NCBI GenBank assembly: GCA_947034885.2 | Contig: OX344757.2 | Location: forward strand, 4,526,001 to 4,590,000 | Reading direction: 5' to 3' | From: Thuidium tamariscinum | Lineage: Eukaryota; Streptophyta; Bryopsida; Hypnales; Thuidiaceae | DNA length: 64,000 bases | Part shown: in pieces, positions 1-64,000 of the stretch | Layout: every line of letters starts with the position of its first letter | Numbering within the stretch: position 1 is the first letter of the stretch | Notes under the pieces: model-generated | Told to the model about the DNA's origin: nothing | Databases searched by the model: none | The model's input: only the letters and a program-made list of their open reading frames with translations | Position numbers and translations under genes: made by a program

Positions 1-491
1 GTGACTGATTAGGTTGTGCATTGCTTGTCTTAGTACATCAATATGAATATACAAATTTCCAATGATGATCTCATTTCAATATCAACAACTACTTCAATTT
101 TATATTATTCAGGTTCCATTGACATTGGTAGAGATTTCAAGATTTCAAATGTATTATTATTACTATCAAAGACCATTTCAATTTGAGACATCTTATTGTT
201 GGAGAATTTTCAATTTAGGCAACTAGGGTTACTTCTCCTCACAAGTCATATAGTCTTCACCAATGTCAATTGTGTGTTTGTTTTGAACAAAATTGGAGAG
301 TGCTGTGTACATCGCAGTTCCTTAAAGCTATAACTCAAAAATCAAGTGGGAAATAGAATGGGAGGCACAATGTGACACCAACAATGATATGTACTCTTGT
401 TAAAATTGTCACACAAGCATGTGCTCAAATATTTAAACCTAACAAAATAGTAGGGGATGAGGATAACATCATTGTCATTGACAATATAGAA
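1..491. other. AT-rich flank, no gene seen
   Basis: I see no coding potential, RNA gene or repeat boundary here. The stretch ends at the AGAA target duplication of the first TIR element. Confidence 0.5.
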
Positions 492-1217
492 GGGTAGTTG
501 CAAGAAAGGCCTCCCACTTTTTGTCTCGATTGTGTTTTTCCTTTGGGAGTACTGTTTAATTAAAAAAATAATTTTTTAAAAATGTGAAAAATATGTTTAG
601 TGCATATACCTTTAAGAAGAAGGTACCCTATGAAGGAAAAGTGTAGGAAAATTTTCTAACTAGGTGAACTAGAAAAGTGCAAATTCTCATAAAAAAGGGT
701 ACTTTCACATTTTAATTTGTAAAAAATAGGAAAATCAATTTTAAAAAAAACAACTAAAAATTGGAAATTTGGGAAGGATTGATGATGATGAGATCTCACC
801 AAGAGAATTATTTTGAAACCATTTTCGATGTTCAAAATGGTAAGCGCAAGGGGCCCCTATTTGCATCAATGTAGAGGACATAAAATAATGTTTTTTAAGA
901 ATATGTTTGGTCAACTCATAAATCTTTAGTGTATAAATGGACCTCACAAATTTCAAGTCTATATCATTAATTTTGGATACTCCACAGTACTAAAAAGCCC
1001 TAAATTGCAAAGTGTGACAAATTAGGTAAATTAAAATTTAATTAAAAAATGATTTTTGGAAATTTCTGAAAAATAAGAAACTTCTTTACTATCAAGTTGG
1101 TCATCTTCAATAAAAATTTCAGGTACATTGGATTAATACCCCAAAAGTTATAACCAATGGCACAAAAGTTACTTCTATTGTGACGCCAAAAAGGACAGCC
1201 CTTTCTTGCAATCACCC
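492..1217 (+). mobile_element. TIR element, family 1 (4-bp TSD), copy 1
   Basis: A 726-bp element begins GGGTAGTTGCAAG and ends CTTGCAATCACCC, which are imperfect inverted repeats. It is flanked on both sides by AGAA, a 4-bp target duplication (488-491 and 1218-1221). There is no long ORF, so it is non-autonomous. The interior matches the copies at 13461, 14957, 35555 and 38032 in the same orientation. Confidence 0.85.
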
Positions 1218-1221
1218 AGAA

Positions 1222-1816
1222 GAAGATCGGACATGTCTTGTTGACTTGTGAGGAAGCAATGGTAGTTAAGAACCTAAAGCCCGAAGTGCTCTTAGATGTA
1301 TATTCCGATTGCTTGTGGACACCCTAACTTCTATAATAATTTGTTTCCCTAAATTTCATTAGTCTAGTTCATAGCATATAGTCAGAATGGGGTTCACTAC
1401 CACCTTTAAGAACGTTAATAGCCAATGACAATTTGCCACGTGTATTATTTGTGATAATTAATATAATAACATTTTGAAGTTCACATTTTCTCACAATAGG
1501 CGGTACTTGCCTACCCCCCCCAGAGAATTAAAAGTTTTCTAGATATATATAAATCTAGAATACCACTTTCAGAATTTTTGTTTCCAAAAAGAGAGATTTT
1601 GTGTACCTACTTGACTACTTCAGTTGAAAAAGAAAAAACATATCATGCAATAACTTTTTAGTTATGCAATTAAAATTATAAAAATTGTTGGGCCTTAAAA
1701 ATAATCCTTATATACACATTGTGTGAAAATTTTAAGAAAAATAATGAAAATTGCATTCATAACGGATTGCCTCAAATCTCCATGTTACCCCAAAATATAG
1801 CTTGGTTCTTTAAGGG
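1222..1816. other. AT-rich spacer, no gene seen
   Basis: This lies between two transposon copies. It contains a C-run near 1515 and no convincing ORF. Confidence 0.45.
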
Positions 1817-1820
1817 TTAA

Positions 1821-2752
1821 CCTCTAAACCCCTAAACAACGTTTTCACCAAAAAAATGCTCCAGAACTGCCATTTCTAATACAAGAGCACAATTTTTTTT
1901 TAAAACACATTTTGGCTCATGTAACCATAGGATCTTGTAGTAAGGTGGTTTGTTAACATGTGGAAAAAATTTCAGAAATTTCCACCGTATAGATTGCAAG
2001 ATATAAGCATTTGAATTGACAAAAACTGTTTCTTTATCCTTGCAAAAATCCGGGCAACTGCACTTCACAAGGTCACATTTGTGTGAAAAAAAAATTCAAA
2101 ATGGTGGTTACTCTTTGAATTCATACTTCAATGCAAGTTGGCTACATTCTCAAAATTTTTTAAACCATTTGGAATTGTACAACATATAGGAAAAAATAAG
2201 TAAGTAGAAAGAAGTACAAAATGAGCCAAAATACTAAATTGTGAACATTTTATTCCTGGAATTGAAAATTTTCAATCCCAATGGTTAAAATATTGTAATA
2301 AACAATCTACACCTTTCATTTTTATTTTTTTCCAAAAATATGAAAAATAGAATTAAATGAAGGATCTCAAACTTTTTTTGTACTGTACAGATTCTGTAAC
2401 TGGCCGCAAACTACCCCAAACTCAAAATCTTCATAACTTTTGACTCATTGATTGGAATGGATTGATTCAAAGCTTCCCATGTCTGTATAAACCTAAAGAA
2501 TCAATTTGAAATTTCACTTTTCAAAAAAAAAAATTTCAGCTGCCCGGGCTGCCCGCCGAGCAAACAAAGTGACATATCATGCCATAACTTTTTATCCACA
2601 AAGTCAAAAGTTATGAGAATTGTTGGGCCTTACAGCTACTCTTTGGACACACATTGTATCAAAATTTCAAAGAAAAAAACAACAAACTCCATCCGTAGTG
2701 AGCTGCCCAAAAAATTTATAATCTCAAAAAACGTTGTTCAGGGGTTTAGGGG
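1821..2752 (+). mobile_element. TTAA-flanked TIR element, family 2, copy A
   Basis: A 932-bp element is bounded by TTAA on both sides (1817-1820 and 2753-2756). The left end reads CCTCTAAACCCCTAAACAAC. The right end, reverse complemented, reads CCCCTAAACCCCTGAACAAC, so these are near-perfect terminal inverted repeats. TTAA duplication with a CCC start is the signature of piggyBac-like elements, though Sola3-type elements also use TTAA. There is no transposase ORF. Near the right end is a marker, GCCCGGGCTGCCCG, shared with the copy at 56816. Confidence 0.85.
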
Positions 2753-3084
2753 TTAAATTTTGTATAATATTAAACATGAGATAAATTGGGGCATAGAGTT
2801 GGGACTTTAATCATTACATTGAAGTTCCAAGTTCCGCATTTGATATTTTTATTCACATTTCGCAACATAAGAGAATTTGGATTTTAACTTGAACCACAAC
2901 TTGAGAATTGGAACTAACGATGTAGACATGTAGTATGAAATATCTTTAACTCAAATTTGAAATTTCACACTTGAAAGGTTCGAAAGGATCATATGTATAT
3001 ACATCATACAAATTCACAAAAAGTTACAAATTCTAAATTTATGTCAACCTCAAAAGTAGTCTACAATTCTTCATGTTCATTTTC

Positions 3085-3685
3085 GGGTGATTGCAAGAAA
3101 CACTTGTCCTTTTTTTTGTCCCCTTGACCTTTAGTAGGTAGTTTTTTGCTCATAACTTTTGCATATTTTGTTCATTTCACTTGAAACTTGAAATGAAGGT
3201 GCCTACAGAAGTTTTACATTTTGTGTAATTTTTTCAATTTTTTCAAAATTATTTTATTATTTTTAAATTGCCCCCGATTGGGTGTCTACTTTGGCCATTT
3301 TGGGGGGTTTTAGTCCAATTTTTGACCCAAAAATGCAAACTATGAGCTGAAAATTGGCATGCAAGGACCTCACCTACAGTTACACAAGACCACAAAGATA
3401 TTTTTTGAAAATACTATAATGTTCAACCTCCACATGTCGTCAAAGTGGCTGACTTTGCGCAAGTGTAGAGAATAGAATTAATTTTTTCCAAAGATGAAAT
3501 TTGTTGGAAAAGAAAGACCTTTACTTGGAGGAATAATGGATTTTGAATTTTGAATTTTTGAATTTTTTTACTATTTTTACCAAATTAGTGAAAAAAGAGC
3601 TATTTTCATTGTATTTTTCATTGTCTATAACATTTAGAGAAATTTTTTCTTAGGTCTGAATTTCAAGAAACATAATGAATAGTGA
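3085..3685 (-). mobile_element. TIR element, family 1, truncated copy
   Basis: The start GGGTGATTGCAAGAAACAC is intact. The interior follows the 9230-9921 copy (read in reverse) until about 3685 and then stops matching. The far terminal repeat is missing and the foldback region follows, so the copy was truncated there. Confidence 0.7.
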
Positions 3686-3795
3686 GAGTACATTTTAGAC
3701 AAGAATCTATGTAGATATCAATTTCAGGAAGTTCTTGATTTTAGGTGTCGTTACCCGTATGGAAAATTCCAAGATGCGGAATGATCCATTGCAGC

Positions 3796-4847
3796 CATAC
3801 ACTGAGCCTTGGGTGCAGATTTAGAAGTCTCATGCTTGCAGACGAGAGGCAGTTCGCAACTGTTTATGAGTAAAGAATTCTTGCACTATTTCTTGCAATT
3901 GCCGAAGTTTGGAACAGAAGCGACTCCAATCATTCAAGCTTGGACTTGGTTTTCATCAGCTAACAGTTGATTCTTACAGACTGTTCTTGACGTCAATTTT
4001 GTTCCACTGGCGTCATTCAGAGTGCCAAAATAGTGACATTCAAAAACAACAATCTCTAAAAACCTGAAAGCATTTGGGATACCAGATTCATGCCTGTCTG
4101 GAATTCAAAGAGCCAATGTCATGAATGTCCACCAACAATATCAATTTCTTTTGTAAAATTTGTGAAAATTCAGGGGGTTTTCAAGGTGGGTACCTAAACT
4201 GCCAAATCTGTATCAGTCCTGGTTTCCAGAGCTTTGTGCAACTAAATGTCACAATGTTGGCGCTTTGAATCTCTCCAATTTAACTGATGCTGAATGGAAC
4301 AAAACTAACGATTCTTTTTGCGCGTTTTATGGCGCAATTTGGGGATGGAAAATGCCACTATTATGATCACATTTGTATTGTTCGTTACAAGATCAACAGA
4401 CGAAGACAAAGCTCTGGAAACCAGGACTGATATAGATTTGGCAGTTTAGGTACCCACCTTGAAAAACTCCTGAATTTTCACAAATTTTACAAAAGAAATT
4501 GATATTGTTGGTGGGCATTCGTGACATTGGCTCTTTGAATTCCAGACAAGCATGAATCTGGTATCCCAAATGCTTTCAAGTTTTTAGAACTTTTTGTTTT
4601 TGAATGTCACTATTTTGGCACGCTGAATTACGCCAGTGGAACAAAATTGACGTCAAGAACAGTCTGTAAGAATCAACTGTTAGCTGATGAAAACCAAGTC
4701 CAAGCTTGAATGATTGGAGTCGCTTCTGTTCCAAACTTCGGCTATTGCAAGAAATAGTGCAAGAATTCTTTTCTCATAAACAGTTGCGAAGTGCCTCTCG
4801 TTTGTAAGCATGAGACTTCTAAATTTGCACCCAAGGCTCAGTGTATG
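3796..4847. repeat. Large foldback: 441-bp inverted arms around a 170-bp loop
   Basis: The left arm 3796-4236 and the right arm 4407-4847 are inverted copies of equal length, about 95% identical by eye, separated by 4237-4406. The outer ends read CATACACTGAGCCTTGGG and its complement. The inner ends read CCAGAGCTTTG and CAAAGCTCTGG. A transcript across it would fold into a very long hairpin. It could be a foldback transposon or a hairpin-siRNA locus. I see no protein in it. Confidence 0.9.
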
Positions 4848-4963
4848 ATGCTAAATGTAACAAAACTAACGACTCTTCCTGCGCGTTTTATGGCACAATT
4901 TGGGGATGGAAAATGACTATTGTGAACACATTTGTATTGTACGTTACAAGATCAACAGACGCT
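4286..4963 (+). repeat. Direct repeat of the foldback loop outside the right arm
   Basis: The loop segment 4286-4402 (starting GATGCTGAATGGAACAAAAC) is repeated in direct orientation at 4847-4963, immediately after the right arm. Both copies share the marker GCGCGTTTTATGGC followed by CAATTTGGGGATGGAAAATG, with about 10% substitutions. The order is therefore arm, loop, inverted arm, loop again. Confidence 0.85.
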
Positions 4964-7459
4964 CAGCTCAAGCGCATAAATTCTTCACGAATTATAACAT
5001 TGTTTTTAAGGAATAGAGTATTGAATTTAGTACACAATTGCAAATCAGTGGCCCTACTGTGTTGGTGCAGGAATAGATCTTTAAACTGCCTGCTTTTTCG
5101 TTTTGTATCACAATCCCTGCGATTCTACAGTCCGAGGCATGTGGAATGGTATTAGAACTTGAAAATAAGGCTTCTGTTTCCAGAAAATCTAATGGCTTTT
5201 TCGAATTTAGGCTTGCCCACTATCAAAAATTATATTAAACCTCAAAACCATGCAAACAATCTTACAATCATGATAATCAATAGACAATCACGAAACTTTG
5301 TGAACAATGTGAACGGTACCAATTTCAAGGTTTCTGTTCTCATGAGAGAAAACAGAGGAGAAGATTCTTAACGAGACATTCTTACTTCACACGCTTGAGT
5401 TTTGGATCACCATTATTAGCGAAACTTGTACGTAACTTGGCATTGAAGTTGAGAAAAGTTCGTCAATTGTATGAATTTGTGAAACCCTACATGTATTTAG
5501 GGGTTTAGGATTTAGATGCCATTTGCTGAATTTCACCAGATTGGCACCCTTAAACCCTAAACCCTAAAACCCTAAAACCCTGTCCAAGAGCCTCAGATTT
5601 CCATCTATCCTACATTTCTCGGCTCTGGGCACGTGAATTTCACAACCATGGTGCTCTAAAAATTTTCTTTTTAACGAATTTGACATTCTTGTTTTCATGG
5701 TCAGTCACTCTTCCAGTCCGTCCAACTTTGGACTCGAGACCGAATCCCTCTGGCCGCTGCAGGTAGATTCTAGAGCAGCAATTTCGCACACGCACAATCG
5801 GTGTCCATGTTACGCACATCCTCTCTGAATTTCATGATCGAACTTGAATTTCACGATTTCAGAGGAAAATTTGCAGTTCGGAACTGCCTTCAATTCCAGG
5901 AGATTCCTGCCGGGACTTGGCTTTGGGTTTTAGTGTAAATGAAGGTCCTAGCTATAACATTGTCGCTCACGCTTCCACTTCACAATGAATTTGCTCACGC
6001 TTCCGATCACGCAGGCCTGCATTAATTCAAGGCGAAGAAATCGGGCGCTTTATAGTAGCCAGGAAGAAATTGAATTGCTTCCACTTCTGCTCACGATTGT
6101 GTAATTAAATGAAGTTCTACTGAATTCTCGTCAATGCCATTTTGGAGGCTATGATTTGGAGATCAGAAGGATCATGAGATTTTATAAACATTCAATTAAG
6201 TTACATTGCCTTTTGCGGCTAGTTGTCAGCAGATTGACACGTGAATTTTTGTGCAGTGATTCCTACTCACTCCTTCAAGCCGATTCCTTCAACTGGGTAT
6301 GAGTAACTTTCGTACTACTCGACTTATGTCTGTAGGTAAGGTAAGGTATTTTACATCTCAAGCAATTTTCTTTGTATTTTTTAAGAATATTTTATTATTG
6401 GTAAACAGCCCTGGATTGATGACACACTCACCAATTTGAGTTTTTTTTTAAAACGTCAGTTTCAGATTCAAATGTAAGCAAATTACGACCTGAAAATTGG
6501 GAACTGAGGTCATCTTCTACTTACATTCAGGTTGTCAAAGAGATTTTTACAAATATCAAATTTTCTGTAGATCTTCAAATGCACTCAAACTGCTCTAACT
6601 TCCTTTGTATGAGTGTAAAGATTACAAGTTTTTCTCATTTGATTAAGATGTGATTATTTGACTAAAATCTCCTTCAAGCTGGAAACAATGTACAATTTTC
6701 ATTTATTTTTTCCTATTTTTTTCTTCCGATCCTCTAATATACAATATGCAATTTGACAACTTGATGCCAAGAGTGGATTTTCAGTATTCACAGATTCATT
6801 TCAATAACACCATCCCAAACACCTACTGTAGTAAGAACATCAACCTCGGTCCAAGGACAAGTTGGTTAAATCGTGGAATTTATTCGTTTTAGTACCATCT
6901 GAATCATTCGCTTACAAAACGTCAAGGAGCACTGATTGAAGGTCAAACTCCTAAACTACAAAATCTTCCATGATTTTCAAACAAATTTCTGATGCTCAGA
7001 ACATCTGCATTCTGAGTTTCTGTCTCACATATTATTTAGTAATACTTGATTCTCTGTCAGCCATCGGAGACTTGATCCCATTTCAGTTTAATAACATGAT
7101 TGGCGGATATGTTGAACATTTCAACCTGCCAATACGATTAACGATGCTTTCTGGAGTAGGTTTGCATTCCTCCGTACATTTCCCAGTACAATCAACTCGA
7201 AAACATAAATTATATTTTCGAGGACCTCACTTGCTGTACGGAGTTCAAATCATTCATATATTCAGGTGTTTGCTGATCTGATGGTCGGAGCAAAGATAGC
7301 ACCCAAATAGTAGTTAGTATCTCTTTCGAAAGCTCCAGCCCACGCTTTCAAAAAAAGGGTGCCGATTGATCCCTGATGTGGTTGACGACTAGGATTTGAT
7401 TTGGAAACCTGGCTGCAGGACTCAGTAATTCAATTGAGAAGCAACTTGGGTAGCTATAA
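4964..7459. other. Intergenic, somewhat less AT-rich, no gene assigned
   Basis: Only short open frames occur here, and none is recognisable or joined by convincing splice sites. Part of 6340-6730 resembles the interior of family 1 in a degraded state. A telomere-like tract lies at 5548-5581. Confidence 0.4.
5548..5581. repeat. Interstitial telomere-like tract (CCCTAAA type)
   Basis: Four consecutive CCCTAAA or CCCTAAAA units match the plant telomere repeat on the complementary strand. The tract is too short to be a chromosome end. Confidence 0.7.
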
Positions 7460-7730
7460 GGTAGGTACACCCAAAAGCGCCACTTATTCATACTGAGCCT
7501 AGTTCCTGCTATTAATGAGTTCAAATTTGTATGTAGTCTTGGTGGCAAGTGAAAGCATGTTCCAACGCACCAAAGAACGCAGGATTTGGATACTGTATGC
7601 AAAAGTTATTAATAGTCAAAGTCTGTTTCTGAAAGCGCCATCTACAGGTTGTGAACATGACTAATTTTGGAAATGTATGCGCACTATAGATGGCGCTTTT
7701 AGAAACAGGGCGCTTTTGGGTGTACCCACC
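7460..7730 (+). mobile_element. TIR element, family 3 (Harbinger-like), first of an inverted pair
   Basis: This 271-bp element starts GGTAGGTACACCCAAAAGCG and ends with the inverted form CGCTTTTGGGTGTACCCACC. The flanks are TAA on the left and TCA on the right, compatible with a decayed 3-bp TWA-type duplication as made by PIF/Harbinger elements. It is non-coding and related in inverted orientation to 7847-8114. Confidence 0.7.
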
Positions 7731-7846
7731 TCACTGATTTGTTGAATAGTGGGCACAAATTTGCAGGAATTCATATCTTAAGTTAGGTTGTTTATTTGCT
7801 TGGTTTGTTTGTTACAATGAGATCTTTTAAACTGTGCCTCACCTAA

Positions 7847-8114
7847 GGTAAGTACACTCAAAAGTGCCACGTTCCTAAAAGTGCCATCTACATTTCTACA
7901 GTGTACATACATTTCCAAAATCAGTCATGTTTATAGACTATAGATGGCACTTTCAAAAACAAACTTTAATTGTCAATAACTTTTGCATATGGTATCCAAA
8001 TCTTGTGTTTTTTGGTGCATTGGAACATGCAACAAGAGTGCTTGAAAATCTGAACAAGCTAATAACAAGAACTAGGCACAATATGAATAAGTGGCGCTTT
8101 TGAGTGTACCCACC
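7847..8114 (-). mobile_element. TIR element, family 3, second of the inverted pair
   Basis: This 268-bp element starts GGTAAGTACACTCAAAAGTG and ends GCGCTTTTGAGTGTACCCACC's inverted form. The flanks are TAA and TTA. Its interior is the reverse complement of the neighbouring copy, including the marker GGTGCATTGGAACATGC. Confidence 0.7.
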
Positions 8115-8630
8115 TTATAAGCATTTGTGATGCCTGGGCTTTGTTTCATGATGTTTGGACCTTTGGTGTGAAAGTTATTGAAATATGAAATTTTTATGAA
8201 TGTATCTACCAAAGGGAATTTTAGAAAAAATATTATTTTATTTCCTCTACATGCCCGTCTATATGCATGCAAAAAGGTCTCCCTTATGCATGCACTTATG
8301 AATATTTAGATAATTTTTTAGTGGAATCTCTTCACTATAAAGTTCTCCCAAATTTTCAATTTTTGGTTTCTTTGAAAATTCTTCTCCCTATTTTATACAA
8401 ATTAAAACGTTGAAGGACCTAAATTCATGAAATTTTGCACTTTTCTAATTCTCCTACTTAAAGAATTTCTTTCTGTTTTTCCTTCCTTGGGTATCGTGTC
8501 TTTAAAGATGTAGACATTAATTTTTTTTTCATTTAAAAAATATGTTTTTCTAATTATAAAGTACTCCCCAAAAAATCATGAGTATTGTGCAAAAAGCTAT
8601 AAAAATTGGATAGTGTTTCTTGCAATTACC
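8115..8630 (-). mobile_element. TIR element, family 1, truncated copy
   Basis: This stretch ends GTGTTTCTTGCAATTACC, the terminal repeat of family 1. Its interior matches the distal half of 21849-22584. The other terminus is missing where it abuts the family 3 element. Confidence 0.6.
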
Positions 8631-8782
8631 TTGAAATGTATACTATTATTACATTGAAGAAAGAAAAATCTACCTTTGAATTAGTGGTCACTTCTAGAAC
8701 AAGGTCATTCATCCCCTTAATGTCGATAGTACCAATTTGTGGCTTTAGGATCTAACCAGAAGGTGAGTTGGATAGAGATTAA

Positions 8783-10441
8783 GCTCTAAAGGTTTTTCAC
8801 TATGTTTTCACCAAAAACGCTCCAAAATTGCGATTGCTAATACAAGTACAAAATTTTAGAAATAAAATATTTTTTGACACATGTAACCATAACATCTTGT
8901 AGTAAGGTGGTTTGAAAAGATGTGGAAAAAATTTCAAAAATTTTCACTGCGTAGATTGCAAGATATTAACATTTGAATTGGCCAAAATCCTTTTTTTATC
9001 CCTATGAAAATTTGGGCAATTGCACTTCACAAGGTCACATTTGTATGAAAAAATGTTTAAAATGGTGGTAACCCTTTGAATTCATCTATTAATGCAAGTT
9101 GGCTACATGCGCAAAAAATTTCAAATCATTCGGAATTGTACAACATATAGGAAAAAAAATAGTAAGCATAATAAAGTAGAAAATACTTCAATATACTAAA
9201 TTCTAAACAATTTATTTATGGATTGTTGCAAGAATTTCAAAATGGCCTATTTCAATGAACCCTGTGACTTTTGGAATAAATTTTTTTAAGTAAAATAAAT
9301 ATGAATAATTTGAAGAGCAATGAGAATATTGTGTCCCTTAAAATTCAGACCTAAAAAAACTTAACTCTAAAAGTTATGCACAAAAAAAGCACAATGAAAA
9401 TACAATGAAAATAGACACTTTGATGTTTGATTTTTAAAACATAATTCAAAAATTCAAAAAAAAAATCCATTTTTTTCTAACCTTAAGATGCTTCTCTTCA
9501 ATCACTTTCATCTTTGAGAAAAATATTTTGTGTTCTCTACAAGTGTACCTTGGTATTGCACTTTGAGCACATGCGGAAGGTGGACAATTTAATATTTTAA
9601 AAAATTTCTTTGCAATCTTGTGTAACTTTATCGAATTTCTTTGCATGCCAATTTTGAGTTTAAAATTTGCATTTTTAGATTAAAAAAATTGGACTAAAAC
9701 CCCTCAAAATGGCTAAGGTAGACATCCAATCGGAGGCTATTTAAAAATAGTAAAATAATTTTAAATTTAAAAAAAAATTACATTATCTCTAGAACTTTTA
9801 TGTGTACCTTCATCTCAAGTTTTGTATGAATTAAACAAACAACACAAAATTTATGTGTAAAAAATCACATGTCCAAGGCCAAGGGGACAAAGAATAGGAC
9901 AAAAGTTTCTTGCAATCATCCTCATGGAAATGAAAAATGCCAATCCCAATGGTTATATAATATTGTAATAAGAAATCTTCTCCCAATGTGTTTTTTTAAG
10001 AATATTAAAAATTGAATCAAATAAAGAATACTTTTCAAACTTTTTTTGAAAAGTAGATATTCCATAACTTACCACAAACTATCCCGAACTAAAACTCCTC
10101 ATAATTTCTGACTCATTGATAAAAATAGAATGATTAAAAGCTTTCCATTTAGATATAATTTAATAAATCAATTTTAATTTTTTATTTCATAAAAAATAGA
10201 ATTTTAAAGAATTCTTTTTAGCTACTTGGTTTGCTCGCTGAATAAAGAAAACAACATATCATGCTATAAAAGTTTTAACCATGTAGTCAAAAGTTATGAA
10301 ATTTTTTGTGCCTTAGAGCTAATTCTGGGGAAAACGTTTTGTGAAAATTTCAAAGAAAAACAAATAAACTTCCTTCATAATGAGTTGCCTAAAATCGACG
10401 TGTTGCAAAAAAACATTGTTTACTGTTCAGGGCTTTAAGGG
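8783..10441 (+). mobile_element. TTAA-flanked TIR element, family 2, copy B, interrupted
   Basis: TTAA lies on both sides (8779-8782 and 10442-10445). The left end is GCTCTAAAGG and the right end CTTTAAGGG, divergent forms of the CCCCTAAAG terminus. Without the inserted family 1 element (9230-9921) and its 4-bp duplication the length is 963 bp, matching intact copies at 1821 and 56816. Confidence 0.85.
9230..9921 (-). mobile_element. TIR element, family 1, nested inside a family 2 element
   Basis: This 692-bp element has ends GGATTGTTGCAAG and CTTGCAATCATCC, flanked by TTAT and TCAT (a 4-bp duplication with one change). The uninterrupted host site is visible at about 57248-57260, so the insertion point is clear. 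Family 1 was therefore active after this family 2 copy had inserted. Confidence 0.85.
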
Positions 10442-10445
10442 TTAA

Positions 10446-11330
10446 AAGTGATTTTTTCATCCATTTTTTTCTTGTTGGCCTTTCATGGAGGATTATGAAG
10501 AGTACCTAATTGAGTTTAAATAGTCTTGCTAGTATTTGTCTTTACATGAATTAGAAACTGTTTGTAAAAAAACCAGACTACAAAATATGCCACATTGGCA
10601 TATTTTAGTGTATTTGAGAAGTCGCTATTCCTTGCTCTAAATCTCAAAAAATTTCCACAAAAATGATATTTTTGAGTTTGAGCCCAACTAACAGAATGGG
10701 GTTCATCTACTTTAGTTTCTACTCCAATTTGAATTTTGAAAAAATTCCTAAAATTCAAATTATTATTGCCATTTGAACTTTGAATGTATTTTCATTGTCT
10801 ATTAAATCCTAATTATAGAATGATATGGAAATTCAATTTATACTATGATGTTGGTCAATGTAATATACGCACATGTCATGGTGAAATTTTCAAATTTTTT
10901 GAAATAATCTCCATTTGATGTGACTTTTCTTCATTTCTTTTTCAAAAATTCTCAAGAAATTCAATTGTCCACAAAAAAGTCTAAAAACTTTGTGATGTAA
11001 AGAAGACATGTAATTTCATCCCTAAAAAATAAAAATAAAAGTCTTCATACATATCTAGTTCAAAAAGGCAACAAAATGAGTGATGTGCAATGAGGCTCGA
11101 AATTAGTGGTCACAGGCCCGTCCGGTCGCTTATAAAGCAGATTAGCAGAGTCGGTTTTGGAGCACCCTAGCTTCCAGGAGTTTTACCTTGCAAGGCTCTT
11201 CCAACTACAGTAGGGGACATGAGAACCTCGCAAGCAAGCAGCGAACCGCTTTCATTGCCAATAATGCAAACCCGAAAGTTCACCGCCAAGTGCAATTAAT
11301 TAGGAAAAAAAACCCACAGAAAGAGCCCCA
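10446..11330. other. AT-rich spacer, no gene seen
   Basis: Nothing recognisable. From about 11090 the base composition shifts sharply towards GC, at the approach to the tandem array. Confidence 0.4.
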
Positions 11331-12620
11331 ATCAGTTTCCGAAATCGAGGCAGATTTCATCGCCTAGCTCGACCCTTGTCTTCGACGTTCAGCTACGAAG
11401 CAACTCCCAGTGCGCACATGTGGAGTCCATCGATCCACTGACTCGTCGCATCCTACCACTAGTAGCTAGGAACTTTCTTCCAACAGAAGCAGCTTCAAGA
11501 CAAAACCTCCGCATGTTGAAGGAACCCTCATTCCAACTTACGCAAACCAAAGGAAACCAGAAGGAAACCAGCCAAAAAAAGCGCTAACTTAATCAATCAG
11601 TCCCTAAATCGACACAGGGAGATTTTTTGGGTTTACTAAGTGGTAAACTCACTACCATTACCACTTTGAAAGTGGTAATAGTACTGATTTTACCACTTTG
11701 AATGTGGTAATGGTAGTGAGTTCACTACGTAGTAAACCCAATTAAAAAATCTCCCTGTGCGAGGTTGTTTTCATCGCCGGCTCAGTCGATCCCGGCCTAG
11801 ATCGAAAGCGTGCCTGCCTGCGGCAATGCGGTTAGCTAGCTGGTGCTGCCCACATGTAAGTTACGTGGAGTCCATCGATCCACTCGTCGTGATGCATCCT
11901 CCCAATCAAGCGGAATGTACTTCAAGAACAAATCCTCCCCATGTTAACGAAACCCTGATTCCAACTTACGCAAACAAAAAGAAATCAAAAGGAAAACAGC
12001 TAGGTAGAAAGAGCGCTAGCTAACTTAATTAATCAGTTCCGATATCGAGGCTGATTTCATCGCCTGCTCAGTCGATATATCGATCCCGGCCTTCGACGTT
12101 CAGATCGACAGCCTGCCCTGCCTGCGGCAATACAGCTGGTGCTGCCCACATGTAAGTTACGTGGAGTCCATCGATCTACTCGATCGTCGTATCCTCCCAA
12201 TCAAGCGGGATGTACTTCAATTCCTTCCAACAGAAGCAGCCTCAAGACAAAACCTCCGCATGTTGAAGAAACCCTCATTCCAACTTACGCAAACAAAAAA
12301 CACCCAAAGGAAAACAGCTAGCAAGAGCGCTAATATAATTAATTAATCAGCTCCGCAATCGAGGCTGATTTCATCGCCGGCTCAGTCGATCCCGGCCTTC
12401 GACGTTCAGATCGAAAGCCTGCCTGCGGCAATACAGTGCGGCTAGCTACGGCTAGCTGGTGCTGCCCACATGTGAGTTACGTGGAGTCCATCGATCCACT
12501 CGTCGATCGTATCCTCCCAATCAAGCGGAATGTACTTCAGTTCCTCCCAACAGAAGCACAAATCCTCCGCATGTTGATGGAACCGGGAGTCTGGGAACCC
12601 TGATTCTACCTTACAGAAAG
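11331..12620 (+). repeat. GC-rich tandem array, four units of about 270-315 bp
   Basis: Unit starts are near 11331, 11598, 12030 and 12344. Each begins with a form of AATCAGTTCCGAAATCGAGG and holds the markers TTCGACGTTCAGATCG, GGTGCTGCCCACATGT, GTGGAGTCCATCGATC and CCTCCCAATCAAGCGG in order. The second unit is lengthened by an inserted MITE. Short open frames repeat in each unit but are not conserved end to end, so I do not call a protein. The composition is unlike the AT-rich surroundings. Confidence 0.8.
11613..11759. mobile_element. CACAG-ended palindromic MITE inside the tandem array
   Basis: This 147-bp element begins CACAGGGAGATTTTTT and ends with its complement AAAAAATCTCCCTGTG. It is internally palindromic (TACCACTTTGAAAGTGGTA). 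CGA flanks both sides (11610-11612 and 11760-11762), a 3-bp target duplication. CACTA/CMC-like affiliation is plausible. Confidence 0.85.
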
Positions 12621-13009
12621 AAAAAAGAAAAAAAAACCTACTATGCTGTAGCATCCATCCATCCATAGCCTGCTGAAGGAAGGCTTCAACGCTAGCTAGA
12701 GCTCCAAATCTCTGTCGAATCCAGTCAGTTCCTGTGGCTGTCGGTCACTTGCAGTGAAACATGCCCCGCTTTGATTGCTTTCAAATCACTGATTGCATTT
12801 AGTTTGGCTCAGGAAATTCAATTTGGTGTCGCTTTCTACGAAATCCATTTGGCCGGAACTTCAACCAAAAATATTGAGAAGTAATGAGCTCAATATGCAT
12901 GTTGTCATTGATTGTTTGTAGCTTTGTGAGATTGGAAAGCCTGCAAAAAGGGTAGGCTTTCATGTGAAGCCCGGTGGAGGGGCAGAAAAAGTCCACTAAA
13001 AGACAAGAA
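12621..13009. other. Spacer between array and minisatellite, no gene seen
   Basis: This is unique-looking sequence of intermediate composition with no supported gene. Confidence 0.4.
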
Positions 13010-13395
13010 GAGCTTCACCCATGATGGAAGTACTAAGGAAAATGAGCTCCAAAAAAGTCAACTAAAAGACAAGAAGAGTTTCACCATGATGGAGGTACTA
13101 GGGAAAATGAGCTCTAAGAAGAGTTTCATTGATGATGGAAGTAAGAAAATGAGTTCTAAGAAGAATTTCACCGATGATGGAAGTAGGAAAATGAGTTCCA
13201 AAGAATAATTTCATCGATGATGGAACTATGGAAGTAGGAAAATGAATTCAAAGAAGAATTTCATTGATGATGGAAGTAGGAAAATGAGTTTGAAAAAGAG
13301 TTTTATTGATGATGGAAGTAGAAAAATGAGTTTGAAAAAGAATTTTATAGATGGAAGTAGGAAAATGAGTTCCGAAAAAACTTTCATCAATCATT
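13010..13395 (+). repeat. Minisatellite, about 45-bp units
   Basis: Roughly eight imperfect repeats contain GATGATGGAAGTAGGAAAAT followed by GAGTTCnAAGAAGAATTTCA. Unit length drifts from about 60 bp at the left to about 42 bp at the right. Confidence 0.8.
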
Positions 13396-13460
13396 GATGC
13401 ACATATAGAGGAGTAGGAAATTGGGTTCCACCAATATCAAGGCAATCCTCACTTCACAGG

Positions 13461-14205
13461 GGGTCATTGCAAGAAAGACTTGCGGCAAAGCGTAGCGTTT
13501 TGCACAGTACTCACTTTTTTCTTTGGGAGTATTGTATAAATAGTAAATCAATTTTTTTTAAAAGTGAAAAATATGTTTGATGTATATACCTTTAAGAAGA
13601 AGATACCCTAGGAAGTAAAAGCATAGAAAAATTCTCTAAGTAGGAGAACTAGAAAAGTGCTGAATTTCATGAAAATTGTAACTTTCACTATATTTTCACA
13701 TTTTAATTTGTAAAAAATAGGAAAAATAATTTTTCTTAAAACTAAATATTGTAAATTTAGGAAGACTTTATGGTAAAGGTATTTCACCAAAATAATGATC
13801 CGAAAACTATCTTGATTGTTCAAAAATGTGCGCGCAAGGAAGGCCTATTAGCACACATGTAGAGGAAAGAGAATAATGATTTTTTAAATTTCCTTCAGTG
13901 GAAACATGCCTACTTAGTGTAGGAATAGACCCTAGAAATCTCAGATCTAAATTATTAATTTAAAGTACTCCCTAGTACTAAAAACCCCTAAACCGCAAAG
14001 TGTGACAAATTAGAGAAATTAGAATTTAAATATAAAATGATTTTTGAAAATTTCTGAAAAATAAGGGTTTTGATAGCTATCAAGTCAGTCATCTTCAATA
14101 AAAATTTCAAGTTCAAAGAGTTAATGCTTCAAAAGTTATAGCTCATGACAACTCCGTCACTCAAAGTGTGATGCCAAATAGTACAAGTCTTTCTTGCATT
14201 CACCC
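13461..14205 (+). mobile_element. TIR element, family 1
   Basis: This 745-bp element has ends GGGTCATTGCAAG and CTTGCATTCACCC. The subterminal words AAGACTTG and CAAGTCTT are also inverted. No clear 4-bp duplication remains (CAGG against TTCT), so this copy has probably lost it. Interior as in 492-1217. Confidence 0.75.
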
Positions 14206-14209
14206 TTCT

Positions 14210-14952
14210 TAGTGTTAAAATTTTTGGTGAATCTTATTTTTCCTAATGTGTCATACACTATGAACACTAAGAAAAAAAAGGCTCAATAGGAATTTTAACA
14301 CCAAGCATTGAATAGAAGCCCCATTTGCTATTGAAGAAATAAACAAGTGCTTAATTTATATATTCAAAAATCTTTAAATGGATCCTACTTTTTGATTCCT
14401 CTAGTATATATGAGTATTAGGAGGAGTCCCTAAAAATTAAAAAAATAATGATCATATCCATGTCTTAATAGATGCAATAAAAAATATATATAGATTAGTA
14501 TTAGCACAAGTTTGTATATTTGGATGGGGAGTTTGTTACCAAGTAGGAATTTGAGCAAAAATTACGTTGTTATATAATATGGAATTACGTTAAATATAGA
14601 CTTTGCTACAATTTCAATAATTATCTTGAGTATTCCCTTCATCCTTAAATGATCTTTGTGAACTTGACTCTTTGTATGGGCCTAAATCTCTCCTTGCTTC
14701 ATTCATTTCTATTGTTGTTGCCCTGGAAAGTATTGCTAGACTCTACCACATTGCTTCCTTCTACATCACAACTTGCAATTAGGAGACCATTTGGAGACCA
14801 AAAAAATAAAGGACATATTGGAAGATTATTTTGGAACTACAGGAGTACACATTAAAAACTCTTACAACAAAAAGGTGGTTGTCAAAGTTTTATATTAGTC
14901 TCAAGTCAAACTTGTGAGAATAAGAATTTAAAGTATCAATATTACAACTAGT
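14210..14952. other. AT-rich spacer, no gene seen
   Basis: A short inverted repeat around 14205-14305 (TTAGTGTTAAAATTTTTGGTG against its complement with changes) may be a decayed small TIR element. No coding signal. Confidence 0.35.
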
Positions 14953-14956
14953 ATAG

Positions 14957-15657
14957 GGGTGATTGCAAGAAACACTAGGACTATTTGTTGCGTTTGCATG
15001 AATTTTTTGGAAATATTTTAAAATTAGAAAAATAATTTTTTTTAAATTGAAAAATATGACTAATGTTCACACCTTTAGGATGAAGAAAAGCACTAAAGCA
15101 AATTTGTTAAGAAAAGCTCTAAGTAGGAGAACCTGAAAAGTGCCAAACCTCAAGAAAATACATTCTTTGATGTTTTAATTAGGAAATAAAATTTAAATAA
15201 AATTTACATTTGCAACAACTTTATGGAGATGGTCATTCACCAAAATACTCACGAAAATCATTTCTTACATGTTTCAAAATGCATGCAGAAGGAGGCTCTT
15301 TTTGTAGAATTCTACACCACATAAAAATAATTATTCTTAAAATTCCTTTGATCATCAACAACAAGTCTACTAGAAGACCAATTCTTCCAAATTTCATCTC
15401 AAAATTCAATTTTTTGGATGCTAAATAATACTAAAAACCTCCACATTGGCATGTGTGACATTCAATCAAAGTCTATTTTGAAATAGTTCATTATTTTTTT
15501 AAATTAATAAAACAATTGGCAGGGTGTATCGTAGATATGGGTACCTTTTCTATAAATTTTTATTCATTTAGAATCAAAACACAAAAGTTATGGCCAAAAA
15601 ATAAATCAACACATGTCATGTGACGCAAAATAGTACAAGTGTTTCTTGCAATCATCC
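14957..15657 (+). mobile_element. TIR element, family 1
   Basis: This 701-bp element has ends GGGTGATTGCAAG and CTTGCAATCATCC. A perfect 4-bp duplication ATAG flanks it (14953-14956 and 15658-15661). Confidence 0.88.
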
Positions 15658-16074
15658 ATAGAATCATAGATACAATTGGAGTATTGAACCTCCTAAATAG
15701 AAAAACTAACTATATAAGGTCAATTTGATTAAATTGGCAATGTTCCTCTAGCCAAAAATTGTGATATATATTTTAATTATCTTCATCTAAGTCTAATTTC
15801 ATGCCACAAAGTTGAACATGTAAAGATTTTGGATTTAGGTTGTACGAACTAAATTGTGCTAAATATTTGAATATCACGGATGTAATTCAATTGATGTTCT
15901 AGACACATGTACGACGTGCATGTGACTTTTTTCTTCAAGATCTACAACTTTTATACATATTAGATTATGATATTTTACTTTAATTGTATGAGATTATAAG
16001 TAAGCAATTGAAATACCTTGAAATTTTGCCATACTAATTCCTAGAGCCCTCAACTGTAGGTTTTCTACAATATA

Positions 16075-16671
16075 GCAAATTTGGGCAATTTATTACGAAT
16101 TTTCATAACTTTTGCTTGCATAGTTAAAAAGTTATGGCATGATATGTAGTTTTCATTGGTTGATGAGCAACTAGAAAACTTCTTTAAAAATTATTTTTTT
16201 AATAGATAAAAAAATTGAAATTGATTTATTAATCGTATATACATGTAGAAAGCTTTGAATCATTCTATTTTGATCAATGAGTCAAAAGTTATAAAGAGTT
16301 TTAGTTTGGAGTAGTTCGCAGGTAGTTATAGAATCTCTACTCTACAAAAAAGTTTGAAATCCTTTATTTAATTCAAATTTTAATATATTTGAGAATAATT
16401 AAAACATTGAATGAAGATTGTTTATTACAACATTTGAACCATTGGGATTGGCATTTTTCATTTCTATAAATAAATTGTTTACAATTTAGTATTTTGAATC
16501 ATTTTTCTACTTCTTTGTACTTACTATTTTTTTCCTATACATGGTACAACTCCAAATGATTTCAAGAACCTATGGCTATATGTGACAAAAAAATTCTAAA
16601 ATTTGTAATTGTATTAGAAATTGCAATTTTAGAGCATTTTTGGTGAAAACATAGTCAAAACCCTTTAGGAA
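16075..16671 (-). mobile_element. TTAA-type element, family 2, truncated copy D
   Basis: Reverse-orientation sequence matches 23897-24821 and the reverse complement of 56816-57763. The right end reads CCCTTTAGGA followed by TTAA at 16672-16675. The left terminus is not found, so the copy is truncated and its start is approximate. Confidence 0.6.
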
Positions 16672-16675
16672 TTAA

Positions 16676-19600
16676 CGTACTTATGTGATGCAGATATATA
16701 TTTGAAAATGTCAATGTCATGAAATTTAGTGATAGTATTCCATTATTATCACCTTTTAAAATTCATACCTATCTTAGATGTTAGACCTTTATATACATAT
16801 ATGTCAAAGTTTTTAGCAATGGTATGATTGTACCACTTCAAAGAACCATATTGAAGGAAAATGACAAAATGACCCTATAACTTTGAGAAAAGAAGTGCTT
16901 ACCTAGGAAAGCAACATATACCAAAGAGAAGCAAGTGTAAATTAAAATGTCCATTCGCTTTTTCTAAGATTCAACTATTTTTTAAGTGGACTAGTGGAGT
17001 GAAGAGGGCAACACCAAGTTCCAAAGCCCAAATAAACCTCTATTCTATAGTACAAGATGAAAGCAAAACTAGAATGAAGAGATCAAACAAGTATTTTCAA
17101 ATAGGTTTTCTAGATTTTTTTTTTCATTCTCTTGGACAATAAAGTCATTTGTTATACAAAAGAAAGCATAAAATTTTTTGGCCTTGCTTTCTCTTCAAAT
17201 TGACAAATAGAATACATAGATTCCATTAATTATTTTTGCTAATTGGCATCCAAATTCCAATTCCAAAGAAGATTTGAAATTTAGATCTTTAACCAAGTCT
17301 TAATTTAACCCCTTAAGTCCCCATTAGATAAAATTTAAGGGAAAAAAGAGATTGTTCATTGTTTTGAGGTTGTTCCTATGATGGTCCCTTTTCTAACTAG
17401 GAATAGCAAACTAGCCCTAACAACCTAATTTTCTGAATTTTCTGGAAAAAAAAATTAAATGTTTTATTTCAAAAAATATTAAGAAACTAAAAATTGAATT
17501 ATTATTTTTTAAATACTTTAAAAAAAATTAATTATTTAAATTGATATTTGACATGGCACAATCTTTACCACATTAGACTACTAATGTAGCACTATTCCCA
17601 AAATTCCAACATTTTAGGAACTCACAGCCTCTTCTTCCCTTCAAATTTCATCTAATGAAAGTCTTTATGAAGGACTCTTGGGATTTTGGGTAGGCTATTA
17701 GGCTTGTGTGATCTCAATTTTGTCATAATTTCTTTTTAAGATAAGAAATCAAATTAACTTTCTATTTATATTATTTTTCTTCTAATTGGTGCCTAGAAGC
17801 AAAAGTTATGCCAACCTAGCTAAGTTACAAAAGTAGCTCAAGGGTTGTTTAAGAAAATTTAAGAAAATTTAAAGAAATTAAATTTTTAGTTTTTTTTCTC
17901 AAAGATTATATTTTTGTCTACATCTAAAGCTTTGATTCATCTTAGTTGGACTAGTTGTGAGAAAGTTATGGACAATCTTATTTTTTCGACAATCCAAGCA
18001 TTTTTTTAAAGAAAATAATCAATAGAATATAGAATGCATTTTTTAATCCAATTTTTACTAATTTAAAAAAAAATTGGAAGGTAAAAATAAGTTGGTTTAC
18101 TGAAACAAATTCACTATAAGAATTATTGTGTTTCAATTCCATCTTAATGGTTTAGTTTTTCTTTCAATCTTGAACCTACTTCTACTTAATAATTACTTAT
18201 TTTTTTCCTAGAGTTCCAACTCGTTTTCTTAATATAAAAAATTAGAAAATCAAAACCAATAGTGCAAAGATTATAAGTTGAAGAAGATTAAAAGATAAAA
18301 AATCTAATTGAGGAAGGTTTGAATTTTTTTTCTTCACTTTAAATGCAAATATCTAGCAATCTACAATTCTACATAGTTGATCTTATAATCAAAGTTACTA
18401 AAATTTCTTATGCACATTCAAATAGTAGTCCAGTGCAAGATCCAATTCTTAGATATGCCAAAAAAACAATTTTGAAAGCATTTGCTCTTTACAACAGAAA
18501 TAATAATTTTAACTAGTTTTTTATTTTGAAAAATCATTGAAAAAAAAGTCTTGAGAAGTTGGGGCTTTAGAGGTTCCATAAACATATATTAAAGTGGGCT
18601 CAATATAGATCCATCCAAAGAAGGAAGAAATATACATTGTAACTTCTAGACTCCCAACTCTAAATTCCACCAACTTCTAGGCTAATTAATATGATGACAC
18701 TTCAACTAGATCCATTTAAATATATATGGAACTAGAAACATTATAATTTTTTAAACCTTAGAGATACTTTAGCTATCTTTAACTTTTGATGGATATTAGT
18801 ATATTACCATTAACCACTGAAGGTATATGAATATGTTTCACAAAAGATTACTTCAAAAATGTCATTCATAATGTAAAGAGCTTAGAGCTATAATGAAAAT
18901 ATCTATAATAAAAAAATGAGCCCTTGGGTGGCCTATCAATCCTTGATAAGCCAACTTATTATTAGTGGGGTAGTGAGTAGCTTAGCAAATGTGTCATTAG
19001 TTTTTTTTGGTGTCAATTTGTGTGAATTTCGGAAAATGAAGTCAAATTTTGATCACACATTTTGAATAATGAATGATGCATATGAGCAATTTTGAATTGT
19101 TCATTGTAGCTTAACTTTTTGATAGCAATGGCCTCAATACTTTCTTCTTGATCATTAATAAATAAGGGTTTAGAAATTGACCATTTAAGAAGAAAGATTG
19201 ATATGAAGTTAGATTGTATACCCAAACATTTCAGATTTGGTAGATGGATGAAAGGAAAACATAAGTATAGCAAAAAAATTTGGTAAATTTTTGACCCCAA
19301 CTAAATAAGATACAATTTTTAGAAGGCAAAGGTGTATAGGGTGCCATTTATACATATAGGAAGTAGTAATGATCACTTTGGTTGTGGCTTTCAATAGAGT
19401 AGGAGAATCCAAAAATCGATTTAGAAGATGAATAGATGATGTGAATGTTAAACAAAGTCTACTCATGTACCAATAAGATAGAATATAAAAAACCAAGCAA
19501 GTTCCTTTAGCAATTGAAATTCTATTTCATTTGTTTAAAAAACAAAAACAAAAAAACAAGCAAGACACATGTGTGCTGCTCATTTGGCCAAAACCTCACA

Positions 19601-20613
19601 AGTAATCACATTTTAATGTTACTTTGAATGTCATCTAGATTTCCATCCAAGCCATTCAATCAAATAGTACTAAACCATACACTATACATGATGGTTGTCC
19701 ACATTGAATATTGACTATCTTGAAACCACTCACTTTGAAAGACATTTTTTGGATTCAAGAAAGCTCATTCATTTTCCAAACCATGTGCACTATTGCACTA
19801 TTTTAAAGCCCTTTGTAGGGGCGGTTCAAAATGACCACTCCATTTAAGAGCCTCTTCCTATACATTACAAACCAATGAACAAATACATTTGAACATGGAT
19901 TTGAAGTACATGCATTGGATATCATATCTTATTCCCATATATTATAGTTTTTTACTCAATTTCAAAATATACAATTCAAAATTGTGAGTAGTAACATATT
20001 TATTCTCTAATGACATTCTATAATATTTTGAAAAATCAATTGAAAAAAAAGGAATAAATTCCCTTTTGTCTTCAAGAGTATAGTTTATTCAATTAGATCC
20101 TCCTTTGCCTTCTATAAAGGCATGCAATGACCCTCTAGTGGCCTAACATTTTCTCTAATGTTATTTTTGCATATTGAATTTTGTAATCTTGCACTAGATG
20201 TGTAATTATGAAAATGTGTAGAAAAAATTTCATAGACTTTCACTATATAGATTGTAGGATATAAGTGTTCAAAGTGAAAAGAAATTATTTTTGTCTACCT
20301 CATATAATAATAGGTTTTAGACTTTGAATCCATTTAACTTAATATTTTTGCACTAAAAAATTATGAGGTTTGAATCTTCATGGTGAGGAATTGAGTTGAA
20401 AATCTAGAAAAGAAAATCAATATTTCTTTTATAAATTTTCATAATTAAAAAAATTGTTACATAGAAGTAGGTTTGAGATGGTAGGAAAAGTAATATTGTT
20501 TTTAGTTCTTAAATGGAATTGAAATATATCAATCCTAATTATAAATTTTTTGTAGGCAACGAATCTACACCTTAGACATGTTTTAACTTTCAGAAGTTGT
20601 GAATATTACAATA
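16676..20613. other. AT-rich region, no gene seen
   Basis: About 4 kb of very AT-rich sequence with short open frames only. The two overlapping 95-codon frames at 19013-19496 have AT-driven composition and no recognisable motif, and I do not call them. I could place no repeat boundaries with confidence. Confidence 0.4.
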
Positions 20614-20898
20614 GAGAGGATTTGACGCCTTCGGAAGACTACAAATTCCTAGACTCTAGGAATGCAAAACTGTTGTGGGAATGTAAAAATGTAAGAATTT
20701 GATGTAGTTGAGACTTGAGACCATGCCACATCATTAAAAATTTTGAATTAAAAAAAAATAGGGATTTTTTTGCATTTTAGGAATAAATTTTTTTAGATTT
20801 TAAATTGTTGTCCTGACATCAACCATTGGTTTCAAGAATACTTTTGAGAATACACTTCAAAAGGCCCTCCAGAGGGTTGAAGGCCTCAAAATCCCCCC
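20614..20898. mobile_element. Possible TIR element related to 42266-42612
   Basis: The left end reads GAGGATTTGACGCCTTC. The right end reads GGCCTCAAAATCCCCC, roughly its inverse. The interior word CTCTAGGAATGCA is shared with 42266-42612. Boundaries and target duplication are uncertain. Confidence 0.35.
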
Positions 20899-21848
20899 CG
20901 GCCCCAGTGAGTTTGGAAACAAATCCTATGCATTATTTTTTCAAGAAAATTTCCCAATTGATTGCAATATAAGGCACTTCATTACAAATTCACATCACAT
21001 ATCCAAATGAAGTGAATAATTTCTTTTTAGAGAGGCAAAAATATACTCTATAAGAATAAAAATTAAATAAATTGACTTTTGCAATATATTTTGTTGTCTA
21101 AAGTTGAAGATTTTGTGCTCGTGAGGGCATATTTTTTTTTCCAAACACCATATGTAGTCAAAATTAAATTTTCATAAAAGCTATACATTCTCCAACCTTT
21201 GAAAAATTCAAAAAATTCAAGAAAAATTTGACCATAGGAACTAGGTTAAAATCCTAAGAAACTTATTCCATGACTTTGAACCTTTCAAGGTTAATGTTGA
21301 TGATAATTTAGTAGAATTTTCTTGTAGTTGATACTCCCCGGTGTTCCTAAATTCAAAAATGGTATTTTGGATCCCTTTATATTATTGCAATAAATTTAAT
21401 ACAAATAATTTCATGAGGTCCTTGAAATTCCAAATTTTAAGATATCAAAAGTATACCAAACTCTAGTTGCAATCGAAATGAGTTGAAAAAACATTGTTTA
21501 AGTCATTTTGATGTCTTTTCTTATAAATAGTGACTCATAGAATGTCAACTTTGTTAAATTGATGATATTCTACAAAAAAGAAGTTTTTAGAGTTTACTAC
21601 CAAGGTAATTATGCAAAACTTATCATCTAAGTGGAACACTATATGAAGGTCATATTCAACATAAATTAAATGTTTAAAAAAAAATACCACATAGCATCTA
21701 GTAACTTGTGCAAGGTGATGTGGATTTGTCAAAATCAAACATTGAAATTCCGTTTAGGAACTATTCTCTCAAATTTAACCTTCACATATATACAATAATA
21801 ATTTAATTGAGATTGTAAACTTCATTTCATTTCCTCATACATTTCCTC

Positions 21849-22584
21849 ACGTGATTGCAAGAAATGCCGGTCCTATTCTTCATCTCAATTGGAGAGACGT
21901 CGTTCTTTTCTGCTATAACTTTTGAATCTAAAGATCTAAAAATATGAAATAATTATTGGACCTCTCTAAATTTATCGTCTTCACATCCCTTATTTTTCAA
22001 AAATTTAAAAAAATCATATTATATTTAAAAATCATTTTTTTTAATTTGTCACAAACTGAGGTCTAGGGGTTCTTACTACGTTCAGAGTCCCCAAATTTAA
22101 TGATCTAAAGCTGAAATTTTCATGGTGCATTTGCATAGTAGGAAAGCATATTCCTACCAAAGAAAATCTAAAAATAAATTATTTTATGTCCTCCACATCT
22201 GTGCAAACAACACTCCCATTGTATGCAATTTTTGAACATTGATGATGGTACTAAGATAATTTTTTTGGTAAAATCTCATTACCATCAACTCTATCCAAAT
22301 GGCCAATTTTTAGATTTAAGAAAAATAAAATTTTCTACTTTCTACAAATTAAAATCTAAATATGCCCATTTTCATGAGTTTTGGCACTTTTCTAATCCTC
22401 CTACTTAAAGAATTTTCTAAAGTTTTTCCTTCATAGAGTACCTTCTTCTTTAAGGTATATGCATTTTACATATTTTTTTTATCTTTTTTAAAAATTGTTT
22501 TTCTAATTAAATAGTATTCCCCCAAAAGAAAAGCGTCGAAATCCAAAACACTACAAGAATGGACGCCCTTTCTTGCAATGACCC
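21849..22584 (-). mobile_element. TIR element, family 1
   Basis: This 736-bp element has ends ACGTGATTGCAAG and CTTGCAATGACCC and a perfect 4-bp duplication CCTC (21845-21848 and 22585-22588). The interior is the reverse complement of copies such as 35555-36286. Confidence 0.88.
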
Positions 22585-22909
22585 CCTCACACATTTCTTT
22601 TAACGCAAACTCGTAATTCCTAAAGTTTGAAGTCCATTTTTCACCAAAACCTTTAAAATTTGACATCTTCAATGCAAACAATAAAAAATATTAAACTTAT
22701 TTTTTCATATATCCAATCATAGGATTTTGTAATAGACATGTATGAGAATATGTGGAAGAAATTTTAGAAACTTAACCACATCAATTACAAGATATAAGCA
22801 TTTAAAGTGAAGAAAACAAGTTTTTTTCATTCCTAGACAAACTAGATTATAAGGATTTCAATCCTTTCAATCCCTAAATGATCTTATGATCCTATCATCT
22901 TCTGTAAAG

Positions 22910-23746
22910 CAACGACGCTAGTTTGTGAGCTTAAAAGTATGAGCTTGAGAGCTGTGAGCATAAATTTTGTGAGCCTATAGCATTAACGAAAAAAACTTTG
23001 AATTTTTTTGGCCAAAAGAATGAAAAGTGAAGTCATTTAAAAAATAAAATTTTAGCCTATGATCGTGGACCTATGATCGTAGAAGTGTAGTTAACAAATT
23101 TTAAAATTTCAAACCCTAGTATCTCCATATTGTCTATAGGGCCTCTTAGAATCTTAATACTTTCCAAATATTTTTTTGAAATTTTGAATTTTTTTTGAGT
23201 TTCAAAATCCCAAAACCAACAAAGGGACTTTGGGTACTAAGAAGGGTTTTATGGGGAGAGAGAGTCGCAAAAAAATTTTAAGAAAAAAAAAAAAAAAAAT
23301 TTGTGACTCCATCACCTCCCAATTGATTTCTTGAGCAGTACTAAGAAAAGTGTGTAAGGGGTGACAAAGTTGCAAAAAAAATGAACTAGTGAAAATCACC
23401 GAAAAAAACCCCTCAAAAAATGAAAACATAAGTATTGAGAGCTCCAAGCCCGTCTACTTTCTTGGGACTTCTTGAAATCAAGAGAGGTTTTTAAGGATAA
23501 TGGAGTTGCAAAAAAAATGAAAAAATATAAAAGGAATTGAGAAAATTAAAATTAAATATTTTTTTTTGAAAGTTACAAATTTCAAATTCCACAAGGGGAT
23601 TACTAGCTATAAAAATCCTAAATTCCTAAAGCACGATAATAGGTCCACATCATAAAAATCACTAAAAATTTCACCAAAAATTAGAGGCTCATAGGCTCAC
23701 AAGTTCACAGGCTCACACTCTAAGGCTCACAAAATAGCATTCCTGC
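22910..23746. mobile_element. Probable hAT-like TIR element
   Basis: The left end reads CAACGACGCTAGTTTGTGAG. The right end, reverse complemented, reads GCAGGAATGCTATTTTGTGAG. Both ends carry clustered subterminal TGTGAGC words. The flanks CTGTAAAG (22902-22909) and CTCTAAGG (23747-23754) match at 6 of 8 bases, as for a decayed 8-bp duplication. No transposase is encoded. An A-run lies at about 23283-23300. Confidence 0.5.
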
Positions 23747-23896
23747 CTCTAAGGACACAATGGATATGGAACAAGCTCATACAACTTCATTATTTGTTGT
23801 GATTTTCTAAATGTTTTTATAGGAAAAAAAAAGTCCAAATTAGTTTAATTCAACAAGCATATAAAAATCTTCAAAAAAACTTCAAATATATTTTAA

Positions 23897-24821
23897 CCCC
23901 TAAAGGACCAACATGCGTTTTTTGGCCGTATAGAAATTTTGGGCAGGTACGTGTGATTGGAAATTTAAATATTTTGGGCTGAAATTTTAATAGAAGGTGG
24001 GGGCGAGGAATATCTTCATGTGTACCAAATTTCATGACATTTGGAGATATGACTCAAAAGTTATGGCCTAATATGTTATTTTTTTTCTGTAACTGGGCAA
24101 TTTGGGCAAATCAGAAAAAATCACTTTTTAAAAAAATGAAAATTTTAAACTGGTTTTCTACATTTATATATAAGTGGAAAGCTTTGAATCATTCCATTTC
24201 AATCAAAGAGTCAAAAGTTATGAGGTTTTTTTGTTTGCGAGCAGTAATGGATTCTCCACTATCAAAGAAACTTCGAAGTTGTTTATTTCACTCAATTTTC
24301 AATATTTTTGTAAAAGAAAACAACCCTAGGAAATAGATTGATTATTACAACATTACAACCATTGGGATTGTCAGTTTTTAATTCTATAATTAAATTCTTA
24401 ACAATTTAGTATTATGAATCATTCTCTACTTCTTTTTACTTACTATTTTTTTCCTATATGTTGTACAATTCCAAATGACATGAAATTTTTTGAGCATATC
24501 TCCATCTTGTTTAGGAAACTGAATTCAAAGAGGTACCACCATTTTCAACATTTTTTCCTTGAGAAGTGAGCTTGTGAAGTGTAGCTGCCCGATTTTTTGT
24601 AGGATTAAAAAAATGGTTTTGGTGAATTTGAATGCTTATATCTTTTGATCCACATGGTGGAATTTTCTATAATTTTTACCACATGTTTTTTAGACATTAT
24701 ACTACAAGATCCTATGGTAACATGTGTCAAAAATTGTTTTTATCAAGAAAATTGGTAGTTGTACTAGAAATGGTAGTTTTCGAGCGTTTTTGGTGAATAC
24801 AGAGTCATAGAACTTTAGGGG
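23897..24821 (-). mobile_element. TTAA-flanked TIR element, family 2, copy E
   Basis: A 925-bp element has TTAA at 23893-23896 and 24822-24825. The left end CCCCTAAAGG and the right end CTTTAGGGG are inverted. Its orientation is opposite to copies A, B and C. Interior similarity includes GGTGAATACAGAGTCA near the right end, corresponding to the left-end region of copy C. Confidence 0.82.
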
Positions 24822-24825
24822 TTAA

Positions 24826-25251
24826 ATTTTTTTATTTCTTATAGAATGTATTTTTATATTTGTGAAAATTTTTGATTAATTCTATTTGGATTTGTTATGC
24901 AAAAGTAATGGAGAGTTTTATTGTAAGGGCAATTGAAACATCTTCTTGAAAAATTAGCTTGTAGGAGTGTAGGATTCATTTTGAACTCAATTTTTACAAT
25001 TTGAAAAATAATGAGTTTAACAAGATTAAGATCTCTTGTAAGAACAATCTCACCATTGGGATTAATTAGTATGTTTCAATTCCATCTTAGAGATATTAAT
25101 CGTTTCATTTTTCCTTCAATCTTAAAACTACTTTAGTTCTACTTAATAATTTTTTTTATGAGTGATTTAAACCAAGTGTTTTCATTTTGAATTTTTATTC
25201 TAAAATTTCAATTCAATTCTTCATCACTTAAAGATTGAAATTAGAAATTCA
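24826..25251. other. AT-rich spacer, no gene seen
   Basis: No coding or repeat boundary recognised. Confidence 0.4.
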
Positions 25252-25254
25252 TTA

Positions 25255-25487
25255 GGAGGGATTTGAGGGCTCCAAAGGGCCGTTTTGGGACATTTCCCAA
25301 AACTGGTCTAGGGAACGGCTGGCTGTTGTCAGGCCAGCATTTCTCAAAAAAATTCAAAAAAAAGAAGAAGTTAATGACTTGGCAGTTGCTTGACTATGTA
25401 GGATTCATGTAGAACTACATTCTCACGGCAGATTATGTGATTTCGGGCTGTGGGAACTTGCGGGCTCCTAGAGCCCTCAAATCTCTC
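25255..25487. mobile_element. TTA-flanked TIR element (PIF/Harbinger-type MITE)
   Basis: This 233-bp element has TTA on both sides (25252-25254 and 25488-25490). The left end GGAGGGATTTGAGGGCTC and the right end GAGCCCTCAAATCTCTC are inverted repeats. A TTA duplication is typical of PIF/Harbinger. The interior is GC-richer than its surroundings. Confidence 0.75.
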
Positions 25488-25494
25488 TTAATAC

Positions 25495-25613
25495 TTTAGT
25501 GCCTTGGAACATGCTTTCACTCACCAACAAGACTATATAAAAATTTGAACAACATGATAACAGGAATTAGGCATAGTACAAATAAGTGGCTTTTTTGGAT
25601 GTACCCACCTTAT
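25495..25613 (-). mobile_element. Truncated family 3 element
   Basis: It contains GCCTTGGAACATGCTTTC and ends GGATGTACCCACC, matching the distal part of the family 3 element at 7847-8114. The other terminus is missing. Confidence 0.55.
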
Positions 25614-26485
25614 ATAGTCAAAGTTTTTAAAATTTCTTCTACACATTCTTACACCAATATAATATAAGATTCTAACTTCTAAGGTTGGAAATGCTTAAAA
25701 AAATTAAAAATTTCCTACTATTTCCTATAAAAATGATAGTTTTAGTGATTTCTGATGGATATATTAAAGAATTGAGCTGAGAATTTGAATCTCCTACCTT
25801 TAATTTATTTCTTTTAAAAATTATCATTAAAGAAATTTTAGGGCCTCTACAAGACCATTTGACTTTTGGTAGTAGGTGAATGCAAGAATCACTTGTACTA
25901 TTTTGCATCACACGGTATATGCTAGTTTGTTTCTTAGCCATAACTTTTGTGTTGTCACTTCAAATGACTCAAGATGTATACTAATGGTACTCATAATTAT
26001 CATACATCTTTCCTAATTTTTTCCTAATTTTCAAAAATATTTTACTATTTGAAAATAGACCCCAATTGAATGTTATTATTGCCAATTTGGAGGTTTTTAG
26101 CACTATTTAGTACCCAAAAAAACGAATTTTGAGCTGAAAGTTGGATGGGATGGTCTTTTAACAGGCTTGTAGCTAATGGCCAAGGGAATTTTTTAAATAA
26201 TTAATTTCTCTAGTGTGGAAGTCTACAAAATGAGCTTCTTTCTACTTGTATTTTGAAACATATAAAATATTATTTTGGTGGATTTTTTAGTGAATGACCA
26301 TGACCATAAAGTTATTACAAATGGCCAGTTTTTATTTTGTACATTTACTTAGTTTTACTATTTTTTTCCTAATTAAAACATCAAGATACGTATTCTTTTG
26401 GAGTTTGGCACTTTTCAAGTTCTCCTATTTGGAGAGAATTTTTCTATGCAATTTCTTCCATGGATACCTTCATCTTAAAGGTATA

Positions 26486-26889
26486 CTAGAGTGGCCCGTG
26501 CCATTGCCACGGTCTGGAAAAACAACAGAATCAATAATTTTCTAATTTTTTTAATGTACAGAAACTTCAAAATTCAATAACTTTCATGCCGTAGGTTGGA
26601 ACATCATGAATCAAAGCCCGTGCACCCCTCCTCGCCAAGGGCTTTCCGATGGTACCAAACATGCACCCGGGGGACTTACGGTCCGGGAGATCTCAACGTA
26701 ACATATAAAAACTTCAAAATTCAATAACTTTCATGCCGTAGGTCGGAACACCATGAATCAAAGCCCGTGCACCCCTCCTCGCCGAGGGCTTTCCAACGGT
26801 ACCAAACATGCACCCGGGGGACTCACGGTCCGGGAGATCTCAATGTAACAAACATCCAAACAAACAAACAACCTATCTTCATAGGAGGA
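26486..26889 (-). mobile_element. Non-autonomous Helitron inserted between A and T
   Basis: Read on the minus strand the element starts TCCTCC and ends CTCTAG. About 10 bases before that end a hairpin forms, CCGTG-GCAATGG-CACGG. It sits exactly between A and T of the host site TA|TATACC with no target duplication, as intact family 1 copies confirm. These are the defining features of a Helitron: 5' TC, 3' hairpin plus CTRR, AT insertion. It is 404 bp with no Rep or helicase, and inside is a tandem duplication (26563-26851). Confidence 0.85.
26563..26851. repeat. Two 147-bp tandem units inside the Helitron
   Basis: The unit starting AACTTCAAAATTCAATAAC at 26563 recurs at 26710. Both contain CACCCCTCCTCGCC and CCGGGAGATCTCAA, with only a few changes, so the duplication is recent or homogenised. 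It is strongly GC-rich relative to its host. Confidence 0.85.
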
Positions 26890-27002
26890 TATATTAGTTA
26901 TATTTAAATTTTATTAAAAAACATATTTTTTATTTTAAAGCACTCCCCAAAAAATTATGAAAACATAACAAATAGTTAGGTATTTCTTGCAATCACCCTA
27001 GT

Positions 27003-27215
27003 AGATCATCAAAACTTCTCAGAATTGAAGAGCCCCACGAGGGGACTCTTGAGACTTTGGGTTCTCTTGGGGCTTTCGAGCCAATAGAAAACCATTTGAC
27101 TTAAATTAGTAGTAGATCATCAAAACTTCTTCAAAGCCCACGAGGAGACTCTTGAGACTTTGGGGTCTCACGAAACGTTTGAGCCAATAGAGGACCGTTT
27201 GACTTTTGGCAACAT
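27003..27215. repeat. Tandem duplication of about 110 bp
   Basis: Two units contain AGATCATCAAAACTTCT, GACTCTTGAGACTTTGG and GAGCCAATAGA in that order. Sequence ending GACTTTTGG just left of the family 1 element (25860s) belongs to the same repeat, so the element inserted into this array. Confidence 0.7.
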
Positions 27216-29113
27216 TCCTAGATACTTCCCCTATGCCAAATTTCCAAAACCACCAAAACCTTGGAAGAGTTTGACAAAAGGACTCTTGGGACTTTGAGTG
27301 TTAAAACGCGCTCGTGCACAACTTTGACTCTTTTCACACACATTGTTTAAACATAAATCTACCCCCAATCCTAGTTTTCAAAAGCTTTCTACACATGAAT
27401 ATCACTATTTTATTGGCGCATCAAAACATTCTTAGCAGTACGGTAGCGGTGCCGGTTCTCAGGGAAGCAGAATATGCCTTGTTGGGAAAAACGGCCGGGG
27501 CGTGTGGGTAAAAGAGGCTGCTTGACTTACTAGCCAAGCCGCCTCCACTCACTAGCTAGACTGATTCGCCTATGGCTATGAAAAATATTACATAATTTTA
27601 TTTTCATGCGGTGAATGGGTTCAACCCAGTTGTTCAAGAAATAATTTCAACAAAAAATGAAAAAAATGAAAAAAAAATGAAAATGAAAAAAATAAATTTA
27701 TATATATATATACCATTTCAACTGTAGGGAGCCGTGTACCTTACGCCAGGAAAGGCACAGACAACGGACAAAAGGGGTGAAAAGAATGTTACGAGACTCG
27801 CAGCGATTCAACGAAGCAAACACGTGAAGCTGCTCCGTTGTTAGCAATCATGTCTGCATTTGTTTGTGGCTTGGCAAGTGGGGCTGAAGCAGACAGAACT
27901 GTGTATAAGTTAAGTATACCATCTGTTGGAGGAACCAATTGCAGTCTGCCGACCTGTTTCAGACCAATCCACTTACAAGCTACGGGCCCACGCCCCACGG
28001 TAAGTAGACCACAGCACCGTCTCCACGACATGACAAAAACAGATTTAATAAAGACATGAGGAAACGGAAGCAAGCAAGTGCTTGGGACGAACTGTGCTCT
28101 TGCAATATTCAAGCACAAAGTGGATATCCTCCCATCGACCCGTCCGTGAAATCATGATCGAGACAGGGTGCAGAGGGAGGCCGGCGTTGAAAATCGGGTT
28201 AAAGCCGTACTCAGTGCCGGTGGGTATGCCAGAATAAGCGCCACTAGTTTTATTAGGAATCGGCGCTGGAGTTCGGGTCGAGCTTCACTTTGTAGAAGAA
28301 AATTAAAGCTAATCAAAGCATACGCGTCGCGTTGCTGCATGTAAAGCAACCGCCGAGTAGGATAATAAGCAACTTGAGGAAGACATACTTCGATTTCGGA
28401 AGGGAATTAAAGGTTTTCGGTTCTGTACTGATTCAAATTTCGAGAAACAGTGCTGCGAAAAGCAACATCGGCATGGTCTGGAATTGGAAAAGAAGGCACC
28501 GATCAGGTATCAGCGTACGGCACAGAGAATGCTATTCTTAAGTTTCATTTAGTTTTACAGGGGTGAACAGTGCATTTTCAATTGCCGCAGAAGGAGCAGA
28601 TAACGTTTATCGTGATGTGGCAGAAGATAAGAATCGAAATGGAACATGGAAATTGCAAGACAAGGATATATGGAGTGATCGTTAGTGACGATTCACCAAA
28701 TTGTGAACGAGGATGAGGTGAATAAGAGCAAGCTTGAAGCACAAATTCAGTGTCAGGACGCAGTAGGAAGCCGCAAATTGAGAACAAGGCACAGTTCTGT
28801 TCCAGAACTGCCATTGCCACCTTCAAATTCCAGAAAATCCCGAACAAGTACATTCACTTGCTCTTTATGGCACACAACTGGTACCCCCGATGTAAAAAAA
28901 TAGTGGAACGAACCAGAAAGATCGAAGAGGAAGTTTCTTTCTTGAAACACATGGGACAATTTCCATGATCGAAGAGGAGGTTTCAATAGTCTAATTAAAA
29001 TCCACCATCTGAACCAATAAATGTCAACAAACCAATGCTCCTAAACCAGCATACCACCAAATTTCCTAACCCACCAAAAAAGATCGAAGAATGGATATCA
29101 ACGTCCACCAGCT
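27216..29113. other. Less AT-rich region 3' of the polyphenol oxidase gene, no gene called
   Basis: From about 27290 the composition rises towards that of genic DNA. Open frames up to 109 codons (27789-28118, minus) occur, but opposing frames overlap and none shows a known motif. A low-complexity ATGAAAA/TATATA tract lies at 27655-27712. The part nearest 29113 should hold the 3'UTR of the oxidase. Confidence 0.4.
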
Positions 29114-31068
29114 CTACAGCGTCACCTCGGGGCTCAAATCGTAAAAAATCTTGGCGTTCTCAAACGTCACGTTCTGCAACGGGAATCCGGCTTGCACAAT
29201 CGTGATGACGATCTGTTTCACGTAGTCTTTTCCCAGTTGCTTCAACTTGGGTCCGATGGCTACTCTCCAAACTCTCTTGGGGTTAACACTCGGCTGCCCA
29301 ACCACAGGAAGGAAGTTGAATGTGCCAACGAACTCAGGGCACGTGGGACCATTCGCCAAAGAAGCTCCAGGGAAGAACAGAAAAGCTTTCCAGTGGACTT
29401 GCCCCGATATGTCCGGAATGTGAAGCCCTGCAAGCTCAAGAACCTCCGTTCCTTTGGTTCGTTTGGTGCCTCGAGTAACCTTGAAAGTCACTGGAGCTGC
29501 GCCAATAATGTCGGAGCTTTTGTGCTTCGGGGTGGCAGCGATCAAGCTCAAGACTGAGGACTGGGAAAGGGGGTTGCATTGCGTGATCGTGTTCTCTTTG
29601 CCCGCCGCCACACCGTTCGTGATCCACGGAGCAGGTTGGCTCTGGTACTTATATCTACAAACGAACAATGTTACCTCAATCAGAACAACTCATCAAAGCA
29701 GTCCAGAAACTAAAACATAGCACGACAAGAGATCGATATCAAAAGTTTCACCGAAGATTGATGAACTCCTGACCTCAGCACTTCACGATATCGGCAGTTC
29801 TTACGGCAATCTAGACACTTCGACAATGCAATTTCAACAAAGATCGATATGAAATGTAATAACTATAGAAGAAATTTCTACTTACAAAAACGGCGCATAG
29901 GGCTTATTGGACCCATAATCTTAACACTGGAATGGAAAGATTTCAAAACAAAGAGTGTCTGGAAACTTTCTCGGAGATCAATTGTGTACCTGAGCTTATC
30001 AGTGTCAAGCACTTGAGACACATTGATCTTCACCAGACGCGCATTCTCATCGTAAAACGTGAACGCAGAGTTCAGAAACGCAGGATCCTTCGGGTACGTC
30101 CTCTCCCCACCCGGAATCGTTTGCCACACATTCCACAATCGATCCACGTTCGAGTGATGCGCGTAAAAGATAGGATCAATCGCGGCCCTTCCGAAGTGAC
30201 CCATGTCATCGAAAGGAATTCTCGGTGGGGGCGCATTCGGGTCCCCAACCCACGCATGCACTGTCCCGTGCGGCTGATCCTCGAACGTCCCAGGCCCGCG
30301 ACCTCCGAAGTCACCAAAGAAGTATGGCATTCCGTAGAACAAGCTCGTCGTCGGAGCCCCGACCACCAACTGCGTGTACTGCAACCGATCGTTCTGAACG
30401 CGAATGAAGTCAGAAGTCTTGGTAGTACACCCCCCAATCGTGTCTAGATCCACAAGAAACGGTGGGTACGAGCAGTTGTTCCGGTACAAATCGTACAGAG
30501 GTGATGTGGGTTTCGCGTACTGCGCTGGCATGGCATTTGGGACTGGAGTCACGTCCAGAGAGTTGTCCCACGCCCAGTATGAAAGCGCAAACGTATCGTC
30601 GTTCAGAACCTTCGCCAGAATGCGTTCATGAAAGTACAAGAACATGCGGTGCCACGGAAGAAACAACCAGCTGTTATGAATCGCCAGTGGGTACTTCTGT
30701 CCGGGGTAAAACAACGAATGGTCGCAGTACAAACAATGAAGCTTCATCTGGTTAAGGAGCGACCGAGGGTCGGAGTCAGGTAAGGCGCGGATGATCGAGT
30801 ACGCCTTCTCGATCTTGGCGATGTACTCCTTGCTGACAGTGTGAGCCGCCTGACGAGTGCGCACCGGGAGGTGCGACTCGAACTTGAATTGGTAAATCGG
30901 TGCACCGACGTAAGGTTTAGGCATGCAACATTTCTCAATGCTGTTGCACTGATTGGGCAAGTCGGGAGCTGGAATGGGACCGCCTTTCGCAGAAACGATC
31001 ACTACCAGGGTCATCGACATCACTAGAGCCGCAATCCACTTCATCGCGGAACCAGAAAACGCCCCCAT
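29114..31068 (-). CDS. PPO: Polyphenol oxidase (catechol oxidase/tyrosinase family), secreted type
   Basis: This is a type-3 copper enzyme that oxidises phenols to quinones with oxygen. The CDS joins exon 31068-29990 and exon 29654-29114, giving 539 residues. The intron 29989-29655 has GT and AG ends, and the junction reads DTDKLR|YKYQ. I chose the ATG at 31068; the open frame extends upstream without another ATG. Residues 1-27 form a signal peptide (hydrophobic core around 10-26, then a cut near SA|KG). Vascular-plant PPOs instead usually carry a thylakoid transit peptide. CuA ligands are H111, H131 and H140, with C115 placed for the Cys-His thioether (HCLYC, HNSW, PWHR). CuB ligands are H267, H271 and H305 (HGTVH, FYAHHSNVDRLW). 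The C-terminal domain after about residue 360 is the plant PPO shielding domain. It appears intact; the substrate is unknown. Confidence 0.95.
29655..29989 (-). other. Coding intron of the polyphenol oxidase gene (335 bp)
   Basis: The minus-strand donor is CTCAG|GTACAC and the acceptor TTTGTAG|ATATAAG. Splicing restores the frame between the CuB domain and the C-terminal domain. Without splicing the frame runs into a stop at 29878. Confidence 0.9.
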
Positions 31069-31085
31069 GACTGGCAACTCGGAAT

Positions 31086-31483
31086 CTAGAGAGAAAAGTT
31101 GATGACTCAAGTAAGAATTGCTATCTCGGCAAACCTGACATTTACAAAAGGCAATATTGAATGGTAGACTACAATGGCATCACCACTGAAATTCCAACCA
31201 GTCGACACTCTAGTTCACAATCAAGACATTCACAGACAAGTTCTGACTACAACGTCATCACCACCGTATCGATAACTACTCAGTACTCTAGTTCACAATC
31301 CTGAACTTTACTAAGAAATGTTGTTCGACAAATGTTATCACCACAGAACCGACAACCAATCTGTACTCCAGTTTAAAGCTCTGACAAGAAATTACAGAAG
31401 CGCCAGCGTCGTATATTAATAAAACAAGCAATTTCAAAGGCTGGAGAATTGAAGGATCCCGAGAAGTTTATACGCCCACTCAC
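31086..31483 (-). other. Probable 5'UTR intron of the polyphenol oxidase gene
   Basis: On the minus strand a consensus donor, GTTGCAG|GTGAGT, lies at 31484/31483. A pyrimidine-rich acceptor, TTCTCTCTAG|ATTCC, lies at 31086/31085, 17 bases before the chosen ATG. This predicts a leader exon of about 31484-31640. Confidence 0.6.
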
Positions 31484-31659
31484 CTGCAACGGCACTCCAC
31501 CAATTCGCCCAGAGACGTTGGGAACCGCGTCTCTGCAGGAAAAACTTGGTTCGGCTCCGGTTAAGGAGCGTCCGCGTAGAGTAGGACACCCTGAGCTGAC
31601 CTGCTGACTCACTGACCACAGGCTCCGCGGAGGAGGAGCTGTTGTGACGAAGAGAGGAT

Positions 31660-31725
31660 CTCCAAGTGGGGTTAAATACGGAACAGGGACCCGGCTCAAT
31701 ATTCTTTTGTTTTGTTTATTGGCTT
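31660..31725 (-). promoter_or_regulatory. Candidate core promoter of the polyphenol oxidase gene
   Basis: On the minus strand a TATA-like TATTTAA sits at 31678-31672. A CCAAT motif lies about 40 bases upstream (near 31720). The predicted start of transcription would be near 31640, just ahead of the leader exon. Confidence 0.45.
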
Positions 31726-31900
31726 CGTGAATCTAGACAATAATTCATGAGTGGCCGGGCAGCCTGGAAAGTGGGGCCTCCGTGTGGCGGGGTTCAGGGT
31801 TTAGGCTACTTCCTCGTCATCTCGCGTCTGTTCACTCCGCTACCGTGAAATCTTCATTTAAGGGTACAATTTTGAAGATTAGTCAGCGTTGTTCTCGTTT

Positions 31901-32014
31901 GGCTGGAATTCGGAGGGAATATAAAGCTTATGAGTTCGCTTGGAATTCGGAGGGAACGAGTTTGCTGGAATTCGGAGGGAACGGGCTTGCTGGAATTCGG
32001 AGGGAACGAGTTCT
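31901..32014. repeat. Minisatellite GGAATTCGGAGGGAA, four copies
   Basis: Copies start at 31905, 31942, 31967 and 31992, so the last three are spaced 25 bp apart. The array lies just upstream of the oxidase promoter. It creates a 93-codon open frame that I regard as repeat-driven. Confidence 0.8.
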
Positions 32015-32693
32015 TCGGAGCTCCCGGGTGTTGACTTTGGTCAGGGGTCAGCTTCGACGATAATGGCGTTGACGTCGCTCCACTTTCTTTGGAATGACGG
32101 TCAGCGCGAGAGACGCTCCGCCAGCTTGCAAGTGGGGAAATAAGCTAATATCGGGTGCCTTTTGTGCATGTCCCACCTGGATTGCAGGTTTATAATTTGG
32201 GTTTGCAGGATTAATTTAGGGGGGGGATACAGTTTCTTATTAGGGTTTGGGTGTTTTTAAGGTGGGTTAGGTGGATGGGTTTGGAGCTCTGGATTCGACG
32301 GTTTCGATCCACCTGTAAGCCGGGATTTCCATTTAAGTGCAGTTCATCATGGAAGCTTGGTTTTAGCAGTGCGTGATAGTGGAGCTACAATTGTTGGAGC
32401 TTTGTGCCAAAGGCCCATGAGGACTCCATGCTAGAGTGCCGTGAAAGGGCCGCATGGGCACTATTGATGCCCCTAAAGAGCTGTCGGCACCAAAAGATGT
32501 TTTGTCCAGCCTGGTGGGCTTGGCTGCTCTGTACTTGGTGTTTTGTAATGGATTTCCATTCGTTCCAAAAGAAAGAAAGAAAGAAAAGTTGATTCCGGAT
32601 AATTTCCGACGTCACCAAATGACCAAACCTAGATCTGGAAGGTGCCGTGTCAATTTCAAAAAACTAGCATTTGTGAATGACCCTGCAGGTTTG

Positions 32694-32797
32694 TACAACA
32701 ATTCATGAAAGGATTTATCCTACAACAATTCATGAAAGGATTTATCCTACAACAATTCATGAAAGGATTTATCCTACAACAATTCATGAAAGGATTT
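32694..32797. repeat. 27-bp tandem repeat, nearly four perfect copies
   Basis: The unit starts TACAACAATTCATGAAAGG. Copies are at 32694, 32721, 32748 and 32775 (the last partial). The three full units are identical, which indicates recent expansion. Confidence 0.9.
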
Positions 32798-34713
32798 CGT
32801 ATCCTTATCAGTGACAGCATTCCGTGGTGTTAATCACATGTATAATTTTTAAACCCTATTGAAGTTGCAGTGTTAAAATGGTCATATGATTTTCTTGATT
32901 TTTTTTTAAACAAGAGGACTCCGTTGCAAACACAGCAATTACAAGGCAGCCAAGCCAAATGGTCATACGATTCATTTCATTACATATTGGCGTATTCCTC
33001 GCAGAGTGACATTCAGATTTCCAGAACACTAAAAGAATCTAGGAATGGTGTAGATCTGTGGTTCCAGACGCCGTATACCAAAGTGACTTCTTCCAGAATT
33101 TTGATTTTATTTTCTAATTAACGGAGTTTTTCTTCCAAACTTCAAATATGACAAATTCCTTTCGGCAGTTACATACCTTTTTGCATCGATCGACTACAAA
33201 ACTTCGGAAGCACCTGACGAGGCCAACACACAAAACAAAAAGTTAACCCAACCAACGTCAGCTAAACTGAACCATCAGAAAAACAATCCCAAATGTCAAC
33301 TCCCTACTCGCCTAAAGGCCCTTCGGCCTGCCTGTAGGCAAATCAAACCTGATTTCTTTTTCCTTTTCCTTTTCGCCTGATTGTGATTGTGACTTTCTGG
33401 ATTGGTCGATTGGGTGCTAAATCCAATGCGCTTCAATCTCACTTCACTTCAGGATCATCGTTCAATATACCTCATTGGTGCATAAACCTCAAAGTTATAA
33501 CTACAGTCCCCTTTTCTGTGACCAGATCGATGATTGGACTGTAAGACAGTACTCCCGCACATGAAAAATGGTACTACATTTTTATATTACGAATTACGAA
33601 TCATCGATCCAACTTCCAATATTGCTCCTGCACTGCAACAGTGAATGAGAGCCTGATCGAGGTCGGAGGGGAGTCTAGATATGAACACTCGAAGCTACGG
33701 CAACATATAATGACAATGAAACTATTCTTCCAACTTAAAACAGAAAGTGTGGCTCACTGGCCGGCTGCGTGTGGTTCAAAAAACAAAGGAAAACAATTCG
33801 ACGCACAGGTAATTTGCGGGGAGCCTCCGTCACGAGGACACCTGTCAGAAGCGTGGGTACTACGGTAATTGTACAACTGGATCGGAGCATCCAGTGTAAA
33901 CTAAGGCACATAAACAAATGGGTTCTCTCTTACTTAAGTAAGTTGTGGAAACAGTAAAGAATTGTGTGTTTTGTTTTTGATAGAAATGCATGCTCCGAGT
34001 TACCGTCTTGACTTTCGAATAATTGGGAAAATGTACAGGTATGTATGACACTGGCCTACGTCGGCGAGAAAGCGGTGGCCATCTTCTAACTTACCACTTA
34101 CCGTAAGCAAGTGGTATACAGGATCGATCGATCTCATTCGGCTTGACTTGTACGCGTAGCGTAGTTGACGAAGTAGTGGCAATCAGTGTAAAGGTGTATT
34201 TTTTTCCGGGTATTTCTTTCCGGGTAACAAGCACAGTACTATTCCTGTAGAAAGTCCTGGGTTCCCGTATCTTCTGCATTAAGTAACCGAATAGAAGTAA
34301 TCGAATTTGGGTTCAGTTGTGGCTGAGGGGTTCAGTTATTTATAATTGTATACTCCGTATGTACAGTTCAATATATTTATAGTTCAATTTATCCCTTGTT
34401 GAACCGTTCAGGTTTTTGTTTGTTTATTAAGTCTCATCCTTGAATCTAGATTCTAGAGTAGGTGAGAAATCAGTGACTGGGAGTCTGGGAGAATGTGGAG
34501 CACTCACAGAATCAAATGTTGTTTTTCGGGAAGACTGAGAGGGGACAATGGATGATATGGAATCAAACTGGGCACTTGTGCCCGGCTTCAGTTGCCTCCG
34601 GCTCGGGACGGCATCCGTCTTCAGTTTGCCGATTCATTCGGCAGCCTGCAGGGGGTGCCTGGCTCCAAAATTTCCACCGAATGATGAAGAAAGGTAAGGT
34701 AGGACCTTGTTGA
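32798..34713. other. Intergenic, no gene seen
   Basis: Moderately AT-rich with several short open frames of at most 83 codons, none recognisable. A small palindrome lies around GGCCCTTCGGCCTGCCTGT (33317-33335). Confidence 0.4.
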
Positions 34714-35321
34714 GGTGGGTGCCCCGGTAACCGCCACTTCTTTGCTTCTCGTACCTCGTTACTATAATTAGACTGGTCAAATTATCATGCTATCTTGTTG
34801 GCACTTGTTCAAAACGAGGTTCCAACGCATCAAAGAATGTGACATTTAGATATGTTATGCAGAAATGGCAAATTTTGTTAAAATGGCGACATTTCATTAA
34901 TTTGATACTTTTGACAATTCAGACCATGGAGCCTAAAATTTATATGTGCCGTAGATTTTTTAAATCTATATGCGTTGTAGATGTTTAAAATCTACATCCA
35001 TCCAAGATGTTTCAGACCGCTTAGTTTGAAATCTAAATTTGTCTTAGATGTTGGAAATCTATATGTGTATGATATGTTTGAAAATCTATACCAATCTTAA
35101 TAGTCAGTTTTTAGTTTAGACCACGTAGTCTATAAATGGCATTTGGAATATCGCCAGTTTATCAAAATTCACCATAGAAGTTTTGAAGGAACAAAGTTCG
35201 TTTCTAAAATAGTTTATTTTCACATGTATGTACTTAATTGATTTTAGAGATGGAGATGTATACAGAGTGAAAATGGCAATTTAGGATTAGTAGCACATTT
35301 GGGGCTTTGGGGGTGCCCACC
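34714..35321. mobile_element. Family 3-like TIR element carrying a nested insertion
   Basis: The left end GGTGGGTGCCCCGG and the right end (reverse complemented) GGTGGGCACCCCC are inverted, flanked by TGA and TTA. Inside, GTTCCAACGCATCAAAGAAT matches the family 3 element at 7460. The middle is occupied by the family 4 element 34871-35170. Confidence 0.55.
34871..35170. mobile_element. Family 4 TIR element, nested
   Basis: Ends are AATTTTGTTAAAATGGCGAC and, inverted, GAATTTTGATAAACTGGCG. The interior is a run of degenerate repeats of GAAATCTA, ATGTTTnAAATCTA and GTAGAT words. A second copy is nested at 36826-37152. Confidence 0.6.
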
Positions 35322-35554
35322 TTAGAGTTAATCTTTAAGTGCACCCCACTTTGCAAAAGAAGGTGTCAAAACAAGGTCTAACAAAAGAGTAGTACAAAAG
35401 AAAGACACCACCAAATGTGGATGCTTTAAGGAATTTTGTTTTGTGTTTTTCTCAAATTCCTACTCTTGATTCCTCATTACACACTTTATAATTAAGTCAT
35501 TATATGTAATGAAATGAATGACTTTGGTCTTTGAAAAACTTGGAATCAATCATA

Positions 35555-36286
35555 GGATTGTTGCAAGAAACACCGTACAAAAAGCGTAGCGTTTTCAATA
35601 GTACTCCTTTTTTTTTGGGAGTACTTTAAAATTAGAAAAAAAAGTTTTAAAAAAAGTGAAAATTATGTTTCATGTATAAATCTTTAAGAAGAGGGTACCC
35701 TAGAAAGGAAAGGCATAGGAAAAATCTCTAAGTAGGAAATCCAGAAAAGTGCAAAATCTCATGAAAATTAGTATTTCCACATTTTAATTTGTAAAAAATA
35801 GGAAAATAAATTTTAAGAAAAACTAAAAAATTTCCATTTGAGGAAAGTTGATTTTTATGAGATTTGACTAAAAGAATGATCTTAGAACCATCATCAATGT
35901 TCAAAAATTGTGTGCCAAGGGAAAAAATTTGTACTCATGTGGAGGACATAAAAAAATATATTTTTAGATTTTTATTTGTAATTTATAGGTTTTACACCTA
36001 TGAAAATAGACCATGAAATTTTTGTCTTCAAATCATTAAATTTAGACACTACGAACGTAATGGTAACCATAAACGTATTTATGTGATAGCTCAATGAAAA
36101 TGTTTTTTAAATATAAAATGATTTTTTTTAATTTCTGAAAAATGAGGGATCTAATAAACTTCAAGTTAGGTATGTCCAATAAAAATTTCATGTTCATTGG
36201 ACTTAATCTCCAAAAGTTATAGTGGAAAACAAAAAAGTGGTTCGTGGTGTGACGCAAAATAGGACCGGTGTTTCTTGCAATGACCC
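35555..36286 (+). mobile_element. TIR element, family 1
   Basis: This 732-bp element has ends GGATTGTTGCAAG and CTTGCAATGACCC and a perfect 4-bp duplication CATA (35551-35554 and 36287-36290). Confidence 0.88.
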
Positions 36287-36452
36287 CATATTTGGAGTCA
36301 AAGACTCAAAATTAGCTCAAACGCATAATAATGTTTACTAATGAGGTAGGAGACCATTTTGCATCTTTAGGAAAAGAGGAATTCTACAGTGAACAAAAAG
36401 GTTTTACATAGCTCTCTTATTGAACATTCAAACCTCAATTAGACTAACATTA

Positions 36453-37812
36453 AGGTGATTGAAAGAAACACGTGTCCTATTCTTTGTCCTATTCGCCTCA
36501 AACATCTAGTTTTTGCATATGACTTTAGACTTGTATGTCAATTTTACATGAAATTTGAAATGAAGGTATATGTAGTAGTTGTAGACACTGACTAATTTTT
36601 TGCATTGCTTAGAAATTATATTACAATTATTCTAAAATATATTCTAATTGGATATCTACTTTGGCTATTTTAGAGGTTTTCAGTACTACTTTTGATCCAA
36701 AAATGCAAAATTGAAGTTCAAAATTGGAATACAACAACTTCTACCAAAGATATACAATTCCACAAAGATATTTCATAAAAACAATATACCTTCAACATCT
36801 ATTCAAATAATAGTACCTTTATAGCAAATTTCATTAAAATGGTGGTATTCCAGTATTCCACTATTCCATTAGTTTGACACTTTTTATAGTTCAGACTACG
36901 TAGTTTGAAATCTAAACTAATCATAGGTTTTTGAAATCTGTACAAGTTGTAGATGTTTGAAATCTATACCTATCTAAGATGTTTTAGATCACATAGTCTG
37001 AAATCTAAATCTATCATAGATTTTCAAAATCTATATGTGTTTTAGATGTCTTAAAATCTATATCTAAATTCTAAATGTCAATTTTCAATTCATAGCATGC
37101 GGTTAGAATAATCAAAAATGACATTTGGAATACCGCCATTTTAACAAAATTCACCATCTTTACATAAGTGTAGTGAATACAATATTTTACAAAGATGAAA
37201 ATGGTTGATCTCGAAGGAACATCTTCAACAGGGGTTTTTTTCTAGCGATTTGGTGCAAAATTGCACCAAAATTTTTGGCCTGGCACCAAGCCTATAGAAA
37301 AAAAACAATGAAATTTTGGATGAAATTGCCAATAAACTTCAATTTTTTTTTAAATAGTGGATGAAATTGCCAAATAATGGATGACAATAGAATGATAGAT
37401 ATGTATTATGTGCTAATATGATACTTTCTATGTAATATATGGATGAATGTTGAGATTTGGAGCTCCACAATAAAATGAAATATCGCCACTTTGACACTTC
37501 ACAAGAAATGAAAAAAAAAACCTTGATCTTCAAGTGAAGAAAAATGATTTTCTTAACTTCATTTTCTGAATCTTTTACTATTTTCTAAAAATCAAATATC
37601 AAAGAATTCATTTTCTTGATATTATCTATCATGCTATTTTTGTTCATGACTTTCAAAAGTATTTTTTTTTTAGAAACATTCGGTTTTCAATTCTTGGCAG
37701 ATTGTACATACTTTATTTTATTTATAATAAACTAATTCCAAAAGTCATAGTAAATCCTCACTAAAATTAGATATTTCGAACCAAAAACAACATGTCTTTC
37801 CTGCAATGATCC
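36453..37812 (-). mobile_element. TIR element, family 1, enlarged by insertions
   Basis: Ends are AGGTGATTGAAAG and CCTGCAATGATCC. The length of 1,360 bp is about twice the family norm because it holds a family 4 element (36826-37152) and further sequence near 37230-37530. No 4-bp duplication is recognisable (ATTA against TTTT), so the right boundary may belong to another copy. Confidence 0.55.
36826..37152. mobile_element. Family 4 TIR element, nested
   Basis: The left end AAATTTCATTAAAATGGTGG and the right end, inverted, GAATTTTGTTAAAATGGCGG frame the same degenerate GAAATCTA-rich interior as 34871-35170. Confidence 0.65.
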
Positions 37813-38031
37813 TTTTAATTCAAAATCTTTCTTAGGTATCTGTAGAAGCATTATACTTTTGGAAAATGGGAAAGACCATTGTTTGGTTGTACAATGTTAT
37901 GAAGTGTGTAGAACCATAGGATTATAAAATTCAACCAACTACAAAATAGAGGTAGATTTTTGCCTTTGTCCAATAAGATTAAAAAAATTCTTGAATTGAG
38001 TCTTGTTTTTTTTATCACAAGGGCCATTAGA

Positions 38032-38755
38032 GGGGAAATGCAAGAAACACCTGCCGATTTTGTTGGGTTTGGCTGATTTTTTCGGGAGTACTTTAAAATT
38101 AGAAAATTAATTTGAAAAAAATTTGAAAAATATGAATAGTGTATATACCTCTAAGATGAAGGTTTTCACCAAAGGAAATGGATAGAAAAATTCTCTAAGT
38201 AGGAGAACTTAAAAAGTGCCAAACTTCCATAAAATACATACTTTCATGTTTTAATTAGGGAAAAATAGTAAAAATAGATATTTTTGAAAAATAAAAAGTG
38301 TCCATTTGCAACAACTTTATAGAGATGGTCATTCACAAAAAAAAAAAACCAAAATAATATTTTATATGTTTCAAAATACAAGCAAAAGGGAGCTCACTTT
38401 GTAGACCTCCACACCTCACAAAATTAACTTCTTAGGAAAATCCTTCCCTGGAGAGCTAGAAGTCTACTAGAAGACCATCTCATCCAAATTTCATGTTAAA
38501 ATCATTAAAAAAAGGTATAGCTCAGGTATAAAAAAAATCTAAACTGCGAAGTGTGACATCCAATTGGGGTCTATTTTTGGATAGTAAACTATTTTTGAAA
38601 ATTATGAAAAAATTATGGAAGTTTTTATGATAGTTATGAGTACCTTTCCTACGAATCTTGAGTCAATTGGAGCTAAAACACAAAAGTTATGGCTAAAAAC
38701 AAATCAGAATGCACCATGTGACACAAAATAGGACAAGTGTTTCTTGCAATCACCC
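38032..38755 (+). mobile_element. TIR element, family 1
   Basis: This 724-bp element has ends GGGGAAATGCAAG and CTTGCAATCACCC and a perfect 4-bp duplication TAGA (38028-38031 and 38756-38759). Confidence 0.88.
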
Positions 38756-38759
38756 TAGA

Positions 38760-41700
38760 ATCAAGTTTGAATGTTTTGGAAGTCAATCAAAAGTCAAAAC
38801 TTGATTTGATTCGTTTATGGAGAGCCAAATAGTCATGTAGTAAACAAATTTTCTGAAAGTTCAAGGTTTTATCAAATTCTAACTCCAAGGATTGGATTTT
38901 AAGAAGATTTTTGGAGTGATTTCTAAGGAACGTAAAAATTTGGAGTCAAACTTTGGTTGTTTACATTATTCATTGAAATTTTAAAGTTTTAAGAATCCTT
39001 ACCTAAGAATTCTAAAAAAATTCTCTCTTTTCAAAAAATCTTGAAAAAATTTGTTTGTATTAAAAGTGTTTTTACTAATGAGTTTGATTAAATCATGAAA
39101 ATGTCAAAAATTGCCTAAATAATTCTTTAAAATCATTTGAAACAAATATAAGACTTAAACTTCAACATGTCTAAATTTTGTTGGAAAAATCTATTTCTTC
39201 AATTAAATATGGCAATTTATAGAGTGTTCAAATATTTATTAGAGGCACTATAGATCTTAAGATGTCTTACATTATCTCTTTATGACCATTTTCTTTTTTC
39301 CCAATGACTACTATCAATTTAGGAATGCCTCATTTAACTACTCGGTTTTGGACTTTTAAAGGATCCATAATTGATAGTAGAAAAAAATGGTTATTAGGAG
39401 AGAATACAAAACATTGAAAGATGAATATTAGCCATCTAAAGATCTATACAAACATCTAGGGATCTCCAAATGTTATTATCTAGAGATTTCTCAATTGAAT
39501 ATTTTGACTAAAACTTATTCAGTATTCAAGAAACATATAGCTAAATGTGGCATAAGACTTTCAAAAGTAAAAAATAATTAAATGTGTCATACTACTATTT
39601 TTAGAATGTTTAGAATTATATATATTTTTGCAAAAAAATAAAAAATTTAATATCATATATTTCATTTTATTTTTTTAATATAAAAAATTGAACCTTGGAT
39701 ATGTATTATTACATTAAAAAATTTGAAAGCTAAAAAAGTGTATTTTTAACAATAAATAATTAATGAAGTTTGACCAATGGGTAGAAATATTCATTTTAAA
39801 ATTTTGGGTCACTATACTAAATCAAATTAATCAAAATATCCTATGGTTGAGTTTGTTGAAAAATAATATTTCATAAAGATTTCAACCTTGCTTTGGGGAC
39901 AAGTATTTTAAAACAATTTTGACCTCTAAACATGTTGGTCCTTTAGTGGTAACTAAAATATCCTGGCATGCAATTAAATCTTATATCATTTAAGTTTGAA
40001 AGTGTTTGTACTCAAAATGGGACATGTCATATTTGAAAACATCTTAGTTAAACAATATTTGAAATACAAATATTAGCTGTAATTATATTTTTGTATGTAA
40101 TGTTTAATTGCCACGTCTTCAAAATGGGTTGTAACAAAACTGTGCCTATAAATCAACTCTTGACATTGAAAAATAAATATAAAGCCTTAAGTTAAAATTA
40201 GACTCTCCCAAAATGGATGCTTTAAAATTAATTGGTATAGAGCACTAGATCCTCAATTTTGTATCATGCAAGGAAATGAGGTGTAAAAAACACCACATTT
40301 TCATTGATCAAAAGTACATATTGTTGAACATATAGGCTTCAATCTAATCAATGGAATTAATAGCATATTTAAAAAAGATAGTTACCGTGATGTTTTAATC
40401 TTGAATCTAAAAGGTTTAATTTGGATTAAAGATATAGAAAAATATGTTTGTTTAAGAAAAAAGGTGTTGAAAGAATGCATTAACAATGTAGACAACTAAT
40501 AAGGTAGGAGGTTCATAAATAGAGTATCTAAGGGATGGACCTCAATTTTGGAAAGGTGAAACATTTTGAAATATTTTCCAATAAATTTTCCTTAAAAAAA
40601 GTAAAATTGTCTGTCAATCCAAGTTGTTTCATATTTTGTTAGAGCTTTGTAGAATTATTTATAAAAATTTTGAAGTTCAAGTGGCAAAGGGCTCTAATAT
40701 AGAGCACTTCCTAAAACAAACACATTTTGTACATTGTTGAAGGCTATGAATAAACAACATGTACAAACAGTGCACATTTAAAGAGGTATCCTATTGTAGA
40801 GCCCACTCCCTTTTAGAACCTCCTACTAAGTTAGTGAAATCTAGATGACATTTGAAAAGTAATTTACAAGTAAAACAATACTATACCACTTCTTTATCTT
40901 GCGTTGGTTTAAGACATATAAATAAAAAGTATGAGGCTCTGGCTTAGGTAAACAACACTATGAATTTATTAATCCATTAAACTCCCAACATCTCCATTCT
41001 AACCAAATTCTTACCAAATTCAAATATGGATGCAATTGTAGATAGGATTTGGAAATTTGGATTTAGAAACTAACACTTGATGGCATAGTTTATGTATACA
41101 TTTAGTAAATACACTATTTTTTTAAATTTGTAAAATTATAGTAGATGATCTAAAATCGTCCAAAATGATATAATGTAGATATAATTATTTGTCGATAACA
41201 ATATTTTCATAGAAAAAAACAAAGACATTACACAAAAAGTGGAGTATTCACATATACATCTTGCTTTTGAATACCGTGTTGTTTAAAGGTATATACAAAA
41301 GCAAAGGTAAAAAAATCACCATTTCTAGAAGTCAACAAACAAAAACAATTTACTTTTCCTTCTTTTAATTTACTTAACCAAAAAAAAGGTTGATAAAAAA
41401 ATTAAAAAATATTCTTTCTAATAAAAAAAATAATATCAAAAACAAAAAATAGCTAAAGTTTTACTTTTACTATTAGGGACAAAATGAATTTTGGACAAGT
41501 CCTTACAAAAGCAATTTTTGGTAATCAAATTTTTTTATTATTAAGAAAAAACTTATTAACTTCCCGTAATAATATTTTTTAATTTTGATTCATAACCAAG
41601 AGCAAAATCTATACCACAACACGTCCAAATTTCAATTTAGAAGGCAACAAAAAAAATCTATAATTTTTTTTTGAAAGTAATTTAAAAAAACTGTTTATAA

Positions 41701-42262
41701 TAGATTGTGTTTTTGCTTACATCAAAAGCTTTGATTTATTCCATTTGGATTTGTGATGTGAAAGTTATGGAGCATCTTCTTTCATGAAGAGTGAGGGTAT
41801 CTCTTAAAAAAAATAATGTACATGTAGGATTAGCTTTTGAGCTCAATTTGCAACGATTAAAAAAAAAGGTTCCATAAGGTTAACCTTGATTGTTGCAACA
41901 ATCTCACTATTAGAATTAGTATGTTCTAATTCCAAATTAGAGCTATTAACAATTTAATTTTGCCTTCAGTTTCATTCCTACTTCTAATAACAATTAGAAA
42001 AATGTAATAAAAAATCACCTCTTATATATACATGTATATATATAAAGTTTTAAGTTAATGCATTCATATATAATGACTATTTTTGAAATTCATGAGAGTA
42101 ATTATAATCAAGTATAAATTTTCTTGAAGAATCACTTGTCACCAATGAGCTCTATCTAAATTTGGACATAGATTCAAAAATGACTCAGTGAACCTTTAAT
42201 CCCTAATTATAACCTTGATTTAAAGGACTTTAGAAATGTTTCAAGCATAAGTCATCACAACA
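38760..42262. other. Very AT-rich region, no gene seen
   Basis: About 3.5 kb with no open frame over about 60 codons on either strand and no repeat ends that I can define. Homopolymer A and T runs are common. Confidence 0.45.
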
Positions 42263-42265
42263 TAA

Positions 42266-42612
42266 GAGGATTTTTAGCTAGTTTACAAGACCACGAGTTT
42301 TCAAACGCTGGGAACGCATTGGGAACTCTAGGAATGCAGTGCTGATGTGGTCGATGACTGCCACATCAGAAAATACTAATTAATTAATTATTTTAATTAA
42401 TTATTTAATAATCTTAAAAAAAATCTTGAAAAAAAATCATTTTTTAAAATCATTTTCTTTCTTTTTTAAACATTCTGAAAAAAAATTTAATTTTTTTTTA
42501 TTTTTTATTTTTCAAAATTCAAAAATTCAGACCAGCAGGGGGCTGGTCTGCAGCAATGGGAACAGTTTCTGGGAACACCCCTGAAACAGTCTTCTTGGGG
42601 CCAGAAATCCTC
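42266..42612. mobile_element. TIR element with AT-rich core (Harbinger-like ends)
   Basis: The left end GAGGATTTTTAGC and the right end, inverted, GAGGATTTCTGGC are flanked by TAA and TTA. The outer parts are GC-richer (GGGAACGCATTGGGAAC, CAGGGGTGTTCCC inverted) around a core containing TTAATTAATTATTTTAATT. It resembles the degraded element near 20614. Confidence 0.55.
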
Positions 42613-45600
42613 TTATGATTTCAACTTTTAAAAGCATTAATATGAAACAACCAAATTTTAAAACTCTTGAGAGGTTTAAAATTTCAAAATATTGACTATA
42701 CCAAATTGTAAAAGACAACTATAAAACTATATAATTCATTTCCAATTTGACCTAAGTATGTTTATATTTTTCAATGCAGAAATTGTCCATAAATTGTGCA
42801 TAAATTGCAAGAAGAGAAAAAAATATCTTTGTTTAATAGGGTCCAAGTAGGGTCCACAAACTTTGATTCTTCTTCAAGTGATATCATTGCATTTGATGTG
42901 ATTTCCTTTTATAACACAATTAATTCATCATATTAGCCGCATACCTATCAAAATTTTAAAAACAAAAGCTATAGGATTTTAGCACTTGTTGCTCAAAATT
43001 ATCCACCTTACCTTAAGAAAATCTTTAGACAACATAAACCTACTTCTGAAAACAAGATGATGTAAAAAATAAAACACCCATAAAGGTGTACATTCCTACA
43101 CCTTGTGTTATAAGTTCCATCATTATATCTTTTGTGTTTTTTTCTTAAAATCTATTGAAGTAGTAAAGTAGTCCAATCATAGAAAATTTTCAAATGCTAA
43201 AACTAGAAAACTATAAACATGGTCAAAAATTTGAAGTTAACCCCTAAGAACCATGTATTCATTCAATGTACACAAGGAGTCTCAAGTAGGTTCCTACAAA
43301 GTCATTTTGGGTTGAATGTTCATGAAGTTTGAACACTATATGTAGACATGTATCCCTTTGCTGAAAATCTATTATTGTAAATACGTTCCAAAATTGATAT
43401 GAAACTAATGAATATTCTAAATACTTCTCTAAATTTTCTAAATTACTTCTTGTTATTGAGTTTTGGTTAAAATGGTGTGCTCACCTTCAAATTATAGAGT
43501 CAATTGAATTTTGCTCAATTTTTATTTTGATTGGATTGAAATTTATTTTCATTTTCATCTTCATTTTCATTTTCAATTTTTTTCTCAAATCAAATTTCAG
43601 GGAGGTTGAGGACCAAGGTAAAAACACCCATTTCCGTCCCTATAAGCATTCCTGAACCCCAAAATATCACTAAATCTGTCCATAAACATTCATTAAAGTG
43701 TCCTATAAATGTTTAATTCTAATTTGTTAACGCAGTTTTAAGACACCTATATAATTTTCATTAACTGAAAACTGATTTTAGTAGAGTTCAGTTCAAGGTA
43801 CACCTATAGGACAGTTCTAGTGGTTTAGGGAGCCAACACTTTAAAAATTTATAAAATTTACATATTGCATCCAAAAATTTTAATTTTAAGAAAAAATTCT
43901 TGATTTTCACTCTCTTGTAATACTATAAAAATATTATTTTTACAAAAAAAAATGCCTCCAATTATGCTGAATTGCTTAAACAGACGGTTTTGGGTGTTTG
44001 CACTGTATAGGTGTAAGCAAATCCCATGAATTATGGTAAGCTTTGCAAGTTGAGCTTTACTTACTAGTTAGTCGCTTGTTAGTCGCTTGCTCAGTAATCA
44101 CATCGTTAATGCCAAATCAACGAATCCCGAATCAACGTAGATTCCATGATCGACGAAGTCGTTGAAGTCGACGACAGAGTCTTCCGAGTGGACGTGGGTC
44201 GTCCATTTAATAATGGAATCTTTATGGGCCGGACGACAGAGCATCAGCTTTTCAGAGGATAATAATCAATATTTTATGAAAAAGTCATACATCCCTTCAA
44301 AATTATAATAGAACGGTGTAAAAATGGACGGAAGTTTATTCTAATCTCCGTCATCTCCGTCATTATGGGCCGGTGAAATTTTTTATTTTCTATGCATGAT
44401 AAAATTTGCAAATTCCAAATTCATATTTGCAATCAGAGGCCCCACATTTGCTAGGTGTTGTATACTAGGGAAATTAATTGGGTACAAAATATTGGGGTTT
44501 TAGTTTTATTTGCACCCTTGGAATGACTTAGTATGGTTGAGTGAAGGGGTGAGTTCACTCCAACCCATTCAGCGATGAAATGCAATGTAAAAAACCACTT
44601 CGAGGATCAAGCATTTCTAGATCATGAGGAATTGTTGTAGTGGCTCCTCCTTCATTCCCTCAATAACCATGTCAAAACTTTGTTGTTGCTAATATCATCT
44701 CTTGATTGTCACTCCCCCTCACCAATCTTGTTCTAGCTTGTACAAATGTCATTCTTTCTTTGACTAACATTTAATTTATAAGTAGTTGCTTGAACTCTTG
44801 TGTGGACTCAAAAGATTGTGGGCGAAGCCATGTAGTATTTTTCAAAAGGCGATAATAGTAATGCAATGGAGTGCAAAAGTGTCTTCTTCCTACTACAATT
44901 GCAATTACAATTTTCTTCAACTTTACTGTAGAACTATTCAAAAAAGGTCAAAAAACCATAAACTATCTTGATTCATAATCAACTTCATTGTACTAATTTT
45001 AGGCACAAGTGACCTTGTCTCAATGGCTTTAGCCTAAACACATTGGTGAGGTGGCCATGATTTCAAATCCAAGTATTGGTAGGGTTTACCACTGTAGTCC
45101 ATCCAACTATGGTAGGGGTGTAATAACTACCTTGCTTTTGAAATATGGGGACTTGAGAATTTCTCGAAGAAAAGAACATATATGCTCTTTATTACAAGGG
45201 ATGGTCTACCTCTTAACCAAGGCACTAAGGATGGAATTTTCAATCTAAGCCTATGAGGCTTAGAGAATTTAGCCATTTCTTATAAACAACTTCATTCACA
45301 TCAGTCTTTCAAACAAAAGTATGTAGTGTACATTCAAATTGTTTTGAAGTTCATATTCCAAACCTAGACAACTATGCAATGTCTCCCTAACAATTTGCAA
45401 TGTTGTAAAGAAAATAATAAAGGTCTTATAAGGCTAAACAATATTTTTTTAAATGCCAAATCTACACTTTATATGGTGGTTGCACTAGCCCTCTATTGTT
45501 ATAAGCTCTTAACCAACTTGTTTTTATGAAGTTGAAATTCTACTTATCAGACAAGGATAGATTAGGGCCTTTTCTTATATGGGCTCTAAGAGAATTGTCA

Positions 45601-48160
45601 CAACCATTTATTTGGAGAATCAATGTAGATGATTTTAGTATACTAGGATTTTATATTAAAAAAATTTATTTTGTTTTTTGAAAATACAATGAATATTTTA
45701 TTGACTATTGGAATTCAAAAAAATATACAATAAACCAAGAGAAAAATTTGTAGTTAAAGTTGGTTGTTATTCATCTTTTAAATTCTAAAGTCCCACGGTC
45801 ATTTTTCATCAAAATTCACTCAAAATTGTCATTTGTATTGCATAGAATAAAAAATTAAAAAATCAGTCTTCATATCTTACCGAAGGATCATGCACTAGAC
45901 TAGTATAAAAACTTGTATAACTTTTTTTGGAAACTATGACCACATATTGCAAGATATATTTGTATTTAAGGTGAAGAAATAAAAAAAATTTGGTGTCTTT
46001 TGTGCCTAAAGTTGATAAGACTTAAAATTAATCCTATTAACTTTGAATATTGTACCACAAAGTTTGAAGTAGCAAACATTATAATGGTTGAAAATTTAGT
46101 TGAGAACCTAGAAAAAAATTCAAAAAATACACACTTAATTTTCATTTCTAAAAAAATTGTTAAGTTGAATTAAGTACAAAATAGAGGGAAAAACTTAATT
46201 TTTAATTTCTCTATGATGAAATTGAAATGTACTACTTCAAAAGGTGAGATAATTCTAAAAAGCAAATCAAACCTTGTTAGATTTTTTTTTTGAAAATTCT
46301 AACATTGAGTTCAAAAAAGAATCTAATACATTATTTCCAAAACAAATTTAATAATTGCTAACAAATCAATAAGCTCCGTAAATTTTGTAAGACTAATTCA
46401 AATGTAATGGATCAAGTTTTTATATGTAGATGAAAATATAATTTGTGAACAAAAATATATAATTTATTTCAAAAAAATTATCATTCAACTATCATTAAAA
46501 ATTTCCTATATAATCATCTATATCATTAAACTATAATATGTAGGCTACTCTAAAACTCTAAGTCTATGAAATCACACCTTCATCCACTAATTTGGAGTTT
46601 CATCTTGTAACTTTGACGTACAAGTACTATACTATAAGTCTGACATAGTACTATACTATAATTTCGACATAGTACAAACAGACCTTACTAAATACAATTC
46701 CTTGGATCCAATTTTCTTGCCCCTAAATTACATGTACCTAAAAATTAATGAACCATATTTTTTGGCTACCTACATTACTTATAATGGACTTGCTATTTTT
46801 CATGTCCCCTACTTTATATGTAATTTTTTTTTATAAATACTTATAAATATTATCCAAAATGAATTAAATCCACCTTCTATTCCCTCACATGTGGATTGCT
46901 AAAGTATGGGAAGTGTCCCCCCTTCATTGAAGTTTGAGTGTAGTCAAAATTTGGAAAAATAAATAAATTGAGGCTTTGTTACTCTCCATAGTCTACACTG
47001 TCAATGATGCCCATTAAAGATTGAAAACTTTGAGACTCCATTTTTGGCTAGGGAAATCTAAATAGGAAAAATTCAATCCATGTAATTAAGGTTGCACTCA
47101 TTTGAAAATTTTAAAAAAATGGTTTTCAAAATAGATTGTCTTACTATAGGGAATATATACACAACAGAACAACAAATTCAAATAAGTATAAAGTATTGAA
47201 AGCTACAATGATTGTGGAGATGAGTTAATCACATGCAACAACGAATAAAGCAAATTCCATTGGAAGTAATCAATGTTAAAGGTTAAATTTTCCTTTTTTA
47301 CCAAACTTTGGTTTAACATGTAGCTTCTTCACAATTCTAAACAAAAACATTCAACAAGTAATTATTGCAAAAGTCATAATAGAATTCTTTCAACTTTCAT
47401 CTCAATGAAGGCCCCGGGTAGATCACTCTTTGTATATTTCATACCCCCCCGTGCGGCGAGGGGGTATTTTTTGGGGGGCTATTTACCTCAAAAGCCCAAA
47501 TAAATGGTCCCCTATAATTACATAATTTGGAAATATGTCCTATATTATAACATCCTATATTACTTATATTATGTAGGTGAGAGCTTTTTTTCTAGGGTAT
47601 TTTCTTTATAAGGAAAAAAAGTGAATTGGGGAGAAAGTTAAAAGGAAGAAGGTAAGAGAGAGGACCAAGAAAATTTCCAAAAAAAGTCAAGATATTTCCT
47701 TGGCTCAATATTCTTTTTCATTGTCACACCTTTTTTTGGTATACACAATTTTGTCAAGTAAACCAAAACTAATGGCAATGTTACCACTTACAAGACATAA
47801 AAATCCAAGAACTGAATGTACAAGAACTGCAATGCATGAAAACACAGTTTGACAATGCAAGAGAAGGAAACAATACATTGACAAAAATTGCAATGCATTG
47901 AAAAAATAGAGAATGTAATCCATGTGTTCAAAACAAGAATGAATCCACTAAAATGAACAAAAGGCACTGTCTTTCACATGCCATAGAAGAATGGTGCACA
48001 AATACTATTCAATGTCATGAAAAAAAAACAGAAAAAAAAACATGTGCTCAGAATAGGTCATTCACAAATGCAAATGCTCAAGAAATATTGAGATACACTA
48101 CAACCTCATCAAAAATTGTTCATGCATTCATATGCATTGAACTGCCCCAAAACTAGCCTC
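42613..48160. other. AT-rich region, no gene seen
   Basis: About 5.5 kb with only short frames. Points of structure: a GC-richer patch at 44090-44240 with GACGAAGTCGTTGAAGTCGA; a GC palindrome at about 47440-47480 (CCCCCC, GCGGCGAGG, GGGGG); and a duplicated TAGTACTATACTATAA word at 46625-46675. Confidence 0.4.
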
Positions 48161-48655
48161 CTATCTCAGTAATGGTGTGATCCAAACACCAGAATTGCCC
48201 GTGCTACCACCAACATGAGAAACTACAAACTCTGTTGACCACCCTGATCTGAGGCACCTTTGTAGCTCAATGAGCTCTTCTATGTCCAACTCAGCAAATG
48301 AAGAAGAACTCAGGTGAGGTGCCATCTCCACCTGCAAAACCCAAGACTGAGAAAACAAAGCCAAATTCTCGTCCACGCTCTGAATCTTCACGGGCTTCTG
48401 ATGAGGCGCTCCGTGAACATGGTGTTGAGCCAGCTTGCAAGCTACAAACTCTGGAGTCTTTACCACCACATCCCGAATTCTGTGGTTTACACCTGCACAG
48501 CGTAAGAAAACATCTAGTGCTGCCACCCGTTGTACATTTGTGATTTGGAGGGCTTCCTAACCACGTGCAGGCTGAAATCTTAGCCCCGACCATAGCACGA
48601 GACACTCTAGCACTTGGAGTGTAGTTTCAAGTGTGTCTTTCATCTGCTCTGCCAT
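48161..48655 (-). pseudogene. Candidate exon or gene relic of unknown function
   Basis: On the minus strand an ATG at 48655 opens a frame that reads MAEQMKDTLETTLQ, meets TAG at 48559-48557 after 32 codons, then continues in frame for 132 codons to a stop at 48161. An acceptor-like TTCACAG lies just upstream of the ATG. The sequence is amphipathic and of balanced composition, more protein-like than other frames here. It has no motif I recognise. The TAG may be a nonsense mutation, or the acceptor GTGGTTAG may start a new exon there. An 81-codon frame on the opposite strand overlaps it, so the coding strand is uncertain. Confidence 0.3.
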
Positions 48656-49541
48656 TTCAAACCTGAAGCCTGTGAATGGCAGCACGAAAGTTAGGTTAGC
48701 ATATACGGTACTTCAAAACACAATTCTCGACAACTGGGCGGAAGGCAATAGGTAGCAAGTCTTTTTTGTCATTTCAATGATAAACAAAAACAACATCAGC
48801 ACTCTTCTAGCACCTGATCTCTAGCAACCCTAAGAAAATTTGCAATCAGGATACACAGTTTGGGATTTAACTTCGACAATGCAGGTTGTAAAGTTCTTTC
48901 AACCTATTGAAATGGACTGAAAAAGCAAAGTTGAAAAATGAAAAAACCAGCCTACTAGCAGTGAGGTTTAGGTCGTCTCCAAATCAATCCCACAAGAAAA
49001 ACAAAAGCACATACAAACCAATTCATCAAATCTTACTTGGGCAAGAAGATGGGAAACGAGGCACCGAAGGAGCTTATTTGCCAACGGAGCCACAAGCAGT
49101 GTCTATAGAATACCTGCTCGGCCACTACACATGCAAGAAAAAGAATCAGAAATTACGGAATTCCTGCATCCTACTTCAACAAGAACAATAGCATTGTCAA
49201 ATTCGAAAGTGATCACACGCCTTGCTGCAGATCCACGCACCCAAAACGGAGAACGAATACAACAAAATCCAAAAGTGCAGCAACCTACAGCAACGCGCAC
49301 ATGGAAAGCAAATGACGTACCCAAGTGTGATTCCAAGCGCACCTGTACGTGAGACGATCCTAGGCGGCCCAAATTTGTGCACGCAACCTGCAGCTGCGAC
49401 ATCAATGCGACGCAATTCTCAATTTGCGAGTTCAGAGTCCGCGGAATGCACAGAAGGTTTAGGGTTCGGTCAACACGAAACGAACACGAGAATGGAAACC
49501 CTACAAAGAGAAAGAGTACGCTAAAATTGAAATTCACAAAC

Positions 49542-49712
49542 CTGGTACGCGGTCGAGGCGCTCCAACGAAGAATCGCAATGTCACCGCGCAAGCAAGGTG
49601 TGCCACTGCGCCTTCCGCTGATACACAATTCACACAAATCCAGGCAGCCGAGCGTAATGACGGCCTGACACGCAAGGAAAAATGAAGCCCAGCTTGATCG
49701 CCTGGCGTCCAT
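49542..49712 (-). CDS. Candidate first exon, hydrophobic leader, unknown protein
   Basis: An ATG at 49712 starts a 57-codon frame (MDARRSSWASFFLACQAVIT and on) ending at a plausible donor CCAG|GTTTGT at 49541. A hydrophobic stretch at residues 8-25 could be a signal anchor. The DNA around 49000-49800 is clearly less AT-rich than the neighbourhood, consistent with a gene body. I could not link it to a downstream exon, so this is tentative. It might belong with 48161-48655. Confidence 0.2.
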
Positions 49713-50396
49713 TTGAAGGAAACAAGAGAAATTCAATCTGCTGCAAAACCCTAAAGTCACAGGGTCATTTCGAATTCAGACAAGGCGAGTTGACAAGGCA
49801 GTGATTTGGAGACGACAACCTGCAAAACTTTTGGGATGAGAATCTCACAAAATCCTCATGATATCACTTCTAGCAGCCATTCCAGATATAAAAATGCTCA
49901 CTTTTCAAATCAGAATCTTACCAGCAGTTTTCGGGATTCACCTAATGGATTTGTGACATTACCCAATTACAACAACTCATATCAACAACGAAGGAATTCA
50001 TTAAGCAAGTAATAAGACTCAAAACCAAGTGAGGATTTGCATGAATTACAGTGACAAAAAAAAAATCTTTAGTGCACTAAGGAGGTCTCCATCGTCCAAT
50101 CCATTCGAAGTCAAACCACAACTATTTCCTCTGTTGTGATTCTTCAAGGAGAATTTGACATTTGAGCTTAGTGCACTCACTTTACAGATGTGTACACCAA
50201 GGCCACGCTGCACTCCAGAACATTTGATTCAAAGAAATACTCCAGTAGTTTTCAATCTACATTAGCAATGAGAGAAGCATCCAATCAAGAATTAGTACAT
50301 AATTCTTGGAAAAAAAATTTCAAGAGCAAAACACAACTTTTCAAGAGCAAAACAGAAATTTTCAAGAGCAAACCTTCACATCCTTTGCAGTTGGAT

Positions 50397-53300
50397 TCAA
50401 GCCTTTCGACTGTTGACAAAGTCATTCAACTCTCGGGAATCATTGCTGTCCAGAGAATAAACTTCATTGACAGGGTTGTATGTCATGGTAACTGTACAAA
50501 TGATGTAGTCTATATCAATCCACTTGCTGTCCGTGTGGTCATATTTGAATTTGTCTCTCCCAACATGTTTACAGTAGTACTGCAGGAGGACTTTGATGTG
50601 CAGATTCTGCGGCATGGATTTCCCATTTTCTTCCATTCTTGCTAAAAGGTCTACAAGCTATCTTAGTATGCCAAATTGTCGTCCATTGCAACACCTCATT
50701 GCTTGAACCCTACCCAACCACCATGCACCTTCATCTACAGCATTCAAAACATTAGTAGCACTGCCATCCCTACTAGCACTAGTTGCACGTTCTCTTTTCC
50801 TCTTAGCAGCAGATCTTACCGTTGAAGATAAGCGCGTCATGCTCCTCTGAATGAAGTGTACGCCACAGTCTGATCCAAGACACAACAGACCTGTACCAGA
50901 TGACAAGCCAACTTAGATACAATTGTCATGGTTGTTGAATTTAATGCTTTGCTTGATTCTAGCAAGGCGATCTTTGGAGAGGAAGCTGTTCCCATTCAGC
51001 TCAAAAACAATTGTGGATTTATACATACAATGGCCCTCTATTTGCACAGTTGGTTCAATTTTAACATTGGATCCGCTCTTAGTGGAAGTCACTTGTGCCT
51101 CAGTGCGATTTAGCAAATCCGTGATTGCATCACGAGTTTCTTCTTGTACGACTGCCAAATAATTTTCAGCATCATCTAGACTAGCATCTTCAACAGTATC
51201 CCTCATTTGGGGAGTACTTGAGCCGCTTAAGTCATTTGGTCCTTGCACTTGCAGTCTGTCACGCAATACTTCAGAGTCTCCATCCTCTCCAAACACAGCT
51301 CTTCCGCTTGGACTGTAAGCAAAACTCTTTGGATCAGATCTCTCTACAACCCAAGGCTTATCATATCAAATCCACTTTTTCGCTTGGCATTGAATAAATG
51401 GCGCCATATTGAGGACTCACATCATCTGCTGCGCTTCCTTCAGTCCCTCCTACAACGCCTCTACTACCGAATCATTATCTGGAATCAAGCTGTAGTCGCC
51501 CAAATTGCATCGCACCTCACCTGGTTGCAGCGGGTGAAGGGCTTCCCAGACATTGTCCATCTTGTTGTGTTGCTTTTTAAAAGCCTAACCGTTTTGTCCA
51601 TACTCAATTGCTGACATGAGGTTCAAGGTATTTGCCGTATTCAGCAACTCATGGAAATCATAAGCATGCTCATGGTCGTTCATGCCACCAATTCGTGAGA
51701 AAAAAATTTCGCATGAATCACTCCCAGTCAAATGGAGAGGAACCGCTAAATCTGGAAACCTGTCTCTGAAATGGCAGATCAAGAGAACAACAAAATGGCA
51801 CGAGATTTGGATATCAAGAAAACATTGCAAACTTACAAAATGTTTGGCCTCCACCAGTTTCTGAGAGTTTCCCAGTACACCATGATCTCTATGGTGCAGC
51901 CAAAGTCTCCAAATTCGAAAAAAGAAAGACACCTTGCCACACAAGACAATTCTAGAACGAAGGTCCAATTGAGCTGAACAGAAAATGTCAATGTAGTCAG
52001 AGCATATCTGCAAATAAAACTCTGTTCCAAGCGTTCTCTCCCGATGTGAGTAATCTACTTCTCGCATGTGGGCCAAACAGGAACGAACTCGAGCTTGACA
52101 CAACCTTTGTACTGCTGCCCAGTTCTGGCGGTCTTTTCTTTCAACGTCTTCCATTTTTAAGCCATGTTCCTTGGCTGTGAATTGCTGAAACACCTGCTCA
52201 ATGTAACTATGCAAACACAAATCTCCTCCTAGTTGTAAAGTTCTAGCAACTGAGAGCAAAGGGTTAATTAATTTTTTCCCGTTGTGAATATAATCTTGAT
52301 CATGCAGTCCACTAGCATTCCCGTGTTTATCTAAGGATGCATTGAACATCCACCCATTCCACCCTAAGTCAAGACGGATTCCAACGTCACTCTTGTAATC
52401 TTGTTGCATTAACTGCCTCCTACGGGAATCTCCATCACTTACATGACCAATGATTGGCCCAACCGCACTCAAACAATCCATTGTCCAATGCTTATCAATC
52501 GTTCCCCACTGATGTCGAACCCAAACTGAGTTGAAACAATTGCATGTACAACAAGCAACAAGTACAAGACGTGGCAATTTATCATGAAGAGGATTGACAA
52601 CAATTATGCGCGCAAAACTGCCAGCTCTGTTCTTTGAAAAGGAATCTAACAATCGCTGGTATCCTTCCTCTCCACTCCCGACAATTGGCCTGAAACTCGA
52701 AACACAAACATTGTTCTCAGATGGACCACAAAACCCGGCTAACGTATCTGACCTCTGTTCCCATGCAACTCTACCCTTCACTTTAGTTTCGTCTTCAACT
52801 AGTATTACAGGCACAGGACCTGCAATGTTGTGTGCGACCTTTGCAACACGGTAAATCTTTGCCACTGATGCAAAAATTTCGGAGTGCTCACCAGCTATGA
52901 ACTGCACTCCTTTGCTAACATCACGTTTTACTTCACTATAGCTAGCGCCTCCAAAATTCAAAGAAAATAAATCAACCATGCGACGACCACCATAAACCTT
53001 CATTACTTGCCCTAGACATTTTGTATTCTTGCTGTAGCGGTTCCCTGTGGAAGCTCGGTTTATATTTTGTGCAACATCCCGAAGGAAATCCCACAAAGCA
53101 GGCTTCCCACCAAAAGCCCCTAATCTATAAGCGTTGATGATACTATGGCAGAGTTTCATGACATTATTTGTATTCGAAGCTTCCCTAGCCAATTCACGCA
53201 GACTTGGCCGCTTAACTTTCAGTTGAACAATCCTAGCACGAGCTGAAAGGTACATCAATTTCTCATCTTTCAATTTCCTACGCATTTCACGACCATGCTG

Positions 53301-54875
53301 TGCTAGTTCTGAAACGGTCAAGTAACCGAGTCTCCTTCCTGCCCCGATGCTACGAGTCCCCTTTTTCTCTACATTGTGTTCTTCCCTTACAACCCTCTTT
53401 CGAAAGTCATTTTGCAATGGAATTTCGGAGCACATAGAGCATGCCAAATTAGGAAAACCAGACCCGAAATTATCCACCCTAAAACAGGACTTGTGCCTAA
53501 ATGTTCCATCAATCTCGATTGCTTCACCATTCTTAGTGAAGCTTGCGCTAACGTGTGGTTTCGGATACCAAACCCCTCCCGCATGCGGATCATGAAGAAT
53601 TTCACGGACAGAATAAGAACCCCCCCCATAAATGGTAGTCAGACCCCTGAACCCCCAACACAAGAATGCCAAACTTGAATTTCTATCCAAGGCAGAAGAC
53701 TCACCCGGATGAGTTTGATCTTGAACAGAATCTGCCTTCCACCATCTCCCAAGACTTGGCTGGTTCGAGTGGACACTAACCGCAGATGAGAAACTAGGCC
53801 GCCCTCTTCTTCCGCTCAGAAGTGCACTGTTCTGCTTCGGTGGTTGATTTGCTTCTTCCACAGCTTGTAAATGCTTTGATGATGCTAAGTGATTTCGCAA
53901 ATTTGACTCCAAATTCTTCTTCGGCAGGCATAGACAAAGCAAATCTCAACAATAAAAGCATCGCACCTTCACCCAAAAACTCTTTGGAGCAGAGTCCTTG
54001 AACGACTGCAAGACACTGAAAGGCTTTCGTGATTCCCCTGCACTGCCATTCACTTCTTCCATAATGGCAAGTCCTTCGTCTATGAGTTTCTTGTGCATCT
54101 CCGGAGTCAATGGAATGACCTTCCCCTTTGAAGCAGCAAACTGAGGGTGGTCAGCGTACTGAACGTCGTTGTGAGCACACCAATTCTTCACGTGGTTTGC
54201 ACTCAAGAGGTGCTTGGATTTGAAATTGTTGAACAAATTCTGAATGCTTTTTTTGTCATGTTTGCCACTGTCCCCACCAATCTCCTTCTGGCACTCAACA
54301 CAAAAGATCTTCATGACTCCATTTCCGTTCAAATCAGAGGTCCTCAGCAACCATCGATTGTCTTCCTGTGATGAGCATTTCAAATCCCTCTTCATTTTCT
54401 CTGACTGCTCAAGGTATCGCTCCCATACCTCTGTGGAAATCAACGTAGAATGCAACTGGTGGTCACTCGAATTTGTAACAAGGGATGATCCAGTAATTCT
54501 AGAGCTTCCAACAGGATCTGTAAGTTGCACATCCGGTTCTCCATCTCCACCACAACAAACCCCATCTACAACTCCTGTCGTGAGACCAATATTTCCATCT
54601 TCCACACGCCTACGTTTGTAGGCTTCTGGATCTTCAACACACATTGGCAATACATAAACATCCGAAACCACATTGTTCAATGCCTCCATCTTCAGCTTTA
54701 AGTGGCAACGGTCTTCGTAGTCCCAGAACTCAAAAGACCAATCCATTGCACCTTTTTCCTCCAAACGCACCCTCAGCAAAGCATATGTTTCATCTTGGAG
54801 TACCTTCACCTTACTGAAAAAGATAGGAGTCGCATTATCAGTCTCCATCGTCCAAATCTTGACTTGATTTGCCAT
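50397..54875 (-). pseudogene. Degenerate DDE-transposase-like gene, one frame with seven stops
   Basis: From the ATG at 54875 a single frame runs 1,493 codons to a stop at 50397, broken by in-frame stops at 53946, 51585, 51450, 51417, 51366, 50913 and 50658 (lowest base) but by no frameshift. Order along the protein: an N-terminal globular domain (1-80); a C2H2-like zinc finger (C192, C195, H222, H228); a second finger (C306, C309, H329, H335) with the first stop just after C309; a basic GRRGRPS motif near 355; then a transposase-like core. Candidate acidic residues in the core are D695 (VEDETKVKG), D814 (SDGDSRRR), the DQDYIHNGKK motif near 860, and E1056 (SDSCEIFFS). The last 300 residues contain FLSKDRLARI and a DSKWIDIDYI motif. 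The pattern around D695 recalls P-element/THAP9-type RNase H folds, but the superfamily is my inference. No terminal inverted repeats were found. Almost certainly non-functional unless stops are read through. Confidence 0.7.
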
Positions 54876-55400
54876 AGTTGCTAACTGTGAACCGTATCCG
54901 AAGCCCAATGCTTTGAATAAGAAATCAGGAAGAAATCAGGAAGAAACCCTAAATCGCACAGTCCAAATGAAACCCTAAACACCTAACAGAACTGCTTGGA
55001 ATGATAATGAATTCCTGAAATTTTGCTCACGATGTTGAACAAGTAAAGCTCCACGCACTCCTAAATGTTGGAACCCTAACATTCACCTCCGACAAACAAT
55101 GCAAACCTCCAAAATCGAGAGTAACGTAGGGAGACTCAGGTCGCAACACAAGGAGACTCACAGATTGCAACAGCAACATTGTGGAACCCTAACTCCGTCG
55201 AAGCTTGAACGGGATCTCCGTCTGTTTCTTCTATTTTCATCCATCGAAGCTATACTAGCAGTCTAGTACAGCACAGCTGTACTAATTATTTTGTACTCTA
55301 CATCCAGCTACTAATATTGTATACCAATATTCTGACTACTTTGTATTCTACAACCAGCTCTAAATACAACTGACCCTAATAAAAGCAATTTTGAGGATCC
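54876..55400 (-). promoter_or_regulatory. Leader/promoter region of the transposase-like gene with telo-boxes
   Basis: Upstream of the ATG on the minus strand lie several AAACCCTAA-type telo-boxes, read on the plus strand, at about 54945, 54971, 55071 and 55190. In plants such boxes are common in promoters and leaders of housekeeping genes. Composition falls to AT-rich beyond about 55400. No TATA box was chosen. Confidence 0.35.
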
Positions 55401-56811
55401 TAATCTTTAGTCCTTAAATTATATGTAAAATTTTTTAATACTTTACATTTTTTAGCTACCTATTTTACTTATAATGCATCTTTCACTTTGAAAGTGCCCT
55501 ATTTTATTTGTAAGTCCCTTATAAATTTTACCTTCAAACAATAAAACCCATGCTATATTATGCTGCACGTGGTTTTTAAAACGCGGGAAGTGATCTACCC
55601 TAGATCCCGCCCTAGATGAAGGCATTTTATTAAATATACTTCAAAAAATCCACTAGTTTTTCTATTTGATTGAATGGATTGATGTACAATCAAAACCTTT
55701 TCATTCACTCTATTTTGATTAACTCCATAATTTCTAAAAGTTCCAAATATAACCTTTGAGGACAATTTAAAGTTTTGTTCAACTCCTAAAATTTCAATTT
55801 TTGGCATAATTTATTGAAAGTTTTTTTAAGATAGGAAAATATATTAGCTTTCAAGACATATAATTTCTTTTTTTTAAACCATATACATTAACAAAACTCT
55901 TTTGCTAAACTTAGATCAAAATTTTTGATAACAAAAGAAATCACAAAAATTTGAAATAATTTTTCAAAAACCATTATTTCTTATATTTTACACCTTTGCA
56001 CATATATGGTACAGTTGATTCATTTCATTAGTTGGTTGCAATCACTCTTGAGAGTATGGTGGTAGCCTTGACATTAGTCCCTTGTAGCATGGTCTTTGCA
56101 ATGAAAATGTAAGGGAGTTTCTAAGGAATTCCAAATTATTGCAACACTAAGCTTTGATATGCCATGCATGACATTGAATTTGGAGTTGACATCAAAGATG
56201 GTTGGAATGCTTTCAATGTGTGATTAATTAGTGATTATCTAAATTCTAATAAATAAAACATTCTTACTCTTATAATTGGCAATAATCAAATATGAAGCAA
56301 ACTTAGATTTTATAAATGTAATTAAACAAATTTAGATTTGAAGAAATTTTCCAGCTTTCAAAGATCAAAATTACACCATAATTATATTTTTATATCATTG
56401 TATAAAATATTGCAAGTCTAGTGATGTGTGTAAACTTTAAAGGGATGCACAAATTATATGAAGCAATAGTTGTAGTTGCACTTGTCTAGATACATTTCAT
56501 ATCTTTGATTAAGTGGCATCATGATTTCATGGTCATCTTGTTGCTTTATTTCATGGTTAGTTGTTTGGCCTCATGACCAAGTCATATCTAAATGATTCTT
56601 CATATTTGATGCACTCTATAAATATATATCACTAAGTGGATAAACTAGTTTTGACCTAAAGGTTATCATTGGAATTCAACACCTAAAATTCTTCCAAATT
56701 TAAGGGCTAAAACACCTCTCTAGAACCTAAAATTGTTCTAAGCATAATGCAAAGAAAAATTATGTGTATCAAACTATTAGATCATTTAGCTAATCAGTGG
56801 AATCATATTTC
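55401..56811. other. AT-rich spacer, no gene seen
   Basis: No coding frame above 70 codons and no recognised repeat. Confidence 0.4.
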
Positions 56812-56815
56812 TTAA

Positions 56816-57763
56816 CCCCTAAAGGTTTTTGACTATGTTTTCACCAAAAATGCTCCAAAACTGCCATTTCTTAGACAAGTGCAACTTTTTTTTTTAAAAC
56901 ACATTTTTGACTCATGTAACCATAGGATCTTGTAGTAAGGTATTTTGTAAACATGTGGAAAAAATTTCAAAAATTTTCACCGTGTAGATTGCAAGATATA
57001 AACATTTGAATTGACAAAAATTGTTTTTTTATCCCTGCGAAAATCCGGGCAGCTGCACTTCACAAGGTCACATTTGTGTGAAAAAAAACTCAAAATGGTG
57101 GTTACTCTTTGAATTCATACTTCAATGCAAGTTGGCTACATTCTCAAAAAACTTCAAACCATTTGGAATTGTACAACATATAGGAAAAAATAAGTAAGTA
57201 GAAAGAAGTAAAAAGTGAGCCAAAATACTAAATTGTGAACATTTTATTTATGGAATTGAAAATTTTCAATCCCAATGGTTAAAATGTTGTAATAAACAAT
57301 CTACACCTTTTGTTTTTATTTTTTTACAAAAATATGAAAAATTGAATTAAATGAAGAATTTCAAACATTTTTTTGTACTGTAGAGATTCTGTAACTAGCC
57401 CCAAACTACCCCAAACTCAAAATCTTCATAACTTTTGACTCATTGATCGGAATGGATTGTTTCAAAGCTTCCCATGTTTGTATAAACCTAAAGAACCAAT
57501 TTGAAATTTCACTTTTAAAAAAAAAGTTTTTTTGAAGAAGTTTTTTCAGCTGCCCGGGCTGCCCGCTGAGTAAAGTAAACAACATATCCTGCCATAACTT
57601 TTTAACCGTGAAGTCAAAAGTTATGAGAATTGTTGGACCTTAAAGCTACTCCTTGGGCATAAATTGTATCAAAATTTCAAAGCAAAAAAAAAAAAAACTC
57701 CATCCGTAGTGAGCTGCCCAAAAAAATTATAATCTCAAAAAACTCTGTTCAGGGCTTTAGGGG
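56816..57763 (+). mobile_element. TTAA-flanked TIR element, family 2, copy C
   Basis: A 948-bp element has TTAA at 56812-56815 and 57764-57767. The left end CCCCTAAAGGTTTTTGAC and the right end, inverted, CCCCTAAAGCCCTGAAC are terminal repeats. It is colinear and highly similar to copy A (1821-2752), including GCCCGGGCTGCCCG. It also shows the uninterrupted site into which family 1 inserted in copy B. Confidence 0.88.
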
Positions 57764-57767
57764 TTAA

Positions 57768-59498
57768 AATTGCAAAGTGAAAACCAATCAATTGGAAGAT
57801 AACAATTTTCAAACTTCAATGACCAAGTTTTACTACAAGTTGTCTTTGCTAAATTCAAAATTCATTCTTTCAAATACTTTTAGGAAAAAAATTCATAAAT
57901 TGCATAACTTGAACAATTTCATAATATAGTGTAGAATTTTATTGGAAATCCTTAGAAAAATCCATTTAAAAATATTATTTACAAATGACTCTTGAGTGTA
58001 GAAGAGTACCTATACTAAATGTCTAAAGAAATAACTTTTTAATTTCTTTTATTAACATGGAATTGGAATATATTAATTCACATAGTTGAAATTTTTAGCA
58101 AGTTATATATAGCTTACAAACCTATTCTTCTTTTACAAAAAGTTGTGAAAATTGACATAAAATAAAACCATTATAAGTTTTACAAAAACCATTATTTAAA
58201 GTTAGCTTTTACAATTCCTAATTTTTCTTGCAAAATAAACCCCTCTATATTTTTTGCCTTTAGTTATTCATAAATGTCAAATAATAGACCCATCTGATAT
58301 AAATTTTGAAAAAACTATTTTTAATTAATTTTACAAAAAACAAAAAATATTTCTCAAACCTTTAATTGAAAGTTTTTGTACCACTTTTAGTTCTTGTACC
58401 AAATCATTTTTTTGACATAGATCATATCTTTATTGAATTTATCTAATAAACTCAAATTCAATAAATGAAGTATAGGGAAGTATAAAGATTTGTATAGAAT
58501 CAATATAAGATTGAAGAAATTATAAAAACCTTTTGAAATGAAATAATTTTGATTTTTTTAACCTATTTTTCAATAGAAAAAGATTATTTTTTAATCTAAG
58601 AAGTATTAATATTTTTCTAATTTTTTCAAAAATTATAGAAATCAATTCATTATAAGGGTCAAATTAGTATTTTTTTTCTTAGAGATGTATAGATTTACTA
58701 TGTGGAATTATTTTTTGAAGGGACAATGTTTAAGAAGACCAAATGTAGAAATTTTTATTTGTTAATGGTCAATTGAATTTTTCCCTAATTTACTTAGCAT
58801 TATTTTGACTTTATCTATATGATCTCATTTTAGAGCTAAATAGATATAAACTCCAATAGAAACATAAGAAGTAAAATAAATAATTTTTTTAAAAAGAAAA
58901 CCTTTTAATTTTGTTTTCACACTTATATATTTAATATTTGTACATTGTTAATTAAAAATTCATAATAAATAAAATATAGCTTATGCATAAAATTCTATAA
59001 GGATTGTGTTCTATTAAATATACGCTATTCAAGTAGTTTCAATGAAGCATATAAATGTATTCTTCCTTATATAAGAAAGCAATATGTTTTATAAGTGTGG
59101 AAAATTTTGATTTTTTTTAAAGGTACATTAGATATTGTATTATGCAGAAGTTGGTTCTTATGTAATCCAAATGCATTGCTTAAGTAGAGTGAACAACAAT
59201 GTATAAGGCATAAATATAACTTGCTTTATTTCCCACACCTTGTTAGCACAACCACCCTAATTAATTTTGTTGTTGAACCTTTCAAGTTTTTATCTTTGTC
59301 CAAAAATTCCTTATAAAATTCTTTTGGCTACTTATTTAATAATGAAATTTTCTTTTAAGGATTAAGTCAACTTGTGCAAGAATTTAAATATTGCAAGTTC
59401 AAAAAGTCTAAATATTATCTTTAGGAGCTAATTTCTAAGTACTTTGACACTTGTATTATGAATGATGAATAGAATGCTTTTTGTCAATGTTTAGCTAA
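57768..59498. other. AT-rich spacer, no gene seen
   Basis: No coding signal. Extensive A and T runs. Confidence 0.4.
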
Positions 59499-59501
59499 AA
59501 T

Positions 59502-59709
59502 CACTAAAAGAAAACTGCATTGAATTCCATAAAAATGCGTCAGATTGTTTTTGTTGAGTTCCCTGTTCAAAACGCAGTGGAAACGCAAAAAATGCAGGAA
59601 AATGCAAAAAACTGCATTTCTTTTGCGTTTCCACTGTGTTTTGAACAAGGAACTCAACAAAAACAATTTGACGTGTTTTTATGAAATTCAACGCAATTTT
59701 CTTCTAGTG
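59502..59709. mobile_element. CACTA-type MITE, palindromic, 208 bp
   Basis: It begins CACTAAAAGAAAACTGC and ends with the inverse of CACTAGAAGAAAATTGC. The two halves are inverted copies over nearly the whole length (GTTCAAAACGCAGTGGAAAC against its complement with few changes). AAT flanks both sides (59499-59501 and 59710-59712), the 3-bp duplication expected of CACTA elements. No coding capacity. Confidence 0.9.
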
Positions 59710-59712
59710 AAT

Positions 59713-60240
59713 ATGGCTTATTGTTAATCTTGAGTTTTATAAGAATGACCTTTCTTTATGATCAATTTTATTGGAGTTATAGTCAACAATACATCATCTA
59801 CTATTTACTCTTTGAATATTGAGAATTGCAAGAGAAGAACCCTAAACTATAACTTTGCTTAACCTATCCATGCAACGTACCTATGGTTTAGCTTAATTAT
59901 GGTACATTTTCTAGCGTGACTTCGATCATAACGAAGTGTTTGTGTGTAAAGATTGAGATCTTGCCGAATACAAGCTACATTTGTGTCAGTGTTGCTACTA
60001 GGCACATTGATTAAAAACAAGATATAAGCAAAAATAAGCAAAAATGTGCAAAAATGTGCAAAAATCCACAAAAGATCCGAGTGATAGAGGTTAAGGCGGG
60101 TACACTTGATGACGTGGAATAAATAGCTGATCTGGATATAGTTCGCACCCAGGTGGCAATCACCAGCTCGCACTTCTTGGTTTCAAAAAGGTCGTCTCTT
60201 GCCAACTTCATTTTCGTTTCCAGAAGGTTTTTCGCGCACC
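59713..60240 (+). promoter_or_regulatory. Upstream region and candidate promoter of the RsmH-like gene
   Basis: An ACGTGG (G-box-like) word at about 60112-60117 is followed by a TATA-like ATAAATAG at about 60118-60125, some 115 bases before the ATG. A run of AAAATGTGCAA-type repeats lies at 60030-60065. Confidence 0.35.
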
Positions 60241-63200
60241 ATGCATCTGCTGGGGTGCAGCAATGGCGTCCACCGCTCGCACCTCACAACCCTAGCTCAC
60301 CATTTTCTCACGCGAACATCTCTTCCTCGACCTGTCCTGCACGTTCCCTCATTCTCTCAGAATCTCGCTTCAAACGGTATCAGATTCGCAAAAGGAGATG
60401 GTGTTTGCGCATTGCAGGATTTTGTGAGCTCCAGGAAGTGGTTCAATTTTAGGGCTGTTCCTGTACCACTATGGCGAGCTTGCAGTGCCGTTTGCAGGAC
60501 AGCAGCTGCAGGGGAAGAGGAAAAAGAAGAAGAGAAGGATGCGAAAGAGGCGCCACATGTGGCTGTGCTGTTGAAGGAAGTAGTGGCTCAATTCACGGGT
60601 CGTCGGGTGATTTCTTTCGTGGATTGTACCTTGGGAGCTGCAGGCCATGCTTCAGTGGTGGGAATTCAATACAATTTTTTTATCAATTCTGTTGGTTATG
60701 AACATTGCGATGTGGTTGTGTGAATTTGTCTGTTCTGTAATGTAGCCATGAACTCTGGAAGCTGAATTACGATGTTAGGTTTATCAAGAATGCCTGACGA
60801 TTAGTGCCGAATTGACGACCGAAGGATGCCTAGGATTGAGATTTGTGCTCTCCATGAGGAAATTTGAGGATTGAGATTCAAGACTGAACTAAGCAAGGAT
60901 GATGTAGTGCATATGTCGTGATTGTGACATTGCATTTCATTTAGGGTTTAGGGTTTAGGGTTGGAAGCTTGAAGGAGTATCTTACTCTGGCTATCAGGTT
61001 GGAACACACTCCCGTGGGTTTTACCGGTTCCTATTATCAGAATGGCTTACGTTTTTGGTGGGTGTAGACTCCATTTTCTGGAGGGTTGAGTACTCTTTTT
61101 TCCAATTCTGTTGGGTGCGGACATTGGGATGTGGTTGGTGAATTCTTCTGGTCTGGAATGTAGCCATGAGTTCTGGAACCTGTGTCGGGTTTAGCATTAA
61201 TGGCCGGCGATTACTACCGAATTGGCGACCTTAGGATGCACAGGTGCGAGGTTTCTGTCTTTCGCAGGGAATACTGTTGCCTTGAGATTCAAGACTGAAT
61301 ACAGAAACGAGGTTGTTATGCATCCGTCGTAATTATTACATTACATTTAGGGTTGGATGCTTGAAGCAGTCTCGTACTCTGATTATTAGGTCGGAACCCA
61401 TTCCCGTGATTTGGAGTGGTTTACTTTACTAGAATGGATTATGTTTATGGTCGGTGTTGGCTCCATTTTCCGGAGGATTCTAACGCAATAATTTAAGCCG
61501 TATATGAATACTGCACGAATAGGTTATGGATTTTGAAGCAAGGTCTCAATTATGAGCCCAGACCACCCTTGAACCATGATTATTGGATCTCATAAGAACA
61601 GTTTTGACTGACGGAGAATGTAAAAGTCTTCTTTCTTGCAATGCACGTGTTTGGATGCTCTTGCATTGGAGTTCGGTGAATTTGATCAGGGACACCAGGC
61701 AGAATGGCATGGTTCCCTACCTTATTCGTTGACTGGAACGTGCAAGATTTGATTAGGCCAAATGCATGTGTTATTTACCTTGACAAAATTCATTTAATTC
61801 TTCTAATGCGAAGTTTTGTTATGCAGATTCTCCGAGAGCATCCCGAAATTGAAACCTTTCTAGGGCTTGATGTGGACCCAGTAGCACATAGAGAATCCAA
61901 GCCTCGACTTCAGCAGAGGGCGGCGTCCAACGTGCAGCTGCACTTAGTCCTCACGAACTTTCGGAATATCAAGAAGGCAGTCAGTGATATTGATGTGAAG
62001 TTGGCTGGGGAGGGAGTGAACGGCATTCTCATGGACTTGGGCATGTCTTCCATGCAGGTGGGGTTATTGATCATCAAACCTCGTCTCTGCAATGTATGTG
62101 TAGGGAACCCATTCTTGTGGCTTTCAGCTGTTTTGAGTGGTTTCCGCTCAAAAATGAATTTTTTGTTGGTCTCGTCCCACATATAGTGGATTTCAATACA
62201 CTGAAATATGCATGATGTGGATACTGTATGATAAGAAGCTTTGAATCTCTGATGATGTCTGTTAATGGTTATGAAATTTGAAAGCTTGTTTGCATAAGCA
62301 GTCACTGTGCATATCAACTCACAGTGTGCGGCAGTGGGTTGTTGCTAGTCATAGAGGGTCATTACTTGTTGAAGTTTAACTCTTTATGGAACAGGCGGTT
62401 AAACACAAATATGTCCCAAGCGCACAGAATCTTGATTTTCTTCTCAAGCACAGAAATATGTCCGTAGTTTCTTGTGTTAGTTCTCTTTCTTATAATTGTA
62501 TTGTGTAGATTTTCCAAAATTTTCTTTGCAATTATTTTACTAATCAAGGTCTAAAAGCATGATTCACCTCAATAAAGTTATTTTCCCAGTTCATAAAGGG
62601 ACCATTAAAAAACGACTTGAGTAAGTAAAATCGAATCTTGGAAATCACCATGATTAGAACGATTTCAACTTGCAGCAAAAGAATTTTTTGAAAATCACAA
62701 ATATTCATTCTACAATCAATTTAGGAGGAATTTCCAATTTTTCGTTTCAAACTTCTATTGAAAAATATAGGTTGGTGTAGTCGATCTAAGCAGATGCATA
62801 TGATCTATGAATCTTATTTTACATTTCTATTTGAAAGTTATCATTAAATTATTCTTTGAAGTTGTATGTAATTATATATCTTCACAATTTTGGAAATATG
62901 GATGACCCTCTGGTGGTTAAGGGGTTAAATAGTAAGGTCCCAATCACGAGCTTAGACTACACTTGAACCATGAATATTACATATGTGATATATCTCTTGG
63001 AAACATCTAATTTCTTACAAATTATGTGCTTTTGTGAGTTCCATGTCAGTACCAGCGCTGTTGTGATTTTGAATTGGTGCTCTTTCTGTGTGATAGACGT
63101 CTTGCCTTTTATCGACTTAAGGTTGACGGTATTTTTCATCAAGTAGTTTTGACTGACTAACTGGAGCTACAGGTGAATGTGGCAGGCAGGGGTTTCAGCT

Positions 63201-63720
63201 TCATGAAAGATGGTCCTGCCGACATGCGCATGGATCCTTCGGTAGGGTCTAAATTCTTCTTTGTTCCCGTTTTCCATGTGCTTCGTGCTGATTCTCGTTG
63301 CTTCTCTCCACCTCTTGAACGCAATATGATCTTCGAAATGTAAACTTATTAAGAGCTAATGAAATCCCTGTTCGCCTAGATAATTAAGGAGTGGGATTCA
63401 TAGTTTCGTTAGTGTTTTCTTTATGCTCTGCTTTCGCTTTATTTGAAGTGTTCTTGTTTGCATTTTGACTCACTTCAACTCCTACGTTGTCGCAGAGATG
63501 TTTCTCAAGCATTTTGTGACTATTTTCTAAGTGCAGGCAAGTTTGACTGCAGACGAGATTCTGAACAAGTGGCCTGAAGCTGAAGTAGCTCGGATTCTTC
63601 GTGACTATGGGGAAGAGAGAAGGTGGAAGCATCTGGCACGCAAAATCGTGGAGAAGAGATTAGCCGGTGGAATCCATTCAACTTCAGAGCTCGTAGAACT
63701 TATTGGAGGCAGCGCTTTCG
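60241..63720 (+). CDS. rsmH-like: Plastid-type 16S rRNA (cytosine-N4)-methyltransferase, RsmH/MraW family, 5' part
   Basis: The family uses S-adenosylmethionine to methylate N4 of the decoding-site cytosine (C1402 in E. coli numbering) of small-subunit rRNA. The land-plant nuclear copy acts in chloroplasts (CMAL in Arabidopsis). Exons are 60241-60657, 61827-62057, 63173-63241 and 63537-63720, 300 residues so far; the gene continues past the window. All junctions have GT/AG ends, and introns 1-3 fall between codons. Residues 1 to about 85 are rich in Ser, Arg and His and poor in acids, as in a transit peptide, followed by an acidic stretch at 91-103. Family motifs: HVAVLLKEV at 106, SAM-binding [11 protein letters not shown] at 127, GLDVDP at 152, MDLGMSS at 208 and [17 protein letters not shown] at 221. 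The start is the first in-frame ATG of the open region. Missing: the remaining C-terminal third. Confidence 0.93.
60680..61480 (+). repeat. Tandem duplication of about 400 bp inside RsmH intron 1
   Basis: Segments near 60680-61086 and 61095-61480 are diverged direct copies. Paired words: AATGTAGCCATGAACTCTGG at about 60741 against AATGTAGCCATGAGTTCTGG at about 61160; CGAATTGACGACCGAAGGAT against CGAATTGGCGACCTTAGGAT; and CTCCATTTTCTGGAGG against CTCCATTTTCCGGAGG. Confidence 0.8.
60940..60962 (+). repeat. Three TTTAGGG telomere-type units in RsmH intron 1
   Basis: Three consecutive TTTAGGG units. The second copy of the intron duplication has only one (61345-61355), so the extra units were gained or lost after duplication. 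Confidence 0.75.
61540..62980 (+). repeat. Sequence shared between RsmH introns 1 and 2
   Basis: About 48 bp at 61540-61587 (AAGGTCTCAATTATGAGCCC and on, to TTGAACCATGATTATT) recurs in intron 2 at about 62935-62980 with a few changes. Both are followed at some distance by AGTTTTGACTGAC. The copies are direct. Confidence 0.7.
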
Positions 63721-64000
63721 GTAAGAATCCAAAAAAAAACCCTGCTTAGGCCTCATGGATTGTTTTAGAAATTTTGAGTAAGCCATATGCAGAACCTTCT
63801 TGCCCCTGATTATATTATTAATTGACTGACACGTGCAGTTTCTTCACGGAATCTATTGATACAAAATTTGGCCCCATCTTAATTCTCTTATTTTCACTCT
63901 AAGATCCGATTAAAACCATGAGTCCTTGATCCTTTGGGTGTGAAAAGAGCCATAGCAAACTACATGCAGTTCAGAATGTTCTCAAGGTAACCGCACCTAA

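Follow-up and report, generated by a model that had tools for sequence, protein, structure and literature searches.

A moss gene with a predicted P-type transposase core carries seven in-frame stops and no frameshift

RESULTS

A long gene in a single frame

The window analyzed here is a 64-kb stretch of DNA from the moss Thuidium tamariscinum, and it holds on its minus strand a broken transposase gene (50397..54875; 4,479 bases) that keeps a single frame over 1,493 codons. Seven stops interrupt it (lowest coordinates 53946, 51585, 51450, 51417, 51366, 50913, and 50658), and a terminal stop closes it at 50399-50397. The first-pass annotation had described seven in-frame stops without a frameshift; this holds, with exact positions, for a gene of 1,493 codons. 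All three stop codon types are present among the stops, and the remaining five frames across the interval contain 52, 53, 73, 83, and 114 stops. The gene falls into three parts, all on the minus strand: (i) an N-terminal open piece of 309 codons (53949..54875), upstream of the first stop at 53948-53946, in which Cys/His motifs resembling zinc fingers can be read by eye; (ii) a middle open piece of 786 codons (51588..53945), with a predicted RNase H-like, P-type catalytic core; and (iii) a C-terminal part (50400..51587) with the other six stops, at 51587-51585, 51452-51450, 51419-51417, 51368-51366, 50915-50913, and 50660-50658. The distribution of stops is uneven, with six of the seven within the final 397 codons (P 0.002; the dividing point was picked after inspection), and a longest-gap test on their spacing gave P 0.04. 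By tblastn at E up to 0.01, no second copy of the gene was found within the window, and Rfam and tRNA searches gave no match.

Host genes lie on either side. The polyphenol oxidase gene (29114-31179, minus strand) consists of two open stretches, one with the Pfam domains Tyrosinase and PPO1_DWL and the other with PPO1_KFDV; its best named relatives are those of Ceratodon purpureus (62-63%) and Physcomitrium patens (49%), and the nearest relative of all stands at 87%. On the plus strand, RsmH/MraW-like exons (60142-62186) match Pfam Methyltransf_5 in both pieces, between which lies a diverged direct duplication of ~400 bases (60677-61087 and 61096-61479). An inverted repeat at 59493-59718 has arms of 98 nt that are 88% complementary and 30 nt apart.

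In the stretch searched for the ends of an element, no pair of terminal inverted repeats or target-site duplication rose above control regions; the ends may be decayed or lie outside. We therefore infer mobility from the protein and from the large number of its relatives. A pattern of 15 bases close to each flank, considered as a terminal repeat, was rejected as chance level (matched by 20 of 100 shuffles). A direct repeat flanking the gene region (46677-46823 and 55368-55513; 71% over 150 columns) may belong either to the host, as an old repeat, or to the surroundings of the element. The segment adjoining the gene (48100-49800) is GC-richer and skewed, with minus-strand open pieces of 131 and 209 codons and no match in Pfam.

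A predicted P-type fold

The gene had been called transposase-like from its sequence, a reading that the predicted structure and the conserved acidic residues sustain and narrow to the P-type fold. For the 786-aa piece, an alignment of 81 sequences yielded a predicted structure with a pLDDT of 83.7; an earlier model from 37 sequences had been poor (pLDDT 52.3). Among solved folds, that of the P element transposase comes closest to this model, other DDE folds matching it much less well, and the predicted core is an RNase H-like domain interrupted by a mostly helical insertion. In the model (numbering of the 786-aa piece), D385 lies in strand 380-388, D504 just past strand 498-503, and E746 in helix 743-752. 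Conservation in the family is 76/76 for D385, 73/75 for D504, and 51/51 for E746; all three are intact in the broken copy and are the putative catalytic residues, those of the P element being given as D230, D303, and E531 in the relevant part of PMC7776569.

Profile models recorded little of this. Pfam found nothing at cut-off in the 309-aa N-terminal piece, and the P-group models PF21787 and PF12017 had no match at their cut-offs among 44 family members. Below cut-off, PF21787 appeared in 4 of the 44 (best E 0.044) and PF12017 in 2 (best E 0.061), which are traces at most, because unrelated families reached lower E values (0.0033 and 0.0045) in the same scan. The THAP domain, confined to animals according to a passage of the review PMC7776569, was sought at E values up to 1 and matched neither the N-terminal piece nor the full-length relatives P0037, P0038, and P0040. 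A profile search of PDB sequences returned three matches, all at chance level (E 0.48 or worse).

Relatives colinear through every stop

Used as a query, the middle piece retrieved 36 relatives (43-73% identity), and a profile search found 90 proteins, among which the organism-named transposase matches are all from liverworts and five proteins are full-length (P0037-P0041; 1,423 to 1,530 aa). Each of these five gives a single tblastn match, in frame -3, that spans all seven stops and extends to 50406 or 50403; residue 1 of P0037 aligns at base 54875, and the match of P0040 begins only at 54464. They have sense codons throughout, with no stops, and align to the broken copy at 46-50% identity with 8-19 gap openings, the gaps being multiples of three. 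Because the five align across all stops, we read the locus as one intronless gene broken solely by stops. The middle piece contains a stretch resembling GT...AG, which was rejected as an intron, since relatives retain it as protein. A hidden frameshift was likewise rejected: 93 family members gave 103 tblastn matches, and only one of these lies in another frame, over 22 columns; it comes from the frameshifted tail of P0002 itself. The earlier phrase "zero indels" is shown for frame-changing indels only, because gaps in multiples of three exist and cannot be assigned to a branch. Among 68 and 119 pattern matches to the relatives' DNA in genome and viral contig collections, none encodes a relative.

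Two relatives terminate exactly at stops of the gene, P0001 (167-kb contig) at codon 1321 (50915-50913) and P0014 (3.8-kb contig, which may itself end there) at codon 1142; the shared ends could reflect recurrent mutation, shared descent, or chance. The similarity of the C-terminal part to the full-length set is 0.42, narrowly the lowest of ten, compared to 0.43-0.53 in nine other members. Being nearly as close to the full-length relatives as theirs, this part appears to have been constrained until recently, which would make its loss recent.

Frequency of frameshifts

Across 53 repeat pairs, which share copies and hence are not independent, we counted 4,806 substitutions against 332 indels whose length is not a multiple of three (14.5 to 1), after dropping pairs that touch the three coding stretches, overlapping pairs, and pairs of <150 columns. 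Eleven hand-picked pairs in an alternative alignment gave 942 substitutions to 35 frameshifting indels (27 to 1). One-base indels make up 197 of the 374 repeat indels, and AT-rich repeats may slip more than coding sequence. With ~4.4% of random substitutions in the gene creating a stop, the probability that seven of seven lesions are nonsense is ~0.002 (0.0016) at 15 substitutions per frameshifting indel and ~0.02 (0.019) at 30.

The family provides its own estimate. In a set of 18 relatives' fragments (~45% identity or more, contigs of >20 kb; excluding P0040, which is full-length, gene models of named liverworts, and more distant matches), 12 have no unaligned tail, as a stop would leave them, three have a tail of one residue, and three have one of three to five residues; 12 of 18 itself has P 0.045 at 15 to 1. 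If 7% of frameshifts are assumed to leave no tail, the family's nonsense share is ~0.64, which gives P ~0.045 for seven of seven. A hand estimate from an excess of ~2.5% in sites with residues absent from outgroups (see below) puts the substitutions since death at 75-100, for which 3.5-4.4 stops are expected (P 0.07-0.16 for seven or more) and the absence of any frameshift has P 0.001-0.005 at 15 and 0.08-0.14 at 40 substitutions per frameshifting indel. Seven stops without a frameshift are thus unusual, not extraordinary. The first-pass argument that such a gene should also gain indels was right in kind but weaker than it appeared, as the range from ~0.002 (at 15) through ~0.02 (at 30) to ~0.045 (at the family rate) shows, while its suggestion of decay dominated by substitution agrees with seven nonsense changes, zero frameshifts, and 12 of 18 fragments that end as if by a stop.

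Substitutions in the gene and in neighboring repeats

The residues at the seven stop positions differ among relatives, and at most five of the stops are explicable as a single C>T or G>A change; the other two point to transversions, at one of which the residue of a single distant relative (P0044) would permit C>T. If the five did arise in this way, their contexts are CG (two), CHG (two), and CHH (one). The chance of five or more stops compatible with C>T/G>A is 0.03 for kappa 1.7 and 0.25 for kappa 4. At 484 sites with nearest-clade agreement, the broken copy shows 40 changes, comprising 13 unambiguous C>T or G>A, 3 reverse, 15 transversions, and, excluded from the class counts, 6 ambiguous and 3 multi-step changes. 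The ratio of 13 to 3 has P 0.011 against 1:1 and 0.17 against 2:1, the latter expectation being an estimate from base composition that approximates AT-directed mutation alone. CG or CHG context, taken from present-day neighbor bases, accounts for 8 of the 13 versus 28% of opportunities (P 0.012).

Residues absent from outgroups result from 22 of the 40 changes, or 4.5% of sites. This rate is 2.0-2.1% in four relatives and 4.3-7.4% in P0006, P0010, P0014, and P0018, which may likewise be dead; with four relatives as high or higher, 4.5% alone is no proof of death. In a strict set of invariant sites, departures number 6/132 in the middle piece, 1/41 in the C-terminal part, and 1/29 in the N-terminal piece, and the resulting 8/202 is not distinctive by itself, because other relatives span 0/164 to 20/191.

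As a control, we used two AT-rich repeat families of the same window (6 and 8 copies), with one list of copies at 535-1217, 13487-14205, 21851-22587, 35581-36286, 14964-15666, 38039-38763, 25875-26485, and 8200-8630 and a second at 56837-57771, 1841-2760, 23892-24825, 8779-9222, 9924-10450, and 16098-16675. Here C>T reaches 0.208 at CG (5/24), 0.161 at CHG (9/56), and 0.049 at CHH (40/818; P 1e-4), with context known for just 54 of 80 C>T/G>A changes. Per GC site, C>T is ~2.6 times as frequent as the reverse per AT site, and 200 of 383 changes are transversions. The AT-rich spacers are pieced together from diverged copies belonging to two or more repeat families, with C>T 3-4 times commoner at CG/CHG than at CHH. 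This genome thus bears a methylation-type signature within a wider spectrum of changes, and the gene shows the same picture. A young inverted pair in the window (3796-4237 and 4406-4847) has 96% identity over 442 bases, with no indels.

DISCUSSION

In this study, we examined a gene that keeps one frame through seven stops, and we consider it likely to be a dead copy of a bryophyte transposon gene for a large P-type transposase, worn down by ordinary plant mutation with a contribution from methylation. The frame and its stops, the colinearity with stop-free relatives, the predicted fold, and the conserved acidic residues are the direct results on which this reading is built. The copy would have been functional until recently and would then have been silenced by DNA methylation, the usual fate of plant transposons. 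Since then it may have collected substitutions through the normal mutation process of its host, which appears to be substitution-rich and AT-directed, to act more strongly on cytosines in CG and CHG, and to yield transversions in about half of its changes. The missing frameshift would be part luck and part a low rate of frame-changing indels in the gene family. Against this reading stand (i) the indel rate of the repeats (14.5), which puts seven stops and no frameshift at P ~0.002; (ii) the crowding of six stops in the last 397 codons; and (iii) the ends of P0001 and P0014, whose coincidence with the gene's stops is not predicted by neutral decay.

It is quite unlikely that C>T changes guided by methylation, whether through a RIP-like process or through deamination by itself, inactivated the copy and account for virtually every stop, and hence for the lack of frameshifts. 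Such a process would explain the 13 C>T and G>A changes against 3 reverse, the 8 of 13 in CG or CHG, and up to five stops, four of them in CG or CHG. However, RIP-type decay should leave almost exclusively C>T/G>A changes, and we find 15 unambiguous transversions and two stops that point to transversions; the silent repeats of the same window show a like mixture of changes; and even with C>T/G>A changes only, seven of seven nonsense lesions have P 0.008 at 15 substitutions per frameshifting indel. Deamination of methylated cytosine, proposed earlier for this locus, is thus upheld as a contribution and rejected as the sole cause.

That the middle piece still encodes a working shorter protein, domesticated or a repressor, with decay at the ends only, is very improbable. 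Its 786 open codons do encode the entire catalytic core, including the acidic residues (D, D, and E); all but one of the seven stops come after it; and P0001 ends at the codon of the stop at 50915-50913. Yet the C-terminal similarity (0.42 compared to 0.43-0.53) argues for a recent loss, and by departures at invariant sites the middle is not better kept than the ends. Highly improbable, too, is that sequencing or assembly errors at modified cytosines placed false stops in an intact gene: modification-linked base errors in nanopore reads are described as a problem in parts of the published literature, and up to five stops fit C>T/G>A, but two stops and 15 other changes fall outside this class, and the frames of the host exons that carry PPO and RsmH domains are open. 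Production of the full protein through programmed suppression of the stops, editing of the RNA, or an altered genetic code, which would suit a frame kept across 1,493 codons with modest missense change, is scarcely credible and finds no support here: the five relatives carry sense codons throughout, and no single reassignment fits, because all three stop codons occur and the relatives show several different residues at these positions. Spliced-out introns around the stops are ruled out for practical purposes by the five full-length relatives, which align unbroken through all seven.

The stop pattern is ordinary; the family identity of the dead transposase gene is more interesting, because a 2022 review of transposons in land plants recognizes six superfamilies with TIRs and, in text that does not extend to its table of names, mentions the P element for Drosophila only (PMC9033089). 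In the available portion of PMC7466625, "p element" occurs 0 times, and a literature search over titles and abstract openings, in which few subscription journals are represented, returned no description of P-type transposons in bryophytes. The predicted fold suggests that bryophytes may harbor a divergent P-type transposase family, beyond the coverage of Pfam, with full-length stop-free members. We speculate, as an unlikely extension, that mosses and liverworts share a large THAP-less P-type family that dies mainly through substitution guided by CG/CHG methylation, keeping its frame as stops accumulate, in a mild plant counterpart of fungal RIP. If confirmed, P-like transposons would extend to land plants without THAP, and the many dead copies could gauge the effect of methylation on decay in mosses.

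Among known systems, the Drosophila P element transposase (PDB 6pe2 and 6p5a) provides the nearest solved fold to our model, at an identity of 12-13%. The moss gene differs from it in its 1,493 codons, in an N terminus where the THAP domain has no match, and in surroundings where inverted ends and the 8-bp target-site duplication were not found. RAG1 and Transib transposases match the model far less well than P does, as do hAT transposases (Hermes). By profile search, the closest company of the moss gene is in bryophytes, including gene models from two liverworts, Riccia sorocarpa (9 proteins) and Calypogeia fissa (1); these members of the same family are annotated only as hypothetical, uncharacterized, unnamed, or, in one case, a C2H2-domain protein.
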